Below, one piece after another: positions 1 to 64,000 of a DNA stretch of 64,000 nt. The first letter of the stretch is position 1. Each line of letters opens with the position of its first letter. Below the pieces are notes generated by a model. It saw nothing but the letters and a program-made list of their open reading frames with translations, did no database searches and was not told where the DNA came from. The translations under genes and the position numbers were made by a program. Origin of the DNA: Physcomitrium patens (lineage: Eukaryota; Streptophyta; Bryopsida; Funariales; Funariaceae); assembly GCF_000002425.4 (NCBI RefSeq), contig NC_037254.1, positions 15,288,712-15,352,711 of the forward strand, written 5' to 3'.

Positions 1-502
1 GGACTTTTATTAATATTCAGTTACGTCAAATATTGGGAGCAACGACCAACTCCTGTGCAAATACTGAGTGGCCAAGTTCAGTCACCCCGTTACATTCAGC
101 CAGGGCAAACTGAAATCCTCCATTCGATTCCAATAACGGGAGTCAGCATGAAGAGAAAGGACCAATTCACACGACGGGTGAGCCTGGTTCGAAGAGCCAA
201 TTGGATCCAATTTCAAGAATCCAATCTAGGTCTTCTTACCCAATGTGAGACCTGCATTAGTCGGGCAACCCAATGCAGTCTAATTACGGGAAAATCCAGG
301 TCTTACTACGGGCCTCAGCCAGTCTGACGCGAAGGACCAGTTTGATCCAATTACGGGAACATCCAAGTTATTACGGGCATCTTACCCAATATGAGACCTG
401 CGTTGGTCATGCAACCCAATGCAGTCTAATTACGAGAAAATCCAGGTCTTACTATAGGCCTCAGTCAGTTTGACGCGAAGGACCAATTTGATCCAATTAC
501 GG
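1..502 (+). repeat. LTR-A, left fragment (element-1 family LTR, cut by window start)
   Basis: This is the 5' part of a Ty3/gypsy LTR of the TGTCGT...ACGACA family, beginning roughly 40 bases into the LTR. It carries the same CCAAT/ATTGG-rich imperfect repeats as the complete LTRs at 503, 7768, 9949, 17369 and 27716. It is interrupted at 502 by element 1 and resumes at 9138. The short apparent ORFs inside it are LTR sequence and not genes. Confidence 0.85.
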
Positions 503-1872
503 TGTCGTGTTGTAACACGAGTATACAGTGAAAATAAAAAGAAAGGGGAATTTTATTAATATTCAGTTACCTCGAATATTGGGAGCATCGACCAACTCCA
601 GTACAAATACTAAGTGGTCAGGTTCAGTGACTCCGTTACAGTCAGCCGGGGCATACTGAAATGCCTCGTTCGATTCCAATAACGGGAGTCAGCAGGAAGA
701 GAAGGACCAATTCACACGACGGATTCGAGGAGCCAATTGGATCCAATTTCGATAATCCAATCCGGGTCCTCTTATCCAATATGAGACGTGTATTGGTGGA
801 GCAACCCAATGCAGTCTAGTTACGGAATATCCAGGTCTTACTACGGGACTTAGCCAATCTGACGCGAGGACCAATTTGACCCAATTACGGGAACATCCAG
901 GTTACTACAGGCATCTTTACCAATATAGGACCTGAATTGGTCGGGCGACTCAATGTAGTCCCGATTACGGGGTTCGATTCTGTTTTAGGCTGTCCTGTTC
1001 TCTGTGCCGTCTCAGAGAATGTTGTTTTCGGTAAATGGATTTCTTAAAGGTAAAAACGGAGGAGAAAGCTTGGCGGCGAGAGCCAATTTCGAATCCAAGT
1101 TGAGGTGAGAGCCAATTTCGGAACCAAGCTTGAGGTGGGAGCCAATTCCAGATCTAAGACGGAAGATTGAAGAAATTCAGAGGATAAGGTTAGGGGGGAT
1201 ATAGTTTTGGAGGGGTGTGGGTTTTTTTTTGAGGTGAAATCGGGGGGGGAAGCGAGTTTTTCAAGCTTCTGCAAGGTTACCAGTTTGGTTTTTTTTATTG
1301 GAGGTTTTTGAAGATCAAGGGAATTAGAGAGAGGGGCTTCATGCTTCGGGTCGGGGAAGGAAAGACATAGAATTTGGATTTTTCTTCTTCGTAGAGTTTT
1401 GGGGAAGACTGAGGCAATCGCTGTTGAAGTTAGTGTTGTAATGGTGAATCGGGATTTTTAAATGAAGTGGGTTTGAATACTCTTGACTGTTTTGTGAAAT
1501 CGAGTTACGTCTATGATTGAAGGATTAAAAGGGTGTCTATAGGATTGAGTATGCGGAGTGAATGAAATTTATTGGGTTAATCTAACAAGACAGTCAGTGG
1601 ATACAAGATCGTAAGTACAAAGCAGTATTGAAGGTTAACAGTTTGGGTTGTACGGGGTTCTCTGTAACGTCTAGAGACCTACCGACTGGGGCAAAAAAGA
1701 CTTCGACAAGCAGTCAAAGAGCACCCGTATAGATTTACGGTACATTGTTGCAGTCGTTTATATTCCAGCAGTCAAAAACTGATAGATTGCTTGACTATCG
1801 GCGAATCTCCATACTACCTTCTACAGCCAGACGCCCAGCGCGTTCTCGAGCAGGAAAGCACGTAATACGACA
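503..1872 (+). repeat. 5' LTR of element 1
   Basis: Direct repeat of 7768-9137 with termini TGTCGT...ACGACA. The 5' half holds imperfect tandem segments rich in CCAAT and ATTGG. Around 1070-1165 there are three imperfect copies of a segment containing GAGAGCCAATTTCG. It is followed by the primer-binding site. Confidence 0.93.
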
Positions 1873-1876
1873 TAAG

Positions 1877-1894
1877 TGGTGAACCCGACGTGAA
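1877..1894 (+). promoter_or_regulatory. tRNA-type primer-binding site of element 1
   Basis: TGGTGAACCCGACGTGAA begins four bases after the LTR end. The leading TGG is what a tRNA 3' CCA would pair with. I cannot name the tRNA with certainty. Chromoviruses A and B in this window do not have such a site. Confidence 0.7.
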
Positions 1895-1943
1895 AGCTTG
1901 AGGTGGAAGGTATTGGATTTCGGTTGATTTTATCTTTATTTTT

Positions 1944-4241
1944 ATGGAAAACGAAAATAAAAATTTTGAAGGATTTTTGGGAGAAGTTTCTGGTGGGGAG
2001 TCTTCTAAAGGACAAGGTATGCACATGGATCCGTCTATTGCTAGTTTGTTTCAAGCCTTCTCATTGTCAATGCAGCAACAGTAAAGCAATGATCGAAAAG
2101 AAGCTTTGGCAACCAAAGCATTGCAAGCAGTGGTCAATAAAATTGATCAATTTGATGGGAGGAATATTTCAAGGTATTTAAGATGTTATGTTCGTGAAAT
2201 GGAATTAAATCGGGTTTCTGAGAAGAAAATGGTTGCACTATTTGGACTTGCCACGATACCGGAGATAAAGGACCACATTACATCAATTACGGATCGTTGT
2301 GGGAATTCATGGGTGGATTTTTCACATGCATTGAAAGACGAATATTTCTTGGAAGATGCTGATCGCGTTACTAAGAAGCTGTTTCTGGGATGGATTGAAC
2401 CGCCCAATAAGAATTTGCAAGCAACAGAGCTACTAAAGGAATTTGAGAGGCAGTACTCTCAATTATCGAAGGTAGAAAAATTGACATTGGAGCCGAACAA
2501 AGTTGATCTATTTCTTCGAGCTACTGATGGAGAATTGCAAGAGAAATTAGAACCCCTTCTTGAAGAAAGGAGGAAGGATAGGAGTAATATTTCGAAACAA
2601 GTACAAGCACCCAAAGCTCCAGTACGTACAACACCACCAACAATGCCTACAGTTCAACCTTCGACATCCTTGTCAAAGAAAACAGATATGGGGATGGAAG
2701 AAATTATACAAGGAATGCGAGATCTTCAAATCAAATTGGCAAGACTTGAAGAGAATACTTCTATAAACAATTCGAATAATGTTTCAAAACAAGGATATGT
2801 ACAAAGATGCATTTGGTGTGATGATGCTTCACACACTAGAAAAGATTGCAATGAATTTAATAATATGATACGGCAGGGAATTATTTGCTGGAAAGATGAG
2901 AAGATAGCATTGAAAGATAGGGAGGATCTTCTTCAAACCAATTTTGGCAAAGGAGGAATGAGAGCATTGGTTCAAGATTACTTAAAAGGGTATGAAACAG
3001 TAGCACGAGAAAGTGCAAGTTATGGTGCTAGAGTAGATGATGAAATTGGTGGAAGTACGGAAACTAGTGAGTTTTGGGCTTCTGCCGTTTCTACAATGCA
3101 AGAAGAGAAATTACCTCGAGAAGCGTTATTGAGAACTGCAGCTACAATACGAGGAAGAACAGGTTGGGAGGATCCCGTTGAGTCTCTTTCAGTTCATGCA
3201 TATATTGCTAAGAGCCAACATGAAGCTTTGATGGAAGAAAAAAGACGAGGAAATTTTGATGATACTAGAGAAGGAAATTCTTTTAAGAGGCAAACTCGAG
3301 GAGACAAGGCTCGGGAGGCAACTTCACAAGAATTGCCTGTAAAGGATACCTCAGCATCATTGGGAGAGAAAACAACGGAGACAAAAGATAAGGGCAAATC
3401 AATTGCTTATAAGCTACTTTCTGACATTGAAGCGGCAACAAATTTGAAAGGGGTGTTGGAAGAACGTATATTAAACGCTAAGGTGGAGTTCACATTGAAA
3501 GAAGTTTTAGGAATTGCAAAGAAGGAGTTTCATGATGTTATCATTGACAGCATTAAGCGAAAGAGGCAATTAATGGGCAAAACTGGAATGAGTCATGCTA
3601 TTGATGCAAGAATATATAAAGATGAAGAAGAGGTTGATATTGGTTACAAGCAACCAACAAATGAAAAGAATGGGTATAATCAGCGAGTACGTTTCGAAGA
3701 TTCTAGTGACAAGGAAATAGAAACTTTGAGCCATTATACTCGAAAGCATTGGGCAAGGGCAACTACTGAGCTATTGGTGAAGGTAGGAGATATAGAAGAA
3801 CCAATAGTTGCTTTGGTGGATCATGGTTCTGAAATAAATCTCATGTCTAAAGATCTTTATAAGAAGCAAAAATGGCCAATTGATATGGAACATGGATGGG
3901 CAATACGAGCAGCTAATAACACACGAGGCGAATTATATGGAGCTTGTCCAGATGTCAAAATTCGGATTGGGGATGTTGCGACGGAGCAACATTTCTTCGT
4001 TCAAGATACAACGTCTTATCCGTTGATTTTAGGACAACCTTATATCACGGCAACACGGATGGAAACAAAGGTACTTGACGATGGTTCTTCTTATGCAAGG
4101 GTATGTAGCGAGGATGGGAGGAAAGCTGTACAATTTCTAACAGTACCTCCTAACCATGAACGGAATCGAGATAGGTTGAGGGAGAAACCATTGCCAAAGA
4201 TTGTTGAAGGATTTAACGATTTTGGGGAGGTACCACTATAA
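1944..4241 (+). CDS. gag-protease polyprotein of element 1, with in-frame TAA at 2082
   Basis: Encodes the capsid/nucleocapsid protein and aspartic protease of a Ty3/gypsy element. I place the start at the ATG at 1944 (MENENKNF...) because that frame runs into the gag body and is conserved in element 2. After 46 codons it meets TAA at 2082-2084, then stays open for 719 codons. A CCHC knuckle, CIWCDDASHTRKDC, is at about residue 289. The protease motif ALVDHGSEINLM is at about residue 626 (Asp-His-Gly-Ser instead of the usual Asp-Ser/Thr-Gly), followed by PLILGQPYI. Compared with element 2 it lacks 25 in-frame codons near 2560. Pol follows in the -1 frame, overlapping at 4217-4241. If the TAA is not bypassed, the product would start downstream. 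Confidence 0.85.
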
Positions 4242-7200
4242 AGCGAGATTATGGAGGTACAAAAGAGGAGGTACTCTCGCGAGATGAAGGTGCCTTTGAT
4301 GCGAGTTTTATTGGTATATTGGAGAATGGAAATATTATGTATAAGAAAGTTGATGATTTTAAAAGAAAAGAAAGAAAAAGATTATATGATATTGAAGGAC
4401 AGTTACGCAAGATAGGTACATTACAAGATGATGAGAGGATTTTAGGTGTTTATGAAGAAAATGGGCTGGAAGATTCATTGGAATTGATTACATCTATTGG
4501 GTTAGGGGATAATGATAAGATTGTTGAGATTCATTCAAGAGAGGTTTATACCGTACTTGAATCTTTTCAAGCACGAGAAGTCACTGTAGAGACGAGATAT
4601 GAAACGGCAAATAAGAAGGTAAAGCCTATTGCTGGACCATTACCAGAAGATTCTAAAGAACAAATGGGAGAAGCATCAAAAGAAGCAAGTTTAAGAGATC
4701 CAATGAGTATTGGACATCAGATTACTAAAGAGACTTTTGAAGAATTGAAGATTGGTTCTGATGGTTCTTTATTGGCGGAGGAAATTACTTGCTTCAAAAA
4801 GATGTTGGCTAAACAAGGTAGATCGTTTGCCTTCGAATCTCATGAAATTGGGTGTGTGGATCCAAATATTGTAACACCTATGGTTATCTTCACTGTACCG
4901 CATGTACCTTGGAATCTAAGACCGATTCCAGTACCGAGGGCACATTTACCTAAATTAGTTGCACTATTAAAAGAAAAGATAAAGATGAAAATATTAGAAC
5001 CTTCATTTGCGCCGTATTCTAGTCGATGGTTTACGGTACCTAAGAAGAATGGGTCACTGCGGTTTATTCAAGATATGCAGTCGGTGAATGCTTTAACTGT
5101 CGGGAATGCAGGAATTGGACCTATTGTGGATGAATTTGCTGAGGCGTTTGCTGGAAGGGCGATCTATTCAATGGGTGATTTGTATTCAGGTTATGATCAA
5201 TTTCAACTTGCCGAAGGAAGTAGAGATATGACAACGATGCGGACACTGCTTGGATTGGTTAGAATGTGCACTCTTCCTCAAGGCGCGACCAACTCAGTTG
5301 CGCATATGATGAATGGGATGAATAAGGTATTGAGAGATTTTATCCCGGGAATGACTATGCCTTTTCTGGATGATGTTCGTATAAAGGGGTGCAGAGAAGG
5401 AGACAAGGATGAAACTTTAGATACGAGGGGGTGTCGCAGATATGTTGTTGATCATATACAAGATTGTGAAAAGATTTTAACTCGGCTTGGAGAAGTTCAT
5501 CTTACATTATCGGGTATGAAGTCCGTATTTGGAGTGCGAGAGGTTGTAATTGTTGGACATTTATGTGGATCTTACGGAAGAAAACCAGATCCGACTAAAG
5601 TTGATGCAATTGGAAGGATGAAAGAGGATTGTGGTTCTTTAACAGAGGTTCACAGGTTTTTGGGTGCATGTGTATTTTATCGAATCTGGATCCCTCATTT
5701 TGCTCACATAGCGGATCCATTATATGAACTGTTACGCAAGGGTTACCGATTTGAATGGGAAGAAAGGCATATTCAGGCAATGCAAAGATTGAAGAAATTA
5801 TTGATGTCACCTCCAATATTGAGGAAGGTTGATTATAAGTGCAATAGACCAGTGATTCTTACTGTAGACGCTAGTCCAATTGCCGTTGGATGGGCTGTGG
5901 GTCAAGATGATTCGAATGGGAGTAGATTTGCAGTTCGATTTGGGGCTAAAGTTTTAAGTATTCGTCAGCGTGCATATTCGCAAGTCAAAAGAGAACTTTG
6001 GGAAGTCGTTTCGGCTATAAAAGCTGAAAGGGATTATTTGATTGGGGCAGTAGTAGTAATTGAAACAGATTGCTTGCCATTGCTTGGAATGATTACTAAC
6101 TGTTCAACGCCAGATATTGCAATGTTGAGATGGATTGCTTATATTAAGTCACTAAATCCAGAATTTAAGCATATCACTGGAAAGGACAATTTAGTAGCAG
6201 ACATGCTATCTCGAGTAAGATACGAGAGGGAGGACGAAATGGTTGAAGACATTGATGATGTCGGATTGAAATTCTATTCAATATCAAATCTCAAAAGAGA
6301 AGACAAGCTATTTCTTGAAGAATCTTATGAAGGAGAATTATTGGATATTGGTCATTATTTGAATACCTTGTCTAAGCAGGGGAATTGGTCTATAGAAAAA
6401 TTCAAACAAATAAGAAAAAAAGCATATGGATTTTTACTTCGAGATGGATTCTTATGGAAGAGACCGAAGAAAGGAATTGGGATGCCACAACGAGTGATAG
6501 GCAATAGGGAAGAAAAACTAAAATTATTAAAGGAGTTTCATGATAGTTTATGGGCAGGGCATAGAGGAATCTGGGCTACTTTTGCTAAACTCAAGGAACG
6601 ATATTGGTGGAAAAATATGTATGGAGATGTGCTCTCATTTAAAATCTGTTAATCGTATTCTAATATCCGACATCGAGATGGTCTTCATCCTACGTATCCT
6701 CTGGCTATTCATTTTAAATGGGTTGTTGATTTGGTTATTATGCCGGTTGGGTTATGGCAGATGAGATATTTGGTTTTAGCTCGTGAAGATTTATCAAATC
6801 AAGTAGAAGGAAGAGCATTGAGGATAAAATCTACAGAGGGGATTTGTAGGTTTTTGCTTGAAGATGTCATTTGCCGCTACGGATGCATAGAAAAAATCAC
6901 TGCAGATCGTGGAGAATTAAATGCACAAGAAGCTCGTAAGTTCTTTGAAAGATGTGGAGTTAAATTGTCACTGACTACTGCTTATAATCCAAAAGGAAAT
7001 GCAAAAAGCGAACGCGGTCACCCACCGATTGTGAAAGCATTAGTTAAAGCTTGTAATGGGAAGGTTAAAGAGTGGCCACGGCTTTTGTCATTTGCATTAT
7101 GGGCTGATCGAACAACACATAGTTTGGTGACAGGATATATGCCAGTAGAACTTATGACAGATCGAAAACCAATTATGCCGATTGAAGAAAAGGTACTTAC

Positions 7201-7705
7201 TTGGAGTATGCTACCATGGGAAGATGGATTCACAAGAGAAGAACTTCTGGCTATTAGGATTCGACAATTGGAGCAAAGAACAGAAGATGTCCAGATAGCA
7301 TTGGAAAGGTTAAAAAGAGCAAGGTTACAAAACAAGGCGCGATTCGATAAGCAACATCGATTGAGACCAAAAGCAATCGAGGAAGGTGACTGGGTACTTG
7401 TTTATGACAATAGTCTGGATAATCAACATAGTACTTTGCGGAAATTTTCAAAACGTTGGTTTGGACCATATGTTGTAACAACTGTTCATAATAATGCGAC
7501 TTACTCATTACGGGAGTTAGATGGTACAAAATTGAAAATACCAATTGCAGGGAAGAGAGTAAAAATATTTAAACGAAGACACGCAGAGATGAATATGGAA
7601 GACCTTAATGAAGGTACAGAGATTCCGCAGCAAGAAGATGAAAGTGATATGGATAATGAAGGTAACGAAGACGAACTGGACAAAGACGTAGGGGATATAT
7701 TCTGA
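4217..7705 (+). CDS. pol polyprotein of element 1 (RT, RNase H, integrase), in-frame TAA at 6650
   Basis: The frame opens at 4217, in -1 phase to gag-protease. Reverse transcriptase covers about 4900-5400, with MGDLYSGYDQ and the catalytic FLDD at about 5363-5374 in place of the common YxDD. RNase H follows at about 5850-6220 (TVDASPIAVGWAVG, HITGKDNLVADMLSR). The integrase zinc domain starts with HDSLWAGHRG at 6539, but the distal part reads DVLSFKIC then TAA (6650-6652), so one Cys of the HHCC finger is missing. The same frame continues through the integrase core: Asp in VVDLV (about 6728), Asp in ITADRG, and Glu in KSERGH, with 34 residues between the last two. A C-terminal GPYVV-type region follows and the frame ends at TGA 7705. 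No chromodomain is evident. Confidence 0.88.
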
Positions 7706-7750
7706 ATCAAACAGAAATTGGGTAAATTGGTGCATACTGGAGGATGCACA

Positions 7751-7767
7751 GGTTCAGAGGGGGTGGA
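7751..7767 (+). promoter_or_regulatory. Polypurine tract of element 1
   Basis: A purine-rich run (GGTTCAGAGGGGGTGGA) lies directly before the 3' LTR at 7768, the expected plus-strand primer position. The same sequence precedes the 3' LTR of element 2 at 17352-17368. Confidence 0.8.
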
Positions 7768-9137
7768 TGTCGTGTTGTAACACGAGTATACAGTGAAAAT
7801 AAAAAGAAAGGGGAATTTTATTAATATTCAGTTACCTCGAATATTGAGAGCATCGACCAACTCCAGTACAAATACTAAGTGGTCAGGTTCAGTGACTCCG
7901 TTACAGTCAGCCGGGGCATACTGAAATGCCCCATTCGATTCCAATAACGGGAGTCAGCAGGAAGAGAAGGACCAATTCACACGATGGATTCGAGGAGCCA
8001 ATTGGATCCAATTTCGATAATCCAATCCGGGTCCTCTTACCCAATATGAGACCTGTATTGGTGGGGCAACCCAATGTAGTCTAGTTACGGAAAATCCAGG
8101 TCTTACTACGGGACTTAGCCAATCTGACGCGAGGACCAATTTGACCCAATTACGGGAACATCCAGGTTATTACAGGCATCTTTACCAATATAGGACCTGA
8201 ATTGGTCGGGCGACTCAATGTGGTCTCGATTACGGGGTTCGATTCTGTTTCAGGCTGTCCTGTTCTCTGTGCCGTCTCAGGAAATGTTGTTTTCGGTAAA
8301 TGGATTTCTTAAAGGTAAAAACGGAAGAGAAAGCTTGGCGGCGAGAGCCAATTTCGAATCCAAGTTGAGGTGAGAGCCAATTTCAGAACCAAGCTTGAGC
8401 TGGGAGCCAATTCCGGATCTAAGACGGAAGATTGAAGAAATTCAGAGGATAAGGTTAGGGGGGATATAGTTTTGGAGGGGTGTGGGTTTTTTTTTGAGGT
8501 GAAATCGGGGGGGGAAGCGAGTTTTTCAAGCTTCTGCAAGGTTACCAGTTTGGTTTTTTTTATTGGAGGTTTTTGAAGATCAAGGGAATTAGAGAGAGGG
8601 GCTTCATGCTTCGGGTCGGGGAAGGAAAGACATAGAATTTGGATTTTTCTTCTTCGTACAGTTTTGGGGAAGACTGAGGCAATTGCTGCTGAAGTTAGTG
8701 TTGTAATGGTGAATCGGGATTTTTAAATGAAGTGGGTATGAATACTCTTGACTGTTTTGTGAAATCGAGTTACGTCTGTGATTGAAGGATTAAAAGGGTG
8801 TCTATAGGATTGAGTATGCGGAGTGAATGAAATTTATTGGGTTAATCTAATAAGACAGTCAGTGGATACAAGATCGTAAGTACAATGCAGTATTGAAGGT
8901 TAACAGTTTGGGTTGTACGGGGTTCTCTGTAACGTCTAGAGACCTACCGACTGGGGCAAAAAAGACTTCGACAAGCAGTCGAAGAGCACCCGTATAGATT
9001 TACGGTACATTGTTGCAGTCATTTATATTCCAGCAGTCAAAAACTGATAGATTGCTTGACTATCGGCGAATCTCCATACTACCTTCTACAGCCAGACGCC
9101 CGGCGCGTTCTCGAGCAGGAAAGCACGTAATACGACA
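7768..9137 (+). repeat. 3' LTR of element 1
   Basis: 1370 bp, the same length as the 5' LTR at 503-1872 and about 98 percent identical by eye. Ends with ACGACA at 9137 and is followed by ACGG, the putative target-site duplicate. Confidence 0.93.
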
Positions 9138-9948
9138 ACGGAAAAATCCAGGTCTTATCACGGGCATCTTACCCAATATGAAACCTGAATTGGTCAGGCG
9201 ACTCAATGTGGACCCGAGTACGGGGTTTCGATTCTGTTTCAGGCTGTCCTATTCTCTGTGCCATTTCAAGGAACGTTGTTTTCGGTAAATGGATCTCTTA
9301 AAGGTAAAAACGGAGGAGAAAGCTCTGACGGCGGGAGCCAATTTCGGATCCAAGACGGAAGATTGAAGAAATTCAAAGGATAAGGTTAGGGGGAGAAGAA
9401 GTTTTTTTGGAGAGGTTTTTTTTGAAGATTAGGGGGGGAGAGCTAGCTTCATGCTTCGGGGTTGGAGAAGAAAAGACAGAGAATTGGGTTTTTCTTCTTC
9501 ATAGGGTTTAGGGAAGACTGAGGCAATCGTTGCTCAAGTCAGTGTTATAATGGTGAATCGGGATTTTTAATGAAGTGAGTGTAATCACTCTTGACTGTTT
9601 TGTGAAATCGGAGTTACGTCTGTGATTGGAGAATTAAAAGGGTGTCTATAGGATTGAGTATGCAGAGTGAATGAAATTTTTTGGGTTAATCTAACAAGAC
9701 AGTCAGTGGATACAAGATCGTAAGTACAAAGCGGTATCGAAGATTAATAGTTTCGGTTGTTCGGGGTTCTCTGTAACGTTTAGAGACCTACCAGCCGGGA
9801 CAAAAAGGACTTCGGCGAGCAGTCGAAGGGGCATCCGTATAGATTTATGGTGTATTCTTGTAGTCGTTTATATTCTAACAGTCAAAAACTGATAGACTAC
9901 TTGACTACTGGTAAATCTCCATACTACCTACTACAGCCAGACGCTCGG
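9138..9948 (+). repeat. LTR-A, right fragment
   Basis: Continues the LTR interrupted at 502, beginning ACGGAAAAATCCAGG and running to CAGACGCTCGG. It stops about 35 bases short of the expected ...ACGACA terminus, exactly where the 5' LTR of element 2 begins (9949). The missing terminal piece is not found immediately after element 2. Confidence 0.82.
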
Positions 9949-11400
9949 TGTCATGTTGTAACACGAGTATACCGTGAAAATAAAAAGAAAGAGGAATTTT
10001 ATTAATATTCAGTTACCTCGAATATTGGGAGCAACGACCAACTCCAGTGCAAATACTGAGTGGCAAGGTTCAGTCACCCCGTTACAGTCAGCCGGGGCAT
10101 ACTGAAATGCTCCATTCGATTCCAATAACGGGAGTCAGCAGGAAGAGAAAGGACCAATTCACGCGATGGGTGAGCCTGGTTTGAAGAGCCAATTGGATCT
10201 AATTTCAAGAATCCAATCCGGATCCTCTTACCCAATATGAGACGTGTATTGGTCGGGCGACCCAATGCAGTCTAATTACGAGAAAATCCAGGTCTTACTC
10301 CGGGTCTTCTTATCCAATATGAGACCTGTATTGGTCGGGCAACCCAATGCAGAGTAATTACGGGAACATCGAGGTTACTAGCGGCATCTTACCCAATATG
10401 AGACCTGCATTGGTCGGGCAACCCAATACAGTCTCATTATGGGAAAATTCGGGTCTTACTACTAGACTCTTATCCAATATGAGACCTGAATTGGTCGAGT
10501 GACTCAATGTGGTCCCGATTACGGGGTTCGATTCTGTTTCAGGCTGTCCTATTCTCTGATTCAGGGAACGTTATTTTTGGTAAATGAATCTCTTAAAGGT
10601 AAAAATGGAGGAGAAAGCTTTGATGGCGAGAGCCAATTTTGGATCTAAGCTTTGACGGCGAGAGCCAATTCCGGATCCAAGATGGAAGATTAAAGAAATT
10701 CAGAGGATAAGGTTAGGGAGGAATAAGTTTTTGGGGGATTTTTTTTTCAGATCAGAGAGAGGGAGGGGGGGTTTTTTTAGATCAAGGAGCTAGCTTCAAG
10801 CTTTTTTCAAGGTTACTAGTTCGGTTTTTATTGGAGGTTTTTGGAGATTAAGGGGATTGGAGAGGAGCTTCATGCTTCGGGTCGGGGAAGAAAAGACGGA
10901 GAATTGGATTTTTCTTCTTCATAGAGTTTTGGGAAGACTGAGGCAATCGTTGCTGAAGTCAGTGTTGTAATGGTGAATCAGGATTTTTAATGAAGTGGGA
11001 GTGATCACTCCTGACTGTTTTATGAAATCGAGTTACGTCTGTGATTGAAGGATTAAAAGGGTGTCTATAGGATTGAGTATGTGGAGTGAATGAAGTTTAT
11101 TGGGTTAATCTAACAAGACAGTCAGTGGATACAAGATTGTAAGTACAAAGCGGTATCGGAGATTAGCAGATTGGGTTATTCGGGGTTCACTGTAACGTCT
11201 AGAGACCTACCGGCAAGGGCAAAAGAAACTTCGACAAGCAGTCGAAGGGCATCCGTATAGATTTACGGTATATTCTTGCAGTCGTTTATATTCCAGCAGT
11301 CAAAAACTGATAGACTGCTTGATTATTGGCGAATCTCCATACTACCTTCTACAGCCAGACGCCCAGCGTATTCTCGAGCAAGAAAGCATGTAATACGAAA
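9949..11400 (+). repeat. 5' LTR of element 2
   Basis: Begins TGTCATGTTG and ends TAATACGAAA, a degraded version of the ACGACA terminus. At 1452 bp it is the longest LTR of the family here because it holds more copies of the CCAAT-rich internal repeat (about 10150-10520). A primer-binding site TGGTGAACCCGAAGTG follows at 11405. Confidence 0.9.
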
Positions 11401-11404
11401 AAAG

Positions 11405-11420
11405 TGGTGAACCCGAAGTG
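11405..11420 (+). promoter_or_regulatory. tRNA-type primer-binding site of element 2
   Basis: TGGTGAACCCGAAGTG, one base different from the site of element 1 over the same stretch, four bases after the LTR end. Confidence 0.65.
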
Positions 11421-11470
11421 AAAGCTTGAGGTAGAAGGTATTGGATTTTGGTTGATTTTATCTTTATTTT

Positions 11471-13842
11471 ATGGAAAACGAAAATAAAAATTTTGAAGGA
11501 TTTTTGGAAGGAGTTCCTGGTGGGTTGTCTTCTAAAGGACAAGGTATGCACATGGATCCATCCTTTGCTAGTATGTTTCAAGCCTTCTCATTGTCAATGC
11601 AGCAACAGTAAAGCAATGATCGAAAGGAAGCCTTGGCAACCAAAGCATTGCAAGCAGTGGTCAATAAAATTGATCAATTTGATGGGAGGAATATTTCAAT
11701 GTATTTAAGATGTTATGTTCATGAAATGGAATTAAATCGGGTTTCTGAGAAGAAAATGGTTGCACTATTTGGACTTGCCACGATATCGGAGATAAGAGAC
11801 TACATTACATCGATTACGGATCGTTATCGGAATTCATGGGAGGATTTTTCACATGCATTGAAAGACGAATATTTCTTGGAAGATGCTGATCGCGTTACTA
11901 AGAAGCTGTTTCTGGGATGGATTGAACGGCCCAATAAGAATTTACAAGCAACAGAGCTACTAAGGGAATTTGAGAGGCAGTACTCTCAATTATCGAAGGT
12001 AGAAAAATTAACATTGGAGCCGAACAAAGTTGATCTATTTCTTCAAGCTGCTGATGGAGAATTGCAAGAGAAATTAGAACCCCTTCTTGAAGACAAAGAA
12101 GAAGATGAAGGATTGACAACGAAGTGGAAGAACGTTGAAGATGCGGTGGGGTTGCTCACAAAAAAAGAAAGGAGAAAGGATAGGAACAATATTCCGAAAA
12201 CAGTACAAGCACCCAAAGCTCCAGTACGTACAACACCACCAACAATGCCTACAGTTCAACTTTTGACATCCTTATCAAAAAAAGCAGATATGGGGATGGA
12301 AGAAATTATACAAGGAATGCGAGATCTTCAAATCAAATTGGCAAGACTTGAAGAGAATACTTCTATAAACAATTCGAATAATGTTTCAAAACAAGGATAT
12401 GTACAAAGATGCATTTGGTGTGATGATGCTTGATACACTAGAAAAGATTGCAATGAATTTAATAATATGATACGACAGGGAATTATTTGCTGGAAAGATG
12501 GGAAGATAGCATTGAAAAATAGAGAGGATCTTCTTCAAACCAATTTTGGCAAGGGAGGAATGAGAGCATTAGTTCAAGATTACTTAAAAGGGTATGAAAC
12601 AGTAGCACGAGAAAGTGCAAGTTATGGTGCTAGAGTAGATGATGAAATTGGTGGAAGTACGGAAACTAGTGAGTTTTGGACTTCTGCCGTTTCTACAATG
12701 CAAGAAGAGAAATTACCTCGAGAAGCGTTATTGAGGACTGCAGCTACAATACGAGGTAGAACAGGTTGGAAGGATCCTGTTGAGTCTCTTTCAGTTCATG
12801 CATATATTCCTAAGAGCCAACATGAAGCTTTGATGGAAGAAAAGAGACGAGGAAATTTTGATGATACTAGAGGAGGAAATTCTTCTAAGAGGCAAACTTG
12901 AGGAGACAAGGCTCGGGAGGCAGCTTCACAAGAATTGCCTGTAAAGGATACTTCAGCATCATTGGGAGAAAAAACAAAGGAGACAAAAGATAAAGGCAAA
13001 TCAATTGCTTATAAGCTACTTTCTGACATTGAAGCGGCAACAAATTTGAAAGGGTGTTGGAAGAACGTATATTAAATGCTAAGGTGGAATTCACATTGAA
13101 AGAAGTTTTGGGAATTGCAAAGAAGGAGTTTCATGATGTTATCATTGACAGCATTAAGCGAAAGAGGCAATTAATGGGCAAAACTGGAATGAGTCATGCT
13201 ATTGATGCAAGAATATATAAAGATGAAGAAGAGGTTGATATTGGTTACAAGCAATCAACAAATGAAAAGAATGGGTATAAACAACGAGTACGTTTCATAG
13301 ATTCTAGTGACAAGGAAATGGAAAATTTGAGCCATTATACTCGAAAGCATTGGGCAAGGGCAACTACTGAGGTATTGGTGAAAGTAGGAGATATAGAAGA
13401 ACCAATAGTTGCTTTAGTCGACCATGGTTCTGAAATAAATCTCATGTCTAAAGATCTTTATAAGAAGCAAAAATGGCCAATTGATATGGAACATGGATGG
13501 GCAATTCGAGCAGCTAATAACACACGGGGCGAATTATATGGAGCTTGTCCAGATGTCAAAATTCGGATTGGGGATGTTGCGACGGAGCAACATTTCTTCG
13601 TTCAAGATACAACGTCTTATCCGTTGATTTTAGGACAACCTTATATTACGGCAACACGGATGGAAATAAAAGTACTTGACGATGGTTCTGCTTATGCAAA
13701 GGTATGTAGCGAGGATGGGAGGAAAGCTGTACAATTTCTAACAGTACCTCCTAACCATGAACGGAATCGAGATAGGTTGAGGGAGAAACCATTGCCAAAG
13801 ATTGTTGAAGGATTTAACGATTTTGGGGAGGTACTACTGTAA
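11471..13842 (+). pseudogene. gag-protease of element 2, inactivated
   Basis: Homologue of 1944-4241 starting at the same ATG context. It shares the TAA after codon 46 (11609-11611) with element 1. Private lesions include TGA inside the zinc knuckle (about 12431), a TGA at 12899-12901 (CGA in element 1), and loss of one G near 13052 that shifts the frame. It keeps a 25-codon segment near 12090-12165 (DEGLTTKWKNVEDAVGLL region) that element 1 has lost. The protease motif LVDHGSEINLM is intact at about 13420-13450. Confidence 0.88.
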
Positions 13843-16800
13843 AGCGAGATTATGGAGGTACAAAAGAGGAGGTACTCTCGCGAGATGAAGGTGCCTTTGA
13901 TGCGAGTTTTATTGGTATATTGGAGAATGGAAATATTATGTATAAGAAAGTTGATGATTTTAAAAGAAAAGAAAGAAAAAGATTATATGATATTGAAGGA
14001 TAATTACACAAGTTAGGTACATTGCAAGATGATGAGAGGATTTTAGGTGTTTATGAAGAAAATGGACTAGAAGATTCATTGGAATTGATTACATCTATTG
14101 GGTTAGGGGATAATGATAAGATTGTTGAGATTCATTCAAGAGAGGTTTATACCGTACTTGAATCTTTTCAAGCACCAGAAGTCACTGTAGAGACGAGATA
14201 TGAAACGGCAAATAAGAAGGTAAAGCCTGTTGCTGGACCATTACCAGAAGATTCTAAAGAACAAATGGGAGAAGCATCAAAAGAAGCAAGTTTAAGAGAT
14301 CCAATGAGTATTGGACATCAGATTACTAAAGAGACTTTTGAAGAATTGAAGATTGGTTCTGATGGTTCTTTATTATCGGAGGAAATTACTTGCTTCAAAA
14401 AAATGTTGGCTAAACAAGATAGATTGTTTGCCTTTGAATCTCATGAAATAGGAAGTGTGGATCTAAATATTGTAACACCTATGGTTATCTTCACTGTACT
14501 GCATGTACCTTGGAATCTAAGACCGATTGCAGTATCGAGGGCACATTTAACTAAATTGGTGGAACTATTAAAAGAAAAGATAAAGATAAAAATATTGGAA
14601 CCTTCATTTGCGACGTATTCTAGTCGATGGTTTACGATACCTAAGAAGAATGGGTCACTATGGTTTATTCAAGTTATGCAACCGGTGAATGCAGTAACTG
14701 TCAGGAATGCACAAATAGGACCTATTGTGGATGAATTTGCTGAGGCGTTTGTTGGAAGGGCGATCTATTCAATGGGTGACTTGTATTCAAGTTATGATCA
14801 ATTTCAACTTGCCGAAGGAAGTAGAGATATGACAACAATGAGGACACTACTTAGATTGGTTAGAATGTGCACTCTTCCTCAAGGCGCGACCAACTCAGTT
14901 GCGCATATGATGAATGGGATGAATAAGGTATTGAGAGATTTTATTCCGAAAAAGACTATGCCTTTTCTGGATGATGTTCCTATAAAAAGGTGTAGAGAAG
15001 GAGACAAGGATGAAACTTTAGATACGAAGGGGTGTCGCAAATATGTTGTTGATCATATACAAGATTGTGAAAAGATTTTAACTCGGCTTGGAGAAGTTCA
15101 TCTTACATTATCGGGTATGAAGTCCGTATTTGGAGTACGAGAGGTTGTGATTGTTGCACATTTATGTGGATCTTACGGAAGAAAACCAGATCCGACTAAA
15201 GTTGATGCAATTGGAAGGATGAAAGAGGATTGTGATTCTTTAACAGAGGTTCGCAGGTTTTTGAGTGCATGTGTATTTTATCGAATCTGGATCCCTCATT
15301 TTGCTCACATAGCGGATCCATTATATGAACTGTTACGCAAGGGTTACCGATTTGAATGGGAAGAAAGGCATATTCAGGCAATGCAAAGATTGAAGAAATT
15401 ATTGATGTCACCTCCAATATTGAGGAAGGTTGATTATAAGTGCAATAGACCAGTGATTTTTACTGTGGACGCTAGTCCAATTGCCATTGGATGGGCTGTG
15501 GGTCAAGATGATTCAAATGGGTGTAGATTTGTAGTTTGATTTGGGGCTAAAGTTTTAAGTATTCATCAACGTGTATATTCACAAGTCAAAAGAGAACTTT
15601 GGGGAGTCGTATCGGCTATAAAAGCTGAAAGGGATTATTTGATTGGGGCAGTAGTAGTAATTGAAACAGATTGCTTGCCATTGCTTGGAATGATTACTAA
15701 CTGTTCAACGCTAGATATTGTAATGTTGAGATGGATTGCTTATATTAAGTCACTAAATCTAGAATTTAAGCATATTACTAGAAAGGACAATTTAGTAGCA
15801 GACATGCTATCTCGAGCAAGATACGAGAGGGAGGATGAAATGGTTGAAGACATTGATGACGTCGGATTGAAATTCTATTCAATATCAAATCTCAAAAGAG
15901 AAGACAAGCTATTTCTTGAAGAATCTTATGAAGGAGAATTATTGGATATTGATGATTACTTGAATACCTTGACTAAGTAGGGGAATTGGTCTCCAGAAAA
16001 ATTCAAATAAATAAGAAAAAAAGCATATGGATTTTTACTTCGAGATGGATTCTTATGGAAGAGACCGAAGAAAGGAATTGGGATGCCACAACGAGTGATA
16101 GGCAAAAAGGAAGAAAGACTAAAATTATTAAAGGAGTTTCATGATAGTTTATGGGCAGGGCATAGAGGAATCTGGGCTACTTTTGCTAAACTCAAGGAAC
16201 GATATTGGTGGAAAAATATGTATGGAGATGTGCTCTCATTTAAAATCTGTTAATCGTATTCTAATATCCGACATCGAGATGGTCTTCATCCTACGTATCC
16301 TCTGGCTATTCATTTTAAATGGGTTGTTGATTTGGTTATTATGCCGGTTGGGTTATGGCAGATGAGATATTTGGTTTTAGCTCGTGAAGATTTATCAAAT
16401 CAAGTAGAAGGAAGAGCATTGAGGATAAAATCTACAGAGGGGATTTGTAGGTTTTTGCTTGAAGATGTCATTTGCCGCTACGGATGCATAGAAAAAATCA
16501 CTGCAGATCGTGGAGAATTAAATGCACAAGAAGCTCGTAAGTTCTTTGAAAGATGTGGAGTTAAATTGTCACTGACTACTGCTTATAATCCAAAAGGAAA
16601 TGCAAAAAGCGAACGCGGTCACCCACCGATTGTGAAAGCATTAGTTAAAGCTTGTAATGGGAAAGTTAAAGAGTGGCCACAGCTTTTGTCATTTGCATTA
16701 TGGGCTGATCGAACAACCCATAGTTCGGTGACAGGATATATGCCAGTAGAACTTATGACAGGTCGAAAACCAATTATGCCGATTGAAGAAAAGGTACTTA

Positions 16801-17307
16801 CTTGGAGTATGCTACCATGGGAAGTTGGATTATCAAGAGAAGAACTTCTGGCTATTAGGATTCGACAATTGGACCAAAGATCGGAAGATGTGCAAATAGC
16901 ATTGGAAAGGTTAAAAAGAGCAAGGTTACAAAACAAGGCGCGATTTGACAAGCAACATCGATTGAGACCTAAAGCAATCGAAGAAGGTGACTGGGTACTT
17001 GTTTATGACAATAGTCTGGATAATCAACATAGTACTTTGTGGAAATTTTCAAAACATTAGTTTGGACCATATGTAGTAACAACTGTTCATGATAATGCGA
17101 CTTACTCATTACGGGAGTTAGATGGTACAAAATTGAAAATATCAATTGCAGAGAAGCGAGTAAAAATATTTAAATGAAGACACGTGGAGATGAATATGGA
17201 AGACCTTAATGAAGGTATAGAGATTCCGCAGTAAGAAGATGAAAGTGATTTGGATAATGAAGGAGACAAAGACAAACAGGACAAAGACGTAGAGGATATA
17301 TTCCTAA
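13818..17307 (+). pseudogene. pol of element 2, inactivated
   Basis: Homologue of the element 1 pol, in the same -1 relation to gag-protease. Stops absent from element 1 occur at about 14001 (TAA for CAG), 15537 (TGA for CGA), 15978 (TAG for CAG), 16007 (TAA for CAA), 17058 (TAG for TGG), 17175 (TGA for CGA) and 17232 (TAA for CAA). Nearly all are C-to-T or G-to-A changes. The TAA and missing Cys in the integrase zinc finger (about 16251) are shared with element 1. RT FLDD and the integrase core residues are still readable. The terminal TGA of element 1 is not present here. Confidence 0.88.
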
Positions 17308-17368
17308 TCAAACAGAAATTGGGTAAATTGGTACATACCAGAGGATACACAGGTTCAGAGGGGGTGGA

Positions 17369-18659
17369 TGTCGTGTTGTAACATGAGTATACCGTGAAAA
17401 TATAAAGAAAGAGGACTTTTATTAATGTTCAGTTACCTCAAATATTGAGAGCAACGACCAATTCTAGTGCAAATACTGGGAGGCCAGGGTCAGTCACCCC
17501 GTTACAGTCAACCGGGGCATACTGAAATGCTCCGTTTGATTCCAATATCGGGAGTCAGCAGAAAGGGAAAGGACCAATTCACACGACAGGTGAGCCTGGT
17601 TCGAAGAGCCAATTGGATCTAATTTCAAGAATCCAATCCGGGTCCTCTTATCCAATATGAGACCAAAATTGGTCGGGCAATCCAATACATTCTAATTAGA
17701 GGAGAATCCAGGTCTTACTACAGGCCTCAGCCAATCTGACGCAAAGGACCAATTTGATCCAATTATGAGAACATCTGAATCTTACTATTGGATTCTTTCG
17801 CAATATGAGACCTGAATTGGTCGTGCGACTCAATGTGGTTCCAATTACGGGCTCTGTTTCTGATTCAGGCTGTTTCGTCCTTTGTGCCGTTCCAGGAACG
17901 TCCTTTCGGTAAAAGGATTTCTTAAAGGTAAAAATGGAAGAGAAAGCTCTGACGGCGAGAGCTAGTTTTGGATCTAAGCTTTGATGGTGGGAGCCAATTT
18001 TAGATCTAAGCTCTGACGGTGGGAGCTAATTCCGGATCCAAGACGGAAGATTGAAGAAATTCAGAGGACAAGGTTAGGGGAGAGAATAAATTTTGGGGGG
18101 GTTTTTTTGAAGGATCGGGAGAGAGTTAGCTTCATGCTTTGGGTGAAAAGAAAAGACAGAGAATTGGGTTTTTTTTTCTTCATAGGGTTTGAGAAGACTG
18201 AGGCAATCGTTGCTGAAGTCAGTGTTGTAATGGTGAATCGGGATTTTTAATGAAGTGGGTTTGATTACTCTTGACTCTTTTGTAAAATTGACTTACGTCT
18301 GTGATGATGAATTAAAAGGGTGTCTATAGGATTGAATATGCGGAGTGAATGAAATTTATTGGGTTAATCTAACAAGACAGTCAGTGGATACAAGATCGTA
18401 AGTACAAAGCAGTATTGAAGGTTAACAGTTTGGGTTGTACGGGGTTCTCTGTAACATCTAGAGACCTACCGGCTGGGACAAAAAGGACTTCGACAAGCAG
18501 TCGAAGAGCACCCGTATAGATTTACGGTACATTGTTGCAGTCGTTTATATTCCAGCAGTCAAAAACTGATAGACTGCTTGACTATCGGCGAATCTCCATA
18601 CTACCTTCTACAGCCAGACGCCAGGCGCATTCTCGAGCAGGAAAGCACGTAATACGACA
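17369..18659 (+). repeat. 3' LTR of element 2, possibly chimeric
   Basis: 1291 bp, TGTCGT...ACGACA. The first several hundred bases resemble LTR-A and the 5' LTR of element 2. The last roughly 270 bases read like the younger LTRs at 503 and 27716 (for example GCACCCGTATAGATTTACGG and GTACATTGTTGCAG). It abuts chromovirus A pol at 18660. Confidence 0.85.
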
Positions 18660-20117
18660 ATGTGCAAGTGGAGCTGTAACTTGAGAGAAGTCTTTGATGA
18701 AGATTCGATAGTAGTTGGTAAATTCTAAAAAATATTGGACATCTCTTACAATTTTTGGGATCTCCCAATCTATAATAGTTTGAACTTTCTTAGGATCCAT
18801 CATAAGTCCATCATTTGAAATGATGTAACCTAAGAAATTGACTTGAGTAGTGTGGTATACACACTTTTTTATCTTGGCATAGAGTCCCGCATCTCTTAAT
18901 TTTTGTAACACACGACAAACATGAAGTTCATGTTTTTTTGGATTCTTAGAATAGATTAAGATGTCATCTAGATAACTGACCACAAAATTGTCCAAAAAAT
19001 CTCAAAAAACATCATCCATTAGATGTTGAAAAGCTGTTGGGGCATTTATAAGTCCAAAAGGTATGACATTGTATTCAAAATATCCATACTTAATTCGAAA
19101 TGCAATCTTTTATTCATCTCCTTCTTTGATGCATATTAGATTGTATGCTCCTCGGAGATCTATTTTTGTATAGATCTTAGCTTGATTCAGCTGATCAAGA
19201 AGTCTAGATATTAAAGATAGTGGATACTTATTCTTGATGGTAATCTTGTTAAGTCCTCAACAATCAATACACATCCACAATGATCCATCTTTTTTCTTCA
19301 CAAATAGAATTGGAGATCCTGTCGGAGATTTAGAATGGCGTATGAAATTCTTGGCTAGATTTTCTTTAATATACTCCTTGAGTTTAGTCAACTCATTTTG
19401 TGATAAACTATAGATTGATCCGAATGACAGTTGTGCTCCTTCTTGAAGGTCAATTAAGCAATCATAGGGACGATGTTTCGAGAGTGTATCCACATTTTTT
19501 TTTTCAAATACATCTTGAAATTCTTGATATTGGCTTGGAATGCTACTTGAAGTCTTTTCACTAGTAGAAACACGTGTGGCATAAATAATATATGGTGATT
19601 CTTTCATAGCAGCATGCAAGAAAGCTTTTGTACCTATAAATACGGGTTTAATTGAATTGGACTTATGACTCTGTACTTGATTAATTACACTGTTAGTTAT
19701 ACTTTTAGAGAAAGTAAGAGTTCGAGAAATCCAATCTATTTGAGGGTTGTATTTTTCTAACCACAATAAACCTAAAATGACTAGATTAGAGGGAGATCTA
19801 ATGATATTAAATACTACAAAGCTATTATGACCATTGATTATTACATCTATAGGAAAGATTTTGTGAGTAATATTTTGAGAAGATAATGGACAACCATCTA
19901 TGACTTCTACATGAACAGATTTAGTTTTCTTTACTAAAGATATGTTATGTCTTGTAGTAATTTCTTCATCTAAGAAATACACTAAGGCTCCTGAATCTAA
20001 CAAGAAAGACGCTTCGTAATGTTTAGGTTCTAAAATAACATTTAGTGTAAAACAAAGAGAGGGCTCTAAGGAGAGAATATGACCTTTACTAGATGTTGTG
20101 TAAGGTTCCAACCACAC
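18660..20117 (-). pseudogene. Protease-reverse transcriptase of chromovirus A, broken
   Basis: Reads from 20117 leftwards. The protease motif FLLDSGALVYFLDEE is followed by the long connector and RT motifs: [29 protein letters not shown], then the catalytic VSYLDDILIYSKN at about 18970. Stops lie between the two open stretches 20117-19257 and 18995-18660 (for example the codon after CIDC at about 19257, and near 19005). It ends at DFSQVTAPLAH, where the element-1-family nest interrupts it. The homologous position in element B continues with LTRLTCKDKLEWG. Confidence 0.87.
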
Positions 20118-20129
20118 GGTCCTTATTGT

Positions 20130-21070
20130 AGCTACACAAACTCGTTTTTTGACATATTATCTTCTTTCATAGCCAAATTCCTCATTTTGTGGTTGCATCG
20201 TTTCTTTGGATAATGTTGAGTAGTGTGTTTTGGTTCTCCATAGTATAAATATAATCCTTCTTTACGATGACAAGTCTTTTCTTGCTCAGTACGAGGTTTG
20301 AAACGTACTATATCAATTTACATATCTTCTACTTCCGAATGTACGTGTTGAAGAGGTGTTGATATTGCCATTGAATTATAGTAATGTTGAGGTCCACTTG
20401 TACAGTTCTCAGATTGAAATTCAAAAAGGCAATTGTCACACTTCACCGCAAAGTCAACTACTTGACTCAATGTTTGAGGATCAGGTAAGTTGAATATTAA
20501 TTTTTTTACCTCATATTATAATCTATAGAGAAATTAGCTAATAAGTGCAGCATTATCTCACTTGATATCAGTTACAAGTTATCAAAATTGTGAAGCATAT
20601 AACGTTATTAATCAATTATCTTGTCGTAAAACATGGATCTTATTGGTTGCAACATGAATTGCATCATGTTCAAGATACATGGATTGAAACTCCACCAAAA
20701 AAGCCTCTAGATTATCCAATATTGGATCTTGTCGTTTAAGAAAAGCTAAAAACCATGATAGTACTGAACCTGAAAGAAGCATACCAATGAATCTAACTTG
20801 CGATCCTGGAGTTCGATAGCTTTGGGGTTGAAGTTCAATCACAAGTTGCACTTGATTGATAAATCCTTGAAATTTGGATGTGGTACCATCAAACTTCTCG
20901 GGTAGGGTAATTTTTGGTTCTCTAACACTGGAAGGGCGTTCTACTATAGGAAAAAGGATATGATTTGGTACAGTTGTTGAAGTAGCTTCAACCATTTCTA
21001 TATCTTCACTTCTTGCCAATCTTGTTGCTCCTTGTGATGGTAAATTGAGTTAATGCATCGCAAGCATTAA
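20130..21070 (-). pseudogene. gag of chromovirus A, broken
   Basis: The open part 21019-20612 encodes the capsid-like region (KITLPEKFDGTTSKFQGFIN, GSVLSWFLAFL), homologous to element B gag. Further left, near 20240, the nucleocapsid knuckle reads LYYGEPKHTTQHYPKK: two Cys positions have become Tyr, consistent with G-to-A change. Several stops interrupt the frame. Confidence 0.8.
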
Positions 21071-21224
21071 CTCCCTCAATTGTTCTTGTATTTGTGCCAT
21101 TGCACTCTTTATTTCAACAAGTTCTACTATGATAACACTTAGAAGAGAGAAGATGTCTAATATCGCTCAAGACAAATAGAAGAGAGGACTTGAAAACAAA
21201 AAAAATACTAATGACAATATCAGT

Positions 21225-21252
21225 TTAGAAGAGGATAATCCGCAACTTCTAA
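21225..21252 (-). other. Leader hairpin of chromovirus A with GATAATCC core
   Basis: The perfect 7-base inverted repeat TTAGAAG / CTTCTAA encloses AGGATAATCCGCAA. A second GGGTAATCCAC follows at about 21279 with weaker flanking pairing. The same core recurs in the leader of element B. Confidence 0.6.
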
Positions 21253-21329
21253 TATGCTTATATCTTATCAAGAAAAAGGGGTAATCCACTCTTAATCAAG
21301 ATTAGACAAAGTTTTGATATTGTAGGTGT

Positions 21330-21340
21330 ACTCTTGTCAA
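21330..21340 (-). promoter_or_regulatory. Self-complementary primer-binding site of chromovirus A
   Basis: On the minus strand TTGACAAGAGT lies two bases inside the 5' LTR end. It pairs perfectly, 11 of 11, with the predicted start of the element's own transcript at 21528-21518. There is no TGG tRNA site. This matches the arrangement known for Tf1-type self-priming. Confidence 0.72.
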
Positions 21341-21342
21341 TC

Positions 21343-21660
21343 TGTCAAGGACAAGAACTCAATGAAAAAGCAATTCAGATAAGTGAGCCTTTAGACAAAT
21401 AAAGGTAAAAAAATATAAATAAACAAGTATGTATATTGAAAGAGAAACTGGAATGGCTATTGCCAAAAGATAAGAAAATTAGAGACCCTTGAAACTAGAC
21501 AAGAAGCAAGAAAAGAGTTGACAAGAGTGAAGAAGACTTCACTCTTGTCTCTATATATACTATCCAACTAGGAGCTATGTGGCGACAATCTATAGGACCT
21601 TCAATATGTGTTGACTTTGTAGGATACATGCCTTGATTTAGAAGGCAAGTTTTTCTATGT
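21343..21660 (-). repeat. 5' LTR of chromovirus A, proximal part
   Basis: Begins TGTCAAGGACAAG on the plus strand. Homologous to the LTR at 62286-62768 and to a degenerate copy near 37.8-38.2 kb. Contains TATATATA (21552-21559) and the 11-mer TTGACAAGAGT (21518-21528). Split at 21660 by LTR-D and continued at 23325-23571, where it ends with GACA. Confidence 0.8.
21518..21559 (-). promoter_or_regulatory. Predicted promoter and transcript start of chromovirus A
   Basis: The TATA box at 21552-21559 lies 31 bases upstream (minus sense) of position 21528. A transcript starting there would begin ACTCTTGTCAA, exactly complementary to the primer site at 21330-21340. Confidence 0.6.
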
Positions 21661-23324
21661 TGTCATAATGTGTGAAGTCTTGCTTGAGAATGCTCCGGGC
21701 ACCTGGCTGTAGAAAGAAGAATAGAAATTGCGATAACAAAATCCTAATTCTAATAGAATACTAACAATGCTCTAATTAGACTATAATAATGGTAAACAAA
21801 TGTAATCAAATTCAAAACAACTCAAAGAAATTTCAAACAAATAATAAAATTCTTAAAGAAATATTGGAATGATCACAAATATTACTCAAATATATGTCAA
21901 TTCAACCTTAATTTAATTCTAGTTAAAACCCTATTGAATTTCACTCAAACTTTAAACCAAACCTAATTAAATCTTAAACCCTAATAAATCCTAAACCTTA
22001 AGTCAAATCCTAAACAAATCTTAAATTAAACCCTAAATCAAATCCTATTTCAAACCCTAAATCCTAAACCAAATCCTAAATCAAACCCTAAACTTGGTCC
22101 TAAACCCTAATCCCAATTCTAATCCAATCCTAAACCCTAATCCAAATCCTAAATTCTAAACCAAACCTTAAATCAAATCCTAACCAAATCCTAATCCAAA
22201 TCCTAAATCAAATCCTAATCAAACCCTAAATCCTAATCCAAACCTAAACCCTAACCAAACCCTAAATTCTAAACCAAACCTTAAATCAAACCCTAAATCA
22301 AACCCTAACCAAACTCTAAATCCTAATCCAAATCCTAATCCGAATCTTAAATCAAACCCTAATGAAACCCTAATCCAAACCCTAAACTCTAAATCAAACC
22401 CTAAATCGAACCCTAGCCAAACCCTAATCCAAATCCTAGTAATTCCTATGACAGAATTCCAATCTTGATGCCAACATTCCAGAGCCAATTTCTCTTCTTT
22501 GCGTCATTCGATTGGTTTCAAATTTCTCATGGACATAGAAACACAAGTCTAATATCCTTTCACACAAGCTTTACTCCAATCTAACTAGTAGATTGCATGA
22601 AATCTTAAAAATCCTCACTGGACCTAAAATTCTACTTTCTGAGACCTTGATCCGCTTAAACCTCAATATCTCTCACTTCAACTGTTAGATCGAGCTCAAA
22701 TTCACAAAATATATTGAACTCAACTATAATCATGAACCCAAAAAATTTCACCCATAGATCTCCCACAAAACTCTTGAAATCACTCAAAACATAAACCCTA
22801 TTTTATTTCATAAAATCCAAGTCATCCAAAATAAATCTCTACTTTACAAAGCTCTTACAAAGTCATATCAACTCTAAAGCACCCAAAATCAATGCCCATA
22901 GAAACCTTATCCAATCTTCTATTAAACCCCACTTTTCGATCTGCCAAAGAGTCTTGGAGTCATCGTCGAGACTCGGTTTTGTGCCTCAGGGTCTGATTTC
23001 AACCCTGGTTCATAACCGGCCCTCTCCGGGTATCAACTTTCGTCTTCTTGAGGTAATTTTTACTAATTTGCACTCCTAACTCCTCCCTACATATGTTTAT
23101 ATCCTTTATTTTTCTAATCTACCTTGTTTTGCCTTATTTATGGCCTTACAAAGTAAATAGAAGCATAATTTGTAAAAAGGTAGCATTAGCACCTTTAATT
23201 TTTCTACCCTTTTACTAATATCTATTTTTCTAAGATAATTTGCTACAATATTTTTGAAGTGAGATCCTCAAAACATGTTATATTTCTTCACCCTTTCACC
23301 TACTAGTCATATTACATCACGACA
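21661..23324. repeat. LTR-D, solo LTR-like insertion with telomere-like array
   Basis: This segment interrupts the chromovirus A LTR. Its ends are TGTCATAATGT and ACATCACGACA, an imperfect terminal inverted repeat of LTR type. A degenerate homologue lies at about 44.31-45.63 kb, including the segment near GGTCTGATTTCAACCCTGG (22990) and the ATTACATCAC terminus. No clear target duplication was seen. It holds no coding sequence that I recognise. Confidence 0.65.
21930..22440. repeat. Degenerate telomere-like AAACCCTAA array
   Basis: About 500 bases of interspersed AAACCCTAA, AAATCCTAA and AAACCTTAA units, roughly 18 with the AACCCTA core. This is the plant telomeric motif in degenerate, non-tandem form. 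The 89-codon minus-strand ORF at 22219-22488 is an artefact of this repeat. Confidence 0.85.
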
Positions 23325-23571
23325 ACTTGTGGGCCACATAGTTAGCTTGGTTTTCAAGCTAACAACATGTGTGGCACATGGCCAACTTGTTGACCATGTT
23401 TTTAATCCAAAAAGTCATTTAAAGACACCTATGAAGTCAAAGTAGAGTTTATAAAGCTTCTAGGAAGCTTTCATATCAAATACTATAGAATTAACTTACT
23501 TTTATCTATTTTTACTTACTTCTACCTATTTTTATTTGTAATTACTAGCTTACATGAGTATGTCTATGACA
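23325..23571 (-). repeat. 5' LTR of chromovirus A, distal part
   Basis: Resumes the LTR with GCCACATAG..., matching the copy at about 62540-62768. Ends at GACA (23571). A single HSE-like GCTTCTAGGAAGCTT lies near 23456. Confidence 0.75.
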
Positions 23572-24709
23572 TATTGTAAGACAAACTTGTGTTTTGACAC
23601 ATTGTTCTATTTGGCAATCATATTACTCACTTTATAATTACATTATATTTTTGAATAATATTGAATAATGTTCATAAGTTTTCTAAAATTTAAGTATAAA
23701 TATTATTGATAGCATCAAGTCTTTTTTTTTCTTAATGAGAGATTTAAAATAAATTCTATTAATTTTCATAGATTTTGATCTTAATGAATTAGTTTTTAAA
23801 AAATTAGGAATTTCTGTTATGACTTGGCTTATTCTTTTTTAATCAAATCTTTATTCTTTGAAACTTTTAAAAAAAATCAATTGATACATACAATGACTTA
23901 AGTAATAATATAAAAATAAGATACTATATAGAAGATATTACCTTAAAAAGAATACTAATGGTGAAAGATAGTTAAAAGATAAAGATAAGTTATTAATATA
24001 GTAGCTAGATTAAGTAGAATTTAGGATTTAGTTGGATAAAGCAAAGATAGATAAACTTAAATATTTAAAAAATTCAACTACAATAGATATAAATACCTCC
24101 ACAAATGTAGGAAGTGAAAGGCATCTCATTCTATACTTCTCTTGTTTGTAATATTTTTAATTTTTACTTACTTATATCTTGTTTGTTGTATTTCTTCAAT
24201 AAATTATAGGCCTATATATTTTGTTATACCATTCAAGTAAATTCATGTCATTTACTAGTGGTTATACTTATGTATAATAGATCTTATGGTGTTTGCTAAT
24301 GTTAAGATTTATAAGATCTAAAATTGTAATTTGACATAAAGATGTACTGATTTTGACCTTATAGATCTCTAATATTGCTTTATGGATATATAACTTCTAA
24401 GTTTGTAAATTGAAAACCTTATAGAAACATCTTGATAGAATTTTTTTTTATTATTGAAATTATTTTACTAACCTTATGTGTATTGTGAAATACTTAATTT
24501 GAAAGAATGAAAGATCTTGATAGGAAGATTCATTAAATTGTACATACTTGTTAGAAGATTCAAAACTTAAATTATAAGTGTTTTAAATGAAAAAGCAGTC
24601 AATTGTTCAATAGGCAAAATTCTGAAATTTTACTAGTATCAAATTGATTTGGTAATTTTAAGTATATAAAGACTTTTTTTTATATCTTTTTATAGAGCTT
24701 TTTTAAGAT
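23572..24709 (+). other. AT-rich stretch upstream of copia C gag; probable eroded copia 5' LTR and leader
   Basis: No ORF of note. TATAAATACCTCC near 24093 and CAATAAATT near 24204 resemble an LTR promoter and a poly(A) signal. The 3' copy that would confirm an LTR was not identified, so the LTR reading is inference. Confidence 0.35.
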
Positions 24710-24867
24710 ATGGCTTTTTGTGAGAGTAAAAGTTTGAAAGTGATTGAGAAGTTTAAAAGAAACGATTTCTACTATTGGAGGGTCAAAATGGAACTTTTAT
24801 TGGTATCTTTGGACCTTTAAGATATTATAGATGAAAGTATAGAGCCTCAAAGCATACATATAAATGG

Positions 24868-24899
<32 letters not shown>

Positions 24900-25014
24900 C
24901 AAAAAATGTAAAAAAAAAGCTTTTGGCATAATTTCCATCAATTTGGATGAAACCAACTTTTCTTACATTATTACTTGCAAAGGACTAGAAAAAACATAGA
25001 AGACTCTTTGTAAC
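24710..25014 (+). pseudogene. Ty1/copia element C, gag part 1
   Basis: From ATG at 24710 (MAFCESKSLKVIEKFKRN) the frame shows the copia gag N-terminus with YYWRVKMELLL, then a stop and a 30-base A tract (24868-24897). It is cut at 25014 by chromovirus B and continues at 32665. A sister copy is at about 61.36-61.95 kb. Confidence 0.8.
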
Positions 25015-25509
25015 TGTCACGGACACAAAATACAGACTTGAAATCTAACAAGAAGTTCAAGAAGAAGTGGCAGAACTAGATTAAACAGATGAGTACAAGA
25101 ACAACACCAGAAAGGTGAGCTAGAACTCCAAGAGATGTGTTGTCGAGACTGAAGAACTCTTCAGCCTCGATCCTTATATATACTCCTACTTAGGAAGCTT
25201 CTCGAGCTACTTCTATTAATTAGGAAGCTTCTAGAAGGTTCCAGAGGCTTCTTTTCTAGAAGGTTCTAGAAACTTCTCGAGCTACTTCTATTAACTAGGA
25301 AGCTTCTAGAAAGTTCCAGGGGATTCCTTTCTAGAAGCTTCTAGAAACTTCTCTTCTAGAAGGTTCTAGAGACTTCTTTTCTAGAAGCTTCTAGAAACTT
25401 CTCTCTAAAAGGTTCCAGAGGCTTCTCTTCTAGAAGGTTCCAGAGGTTTGTTTTCTAGAAGGTTCTAGAAACTTCTCTCTAGAAAGTTCTAAGGAATATG
25501 TTCCTAACA
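25015..25509 (-). repeat. 3' LTR of chromovirus B
   Basis: 495 bp; minus-sense ends TGTTAGG...GTGACA. Contains the 11-mer at 25140-25150, TATATATA at 25175-25182 and the GAA/TTC pentamer array. It lacks one 25-base unit present in the other LTR. Confidence 0.93.
25190..25497 (-). promoter_or_regulatory. Heat-shock-element array in 3' LTR of B
   Basis: Dense alternating pentamers of the form TTCnnGAAnnTTCnnGAA, the consensus binding array for heat-shock factors, upstream in minus sense of the TATA box at 25175-25182. Some units are degenerate (CCAGAGG). See the matching array in the 5' LTR. Confidence 0.75.
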
Positions 25510-25527
25510 TCACCCCCTCCTTTAGCT
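25510..25527 (-). promoter_or_regulatory. Polypurine tract of chromovirus B
   Basis: On the minus strand AAAGGAGGGGGTGA immediately precedes the 3' LTR start TGTTAGG. Confidence 0.7.
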
Positions 25528-25556
25528 TCGAGGTCTCTTAGAAGCAATGTTGTTGA

Positions 25557-25910
25557 TCAGTACCAACACAAGAAAATGAAAATCTGTCGCATAACTTCTG
25601 CTATGAACTCCAACTGTTGTTCACGAGGCAAGTGGTTCATCGACCCTTGAAGCCAACGGTAGTGGCCTACGCCTTCGACTTCTGACCAAGCATGAACTTC
25701 CGTATCCTCATTGTGAAATTGTCCTGCAAACACGCCTTCTAATTGACCATCGTAAGCAGGCTCGATCTCAAATACGATCACCAGTGATCGGTTACTCGGT
25801 ATCCTCCGTTGTGGTCGTGGTACATGTAGTTCTTCATCTCGGGGTCGCCTTCGTGAGCTACTCGGTTGCGATACTCTGACTGGCATAGTATCTATCTCTT
25901 GGCTATCCAT
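25557..25910 (-). CDS. Accessory ORF between pol and 3' LTR of chromovirus B
   Basis: A 117-codon sense-strand ORF (MDSQEIDTMPVRVSQ...) starts about 145 bases after the pol stop and ends just before the polypurine tract. The N-terminal third is basic and Ser/Pro/Arg rich; the rest is acidic, with a WLQGSMNHLPREQQLEF segment. I do not recognise a domain. A decayed homologue occupies the same position in element G: about 62820-62900 still reads LKGSINHL, stop, KKQRLEYVTN. This shows the ORF is an old component of the lineage. Function unknown. Confidence 0.7.
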   Translation of the reverse strand: MDSQEIDTMPVRVSQPSSSRRRPRDEELHVPRPQRRIPSNRSLVIVFEIEPAYDGQLEGVFAGQFHNEDTEVHAWSEVEGVGHYRWLQGSMNHLPREQQLEFIAEVMRQIFIFLCWY

Positions 25911-26056
25911 ATCAAAAGACCAAACTACGATCTATCTTGGAGAAAATAACTACATCAACTATGAATTTTGTTGGTGCTCTCCCCTTTTCTTATATTGTTG
26001 GAAAAACAAGCTTCAGAAAGAAGCTATCATCGAATTGATTTAGGTTTATCGGGATG

Positions 26057-27711
26057 TCATTGATGAAACTCTTGTACCTTTTGTGGCGCATTCGCAAGAT
26101 TTTCAGCTGGCTCCCACATTCCCTCATTAATGTCATAGCCGCACCAATGAATAAGATATTCTAACTTTTCCCACCTTCGCCGTGAATCCAATACCTTTTC
26201 AACCTCGTATTCTTCGTGGTTCTTGATTTCAATACTAGGTGGCGGACATTGCACTCTTCCAGGAAAAGATGACTCTCGATAAGGTTCCAACAGAGAAACA
26301 TGAAAGACTGGATGTACCTTCATAGAAGCCGGTAACTCCAGCCGGTATGCCACTAGATTAATTTGCTTCTGGATGATAAATGGTCCCAATCTTCGATAGT
26401 CCAACTTATCACATGGTCGCTTGGTCTTGATATTTTGTGGAAGAAGCCAGGCTTTGTCTCCAACTTTGAAAGTAGGTGCTGGATTCCGAAATCTATCTGC
26501 AGACGTCTTATAGGATTCTTGAGTGGATTGTAATTGAAGCTTCAACATAGTTTGAAGCTCTGATAGTTGCTTCGCAAATCCTTCAGCTGCTGGATTGTTA
26601 TTTGTTGACGGACTCAATAAATCAAGCTTTGGATGATACCCATAGTTGGAAAAGAATGGTGTTTGTTGAGTCGACGCATGGAGGGTGTTATTATATGCAA
26701 ACTCGGCTAGCGGTAGATATGCAGTCCAATCGTCTTGCTGATAGTTGATGCTGCATCGTAAGTACTGCTCCAAGACTTGGTTCACCCGTTCCGTTTGGCC
26801 ATCAGTTTGAGGATGAAAAGCTGAAGAAAGCTTGATATCCACCTTCAATATCCCAAAGAGAGATCTCCAAAACTTTGACACGAACTGGGTACCTCGATCT
26901 GATATGATATCATCTGGTAGTCCATGATATCGATACACATTATCGAGAAAGAGTCTTGCTGTGACTTCACTGGATGATGTCTTCTTATAAGGAACAAAGT
27001 GTGCCATTTTTGTAAGCCGATCTACTACGACAAAGATGCTGTCAAATGAGTTTGATGATGGCAAGTCCGTGATGAAGTCCATAGAAATTGAAGACCATGG
27101 TCGACGTGGAATTGGCAATGGCTGTAGAAGTCCATAAGAGCGATGCCGAGGATTCTTAGATCTTGAACAGATGTCACAAGAGAGGACAAAATCTTTCACA
27201 TCCTTCCACATTTGGGGCCACCAAAAATCTCAGGAAATAAGCTCCAAGGTCTTGTTGAATCCAAAATATCCCGCAGCTAGAAAATCATGGCGAGATTGAA
27301 GAACTCGAAGTCGTGCTAGTCCTTTTGGAATATACAATCGCTCTTCAAAGTATAAAAGATCTTTCTCCACCTTGAACTTGTCGTCATTGGTACGTTACTT
27401 GATATCAATGGCTACTGAATCTTTAATGGTCATAGTACGTACCTGGTTTAGGAAGTCAGCATCAAATGATACAATAGTAGCACAAAGTTGAAATCTCTCT
27501 GGCTTCAATAACGTTGTACATTGTTGATCAAACGCTGCTTCTCCAGCCTTTGGTACAAGATACGATCTCCTTGATAAAGCATCGGATAGTCCTTGCTGCC
27601 TTCCAGGTCAATAAGTGATAACAAAATCGAATCTAGATAGCAACATATTCCACCGAGCTTGACACCGATTTAAGACTCGAGCCGTCATGAAATACTCCAA
27701 ATTCTTGTGAT
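26057..27711 (-). pseudogene. RNase H end, integrase and chromodomain of chromovirus B, with a few stops
   Basis: The segment starts at HKNLEYF (RNase H tail, about 27710), cut off from its N-terminal part by the solo LTR. The integrase zinc domain has HDFLAAGYFG, with Tyr where the second His is expected, and an intact SCDIC. The integrase core is clean in 27211-26057: MDFITDLP, SDRGTQFVS, FHPQTDGQTERVNQ, with 35 residues between the last Asp and Glu. GPF-type and HPVFHVSLLEPY motifs follow. The chromodomain is YEVEKVLDSRRRWEKLEYLI...WEPAENL at the C terminus. Stops occur at about 27611, 27400 and 27230 in the upstream part. Confidence 0.88.
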
Positions 27712-27715
27712 CCGT

Positions 27716-29047
27716 TGTCGTGTTGTAACACAAGTATACAGTGAAAATAAAAAGAAAGGGGAATTTTATTAATATTCAGTTACCTCGAATATTGGGAGCA
27801 TCGACCAACTCCAGTACAAATACTAAGTGGTCAGGTTCAGTGACTCCGTTACAGTCAGCCGGGGCATACTGAAATGCCCCGTTCGATTCCAATAACGAGA
27901 GTCAGCAGGAAGAGAAGGACCAATTCACATGACGGGTTCGAGGAGCCAATTGGATCCAATTTCGATAATCCAATCCGGGTCCTCTTACCCAATATGAGAC
28001 CTGTATTGGTGAGGCAACCCAATACAGTCTAGTTACGGGAAATCCAGGTCTTACTACGGGTCTTAGCCAATCTGACGCGAGGACCAATTTGACCCAATTA
28101 CGGGAACATCTAGGTTACTACGGGCATCTTTACCAATATAGGACCTGAATTGGTCGGGCGACTCAATGTGGTCCCGATTACGGGGTTCGATTCTGTTTCA
28201 GGCTGTCCTGTTCTCTGTGCCGTCTCAGGGAACGTTGTTTTCGGTAAATAGATTTCTTAAAGGCAAAAACGGAGGAGAAAGCTTGACGGCGAGAGCCAAT
28301 TTCGGATCCAAGCTTGAGGTGGGAGCCAATTCCGGATCTAAGACGGAAGATTGAAGAAATTCAGAGGATAAGGTTAGGTGGGATATAGTTTTGGAAAGTG
28401 GGTTTTTTTTTGAGGGAAATCGAGGGGGGAGCTAGTTTTCAAGTTTTTGCAAGGTTACCAGTTCGATTTTCATTGGAGGTTTTTTGAAGATCAGGGGAAT
28501 TAGAGAGAGGAGCTTCATGCTTCGGGTCGGGGAAGGAAAGACATAGAATTTGGATTTTTCTTCTTCGTAGAGTTTTGAGAAGATTGAGGCAATCGCTGCT
28601 GAAGTCAGTGTTGTAATGGTGAATCGGGATTTTTAAATGAAGTGGGTTTGAATACTCTTGACTGTTTTGTAAAATCGAGTTACGTCTGTGATTGAAGGAT
28701 TAAAGGGGTGTCTATAGGATTGAGTATGCGGAGTGAATGAAATTTATTGGGTTAATCTAACAAGACAGTCAGTGGATACAAGATCGTAAGTACAAAGGGG
28801 TATTGAAGATTAACAGTTTGGGTTGTTCGGGGTTCTCTGTAATGTCTAGAGACCTATCGGCTGGGACAAAAAGGACTTCGACAAGCAGTCGAAGAGCACC
28901 TGTATAGATTTACGGTACATTGTTGCAGTCGTTTATATTCCAGCAGTCAAAAACTGATAGACTGCGTGACTATCGGCGAATCTCCATACTACCTTCTACA
29001 GCCAGACGCTCGGCACGTTCTCGAGCAGGAAAGCACGTAATACGACA
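27716..29047 (+). mobile_element. Solo LTR of the element-1 family inserted in chromovirus B
   Basis: 1332 bp, TGTCGT...ACGACA, about as similar to the element 1 LTRs as those are to element 2. It is flanked by CCGT on both sides (27712-27715 and 29048-29051). It splits the RNase H codons VYT / DHKN of chromovirus B. No internal region remains, so it arose by LTR-LTR recombination. Confidence 0.92.
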
Positions 29048-29051
29048 CCGT

Positions 29052-30838
29052 ATATACGGTTACTGGATGTGCAGCTCCTTCAAGAAAGTGACGCCATTCT
29101 TTGAAAGAATCCACTATAGCAAGAAGTTCTTTATCATGGATCTCATAATTGATTTCAGCAGCAGAGAACTTCCGAGAATAGAATGCAACTAGATAGAGCT
29201 TCTTATCTTCACTCATTTGTGAAAGCACACCTCCCAAAGCAAAATCTGAAGTATCAGTTTCTAAATAGAAGGCCTTTGTAAAGTCTGGATGTACCAAAAT
29301 TGGAGCTGTAGTAAATGTTGTCTTCAAATCTTAAAATGCCTTCTTCGCCAAAGGTCCCCATTCCAACTTATCCTTGCATGTTAATCGAGTGAGAGGAGCA
29401 GCAACTTGAGAATAATTCTTGATGAAGATCTGATAGAAGTTAGCAAAACCAAGAAAGCATTGTACGTCTCTAACCGTCTTCGGAACCTCCCAAGACATGA
29501 TTGCTTCTACTTTCTTGGGGTCCATCTTCAAACCTTCTGTAGTTGCAATGAACTCCAAAAATTCCATCTCCGTCTGGTGAAATAAACACTTTTCTAATTT
29601 GGCATATAGTCCTCGCTTGCGTAGTTTCTCCAAGACCAAACAAACATGCTCCTCATGCTCTTCCTCATTTTTAGAGAATATTAGAATATCGTCCAAGTAG
29701 ATGACAACAAAATCGTCGAGGTGTTCTCGAAAGATGTCATTCATCATATGTTGAAAAACCGCTGGAGCATTGGTAAGACCAAAAGGCATGACATTATACT
29801 CGAAATGACCATACCTTGTACGGAATGCTGTCTTCCACTCATCTCCTTCCTTGATTCGTACGAGATTATAAGCTCCCCTTAGATCAATTTTTGTAAAGAT
29901 CTTAGCACGTCCAAGTTGTTCTAAGAGACTAGAAATCAAAGGTAATGGATGACGATTTTTCTTTGTTACCTTGTTGAGGCCTCGATAGTCCACACACATC
30001 CGTAATGATCCATCTTTCTTCTTCACAAATAAGATGGGTGCTCCAGTTGATGATTTTGAATGATGAATGAAGTTCTTGGCTAGATTCTCGTCAATGTACT
30101 TTCGTAACTTTGCTAACTTCGTTTCCGATAGATTGTAGATTGGGCCAAAAGGTGGTTGTGCTCCTTCTTGCAAGTCTATGGCACAATCATATGGTCGGTG
30201 TTCCGATAGCATGTCAGCGTTCTTCTTTTGAAACACGTCTTCAAAATCCTTATATTGCTCCGGTATACTTGCTGTTGAGATCTTCTCCTCGGTAGTTGGA
30301 GCCGCATAAATGACAAATGGAGTGCCTTCCTTAGATGATCTTATAAACGCTCTTGCTCCAATGAATAAGGATTTCTTTTTTCGAGGTTTTTTACTAGGTT
30401 TTTTCTTGGGTGGTTTTGTGGGAAAAGTCATCTTCCGCAACCTCCAATCTATCAATGGATTATGTTTTTCCAACCAAGATAGACCAAGAATAATAGGATT
30501 TGATGGGGTTCTAATAATATTAAAAATAATATGACTACTATGGTCTTTAAACGTTACTTCTATAGGTTTTGATTCATGGGTGATGCTACCAGACAATAAA
30601 GGTCGCCCATCTATGACCTCAACATGAACAGGTTTTGATTTTTGTACTAAAGGAATCTTATGACGCTTTGCAAATTCTTCGTCTAAAAAACAAGCAGATG
30701 CTCCTGAGTCTAGTAGTGCTAAGGTTCTCAGTTTTTGACGGCCGATAAACAGAGGGATTCTAAAACAAAGTGCAGGTTGGGCAGAAAGAAAGGAACCTGA
30801 TTGTTGTTGGGATATTTCATTGTCCAGCCGCACGGTTC
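29052..30838 (-). CDS. Protease-RT-RNase H of chromovirus B, interrupted
   Basis: Reading leftwards from 30833: protease ALLDSGASACFLDEE, connector, RT with [31 protein letters not shown], and the catalytic VVIYLDDILIF at about 29705. After a stop at 29331-29333, RNase H continues with FYLETDTSDFALGGVLSQ and INYEIHDKELLAIV, and ends at VYT where the solo LTR lies. The frame is shifted -1 relative to gag, near 30840. Apart from that stop, the RT part is intact for 500 codons. Confidence 0.9.
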
Positions 30839-31864
30839 CTACTGTGACTGGGCATCCTTGTTTTCCTGAAAAAATACTCCCCTAGTCTTGACTATGCCTC
30901 GATTTTGCTTTTTGGAGCAGTTTCCGACTATGTGGCCTTCTCCACCGCGATACAAGCATAAATTTTCTTCCATACCTCGCTTTTTTTCTTCTATAGTAAG
31001 AGATTTGATACGTACCGCATCAATTTGCATGTCTCCCACCTCTGAATGTGAATTCACACCGCTTGCCGACATAGTTGGAGCATGGCGAATTGTATGTTGT
31101 CTTGAGCGTTGGTCTTGGCGACATTGGAATAGGCGATTATCGCACTTCACAGCTTGGCTAATGGCTTCATTGAGCGTTCGTGGATCAAGAAGAGTTAACA
31201 GCAAATCCTTCACATCATCTCTTAAATCCCAATAGAATTGACTCATCAACGCTTCTTCATCCCAATTGATGTCGTATACTAATTGCCTGAAATCCGAAGC
31301 ATAGATTGATGTAGAACGCATCCCTTGTCGTAGCGACTGGATCTTTGTTGTAGCCCATCGAACCTTATCGTGTTCACCAAATCCTTCCGCAAATGCTTCC
31401 AAAAAGGTTTCGAAGTTGTTTAATATGGATGATCGTTTCTCAAACAAAGGAGCAAACCATGATAGAGCTTGTCTCATAAGTAAGGTTCCAACAAGCCCAA
31501 CACGTGACTCCTCCGTTAGATATCGTTCGGGCTGTAAAACTGTTATCAACCTGATTTGATTGACGAATCCTTGAAACTTAGAACGTGTTCCATCAAACTT
31601 ATCTGGAAGGCTAACTCGAGGCTCCTTATGTTATAGAACTAGTGGTTCTTGTCGAACCTGAGGTAAAGTTGTTTCTCCAAGTGCCAAAATTTGAGGCTGG
31701 TGTAGTTTAGATTGTGCTATCCCAGATACTCCATCATTATGAAGCCTTGCCACCACTCCTTCAATCTCTGCAGTTCTTTGTGATAACGTAGCGAGGGCAT
31801 TCATAATAGCATCTAACTTAGACTCCGAACTTTCTGTCATACTAATGTCTTGACCTCCGGCCAT
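30839..31864 (-). CDS. gag of chromovirus B, with one internal stop
   Basis: Starts at ATG 31864 (MAGGQDISMTESSESKLD), with a coiled-coil-like N-terminus. A TAA at about 31631 follows PLVL, and the frame continues with SLPDKFDGTRSKFQGFVNQI and the capsid region to 30839. The nucleocapsid knuckle reads CLYRGGEGHIVGNC: the second Cys is Arg. Pol follows in the -1 frame with almost no spacing. No canonical slippery heptamer is evident at the junction, so decay cannot be separated from a real frameshift site. Confidence 0.85.
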
Positions 31865-31907
31865 TCTAAAAGAAGGACAAAAATGACCCTATAAGAGGCA
31901 ATATTGG

Positions 31908-32096
31908 TTTATAGGAAGGTAATCCACAACCTATAAAACGCCTTAAGAATTTCAAGAAGAGGGGTAATCCACTCTCTCCAAGAAGAATAAGACTCCAATA
32001 TTGTAACAGAAGAAGTATCAATTTAGAGGAGGGTAATCCGCAACCTCTAAAAAATGCTAGTATACCTTCAAGTAGAGGGGTAATCCACACTCTACT
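31908..32096 (-). other. Leader hairpin cluster of chromovirus B with GGTAATCC cores
   Basis: Four copies of GGTAATCC followed by AC or GC. Three sit in near-perfect inverted repeats: TTTATAGG / CCTATAAA (31908-31937), TTTAGAGG / CCTCTAAA (32022-32051) and AGTAGAG / CTCTACT (32071-32096). The fourth, about 31956-31978, has a weaker AGAG / CTCT stem. The region lies between the primer site and the gag ATG, where packaging or dimerisation signals usually lie. Confidence 0.7.
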
Positions 32097-32131
32097 AAGA
32101 AAGAACTAGCTCTAATATCTCAAGTTAGTGT

Positions 32132-32142
32132 AGTCTCGACAA
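32132..32142 (-). promoter_or_regulatory. Self-complementary primer-binding site of chromovirus B
   Basis: Minus-strand TTGTCGAGACT lies two bases inside the 5' LTR end at 32145. It is the exact complement of the 11 bases predicted to begin the transcript (32280-32270). The following ACAC is shared with the site in element A. Confidence 0.78.
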
Positions 32143-32269
32143 ACTGTCACGGATACAAAATACAGACTTGAAATCTAACAAGAAGTTCAAGAAGAAGTGG
32201 CAGAACTAGATTAAACAGATGAGTACAAGAACAACACCAGAAAGGTGAGCTAGAACTCCAAGAGATGTG

Positions 32270-32312
32270 TTGTCGAGACTGAAGAACTCTTCAGCCTCGA
32301 TCCCTATATATA
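32270..32312 (-). promoter_or_regulatory. Core promoter and predicted 5' transcript end of chromovirus B
   Basis: TATATATA at 32305-32312 lies 32 bases upstream (minus sense) of 32280. A transcript from 32280 would start AGTCTCGACAA, the complement of the primer site. The same geometry is kept in the other LTR (25140-25182). Confidence 0.65.
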
Positions 32313-32319
32313 CTCCTAC

Positions 32320-32650
32320 TTAGGAAGCTTCTCGAGCTACTTCTATTAACTAGGAAGCTTCTAGAAGGTTCCAGAGGCTTCCTTTCTAGAAGGTTCTAGA
32401 AACTTCTCGAGCTACTTCTATTAACTAGGAAGCTTCTAGAAAGTTCCAGGGGATTCCTTTCTAGAAGCTTCTAGAAACTTCTCTTCTAGAAGGTTCCAGA
32501 GACTTCCTTTCTAGAAGCTTCTAGAAACTTCTCTCTAAAAGGTTCCAGAGGCTTCTCTTCTAGAAGGTTCCAGAGGCTTCTCTTCTAGAAGGTTCCAGAG
32601 GCTTGTTTTCTAGAAGGTTCTAGAAACTTCTCTCTAGAAAGTTCTAAGGA
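32320..32650 (-). promoter_or_regulatory. Heat-shock-element array in 5' LTR of B
   Basis: About 330 bases dominated by alternating GAA and TTC pentamers at 5-base steps. Four runs have at least five uninterrupted units (around 32383, 32458, 32511 and 32607), plus shorter runs. The array ends just upstream of the TATA box. Heat-shock factor trimers bind three such pentamers. Heat inducibility is inferred by analogy with ONSEN-type elements. Confidence 0.78.
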
Positions 32651-32664
32651 ATATGTCCCTAACA

Positions 32665-33100
32665 GTAATATGTATGAAAGGAAGATATTATCCAACATCA
32701 TCTTCACAAGGAAGAAATTCTTCACTTATAAGATGGAAGAAGGTGAAGACTTCATGGCTCATATCAATAAAGTAAAGGCTCTTGCAAACCAATTAGCAAT
32801 TGTTGATAAGCCTTTAAAAGAAGGTGATATTGTCATGACCTTGCTTATAAGTCTTTTTGAGTTTTATAACTACCTCATTGTGGTTTTGGAGTCCATTAAG
32901 TTAAAGGAACTTACAATAGACTACATGACAGCAAAACTTGTCCATGAAGTATCTAAGAAGAAAAAAAACAAAACCTCAAAGTGAAGCTTCGGCTTTCTTT
33001 TCAAAATGAAATAAGAAGAGCTATTCTAATCAACTTGATAATATGAAAATTTGCTTCATTTATAAAAATTCATATTATTTTGCATAAAATTTCTATAAGA

Positions 33101-33131
<31 letters not shown>

Positions 33132-33400
33132 AAATAGAAAAAGTACCAATAATATATATAAGCAATTTGAACAAGAAAATTTTGCATTTATAAAAAATGA
33201 AGGCACTTCTATAGCTGTCATATTCAAATGGATTCTTGATTTAGGTGCCACCAAGCATATGATTCTAAACAAGTATTTATTTAATTCTTATGAAGAAATT
33301 TTAGCAACAAATTCTTTTATAACAAAAAATGGCATAATATAAGCTATTAAAATAGGCTCCATGAGCATAATTGATAGCTTTAATGGTTAGTTATAATCAT
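32665..33400 (+). pseudogene. Ty1/copia element C, gag part 2 and protease start
   Basis: Continues the gag cut at 25014: YERKILSNIIFTRKKFFTYKMEEGEDFMAHINKVKA..., the UBN2-type copia gag region, open to 32984. A protease motif ILDLGATKHM follows near 33240 (usual Asp-Ser-Gly-Ala-Ser/Thr, here DLGAT), then IGSMSIIDSFNG before coding similarity is lost at about 33390. Confidence 0.8.
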
Positions 33401-36040
33401 TTTTGTAGATTTTAATATATTTTTATTAATTTTAATGTTAATATTATTAACTTATGGATCCAAAGTGACTTCATCATTAATTATGAATTTATTTATATTT
33501 TTAGATTATTATTTAGATAGATACTTTTAATTATTAGATTGAGTGATTTTAAAAAAATTTAAAAATGGTAAGTTTATAAGGTCTATGATTTCTTTTTCTT
33601 GATCTAATTTAAATTCTCTTTTATTACTAAAATTAGAATTTTAGTAGAATTTTTCTTCTAAGTTCTAAATATTATATCTTCAATTAATCCAAAATCTTAG
33701 TTTTCAACCCCAAGGCTGATTCCTAATTTGACTATGGTTAAAAAATCCCTTAAATTTAATTGTTCTATCTTTCTATTTAATTTTAATATTTTTTAAGCTT
33801 AAATTTTATGCCATAATTTAAATGGATTAAAAATATAAAGTCTAATTGTTAAATTAATGATGATTTTTAGAAGATAGAGGTGAGCTAATTTTTGTAGTGG
33901 AATTTCTTCTTTTAGTGATTTTAACCACTATTTAGAGTTGAAAATTGGAAAAAAAGAAAAAAATCACAAGTATATTAATTCAAGGCCAAATCACAATTGG
34001 ATCTTGGATTTTTTAAGGGTTTATTTTTAAGGGAGTTTAAATTGAAGAATGGTAATCATGATGGCTTTGATAGCAAGATTTCTTGTTGATGTCCAAGTAG
34101 ACTGAGTAAAGATAGAATTATAGTTAGAACTTACAACTAAATTAGCAAATTAATTGGTTTTTATTATTTAGAACTTGGATTTGGGCTTGTGTATAGTCAA
34201 CCCTAGGATAAAAATATTTTTTAGAATCATTAGTGGTGTTAGTTATTCCAAAAAAGTATTAATTTTTGAATTATAAGCATTTCCAGCCTTAAAATCAGAC
34301 TTAGGCTTAGAGTGATTGTAGACCCTTGATTTTGGTTAGGAGTTTTTTGATTTGGATGGTGGAGATGTAGCCGCCACCTTTGGGCCTCCTTCCACCTGGT
34401 TAAAAGAGCTTGGGTGGCCAAGCTCCCTCTCTCTTTTCTTCCTTTTGTAAGGCAAAGCCTTGCCAAATTGTTTTTAGGCTTTTAATTAAAAGAATTTTCT
34501 CCCACCTTATCACTCCTTTGGAATTTGTTTCCTTGCAATCACTCAATTTTTTATGATTTTGAGCAATATTTGGTACTCATTTTTTTCAATTTACCAGCTT
34601 TTTAATGATGTAAGCCAAAAGTAATTTTAAGCTTAGACAGATTTTTGGCAAATTTCCAAGTAGCAGAGGGTCTATTGCCTTTGGCAACATAGGAGCATCA
34701 ACTTCAAAAATTTATAACTCGGTGACCTATAATTAAATTTCAATGTGATTTACTTTTGTGAAGAAAATTTAAAGTCTAATTTATTAGAAAATTTGAGTCA
34801 CTAACTTCCAAGTTATAAAAAAAATTTGATGATTCTTAAAGTGAGGACAAATCTATTACCTTCGCAATTTAGAACAATTAACTTTGAAAAAAATTAGCTT
34901 AAAACCTATTGATTTTTTTCATCAAATTTTTCTTTTTAAAAAAAAATTATTAATTTTAGATTTTAAAAAAAATTAGAGTTGTTAACTTTGAATCATTAAT
35001 CAACTTTAAGTGAATTTTTAAGTAGAAGGGGTTTGCTGCCAAGGCAGCCCAAGTGGCTCTACTTGGAAAAAACCATATCTCAAGCATTTCGGATTGTATT
35101 GCCACAAGATCTGAAAAAATAAAAGCATGCTTGAGTTAACCTTGATTACACCAAATTTCACATACATTGGAGGCTCAAGGAATTTTTGGTGAGTTTTTGA
35201 GTGGCAAGGGTGGCTGCCTATAACTTGACATACTCAAGGTATGATATTATTTTCCTCTCTAATCATCCTCTAATCACATTTTTTTAGCACATAATCTACT
35301 ATATTAGTTCTCACTTATTTTATTACCATCAATTAATATTATTTAATAATTTTTAAGAACTTTTCTCTCATTCCAATAATTAAAGATAAAGTTTCATCTT
35401 TTCATCCATCTTTATCTTTAAAAGATAAAAAAAATAAAAATTAATCTTATCTTTTTATTTTCACCTTTTAATTTTAATCATAGTTATAACTTTTACTTTT
35501 AATCTTTAATTTTTTATTATGGTTATTTTTAAATTCTTCATTCAATTTTTAGTAATTAATTCTAAATTATTTTATTTTATTTTATTTTATTTTTATTCAT
35601 AATTTTTAGAATTTAAGTTTGATCAAGTAAACCTTGGAAGACAATTAATTTATTAGATTATAACGTTTAAAAAATCATAAAAATTATATACTTGACTTGT
35701 TGTGTTTAGTTGGATTAATTGTGATTATTATATCATTTATTTATTTTTATTTTTTTATATTTACAGTTTAAGTGCCTATATTTATCAATATTAAATTTTA
35801 ATCTTAATTAAAATTGAATCAAATTGAATTTAAGTGAGAGGAGAAAAAACTGCTCATAGTCTCTTTTATAATAGAAATCGTTGTAAGAAGATAAATCAAG
35901 ATGATCAGATTGAAGGTCGTTTTGTACATACCTAAGATGAAGAAAACTTCTTCTTGGTGAGTTAATTAATTTCACATGGTTATAAAATATGATTTGATAA
36001 GAATTCAATCTATGGTAAGTGTCTTAAATCTGAGACAATC
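33390..36040. other. AT-rich non-coding block inside copia C, probable old insertion
   Basis: Copia similarity stops at about 33390 and returns near 36050. The block has no convincing ORF. It contains a GC-richer patch at 34310-34450 and text resembling other LTR-like repeats here (for example sentence-like runs such as CCATATCTCAAGC near 35070). No terminal repeats could be set. Confidence 0.35.
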
Positions 36041-36049
36041 ATGCAACAA

Positions 36050-36896
36050 TACCATGATTTTTGCTTGTGAAGATTATATCCAAGGCAAAGAACAAAGGAC
36101 CTTATTTTTAAGTGGAGTTATAATATGTATAATTTTTTAGAAATTATACATTTCAATGTTTATGGACCAATGAAGATACCATCACTTGAAGGAATGAGAT
36201 ACTTTGTCATATTTATTGATGGTTTTTCAAAGGAGTTGTGGATTTTCATCTTTAAATCTAAGAGTGAATAGTTTTTAAGATTTAAAGAGATTAAGGCACT
36301 TATAGAAAAATATTGTGAGTGCAAGTTTAAGGTATTACACATAGATAATAGAGGTGAGTATTTATCAAAAAATTATGATGACGTCTTGAAGATTTAAGGT
36401 ATTATAAGAAAAACCTCTGTTTTAAATACTCACAACAAAATAAAATTGCTAGAAGAGCAAATCAAACCATTATAAAGATGATAAAGAATATGCTATATGC
36501 TCAATACTTTGAACATGAATTTTATATAGAATTCATTATAATTGTAATATATATAAGTAATAGATGCCCTATAAATGTACTTACATCAATGACTTTGGAA
36601 GAAGTATGGAGTAGAAAGAGACCTTATATTTTATACATGAAGATTTTGAAATGCATTGCTTATGCAAAGTAACCAGATTATATTAGCTCCAAATTTGATG
36701 CAAAAGGTAAAAAACATATGTTGGTTGGATATTGTGAAGATACCAAGGTATATAGGCTTATGTATTTGGATACCAAAAAAATCATCAAAAATTATGATGT
36801 AGAATTTTTGGAGCATAAGAGTGCTTGTGAATACTTAAAAATGTATCCAAGTAGAAATAATAGTGAGTTTATAGATACATCTTTAAGTTCAAAAAA

Positions 36897-36933
<37 letters not shown>

Positions 36934-36980
36934 ATGAAGATAATGAAGATGGTGGAGGTATGAATGAAGATGAAGAGGCA
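36050..36980 (+). pseudogene. Ty1/copia element C, integrase
   Basis: Degenerate frames give FNVYGPMKIPSLEGMRYFVIFIDGFSK and VLHIDNRGEYLS, then SNRCPINVLTSMTLEEVWS and GYCEDTKVYRLMYLDTKKI, which match the copia integrase core and downstream region. Stops and a 32-base A tract (36901-36932) interrupt it. Confidence 0.82.
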
Positions 36981-37019
36981 AAAAAAGATGAATAAAAAGA
37001 CCTTTACAATTTTTAGAAC

Positions 37020-37780
37020 CAACAATGAAGATGTTGAAATGAAATTATGAGATATAAGGCAAAGTTAGTTGCAAAAGGCTACTCACAAGTTGTTGATGTT
37101 AATTTCAATGAAATATTTGCTCCGATGTTTAAATTCACTATGATTAAAACCATTGTAGCAATTGAAATAACAATGAATTTTGAGATGCATCAAGTGGATA
37201 TGATAATAGCTTTCTTAAATAAAAAGTTACAAGAGGTCATTGATGTAGAACAATCTCAAGGATTTATTGAAGACAAACAACACCTTATTTTTAAGTTGAA
37301 GAAATGCTTATAGAAACTAAAACAATTATCAATGACATGATAGCAATGTATTGACATATTCTTTATGAATGAAAGATTTGTAAAGAGTGAGGTTGATCAT
37401 ACTTTATATGTAATTCAATTAAATGAGTTCATATTGATTGTTATTTTCTATGTTAATGATTTACTAATCTTTGTCTCTTTTATACTTATAATAATAAGTT
37501 TTTTTTATTTAATTATAAAGTCAATCTACTTGCTTCTCTCAATTATAAAATTTCTTAGTATAGACTTTAAATTTTATTATTGACTTATTTAATAAGCATA
37601 GGAATAGCATCTCTATAGTTGATATTAGAAATACATGATATTTTTATTTTAAGGATGTTGGCAAGTTTAAATAGATCTACAATAGTTGCAAACCTATTCT
37701 TGTTTCTTCTAAAAGTAGCATCTACAATTTTTCCATCTATCTCTTAAAATATAATAAAATAAATTAAATATTTTACTTAT
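37020..37780 (+). pseudogene. Ty1/copia element C, reverse transcriptase
   Basis: RYKAKLVAKGYSQVVDVNFNEIFAP and MHQVDMIIAFLNKKLQE are copia RT motifs; the catalytic box reads IFYVNDLLIF (YVDD with Asp to Asn). The frame is open only in 37047-37313 and 37365-37583. Similarity fades at about 37780. Confidence 0.85.
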
Positions 37781-37799
37781 TTTAAAAAAAAAATAAAAA

Positions 37800-38750
37800 T
37801 AGTGAAATAATATTCTTATCAAATTATTAAAGGTATGAATCATAAACAATAAAAATTTCAATGCATTCTTATATCATTGATAAGAGTAAATATTTTTCAA
37901 AAAGTAATATAATATTAAAAATAAAATAACTATTGCTAAAGACAAGAAAACTAAAAACTTTTGAAACTAGACGAAGAACAAAAAAGATGATAATAAGAAT
38001 AAAGAAGGCTTTATTTTTACCTCCATATATACTGTCAAACTAAGAACTATGTAGCAACATCTTATAAGACCTCCTATATGTTTCCAACTTAAAAAATACA
38101 TATCTTACTTGTAAAATAAGTTTCTTACATATACACCACATAGTCAACTTTTATTATAAGTTGCCAATATGTGTGACATGTAGCCAATTTGGTGTTCAAG
38201 TTTTGTTAATCAAATATTTATTAAATTAGTAAAACCTTGGCACAATAAAATAAAAATTAAAGAATTATTACATCATATATAATAATTGTATTTGACTAGT
38301 CAGATGAAGATTAAGAGGACTAAAGATTAAAAAAAAATGAAGATCAAGATAGATGAAGTTTAATCTTAATGATAACTAAGATGGATGAAGTTTAATCTTG
38401 ATGAAGATTAAAATGGATGAAGATTAGTTTGGATGATAATTAAGATGGATGAAGTCAAATCTCGATGAAGATTAAAATAGATGAAGATTAGTTTGAATGA
38501 CAACTAAGATGGATGAAGATTTAATTAGAGAGAGATTAGGATATGAAGATATTTTAAAGACTTCCAATCCTCTCTTCTCTCAAACTCTTATGTGTGTTGT
38601 TAGTATTATTTATATTATTTGAAAAAAATTATATGAATATATAAAATTATAAGGACCAAAAAAGGCTTAAAAGGCCAATTTAAGGGGAATATATACTATT
38701 TATATTGATATATATATCTAATAATTATAATCTTTTGTATTGAAAAAAAA

Positions 38751-38787
<37 letters not shown>

Positions 38788-39240
38788 AATATTATTAGAT
38801 CTTATATTGTATGGAAAATTTTGGATTAAACTAGCAAGTAGATTTTGTAGATCAAGTGATTTTAAGTATAGATCCATTAGAGATTTAAGTAAAAAGATTA
38901 AATTTGGTTTTAAATTTGGATTTTAAAAATTTAGGATTATGGACATGTATTAGGATTGAAGGTAGTACCTACTACAATAAATTATTCTTTTTGAAGATTT
39001 AAAAGACATGTGATTGTTAATATCCTTCACAAAAATAGAAAAAATCTATGTTTTATAAGTTTCTAACTTACCAATCAACTACAAATACGTATAAATTCAA
39101 ATTTGCATCTATAAAGCTTCTAAAAAGCTTCACTACAAGATATTATCAAATCTATTTTTATTTTTTTTCAACCTCATACTTCTTATTTAAACAATTATAT
39201 ACGTCCATGATACAAATTCTATATAATAAGTTCAATTAGC
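37800..39240 (-). repeat. Degenerate chromovirus-A-type LTR with an internal insertion
   Basis: Around 37930-38220 the text parallels 21450-21660 (CTATTGCTAAAGACAAGAAA, CATATATACTGTCAAACTA, CACATAGTCAACTT). Around 39080-39210 it parallels 23440-23560 (CTATAAAGCTTCTAAAAAGC). The 38230-39070 part between them is an insertion with a tandem repeat and a 33-base A tract. Confidence 0.6.
38347..38525. repeat. 64-bp tandem repeat
   Basis: Two adjacent 64-base units, each starting AGATGGATGAAG, differing at about 8 positions, plus a partial 32-base unit before and a short one after. Internally built from GATGAAGATTA-like words. Confidence 0.75.
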
Positions 39241-41158
39241 AAACAAAGAATCTTCAAAGAATATTAAATAACTATTAAATTTTTACAATTTTATTTTTTA
39301 GGCATAATTGATTTATATTAATATTTTTTAAAATATATTTCAAAATTTTAAAGTATGAGAAATTATAATTCTAATAATTAATATTTATTAAAAAGAAATC
39401 ATAATTTTAATAAATAAATATTTAGTTATTATTAATTTTAACTTCTAATTGATAAAACTTTTTAAATATTTTTTTCATATTTTAAAAGAAATTATCAAAA
39501 TAATTATAATTAATATAAATTTCTAATATTATTCTTAATATATATCTAATCCATACATTCTTTTGAATGTCTTCGATTATTATATAAATTTGATTAAAAA
39601 ATAATTAAATTATTTTACAAAATATATAAAAAATAATATGATTCATCAACTATTAATAAATTAAGTTATTTTGTTGATCCAATTATTTATACAAAGGTTA
39701 TAAGTTCATAAATAAGTAACACTTTATTCATATATTTTTTTAAAAAAATAATTATTTTTAATACTAAATATACTATTAGAATAATTTACATTCATTATAT
39801 CTTTTTTTCAACATTTTTTAAAATTAATTAATAAAATTTTACCAAAAATTAATTTTAAGTATTTTACGTTTTAATAATTTAATAACTTAAATTTCGAAAT
39901 TAAATTTTAGTAAGTATAAAATTTTAATAAAATAGAAATGATCACTTATATCTGATTTTCCTTGCAAAACGATATTTTTTTTAAAATACTCTATTTATAT
40001 TATTTAAAAATATATATATATTGGATTTATTCAAACTTATGTAATTATTTAATTTCTAGTCTTAGACTTTGATGACATCTTTTTTTAACTTTTATTTTTA
40101 TTCATTTAGAAAAAATTCAAAATATTATATAAAAATTTGATAATTATTTAAAATATACCTATTTTATATTAAAAAAATATCAATATGAGGTAGTTTAAAA
40201 GAAAAAATATATTTTTTTATTTTGATTCTTTTAGTTATTTCTATCTTAAGAGCCTTAAATTAATCTTTATATTTTATGAATTTATATTAACTTGATTTTT
40301 AAACTAATAATCATTAAAACAAAATTAAATTATAAAATTTATATTTAAAATTTATCACGTTTTATTTTTATTTTTGTTTTTTAAATTGGTTTTGAAAGTT
40401 TTAATTGATTATGAAAAGATCATGTGCTTATATATTACTAAAAGTAAGAAAATAAATAAAGAAGAAATAAGAATAAGTTAGAAATAAAAAAATATAATGA
40501 TTATTATCAAATATCAAAAAAATAAAGAGTCTTAAATCAAAATTAAAATATAAGAAAAGCATTAATAAGACTTAGGATAGCCTAATTTTATTTCTATATT
40601 TACTAACTACTAAAAAGAACTTGTAAAAGCTTTTGAAAGAATTCAAGGCTTGTGGCTATATCATCAAGTTATAAGTTGCTTCTAATATGATTTATTAAAA
40701 TTTAAAAATTAATAGACAATCTTTAATCGCTACACAACTTATTTACAATAGTCTAAAGATCTAATTCACATATGAAATATTCTTTAAAATTTCATAAAAT
40801 AATCATGTACACCTAATTTATTCTACTTACTTCTACTAAATTTTATTTATTTATGCATTATAAAACTTTGTTATATTATAAATCTGTTTTTCTATTTATA
40901 TTAATAACTTTTTAATTAATTTTTATAATTAAAAAATAATAGAAAATAAATAAAATTAATAAAATTTATAAAATTAGATTAAATTTTTATATTAATCCAC
41001 TTCATTAAAATTTTTGGATTACTTTAAAAAAAAATTACTATAATTCATACATTAAACTATAGTCTTTTATTTTTTGTTGTCATAATATTATTTTGGATAT
41101 CTAAATTTATGAATATAATGACTTGAAATAATTAAAATTATATAGATTTAAATAATAA

Positions 41159-41189
<31 letters not shown>

Positions 41190-42000
41190 AAATAACATAT
41201 TAAAAAACTTTCCTAAAAGACTTGTAGATCTAAATTTTATTTTATAAATATTTATAGGTAATTGGTAGGTTGAATATTAGGCAAATAAATTAGTTTCATA
41301 TATTATTAGTTGGCTATGTGGTATTCATGTTAGAAACTTGTCTTATAATTAAGATACATGTCTTATTAGTTGAACATGTGTCTTATATATGTGTTTTATT
41401 TTATAATAAAGCTATAAGGTAAAAAATAAATAAATAAATAATACTTATGCTTTAGGAAGATAATAGTACAAGATAAGAAGGTAATAAATACATTTAGTTT
41501 TAATATTATATTTTTATAAAAAAGCTTTTATTTACTTTGTAAGACCATAAAGAAGACAAAACAAAGAAAATGAGAAGAAAAATAATAATTATATCTTTAG
41601 GAAGAAATTAAGAGTAGTTTTTGAAAACAAATTCTTTTAAAAGCTAAAAATTAATACTGAGAGAGGATTGATTATGATCCAATATTAAATCAAATCCTAA
41701 GGTATAAAATTGTACATTTACAATAAGTCAAAGGATTTTTCTATTGATTGATTTATAATTTTAGAAAGCACACTTTTTAGATTTTTTATAAATATTTATA
41801 TTTAGATATTTTTATTTATATAAAAATTTTAAAAGCTTTTTAAAATGAGAATTTCTTTAAGTATTTTGAAATTTTAAGAAATAAGATAGAATTTATATGT
41901 TTGAAAATTTTATGAGTATTTTAGCATATTAATAGATAATTTTTTTTGAACTTGTGTAAGTTATTGTTTTAGATTATTAAATTATTGAGCTTGTTGTTAA
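39240..42000. other. AT-rich repeat-derived DNA, no gene seen
   Basis: Very AT-rich with no ORF over about 60 codons. At about 41240-41450 the complement matches the chromovirus A LTR (CACATAGCCAAC, AAGACACATG), so an inverted, eroded LTR copy is likely there. Confidence 0.5.
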
Positions 42001-42479
42001 CTATCAAACTACAATGAAATACGATTGGTCTATCTCAAGTGTCTAAGATCCTTCTAATCTATCACAAAATAAAATCTCATCATAAGGTAGGACAAACTGG
42101 ACCAAAATAAAACGGAATTGATCAAAAAGATACAAAACCAAACTATACTAAGAGCGAAGGTTTGAAGCCATACTTAACTAGATGTCCTAAAAATCCTTGA
42201 GAAATCTTATGTATACTTTGTTCTACTATTCTAGACTTTCTAGAATGATCCTAGGTAGTAAATTTGACTTAGATAATTGCCTTAAATTCCTTTTAGAAGA
42301 TTCTATGGTAGATCCCATCTAAATAGCCACCCTAAATTCTTATAGAATGTTCTATGGTAGATTCTACCTGATCCACTAATCTAATCTCAATTTTAGAAAT
42401 TTCCATGATTCTAACTATCTATCTCTATACAAATATCTTATCTATACCATGTTACAGTTTATCTCCTTCCACTAATACA

Positions 42480-42810
42480 AAACATCATTATTTTGCTCCT
42501 GATGATATTTCTAAATTGTCTCTTAGCAATGGATGAGGTTTTATAGAGGTTTCTATATTACATTGTAAATGAGATAATCTTTCTAAAGAACTTTGTACTG
42601 AAGTTGTGTATATCCATTACTATTCGAAAAGTAACGTAGCTCTAAAATGTTGTCTATTTCATATTCTTGTTCTTCACTAATTACAACTGATGGTCATAGT
42701 AATTGATGTTGATCTGAAAAGTACTTTGGCTTAGTATGAAATTCCTACAATTGCGAAATATGGAAGACTGGATGGACTCAAATATGTGGCAAAAGCTCAA
42801 GGCAGTATGT
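42480..42810 (-). pseudogene. Element E integrase C-terminus and chromodomain remnant
   Basis: The minus strand gives YCLELLPHI, VHPVFHISQL and EEQEYEIDNILELRYF, the GPY-end and chromodomain start of a gypsy integrase, with stops. It ends next to the left LTR remnant. Confidence 0.7.
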
Positions 42811-43144
42811 GACATCAAAAATTGTTATAGAAATGCAGAAAGATCTAAGCGACCAAGGTATTAGTTTACAGATTTGGGTTGATGTAGCAAGTAGCAAGTA
42901 TGTATCAAGGTAGAGAGAGTTTGCCTCGAGAAAGCACTTGGCTTCTGGCTGCCACTAAATGCTTAATCGAGTCTAAGATATTAAAGTTCCAAGTTTATAT
43001 ATATAATATTTTTCCTTTTAGGATAATTACATCAATACGTAAGCCTAAATACAAACAAAAGATATCCAAATATATGATAAAATATCTTAAAATCTTATAT
43101 ATCTTTCTGGGAAATTTTTCTTAAACTTCAACTATTGAAGTTTT

Positions 43145-43530
43145 GTTGCTTTCTGTAAGTTTGTGTTATGCCCCAAAGAGCAATAATAGATATGAATTTG
43201 ACACCTTAACTTTGAGTCCCTATAACTCCTTCATAAAAATTCCAAATCAATCAAAAATTGTATCCAAATCATATGCTAAAACCTAAACTTACTGATTTTA
43301 GCCTCCAAAGCTCAAATGACCTAGAAAGAAAAACTCTAATTTCTAATAATGCCTTGGGCAGCCTCCTTGAAGTTCATTGGATATGACATTTGACCAATAG
43401 GGATGAAGATCTTTATCCCTTGCCTTCATCCAACCATACCTTACTTCCATCCTTTCCAATAAGCTTTTTAATAGTTTGGACTTTCATCTTTAGACTTCAA
43501 CCTTTTCTTAAGCTTTATATTAAATATCTA
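43145..43530 (+). repeat. LTR-F copy 1
   Basis: Starts near TGTTATGCCCCAAAGAGCA and shares most of its length with 46566-46960 (ACCTTAACTTTGAG, CAGCCTCCT, TTTGACCAATAGG). Interrupts element E between chromodomain and integrase core. Confidence 0.65.
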
Positions 43531-43699
43531 AATCCTATATAATATAAATACTATAATTAAAATAGATAAAACTCAAAATAAATTTTCTTATATCAACTCT
43601 CTTTAAATTTACTTATTAACCACTATTATCCATATCAAGACTTATAAAAATAATATATGTTTTAATTAGTGTTTACATACTATAAGTAATTATTATACA

Positions 43700-44310
43700 A
43701 CAACATTTAAAAATAATACCTGATCATCTTCCTGAAAGGTCTTATGTTGTCAATGGATATTTGCATATTCCTTCTATCAATTTTATATAGTAAAGAGGCA
43801 GTGATGTGTATCTTATAAGGCATTGTAAGCCATTATATAATTTCTTCTATTATTAGATTATTGGTGTTGATGGAACAATAGAAAGTTATTGGCATAATCA
43901 GATGTTGATCAATATCAAAGAAAAATAGTGAATGATCGATACTTATTTGAATACTATCATTATAAGCAAATATTAAGAGCGCTAAGTATTCATCCCAATC
44001 ATTCTGATGAACCACCACAAATACTCGCAGCATATCTTCTAAGGTTTGATTTGTATGCTCTCTTTGTCTATTTGTTTGGAGATACAAGATTGTAAACATG
44101 GCAAGTCATGTGTCTAATAGCTTGAACAAGGCTTGTCAAAAAAAATTCATGAAGCTTGGATCTCGATTTATAATAATGACACGAGGTAATACATCGTTAC
44201 AAAAGACAATATCAAAGAAGACTTATGCAAGCACTAGGCATTAACATCGAAGAGCACCTTAGCGAAGTGAAGTTACTTTAATAGTCGATCCACAAAGACG
44301 GCAACTACGA
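43700..44310 (-). pseudogene. Element E integrase core
   Basis: The minus strand reads VVAVFVDRLLK at about 44300, then LYLQTNRQREHTNQTLEDMLRVF at 44099 and onward (degenerate HPQTDGQTERTNQ), the region with the catalytic Glu. Its upstream half is displaced to 45635 by LTR-D copy 2. Confidence 0.75.
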
Positions 44311-45632
44311 TATTATATTATGTGTTATCTTATTTGGGAATGTACTAGGCACGTAGTTGTAAAAGGTGAAGTTATGTTTCATAAGAATCTAAGAAATCTT
44401 AATATGTTTCATCCATATGAAAAGAATATAATTTTAATTTTAATTCAAAAGTACTAAAAAATACTCTCTTTAGTATCTTCAATCATATATAAATCCTAAT
44501 TACCTTGTTACTTTCATATTTAAGCAATTTAGATTTTTCTTGTATGTCCTATCTCTAATCAATGAACTTTGATAAGCTATAACTTCTAAGTTGACCATCT
44601 ACTTGATGTAAAATTTTGCATGCAGTTGGCAATATAAGTCTTCTATACACTTAAGAATTTTCAGCCTAATCCAACTTACAAATTGTGAGAAAATCTCTAA
44701 AAACTACACTAATGTCACTTAGCCACCAACTTCAAAGGTGATGCAGAAGTTCTAGTAGTGATTTTTCCTTCTCCAACCATTAACTTCAACTCAAAATTGG
44801 TGTATAGCTTATTCTTCAAGTCTTCCAACACTATGCAAAATTTTACCTTGATCTAACTAGTAGATCTTTAGATATCATAGAAATCCTATCTAATCTCAAA
44901 TTGCCAACTTTCAATATGTTCTTGTATCAAAATCCAGATATCTTCCAATTTTATTATTGGATTATTACAAAATTTCACATACACTTAGAAAATCTAATTA
45001 ACCAAGCACTTTTAAAATTTACATTGTAGATTTGTCACCAATTTTATAAACTAGCCAACAGTGCTAGTCTTAATTTTATTACATTAATTTCAAATTGCTA
45101 ATACAAATCCTAATTTTCAACAACAATTTCTAAGTTCCAACAAATCCTATCAAAATCAACCTTATGTATTTGAAACAAGCTCTAACCTAGTTCTCAAAAT
45201 CTAATCTTTGATCTTCAAATGAAATCCTATTTGTCCTAGAGAGTCGTTTTAGTGGCTAGAGGTCTGATTTCAACTCTGGCTCACGAATGGTCAATCCTTG
45301 GATATCAATTTAATCTATCATAAGGATTTTTTAGTCCAAACCTATCCTCAACTTAACCTTTGTATCAATCATATTAATTATTTACTTCTTCTAATTTGAT
45401 TTTATAAGTTTATGGTCTTTCTAAAGTAGTAAAAGAGTCTCTACAGCCTAGAAGATAAAAGTACTAATCAACCTTCAATCTACTAACTATTAAGATAAGA
45501 AAATAATCTAAAAGGCTTTTATAAAAGTCATGTTTAGATATCTTAAATTATTATAGAACCAAGATAATTAGATATTAATTAAAAATTCAATTTTGATTAT
45601 AATTTCATTATATAGTTGTATTACATCACAAA
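44311..45632. repeat. LTR-D copy 2, degenerate
   Basis: Matches the repeat at 21661-23324 at both ends (TATGTGTTATC...GGGAATG, and GTATTACATCAC) and in the middle (GGTCTGATTTCAACTCTGG at about 45264). It lacks the long telomere-like array. It lies within the integrase core of element E. Confidence 0.65.
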
Positions 45633-46030
45633 AATAGTATGATTATGAGGCATCTATGACAAACATATAATGAGATCCATAGTCACCTACTCTCAACATG
45701 TTATAGGTAGCAAAATTAGTTGCAATAGTCTAGGAGACGCTACATTGCATACTTTATTACGTTGACATGACTTGCAAGAGCATACAAAGGTTCAAACATC
45801 ACAATCTAAACTTGTCCAAATTCATATCCTTGAGATCCGTTCTAGAATCTTTTTTTGTCCCAGATGTCCACATATTGGAATATCATATTCTACTGTCATA
45901 TGGCATGATTTTCTATTTGAGAATACACTGGATATCTAGCTATAGAGAGTTTAGCTTAAACCTTTATATGAGTCTTGTCTTAGCTTCCAAAACTCCTTTA
46001 TTTTGCATAAAACTCAAAATATAACAAAAT
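45633..46030 (-). pseudogene. Element E integrase zinc domain and start of core
   Basis: Minus-strand frames read GHLGQKKILERISR, then TFVCSCKSCQRN (intact CxxC), then VTMDLI before LTR-D copy 2. Confidence 0.7.
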
Positions 46031-48240
46031 CCCTTCAAAACATATTTTTTCCACAAAGGGTTTTCTTTTCCTAAACTTTAGAAATTCATAACTCTTGATC
46101 TAACTATTCATTTTATCTAAAATTTATAGAATAGATAGAATTCACCCTTAAATTCTACTACAAAAAAAACTAACTATAAATTCACTTCCAATCTTTTGGA
46201 ATCTATGAAATCCTAGCAGATACTCTAAACCCTAATTTACAAGCACCCGAGCACTATTTTCTTAATATCTTAAGTATCCAATACTCAAATATCATTAAAC
46301 TAATGTATAAAGTTTATTAACATGAAATTACACATTTCCTGAAAATTTGAGTCCAAATCTTATCAAATTGCTCAAGATATAGCTCAAGACACAACCACTA
46401 GTAAATCAGATCACTTACTACCCTTAGATTGCATGTGCGGACTTCAAAATCCAATAACTCCTTTCTTTTAACTTAGAATCTAGCAAAAAATATGTGAAAA
46501 GTGTAGCTGAAAAAGTGCTCTCTCCAATCGCAGTTGCCGATCCTCAATTGCCATCCGTATACATGTGTTATGTCAAAAAGAGTGACAGTAGCTCTCAAAT
46601 CAATACCTTAACTTTGAGCACCTATATCTCCTTCATATAAACTCCAAACCATATAAAACTTACATCAAAACCATAGCCAAAAACCTAAAATTGTTGATCC
46701 TAGCCTTTAAAGCTTGAATGGTTCCGAAAAACTAACCCTAATCTTTAATATGGCCTCAGGCAGCCTCCTCAAAGCCCATTGGTCATGATTTTTGACCAAT
46801 AGGAATGGACATTTTCATCATCTATTTCCATTCATCTATATTGGTGCCCTAATTACTGCCTTTGCTACCAAAATCCTTCTTCAATCCTTTTTCTCATAAG
46901 ATTTACATAATTTATGCTCTAAACACCAAATAAAAGAACCAAAATAAGTTTCCAAAGGTCACCAATGACTAACAAAGGTGATTCTAAATATTTAGAAGTT
47001 ACTATCAACCAAAACCAATCTTAAAAGCCACTATCAAAAGAAATTAAAGTTATACAAATTCTATAGTAATCTTTTTAAACAACCTCTTTTTAAGGTAATA
47101 ATCAAATTATATTCTATAACCAACTAAAATCTACTAACATGGCTCTTACCATATTACATAGTAAATTATATATTAAGTATATAATTACACTATTTTCATA
47201 TAGTAGCTGAACCACAATATGACATCGCTTGAAATATGCACGTCTAGAGTATAATATCATTGAATATATAAATATGCTTCTTGAAATTGAGCAAGCCATC
47301 ACTACAAATGTAATCTTAATATTATATAGTGTCCACCTTCAATCAATCATTAACCATTTTGAAATAAACATTCTAATGTGTAACTTCTTTCCATTTTATC
47401 TCTTTGATTAGATTAGAAATGACACTACTAATGGTCATGACTTCTATCTTATCTCCCAAATTTTCCTTCAACTTATATTTTTTGGAAGTCTTTTGAACTT
47501 TGGAAGCTAGAATTAGTAATTTAAGATTTTTAGATATGAATTGGGTACAAATAATGTATGATTTGGAGTTTCTATAAAGAAATTATTGGTGTTGAAAGTT
47601 AAGGAGACAATTTCATACCTACTGTCACTCTTTGGGCATAACATATGATTACAAAGAACAATGAAGGATTGGTGATTGGCGATAGAGAGAGAAATTTTTA
47701 GACTACATTTTTTATATATTTTTTGATGAGTTTGGAGTTGAATGAAGAAGTTATAGAGAGTTGAAGTTAGAACATTCAAATCAAAGGCAAAAAGTAAGTG
47801 ATTTTGTTCATAGTAATGGTTGGAGCCATATCTAAAGTTTCTCGATAAATTTTTGGCTTAAACCTTTTGAAAAAGATAGATTATTGTATTAAAAATCTAT
47901 AAATATAAATTTTGTAGTATTTGAATATTTAATTTGTGAGATATGAAAAATATTACACACATGTATACAAAAACTATGATTTGAAGCTATTGTTAGGATT
48001 TTAATGATATCTTAAGATACGTGATGAATTTATAGTTGAAATTTATCATGGTAGTTTTTAAAAGTATATCAGTACTTCATATATAATTTGAGTGTATTTG
48101 AATGGTCCAATTAGAAGATATGAGTTGTTAAAGTTTGGAAGTAATATTCTATAAGGATATATAAGGATTTAGAGTTTTTTATCATATTTTGGATGTTTTT
48201 GGGAACTTAAGACTTATATATTTTATATAATTACTTCTAA
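46031..48240. repeat. Block of LTR-like repeats, including LTR-F copies 2 (+) and 3 (-)
   Basis: 46566-46960 is LTR-F in plus orientation (TGTTATGTCAAAAAGAGTGA...). The complement of about 47390-47650 is LTR-F again (TGTTATGCCCAAAGAGTGAC). 46080-46550 resembles part of LTR-D. No gene is seen. The two LTR-F copies face opposite ways about 400 bases apart. Confidence 0.55.
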
Positions 48241-48241
48241 A

Positions 48242-48248
<7 letters not shown>

Positions 48249-48298
<50 letters not shown>
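48249..48298. repeat. (TA)n microsatellite
   Basis: About 50 bases of uninterrupted TA dinucleotides. A shorter one lies at about 52917-52946. Confidence 0.95.
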
Positions 48299-48301
<3 letters not shown>

Positions 48302-48319
48302 ACTTGGTCTTTCTTATAT

Positions 48320-49420
48320 CAAGTCTTGATTGAGTAATTAGTGGTAACCAAAAGCCCAGTGCTTTCTTGATGCAAATTCTTTCTACTCTGATAGTATATA
48401 CAATTGCTAATTACTCTTGATCATGCATAAAGTAATTTTTCTCTACTCTTTTCAGCTTATGTAATTCATACATCAGAGGTTGGAGGTTCCTACCAAAGTG
48501 TTGTTGAAAGACCACTCCAATAGCAAAGTTGGAAGCATCAATGTCAAGCATACAAAGAAGGTTAAGATCATACAATTACAATATTAGAGTACTAATGAAT
48601 GTCTCCTTCAATTTATCAAAGGCACTTTGTTGCTCTGATTTCCATTCAAATAAGGCATCCTTTTCCAATAGGTTTGTTAATGAGACAGTAATGTAAGCAA
48701 ATTACTAAACAAAATGGCAATAATATCCAGTAAGGCCTAATAATGAGTAGACTTTAAAAGCATCCTTAGAGGTTAGTGAATCCTCTACTATTTTTAACTT
48801 ATCTTGTTCTATATGTACACCTTTGGATGACACCGCATACCCCAAAAATGTGACTTTTGACTTCAAAAGTTTATATTTTGATTGCTTGCAATAAAAGTGA
48901 CTATCTTATAGTTGGCATAGCACTTCTTGTAGATATTACTTATGCTCCTTAGAACTTTTACTATATACAAAGATATCATTAATAAAGACAACTACATATT
49001 TGTCCTAAAGATCCCAAAATAATATGTTCATGTGACCTATGAAGGAGGCTGGAGCATTGGTGAGACTAAAAAGAAAAACCAACCATTTGAAATATCCATA
49101 GCACATATAAAATATTATCTTTTCTATATTCTCTCTTACAATAGGTATTTGTTAATAGCTGCTCTCAAGTTCCAATTTACTAAAGATGGTCACATGTCAA
49201 AATTGATCAAAAAGATCATCCATGCGTATAAGTAAATATGCATTCTAATCAGTCTATTTATTGAAGCCTTAATAGTCAATGCAAAGACAAAAGCAAAGTC
49301 TTTCATCCTTCTTTGGTGCAAAGAGTATAGATACTCTCCATAGTAATGTGCTTTTTCAAATGAGGTCCTTCTCTAAGAGTTTATCCAATATCTTTTGTAG
49401 CTCTTGAAGTACTTTTGGTG
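48320..49420 (-). pseudogene. Element E reverse transcriptase and RNase H
   Basis: The minus strand gives NAYLLIRMDDLFDQF, VTIFSKLELESSY, SLTNAPASFIGHMN and the catalytic box VVVFINDIFVYSKS (Asp to Asn in the first Asp). Then come TFLGYAVSSKGVHIEQDKL and RNase H LLCMLDIDASNFAIGVV and KNYFMHD. Numerous stops; clearly inactive. Confidence 0.82.
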
Positions 49421-49929
49421 CTAAGCAATAAATTAATTGACTTATTAGTTTGATTCCAAGCAATAGTTCTATTTAAAAAGAAGCACCTCAATCAAGAAGC
49501 ATACTACTAGATAGGTCAGTTGGAAAGACATCTTCATATTCTTATATGAGTTGTTCTGCTTATTCTACTCTTTTGGTTGACTTGTCCACCATTGATGCAA
49601 GATTTGGAGACAAAGCTATGTCATTTGTCTTTGAAAGACAATAGCTATTCCTATTATTGGTCCTCGACTCCTTTACTAGAGAGCCATATTTTTTTGTTTT
49701 GTCTCAATATCGACTTGGTGAGTTTCAAGACTATGAACTTATCTTATCTTGTTGGTACTTAAATTTTGATATTTTGAACAACTTCAATTTGATAGCCTGG
49801 TTTTTTATTATAGAAATAGAATTCTTTTTATACCAATATTTTTTGTCTTTATGGTGTCGATGTTTCTTGTAAGGTATCAATCACTATTGGCATTGATTAT
49901 AGTGCCATAATATTAGATAACAGTATATG

Positions 49930-50425
49930 ACTTCATGCTATAGATCTTGCTATACAATTTTTGAAATCTATAGCATCGATCTTCTCTGCAATCCAAATTA
50001 CCTCTTTAAATGTTTGTAGATACTTAAGTTCCATCTTTCATTGGACTTTAGGTTTCAAATCTTGTAAGAATCAATCCATCATCTTTGCCTCCAAAATATT
50101 ATCAATTTGAAAACATAAGGATTTGAATTAAGAGATATAATCTTATATTGACCTAGATTGTATAAGGCTTTCCAATTGATCGTGTGCTATCTTCTCTCCA
50201 CTAATGGGCTAAAATTTATTCCTAAACTCAGTCTCAAACTCCTCTCAATCACAAAATCCACCTTAAGCTCTATAGCTTTGAACTCAATGTCACCACCAAA
50301 TGGCTACAACATCTCTCAAATAGTTAGTTACATACATAATTCTTTAAATATTATTTTCTCCAGATAATTGGAGGTATTATTGCATGTTGAAGAGCCATTG
50401 ACATACATCTTTTTGTCTTAAAGCC
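49930..50425 (-). pseudogene. Element E gag
   Basis: The minus strand reads QWLFNMQ, LQLSGEN, YVTNYLRDVVAIWW, FETEFRNKF, FKSLCFQIDNILEAKMMD and FLQDLKPKVQ, a recognisable gypsy capsid domain with stops. It ends against the right LTR remnant at about 50431. Confidence 0.78.
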
Positions 50426-50629
50426 GTAAAGTCCTATGGTGGATTCTCCCTAAATAACCACCCTAAATTCTTTCTAAAATATTCTACAAAGGATCCTACC
50501 TAGTCTACTAACCTAATTTCAATTCTAGAAACTTCTATGATTCTATTTATCTATTCTTATATAAATATCTTATCTATATACTATTACATACAATATGTAT
50601 AAAATTTTAAGTAATATCAATAATTTAAC

Positions 50630-52911
50630 CAATAATTATTAAAATTTTAAGATTTTTTAGAATTGATTAGGATTAGTTAATTTTTTATAAAGATTTCATT
50701 AGACTTTGTAGGATATTTTAAATATTTTATTAGAATTTTTAAAGATTTGATAGGATTTTATTATAATTTAATTAGGATTTATTTTTTAAAAATTAGTATT
50801 TATTGAAGATTTTATTAAGATTATTAGGATTTATTTACGATTTGATGAAGGTTTTTTTAGAATTTTATTAAGATATTTTTAAGGCTTACTTAAAAATTCT
50901 TCAAGTTTATATATATATAGATACATAATTTTCTTAGGATTTTTTTTAAAAATTCTTTGAGATTTTTTTTAAAATTTTAAAAATGATTATCTAATGATTC
51001 TTTTAGGATTTATTTATAATATTTTAGAATTTGATTAATATTTAATTTAAAAATTCAAATTTAATTCAAATTTATTTAATATTTTATTATGATTGTTAGA
51101 TTCTTTGTTTATTACAAATACAATTTACCTTCCATATCCAAGCTCTTAATGCGTTCTCAAATAAGATGATACATATTATAACAATGTCAAATATAGCTTC
51201 TTATTAGATAGTATCTATAGAGACAAAATTGAGACCTATTGTAAGTGTAAAATTCACTCTTCAACCCAAATTACAAGATGGTCTCAATTAAGAATTGCTT
51301 GTAATTGGTGGTATAAAGTGGAAGAATCAAGAAGAAGGACAAAAGAAGCAAAATACAAAAAAATAAGTAAAACAAGTACAATCAATCAATTGTACACTAC
51401 AAAACTAGTCACAGTTTGTTTATTGAGTTTTCATCCAATAAAAAGTAAAGAGTAAAATTTAAAAAAATATTTTTTAAAAAAAAAATTATCTTTTTAAAGT
51501 TGTAAGAAATATGTAAATCTGAATTACTATGAGTAAGTTATGAAGGTTTAAAAAATAACAGGTAAATAAATAAAAAGTTAAGTAAATAATTTTACCTCAA
51601 AGATAACTTGCTTAAGAAATCAAGAGTTTGAGCCTTACTAAGGCTCACAAGTAGTGTATATTGGTTCCTAAGAGAGGCCACGAGGAATTAGTCTTATCTT
51701 CCTAACTACCTTCAAGGTGCTACAATCCATATAGGACTTGTGCACCTCCCTTCTTACAAGGACTATACTAGCTGCTAGTTCTCCTATTTTCTACTAGTAA
51801 ATCCTATAATTTTACATTTTTGACTTCACCATGGTGTTTAAAAACACCCAATTATCCTTAAAACCTCTTGTGGCCTTCAAATCTTACTATATTTTTTCAT
51901 AATGGCTTCCAAAGTGATAAAATTTATTTTTACCAAAGTCTTAGAAATTGCTCTAAAAATTCCTAAAATATTCTAAATAAATTCTAAAAATTCCTACAAT
52001 AGTTTTATAATATTAATAATAGTTGAAGGCTATAATTTTCTACTATGATGATTTTTATAATAATAAAATTAATTTAAATCTACTATAAATCATACTTTTT
52101 ATATAACTAACTAAAAAGATGAGGTTCTTTCTCATGTTTCTTCTAACTACTAATTAATATTTATAGTTTTTCTTATAAATAATATGCATAGATAAAAGGC
52201 CAATATAAATATTAATCTTAGTAAATATTCCTCAATATTCAATAATAAGTAAAAAATATACTAAACAAATTAAGATAATTATCTCTAAGACTTACTAAAA
52301 CTCCAATTCTACAACTAACAATCTAATTTTCTATTTGTATAAAGATTTCTATACTATTCACTATATATTGTGGTTCTAAGAACTCTAAATGTATCTTTTT
52401 ATCCTAAAACAACTAATGAGTCAATTTCATGATTCATGCTTTTCTTACTTTTGTTAATATCTTTTCCTTCTTCTAGTCTAATGTTTATAGTTTTTTAATT
52501 GATAATGGTCAATCCAATTTCTTTTAGAATATGAATATTTTTTCTTTTTTTTCATCACTTATGTATATGTATATGTGAATATATATAAAAATATATATCT
52601 TTTAATTTCTTCTTTTTTAATATACATAGTAGATATACATCAATATATTTCAAATTCCTAACTATATATGTATGCACATTGATTTTATAACATAGCATAA
52701 TCTAAAAACCAATCACTAACATATCCATGTCTTCCTTCCAATTTTAATATTTAAAAACCAATCAATACCATTTATATTTGAACACTATATTATTCATAAA
52801 TGCAAAGTATTCTTTAATCTTATGTAGATTTTATTAATTTCTTAATTTAATTTTAATTTTAATAAAATTATTTGATATTAAATCTTTTTGAAAATAATAT
52901 GTGAAAATATC

Positions 52912-52951
<40 letters not shown>

Positions 52952-53500
52952 ATGTATATATATGTATTTTTATTAAATATCTTATTTTTTTGTATATGAG
53001 TATAGATAGATATATATATATATATATATAAGTATTTTAATTCTTATCTTTAATAAATCATAGCATCTAATAATGTATTTTCTTAGAGCAGTAATTATGA
53101 TAAAAAAATTATCAATAATATTGTATTCTAATGTAAATTCTATATTATTTTTTATTTATTATAGATTTTTTAAATATATATTTTATATCATAGCACATTA
53201 AAATTAAAAACAAAGATATTAACTTCAAATAATATTTTCTATTTTGAATAAAAATAAAAATAAAATTTCTCTTTATTTCTTTTGATACTTGTTATTTAAA
53301 ACCATAATTTTATTAAGTTAAATGATTAAAAAGCAAAAAACCACATTTTTCAAATATAAAGAATTATCTATTCTAGTACATAAAGACTGGAATGACTTCA
53401 AAACCGCTAAATTACAATTTGAACCCCAAAATGTAAAATAATGTTTAATAACAATCGGTATTTTTTTATGGCAAAGAAATTGAAGAATGTTTGAAATGGC
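50630..53500. other. AT-rich non-coding DNA with degenerate TTAGGATTT words
   Basis: 50630-51100 is full of ATTAGGATTT- and AAGATTT-like words, the complement of the LTR-D array in eroded form. The rest has TA-rich microsatellites (52917-52946, 53011-53031) and no ORF. 51600-51790 is slightly GC-richer but unrecognised. Confidence 0.4.
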
Positions 53501-53579
53501 TCTAAGAGTATGGGCTATGTCTTGGTTAATTGTATTTATTTTATTTTTTATCAGCTCTCAACTTTAGGGCCTTGCAAGT

Positions 53580-54540
53580 GTTAACTCAGTATTGGCTTGC
53601 AAATGTAAAGAGTGATCCTTCCTTGAAAAATAAAGGTAGGGGCTGTTTTAATTTGAGGGTTGGGAATAAAACGCAGTAGCCCTGAGGAGTTGGAAAGAAG
53701 TAAAAAAGTAAAGGTAAGAGGAGAAATGAGGATGGATAGATAGATAGAGAGGGGTTGGGTGGGCCTGGTGTCGGCACAGTTCATCCATCCATTCTCCGAA
53801 GGGGATTGGTCATCCTGTAAGGAGGAAGGCGAGGAGGAGGAGGCAGTGGGGGCGAGGGGGTGAGGGGGCGTGTGAGTCGGCAACTAGCAAATGAAAGAGA
53901 GAGACGGAGAGAGAGAGCAGCGGGGAGGGAGGGAAGGAAGGCTCCAGGGGGGTTTGGGGTGTGGGGGCACGAAATGCTTCTTCTTCTTCTGCTTGTTGCT
54001 CCGACGACGACTACTACTACTGCTACTCATCATCCTACATAGATAGACCCACCATTCTACTGCTGCTGCAGATCCACTTACTTACCCTGCCTGCATCCCA
54101 TGGCATTATCATCATCATCACCAACTGCCACTCCTCCTCCTCCTCCTCCTCATGACGGTCACAGCATCAGCCTTCCCCCACGCCCCGACGGGTAGCTCCC
54201 CTCCCTCCCTCATCATCATCACCATCATTCCTTCCACTTTTGGTTCCCGCTCTGCCGAATGCCTTCCTTCCTTGCTTGCATCCTTGCTTCCTTGTTTTTG
54301 TGTGCGCTTGCAAACGGTATCTTATTGTCTGCATGGACTTTGTCGCTGGCTGAAGCATTAGATCTACGGAAGGAAAGAATCTGTTTTCTTGCAAAATTTC
54401 TCTGGATTCTTTGTGTTCACTGCTCTTACCGACTTTTCAGCATTGCGTGGAAAGTGGGTGTTGGACAATGGATAGTCGAGTTATCGATAAAGATCGTTCA
54501 CTTCACGTCTTCTGATTAGTGGACGGTATAGCAATTTTAA
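53580..54540 (+). promoter_or_regulatory. GC-richer putative promoter / 5' UTR with simple repeats
   Basis: GA-rich (53700-53950), then TTC, ACT, CTC and ATC trinucleotide runs (53975-54230). Base composition changes abruptly from the AT-rich flank. Short ORFs on both strands follow the simple repeats and are not credible proteins. The location about 0.7-1.6 kb upstream of recognised exons suggests the promoter and long leader of the aminotransferase gene. A 5' exon may be here. Confidence 0.45.
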
Positions 54541-55210
54541 TCCAGGCGTCTTTAAGCTAAGCTTTCACGTGTGCGTAGTCGTGACCTGATTTATGAGCCC
54601 AAACAATCGCAGATTACTCTATTTCAAGCTCCTCACTTTTGTTTCATTGTATTGGAGAATATATGGCCGGATGCTATGAGGGGTGATAACTGAAGATGAT
54701 ATTCTGAGATTCTTCTTGCTAATTTCCATTCTCATATTGTGCTTTGCTCCAATTGCGACATAGACCCCAGTACATCCCAATTCGTGTGTTGCGAAATGGC
54801 CATTGCTGATTATTTTGGCAGTCGTTTGTTGCTAATTGAGCAGAATGCAAATTAGCCGGAGATATGGTGTGAAATTGGAATGACAGATGCGGTGATGGAT
54901 GTGCTCTCGAAAGGTTTTGATGCAGATTTTAGGAAGAGAGTACCAATTCGACCTCAGTGCCCTTGGTTTAATTACAAAATTTGAGGAATGTCCAGTGAAA
55001 AGTAGGGTTTATGTGTTAGGAGTATGGATCCCTTGTGGTTGTCAATTCACACTGTTTGATAGCGAACGACATTCCGTCGACAAAGACTGCTTACGTATAT
55101 ATATAGATATATATATCTATATACATAAAATCGCTGATTTTCCATCTATGGATTACGCAAAGTGGAAATGTTCTAGGTGGATGACGATTCTTCCATAACC
55201 TGGTATGCAG

Positions 55211-56966
55211 AGTTGCTGATGAAGCAGGAGGGTTAGCAATTGGCTCTGCAAAAGTCACCATACCAGTTCTTGGTCTTACCGAGGTGAAATGAGCTCTTTT
55301 CTTCAAATGATCATTTTAGAGGCACATTTTATCAGGGCATTTTCTTTTGTACGTGTACTTATACTTAGTGAATCTCAATGTGGCAGATCATTTCTCGGCT
55401 ACAGAAGGAGGCCAGTGCTGCCAAATTTAAGAACTTCCGGTCCATGTATTCTAGTATTGTCGGTGCCATTACCACAGATGTGGCAGCCATGGTGATACCG
55501 CTTGATGATCACATGGTGCACAGAGGTCACTCTGTTTTTGATACAAGCATCCTTGTCAACGGGTATTCACTCCTTCTGCAGACTCGCCTTTGGTTCACGT
55601 GATAGTAGGGCGCAACGCTCAGACTGTAATCAGCTGAGCGAGGTAGAAATTCCATTATCTCATCTGTTAGGCGGCCGTGAAGTTTTTGAGTTTGGAAGTT
55701 GTTTCAAAACGTAGAATTTCGATAAAAGTTGATAGTTCGGCAGTCTACGAGACTTTCCAATCTAAAGATCTAAAAACAACTTTTGAAATAGGGCCGGATA
55801 ACTTAGAAGCGTTGCGTTTTTGTGCAGGTATCTTTACGAACTTGATGCTCATCTGGACCGCTTTCTTAGTTCAGCAACGAAAGCGAAGATTACACCGCCT
55901 TTCGACCGAGCAACAATACGAGAGATCTTGTTACAAACCGTTTCGGCAGGTAAATGTCAGCATGGGATACTCCGATTCTGGATGTCCGTCGGTCGAGGAA
56001 ATTTCGAGTTGTCTGCCAAGAACTGCCTGGAGTCGTCTCTCTTTGCATGTCTAGTGGAGGAGAATTTCATTGATGATGAACCACTTGATGGTCTAAAGGT
56101 ATGTAAAAACCTTTCAATTTTCACGATTCATCTGGAGTTAAAATTTGTGTGCTTGGAGTTAAGACTTCAGACGAACTTCATGCATTTGTTTGTCGATGTT
56201 GTTTACCTGTTTCCTCTTGCGTTTGCAGGTGATCACCTCCACCGTGCCGATCAAACATAAAGATTTTGCCACCATCAAATCCACTAACTACCTTCTGAAT
56301 GCATTGGTTGTGATGGAAGCGGAAGAAAAGGGTGCAAACGTCGGCATTTGGCTAGATGAGGATGGCAACATAGCTGAGGGGCAGAATATGAATGTTGGAT
56401 TTCTTACAAACGAGGGCGAACTGTTACTCCCTCCTTTCGACAGGATCTTATCAGGATGCACAGCGAAACGAGTTCTGGAGCTTGTGCCGCAGCTGATAAA
56501 GGAGAATGCCATACCGGGTCTCAAGAGCGTGAAACAAACGAAAATCTCATTATCAGAAGCCAAAATTGCTGCAGAAATGATGATCATAATTAGCGGGGAA
56601 ATGATCATGCCTGTTGTTGAGTGGGATGGCAAACCTGTGGGAAATGGTAAGTTTGTGTCTGCTACTATTGTCTGGTCTTACAGATCATCTTGTCCTGAAA
56701 TTTTTGAAGACCTTAAATTCGTGCTTGTTTGCCCCGCTTTTCCCAAAATGTCTCAGTTAAGATTGTTTGTGACTTCTACGAGACATTAGAGGCTACACTA
56801 GAATGAATCTTTTGTAGAAACGCTTTGGAAGAGTTGCTTATGTGTTGTGGTTTTTGCAGGAAATCCAGGTCGTGTTTCAGTGGCTTTGCGTAAATGCATG
56901 CGGCAGGATATGTTGGTGACTCCGTCTGCTGTGCTGACACTTGTGCCATCCCCGAAGCCTGTTTGA
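55211..56966 (+). CDS. Class IV PLP aminotransferase: D-amino-acid transaminase / aminodeoxychorismate lyase-like (five exons found, 5' end missing)
   Basis: Host gene. Exons inferred from GT-AG borders and frame continuity: 55211-55283, 55387-55562, 55828-56098, 56229-56646 and 56860-56966 (TGA at 56964), giving 347 residues. The protein matches the plant family of Arabidopsis At5g57850, a plastid enzyme reported as aminodeoxychorismate lyase (folate p-aminobenzoate branch) and D-amino-acid transaminase. Visible motifs: TIPVLGLTE, MYSSIVGAITTD, DDHMVHRGHSVFDT, the PLP lysine in ATIKSTNYL (Lys codon 56277), the cofactor glutamate in IAEGQNMNVGF (56376), ILSGCTAKR, and C-terminal TLVPSP. No Met precedes the first recognised exon in frame, so at least one upstream exon, probably with a transit peptide, is unplaced. 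All catalytic positions are present and it looks functional. Confidence 0.88.
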
Positions 56967-59400
56967 TCAATTTGACCATGGTTGTATTGTTTCTGAGCAG
57001 TTCTACAACGCGTAAACATTTACAACTAGAAGGATTCTACGGCCTGCGTTTGTGTTTACCCATCAAAATAACTTGGTTTGTAATATGATTTGATCTCCTT
57101 CATCTTGGATCAAAATCCTATTCGTCTGAATGGAAAGAAACCTGGAGGGGACATTTGTAACCATCGAACCATTCTTATGTTGCAAGTAGAGGCTACTGCT
57201 TCCGATCGATGTATTCCTGCAGCTGGTCCTGTTACAATACATGCCGCAGCCATTATTGCCACGCGTCTATGAGCAGAAGGTAGTAAGAGGCCACTCTGTC
57301 CCGTGTTTGATTGCTTATTGTCAGGTAATTGAGAAGCAATTTGACGAACAGCAGCAATAGCTTTTCATCAACTCAACAACGTGATCAATGCTTTCTGTGT
57401 TCTTGTGACCAACCCTTGGAAGGAGATATCACGGCTCACAGCTTACAAGACTTTTCCTAAGGGAAAGTTGTACCTGTCATCAGCAGAATTCAAATCTGAT
57501 TAGCTGTCAGCAAGGACACTGCGTTCTGAGATTATAAGCTTGCATTCAGCCAAAGCAGTTGATGCAAGTAGGTCGGACACTTGCATACGAAAATGAATGA
57601 AATCACCTCTACGACATCACGACCCTTTTCGCAGAGACCAGCACTGTCGGCTTGAGAAAAAAAAAATTTGCCAGTGTCACAGTGCGCACCAGGATCACGG
57701 CACCTACACGGGCAACGCCTTCTATGTCTTTGACTCGGAATACTAGTCAGTCTTTACTCGCCCTGATGGGGTCCCAGAGGAATACCGCGCAGGCGATGGA
57801 AACCCTATTGGCCCAGCGCACTAAAACATGATTCCTGACGTCTGGATTTGTTCGACTGGGCCAGGCAAGAAGACGTCAGAGCGGGGTGTGCAGAGAGAGG
57901 ACGACGCAGTGATGGCAACTGTACAGTGCATCCATCCATCTGTCCGTAATGATAGAGCCTGGGCATGCATTGGAGGGGGGGTTACTGCGCCTGCCGTGTC
58001 CTGCCATGGACATCATGAGAGAGGATGGCCGGATCCCTAATGCTTCCTCCTCCTGCCTAGTACAGTCAGTAGCTCCCACAGCCTTGTGCAGTTAGTTCTT
58101 CTCTCTCTCACTGGCATCATATGATCCTCCCCTGTTCTGGATGTTCCAGGAAGTTCCCACCTTGCAGCTCACCCCCCTCCACATCCATCCATCCATCTAT
58201 AATCTCATTCATTCATCCATAAGCTCATTCCTCTGGACGTTTTCAGCTCTACCACATTGAACACAACTACCATGCACATGGACATGCCCAAGGGACATTC
58301 TAATCCTGGCATTTCCACAGGTCATCACAATTGGCATCAGATGTGAAGAAGTCTTTGTTTTTGCAGACTGAGTTAAGTAATTAGTAACCACATCTTTTCA
58401 GAACCTCTCTTTCATCATGCTGATTGACTTGATGGATGGCATCCTCTTTTTGTGTGTCACTGCATATCCAGTTATTTGTTTATGATGGGGGACTGGATCC
58501 CAGAATGAGTATTCAAAGTGAGCATAGTTCCACCTTGGTATAATGTAGAGTGCCCAAGACCTTAAGGACATGTTTTGAGGAATTGTTGGAGGTGGATATT
58601 GAGACCAAGGGAAGGAAGGATCATGACATTGTTTGGTCATGAGGCTTCCTTCACCCATCCATCCATGGTGGGAAGGGACACTCAGGATATGATTGATGGC
58701 ATAACTTAGTGGGGTGGTGAAGGGGGAGTTGCTACACTATTTCCCTTTCTTTCCTCCTCCCACATTAACAGGCAGTAATAGAGGAGCTGGGATCAGCCAC
58801 TTCTCAACTGTTGCTTGGTCTGTCCATCTGCAATTCCCTGCTTGCCTTCCTTCCTTTGTTTGTTTATTTGTTTGTTTGTTTTTGTGTCCATGTGCCCACC
58901 CATCACTCTGTTTGTTCGTCCATCCATGCCATGCCATGTGTGCATGCCTGACACAAGCAAACAGTCCTGACTGACACTTGAAGCATCAGAATTGAGCACA
59001 ACAAACACCATGTGTGTATCCTAACACATTAAGGCAGCCTATACATCATGACTTCCAGGACACTACTGAACAAGGCCACTCCAATCATATTCACAGAATA
59101 TGATTAATGGGAACTGGAAAGAAAAGAAAACTGTTGCTGTTGGGGGTCCTCATTATGGTTGGAGAGCCACAACACCAGGACATTGGAAGGATGATGGATG
59201 ACACTACAACAGCAGAGCAGCTTGCATAACAATATATTATGCTTTCCTTTTTTTACCATGATTGTTCTTGTTCCATTCACAAGTTTGAACAATCACAATC
59301 CATTGCTCACAGAGCACATCTTCTTTGGTTAAATCACATACTTATGTTAGTCAAATCTTGATTTCTTCTAAACTTCATCTTTGCCTGAACTATTTCTGTT
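56967..59400. other. Low-copy intergenic DNA downstream of the aminotransferase gene
   Basis: Includes the 3' UTR and about 2 kb of moderately GC-rich sequence with no recognised gene. 57668-57827 is open in two frames (one reads HGTYTGNAFYVFDSEY before a stop) but matches nothing I know. CATC and TTTG simple repeats occur at about 58185-58225 and 58856-58885. No tRNA or known microRNA was identified. Confidence 0.45.
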
Positions 59401-61286
59401 GAAGGTTGATCATGTGTTACCTTGTTTGTCCAGGACAAAGTATAGATCACTTTGAACAATGTTGATACTTGATTTATTTACAGTTCATCATTTATTACAG
59501 TTGTCATAACAGTTAGAATTTAAGAGTGAGTTTACACCATGATGTATAGGATATGTAACAAACCTAAATCACTGATTCAAAACAATTCTACACTTAACAC
59601 ATATGTCAACAAAAATATTGATCATTATTTGATTTTTTAAAAGTAATGCATTCAATATTTAATAGCTTATAAATAAATTTTACTTAAGTTTAAAACCACT
59701 TAATGGTTATGTCAATACATCACAAGACATGTAAATATCTTGTATATATCAAGAAAATATACTTTAACATTTTAAAAATAATAATTCATTTACTTATTTC
59801 AATATACATATACATATATACATATACATATACATATATATATAATTTCACACACACAATCATTCAGTTTAGTTTTATTGTATTTCTGTTTTTGGAATCC
59901 TTTACCTATTGAGCAATGTAATCTCTTAATCCAACTTAGACCATTTGGCGTCTTCAAAGCTTATATTTGGGATATAAACCTTCAAGTAGTAACACATGAG
60001 GATTTTGATTTTTTTTTTAATCAATAAACCAAGAATCAAATTATTTAGTTTTCTATTTTTATTTTTTGAAACCATAAACCTTTTCAGTTATTAAATTCTG
60101 TTGCTATATTTTCAACAAGTGCACCACAAAGAAATTACTCTCACTTGTATCATTCTAAAATAACTTGCATAAATCAAATTTGTTACTTATATAAGCAATA
60201 TTTATATTATATATTATGTATGCCAACCTTAACGGGAAGATTCTTATGATATTTTTATTTATACAAGACTTGTTCAATTTGAATAAATTCCTAGTTAAAT
60301 CCTTAAAAGGACTGAATTCAAAATTTGTGCTGAATTTGGCTATGTTGATAATATTTTTTACATAAAAAAATTCATAACTTATTATTATTATTATTATTTT
60401 TCTGAATATATAAAAAAGAATTAGTATTTAATAAAATAATATATTTTTAGAAAATATATTTTAAAATAAGATTAAAAAAGAATAAATTTTATATTAAAAT
60501 ATTAAATAAAACATACTAAATTTGATAAAAAAGAAATATAATATATATAAGATTCTTAAAATTGATGTCATTCTAGCTATTTAATTGATTTATAAATTTT
60601 GGTGTCTATTTGTTTTTAAAATTTGCTTGTTGTTTGGATTTTTTTGTCCATTCTATAAACTTATCTATGAAATCTTCTAAAGACAATTTATTTGAAGATG
60701 CAAAGTTTAGAATTGGATTCTAAATTCAAATTTACTAGTATTTGTGAATCATTTTTTTTTTTAATGAAAATTTAAATTAATTGATTCTTTTGAAAAAAAA
60801 AATTGACATATAAAAAAACAAATCATCTTGTTATAAAGAGTAGAACTTATAGTTGTTATTGATGTTAGTATTTGGAATCTCTTAATTCCACTTTTTGCAT
60901 ATAATTATTGATGTAATATTAATCTTACTTGTTAAGTATATACATTATCTTGGACGTTGTTAGACACCTTAGATTGATATTTTAAAATACTAGTATTGTG
61001 TTTTTTTGTTGACTTACATCATTGGTGCACTAACATTGTGCTTTTATATGTTAAAGTTTTTAAAGGATCTTTTTATAGTAAGAAGAGGTATTATATAAAA
61101 TTAGAGGTGATTAAAGAATGGAAAAGCTTATACACGAGGTTTAGATACAATATAAAACTTGTAAGAAGTTTTATAAGTCAAGTTGAGAGTGATTAAAGAT
61201 TAAAATTATTAGTTTACTCACAAAGAGGATATTGAGGGTTTCTAAGACAATAATATCTTTATTTTGATTTTGAGAACTCTATCTCG

Positions 61287-61320
<34 letters not shown>

Positions 61321-61340
61321 TCTTTGATACACCTCTTTCC
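59400..61340. other. AT-rich non-coding DNA
   Basis: No coding sequence recognised. Contains ACATATA-type simple repeats (59810-59845) and a 29-base T tract (61287-61315). Confidence 0.5.
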
Positions 61341-61354
61341 TAGATATAGATTAA

Positions 61355-61918
61355 AGTAAAGGTAAGAGCTTAAGAGTGATTGAAAAATTAAGAGGTGACA
61401 ACTTTTACTATTAGAAGAAAGATAATGGAGCTTTTGTTGGCTTCATTAGACCTTTGAAACACTGTTGATGAAAGTGAAGAGCCTTCAAGAGAAAATGTTG
61501 ATACCAAAGAAAAGAAAGAGTACAAACATTATGACAAGTAGGATTTTGGATTGATTGCAACCAATCTTGATGATCTCAACTTATAATATATAATTACTTG
61601 CAATTGACAAGCATAAGTAGGAAAGGCTCTTTGCAACATCTATAAGAGTAGAAACCTTATTAATATTTTATAAATATAGAGGTATTTTTTAATCATAAAG
61701 ATAGAAGGAGATGACCTCATGACTAATTTCAACAAGAAAAAAAATACTTGCAAATTAATTAGTTATTAATGACAAGCTTATTGAAGATTATGACATTGTG
61801 GTGACATTGCTTATGAGTCTTTTAGAGTCTTATAACTATATCATTGTGATATTAGAGTCTATTAAGATCAAAGAACTCACATTGAATTATGTCACATGAA
61901 GACTTATCTAAGAAGTGA

Positions 61919-61951
<33 letters not shown>

Positions 61952-62285
61952 TGAGCTTTAAAATGAAGATTTGGCTTTATTTTTTAGATAAGGCAAAAAT
62001 AATTATTTTCATCAATATGATAATATAAGAAGTAATATAAAAAATTACTATATTTTATAAAAAATCATGTTTCTTTACAAAAAAATTCTACAAAGCTAAA
62101 AAAATAATATAAAAATAATAAAAATTATGCTTTTTAGAAATTTGGTGGAAATAATTATGCTTTTATGGCAAGTGAAAGAGCCTCTATGGCTACCATGTCC
62201 AAGTAGATTATAGATTTGGATGCTACTAAATATGTGACTATTAAAGACATAAAACTTGAAGAAAGAAATCTTTAATACACTTTTG
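61355..62285 (+). pseudogene. Ty1/copia element H, gag and protease start
   Basis: Sister of copia C. The text parallels 24720-25014 and 32665-32985 through MELLLASLDL, EGDDLMTNFNK, VVTLLMSLLESYNYIIVILESIK and EVTKKK, followed by a 30-base A tract (61920-61949) and a protease remnant IIDLDATKYV at about 62210. Many stops. Cut at 62286 by the LTR of element G. Confidence 0.8.
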
Positions 62286-62768
62286 TGTCACTCAAAAGAA
62301 CAAGAAAGTAATTCAAAGATAATATGGTATTAAACTAGAATGGCTATTGCTAAAGACAAGAAGACTAGAAAGTCTTGAAATAAGACTAAAGACTAAAAAA
62401 GTATTGACAAGAGTGAAGAAGATTTTATTCTTGCCTCCATATAAACTTTCAACTAGAAACTATGTAGCATTGTCCTATAAGACCTCTAAAATGTGTTAAC
62501 TTTGTAAGAAATGTATCCAAACTTGCAAGGCAAGTTTTTTTATATGTATGCCACATAGTTATCTTATTCAGCAAGCTATCAATACATGATTAAGTTATTG
62601 ACCAAGTTTCTAATTTATTAATTAGCTAAAAATACATGTAAAGTTAAAGTAGCATCTATGAAGCTTCTAAGAAGTTTTTTCAAAAAATATTATGAAATAA
62701 ATTTATTTTTATTTACTTATACTTAATCATATAGATAAATATTAGAATAAATATATATGTCCATCACA
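62286..62768 (-). repeat. 3' LTR of chromovirus G
   Basis: Starts TGTCACTC (plus strand) and ends CATCACA. Close relative of the chromovirus A LTR, including TTGACAAGAGT at 62404-62414, the same 11-mer as in A, and CATATAAAC where A has its TATA box. Confidence 0.78.
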
Positions 62769-62799
62769 TTATCTCTTTTCTTATAAACAAGTTCCATAA

Positions 62800-63215
62800 G
62801 AAGTGGTCTTCATGTCTTGATAAAATCTAAGATGTGATAAATTATATTTGTCACATATTCTAATCTTTGTTTTTTTTAAAGATGGTTGATAGATCCTTTC
62901 AACTATCAATAATATCTTATACCAATGTAAAAAGACTACCATGTTATTTGATATTTATTGAGGCCTTTGTAACTTCCTTCAAATAAAACATTTGAAATAT
63001 TTTTAAGAATTGTTTCTACCTCTAATAAAATCATCAAATATTTGAAGTCTCTTCAAAGGTTGTGATATCAAACACATTGTATTTTTCCATCTATTCAAGG
63101 TAAGACATGTTGTTTTTAACGATCTTCATCTCGATTACGTCATCTTAAAGGTTGTGACAATCGTAATGTCTCAACTTGTAAGTTAACAAATAAAAGCTCT
63201 TAAGTTGAATCTCGT
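62800..63215 (-). pseudogene. Decayed accessory ORF of chromovirus G
   Basis: The minus strand shows LRLSQPLR, RNRDED, GIRYY, LKGSINHL and KKQRLEYVTNIIYHI in the same order and spacing as the 117-codon ORF of chromovirus B (VRVSQPSS, RPRDEE, GVGHYRW, LQGSMNHL, REQQLEFIAEVMRQI), broken by stops, two of them at Trp-like positions. Function unknown. Confidence 0.65.
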
Positions 63216-63369
63216 GGTTGTTAATTTTCCATCTTCTTAATGTCACAAATATACAAAAGCTACAAACAAAGATAGAAGTTAAAATACTATCTTCCTTGGA
63301 TTTTATTTCTTTTATAGTAAAGATTTATTTTTTTTATCTTAGTTTTGATGGATGTTGTCAATGAAAAGC

Positions 63370-64000
63370 TTAAAACTCTCTTTGTTGCATTTGCAAGATT
63401 CTTTGTTGGCCTTCATTTATATTCACTAATATCATATCAATGCCAATGAATAAGATATTCTAATCTATTTTGGCACCGCCTTAAATCTAAGTCTTCTTCT
63501 ACCTTCAACTCTTGATTATTATTCACTTCTATAAAAAAAAGTGATATTTGTTTTTTATTTGAGATATTCACTATATTATATGGTTCAAGAAGAGATATGT
63601 AAAATACAAGATAGATCTTCATAGGCTCTGATAGATATAATTAATAAGCAATATAATTGACTTTTTTACAAATAAAAAAAGATTTAAGCCTACTATAATC
63701 CAATTTATCTCAAAGATGAGTAGTCTTGATATTACGATGGAATAACTATATCTTATAATTCATACTAAATTATAATTGTTCTTTATAATAAGCACCTGAA
63801 TTGATCTTTTGCTATTCTTGAGCTCCCTTTAACTATACCTTCATTATTATATATAACTATATTAAATAATTTATAAAATTATTTATTACATGATTATCAA
63901 CTTTTAAAAAGTTAAAAGTATCAAATTATAGATGATAATCATAATTGACAAAAAAAGATATTTATTGAATAGAAGCATATATTAAATTATTGTTTATAAA
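63370..64000 (-). pseudogene. Integrase C-terminus and chromodomain of chromovirus G
   Basis: The open part 63622-63437 reads MKIYLVFYISLLEPYNIV, then EVNNNQELKVEEDLDLRR and LEYLIHWH. Left of it NLANATK is the chromodomain end. Right of 63622 similarity continues but with stops. Confidence 0.78.

Follow-up and report, generated by a model that had tools for sequence, protein, structure and literature searches.

Coupled primer and primer-binding-site sequences predict Tf1-like self-priming in two chromovirus families of the moss Physcomitrium patens

Two chromovirus families of Physcomitrium patens, here called A and B, very probably start minus-strand DNA synthesis as Tf1 of fission yeast does, with a primer taken from the start of their own transcript. 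Three observations lead to this reading: the families differ by three compensated changes between the putative primer and the primer-binding site (PBS), matched B pairs far outnumber swapped ones in the genome (1638 places vs 4), and the primer varies little among A copies (0.31% vs 3.14% for the rest of R-U5). Self-priming from the element's own transcript, as the original prediction proposed for B, is thus the best reading, a predicted mechanism supported by the coupling of the two sequences.

In the proposed mechanism, transcription would start some 32 nt downstream of the TATA box, at AGTCTCGACAA in B or ACTCTTGTCAA in A, and the first 11 nt of the transcript would fold back, presumably within the particle, onto the PBS that closely follows the 5' LTR. 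The element's own reverse transcriptase, through its RNase H, would then cut after nt 11, and the new 3' end would prime synthesis into U5. In Tf1, the self-primer is 11 nt long and RNase H cuts after nt 11. Because a used primer would be copied into the new PBS, the coupling of the two sites would itself be a trace of use.

Self-primed reverse transcription has been demonstrated in yeast, and in plants it has only been predicted, as far as we searched. A model moss with thousands of such PBS sites and two matched pair types makes the plant prediction checkable by ordinary 5'-end and cDNA mapping, and the coupled difference between A and B is natural covariation of the kind used to support RNA pairings. 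The new part is this covariation, found in nature between two families that share a genome, together with the genome-wide counts.

Element B and its primer/PBS pair

The features of both elements in the window (the whole 64,000-nt stretch of DNA that was analysed) are listed in Table 1. The two LTRs of B differ by 8 substitutions in 495 aligned positions and one 25-nt gap. The five-base flanks of the element, ATTAC and GTTAC, are alike at four of five positions and fit an LTR end at 32145, which puts the PBS 2 nt beyond the LTR and not, as originally predicted, two bases inside its boundary. An LTR of the unrelated family G (approximately 27713-29047) interrupts B between RNase H and integrase, and the window copy of B is therefore broken.

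Table 1. Positions of the features of chromoviruses A and B in the window
Feature	Position	Strand	Details
B 5' LTR	32145..32664	minus	520 nt, TGTTAG...GTGACA
B TATA box, 5' LTR	32305..32312	minus	TATATATA; 32 nt before primer start
B putative self-primer	32270..32280	minus	AGTCTCGACAA; predicted transcript start 32280, from TATA spacing
B PBS	32132..32142	minus	TTGTCGAGACT; 2-nt spacer GT after LTR
B leader, four hairpins	31900..32105	minus	GYGGATTACC loops; motif starts 32088, 32041, 31972, 31927
B gag part (Retrotrans_gag)	30839..31630	minus	
B protease and reverse transcriptase frame	29331..30881	minus	
B RNase H part	28989..29330	minus	cut off by nested LTR
B integrase with chromodomain	26057..27229	minus	
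B 3' LTR	25015..25509	minus	495 nt; purine-rich AAAGGAGGGGGTGA just before
B primer 11-mer, second copy, in 3' LTR	25140..25150	minus	
A putative self-primer	21518..21528	minus	ACTCTTGTCAA; 31 nt after TATATATA box
A PBS	21330..21340	minus	TTGACAAGAGT; 2-nt spacer GA after LTR end TGACA
A leader, two hairpins	21225..21310	minus	same loop motif; motif starts 21289, 21243
A coding remains (gag, protease, RT pieces)	18582..21049	minus	

The B PBS is the exact complement of the putative primer, and both lie where the original prediction had put them (minus strand, 32142-32132 and 32280-32270, respectively). The match is exactly 11 nt long, as had also been claimed: read directly from the sequence, the flanking pairs on both sides are mismatched. 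The predicted distance of 32 nt from the TATATATA box to the primer holds as well, with TATATA starting 32 and 30 nt ahead of the primer start.

The pair is also found by a scan that is blind to its sequence. We searched the window for exact 11-nt complements with arms 80-450 nt apart, the second arm being preceded by CA and two further nucleotides, which gave 17 rows; in three of these (B, A and an AT-rich one) TATA[AT]A lies at most 45 nt upstream. Applied to L001-L030, the scan gave three further rows other than the B pair, one of them with a TATA (L006, AT-rich).

Element A and its covariation with B

Element A has its own exact 11-nt primer/PBS pair at the same places as B, and the sequence of this pair is different. 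The primers of the two families differ at positions 2, 6 and 8, and in the two PBSs the three facing positions, and no others, differ, each with the complementary base; this covariation is a single comparison, A with B, and none is seen within the families. In the protein pieces compared, A and B are only 49-61% identical (gag 49% over 101 aa, protease to the start of RT 51% over 299 aa, RT 61% over 119 aa), and that both families are nevertheless paired supports self-priming.

The predicted A transcript start falls inside a 12-bp palindrome (ACAAGAGTGAAG-TCTT-CTTCACTCTTGT, 21521-21548, minus), which places a second PBS-like arm in U3 just ahead of the primer. There are also two A-like LTR remains in the window, at 62332-62543 (75% to A) and 37930-38081 (77% to A). 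The first of these keeps ACTCTTGTCAA at 62414-62404 with no PBS seen behind it, as fits a solo or 3' LTR.

Matched and swapped pairs in the genome

The exact B pair occurs at B spacing in 1638 places in the 470-Mb genome, vs four places for the B primer with the A PBS; since the spacing in A is longer (174-206 nt in the sampled copies), the swap count informs on B-like elements only. A pattern for the PBS junction (TGACANNTTGNCNAGANT), in which the three A/B-variable positions are free and the other eight PBS letters are fixed, occurs in 6493 places, vs four for the reversed pattern.

Individual junctions were compared in two ways. For each family, we took the best 30 of 40 listed matches, chosen by likeness and with the window's own copy included. 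In this selection the pair is exact in 26 of the 30 B junctions, the other four having one change each in R or the PBS, and in 25 of the 30 A junctions, with one mismatch in four and two mismatches in one. A less selected sample consisted of the first 60 of 100 TGACANNTTGNCNAGANT sites listed in genome order. Here R was located through the surrounding LTR with the 11-mer masked, which placed 59 of the 60 copies (L122 was dropped), and G.U was counted as a mismatch. Forty of the 59 are exact, 14 have one mismatch and five have two (exact/one/two: 20/9/4 for A and 20/5/1 for B). The R of one family is joined to the PBS of the other in none of the 59.

The mismatched pairs in this sample (19 of 59 copies, taken regardless of intactness) are mostly single transitions, and G.U pairs make up four of the mismatched cells, one each in L086, L115, L117 and L118. 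Some changes recur: in R, ATTCTTGTCAA is present in four copies (as G.U in three), and ACTCTTATCAA and AGTCTCAACAA in three each; in the PBS, TTGACAAGAAT is present in four, and TTGTCAAGAGT and TTGTCAAGACT in two each. Among the 59 copies, none of these recurrent variants has a compensating partner change within its family, and at places picked for an altered PBS, compensation was seen in 0 of 6 and 0 of 12. Uncompensated changes of this kind, mostly single transitions and some at CpG, are as decay would give in dead copies; the recurrent ones may instead be inherited subfamily changes.

Both of these picked sets began as candidates. An apparent third primer type (L034, with PBS TTGACGAGACT) was found at six places after TGACANN, L034 included, and was rejected: all six are changed A- or B-like copies with no matching R. 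Likewise, a PBS pattern that has C or G as its fourth base occurs in 12 places, all of them A-like copies, and R is kept as ACTCTTGTCAA in ten of the 12; eight of these copies have one mismatch (a G.U) and four have two, none compensated.

The primer is the least variable part of this region. Among 29 A copies (the window copy left out), 1 of 319 cells of the primer 11-mer (0.31%) is off the commonest base, compared with 5 of 319 (1.57%) for the PBS and 155 of 4929 (3.14%) for the rest of R-U5; because the copies were selected by likeness, it is the contrast between regions that counts and not the level. The 35 nt after the PBS (1.38% in the same copies) are conserved like the PBS itself.

RNA folding and the leader hairpins

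Most pairs of the central duplex have a probability above 0.5 in five of six folds. For B, the minimum-energy structure contains the 11-bp duplex when 161 or 241 nt are folded, whereas at 201 nt the duplex lies 0.9 kcal/mol above the minimum. For A, the probability of most pairs is near 1.0 at 209 nt and 0.93 at 249 nt, and falls to about 0.12 at 289 nt, where the duplex loses. Side helices like those of Tf1 do not exceed chance, the best crossing helix being matched by 26 of 500 shuffles for B and 201 of 500 for A.

Both leaders also contain candidate hairpins. The motif G[TC]GGATTA[CT]C occurs at six places in the window, all in the leaders of B (four) and A (two), and each time it falls in a loop closed by a stem of 6-8 bp. 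There are two kinds of stem. The second has compensated changes (TTTAGAGG/CCTCTAAA and TTTATAGG/CCTATAAA, and in genomic copies also TCTAAGGG/CTCTTGGA). Taken singly, the stems are weak, and are equalled by 38 to 211 of 2000 shuffles. Across the 60 sampled copies, pairing in stems of the first kind is poor, and of the second-kind stems of A one half lies outside the register used. An Rfam search of the window gave nothing at gathering scores. The hairpins are possibly a packaging signal. A wider scheme, which we consider doubtful, would have the primer rewrite the PBS in each round, so that both sites evolve together and new pairs can arise and sweep within a plant genome; the GYGGAUUAYC hairpins after the PBS would then be a second, undescribed RNA element that places or packages the self-primed RNA.

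Other explanations of the pairing

The two arms might make a hairpin with a role in RNA packaging, dimerisation or translation rather than in priming; their pairing would serve such a role just as well, and other hairpins are present in the leader. We regard this as quite unlikely. One arm occupies the place of a PBS, 2 nt beyond the LTR, where no TGG-type PBS is present; the second lies at the expected transcript start, and both are exactly 11 nt long in both families.

Binding of the PBS by a tRNA, or by a half tRNA left by cleavage in the anticodon stem, would make the likeness to the LTR start incidental. Among plant LTR elements, priming by tRNA is more common than any other mode, and priming by half tRNAs has precedents (PMC6317226). 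However, the B site lacks TGG, as the original prediction had it, and the first TGG comes only at nt 58 after the LTR end in B and at nt 55 in A, while G1, an unrelated element of the window, does have TGGTGAACCCGACGTG roughly 4 nt beyond its LTR, the end of which was placed by BLAST. Moreover, the three compensated changes between A and B track the LTR start and not a tRNA, and we hold priming by tRNA to be very improbable.

Chance complementarity is extremely unlikely: inverted repeats are many in LTRs, and 120 (B) and 258 (A) per million Markov-1 random 11-mers pair somewhere in 330 nt, but only 1 (B) and 3 (A) per million do so at the start site, a second family has a different pair, and matched and swapped pairs stand at 1638 vs 4 genome-wide. 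When 62,790 other 11-mers of the window are set in the PBS place, none pairs within 4 nt of the B start, and 34 pair somewhere in the 330 nt before the B PBS.

Relationship to the Tcn1 clade and to Tf1

Returning to self-priming as the preferred reading, it accords with the probable classification of the elements. By its sequence, B looks like a chromovirus of the Tcn1 clade, the plant branch of Tf1/sushi, and membership of that clade is most likely for B and, through its likeness to B, for A. The integrase of B (B only) ends in a Chromo domain (E 1.8e-14) that aligns to HP1 chromodomains, and its Y, W and Y, read by eye, stand at the aromatic-cage places. An aromatic cage is not exclusive to Tcn1, being present in 95% of Tcn1, 59% of Chlamyvir and 56% of Galadriel elements (PMC6317226). 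Among the 120 listed matches to the B integrase (8000 candidates scored), the sole one with an organism name is fungal (Absidia glauca, 48% over 100%), and no relatives were found in viral contigs. The host is a moss, as expected for Tcn1, and neither A nor B has a tRNA-type PBS, as predicted for that clade and as judged here by the absence of TGG. A TGG-type PBS next to the 5' LTR, the mark of the tRNA-primed Tekay, Reina, CRM and Galadriel elements, is absent from both.

Neumann et al. 2019 (PMC6317226) predict self-priming for 12% of plant elements, among them most Tcn1 chromoviruses and the TAR copia group, and find plant Tcn1 confined to mosses and club-mosses. The PpatensLTR elements of P. 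patens have been assigned to Tcn1 (PMC2864245), and PpatensLTR2 was included in the Tf1/sushi comparison of PMC10085805. For the Selaginella element SM-Tcn1, Novikova et al. 2010 (PMC2864245) report neither signs of tRNA priming nor of self-priming. The original prediction had held that there was no well-documented plant case. This stands for experiments, as far as searched, and fails for predictions, which are in print for Tcn1 of mosses and club-mosses and for TAR copia (PMC6317226); the novelty is accordingly much lower than was claimed. In the article passages searched on plant and moss self-priming, we found no printed moss primer/PBS pair and no experiment.

A and B resemble Tf1 of Schizosaccharomyces pombe in having the primer at the predicted 5' end of the RNA, a PBS adjoining the 5' LTR and, in B, a chromodomain integrase. 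They differ in that self-priming has been demonstrated for Tf1 (PMC4600332) and is predicted from sequence for A and B, and in that the "pretzel" RNA described for Tf1 has two side duplexes (PMC10085805) that are not clear in A and B. With the Tcn1 elements of mosses and club-mosses they share the host, the chromodomain type, a fungal-like integrase and predicted self-priming (PMC6317226, PMC2864245, PMC3350952); here there is probably no difference, the published prediction of self-priming being made by clade. The TAR copia elements (Houba, Osr-1) are plant LTR elements also predicted to be self-primed (PMC6317226), but belong to the copia superfamily.

Among the described families of P. patens, the TE islands are made up of RLG1, a gypsy family with a chromodomain; the RLG1 tree agrees less clearly with the plant phylogeny (PMC7466625). 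The terms "PBS" and "primer binding" have no occurrences in the main text of that paper.

Other features of the window

Alternating GAA and TTC boxes at 5-nt spacing are the pattern of heat-shock elements. The U3 of B (32281-32664, minus) contains nine runs of three to five such boxes, which are not independent because this U3 is made of tandem repeats; shuffled B U3 sequences have 0.005 runs on average and at most one. Positions 1-24000 and 33000-64000 of the window contain two runs in all, both strands counted, and the 172 nt of A U3 that were read contain none. In P. patens, RLG2 is reported to be induced by heat and ABA, and RLG1 to be repressed by heat (PMC7466625).

The Gypsy-type element G1 (500-9140, plus strand) has long open frames, LTRs at approximately 500-1872 and 7768-9140, and a TGG-type PBS, and is possibly of the Phygy kind; its LTR is also the one nested in B. 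Near 55.8-56.8 kb, the window contains a transaminase gene that matches a protein of Physcomitrium patens at 100% identity across 96% of the query.
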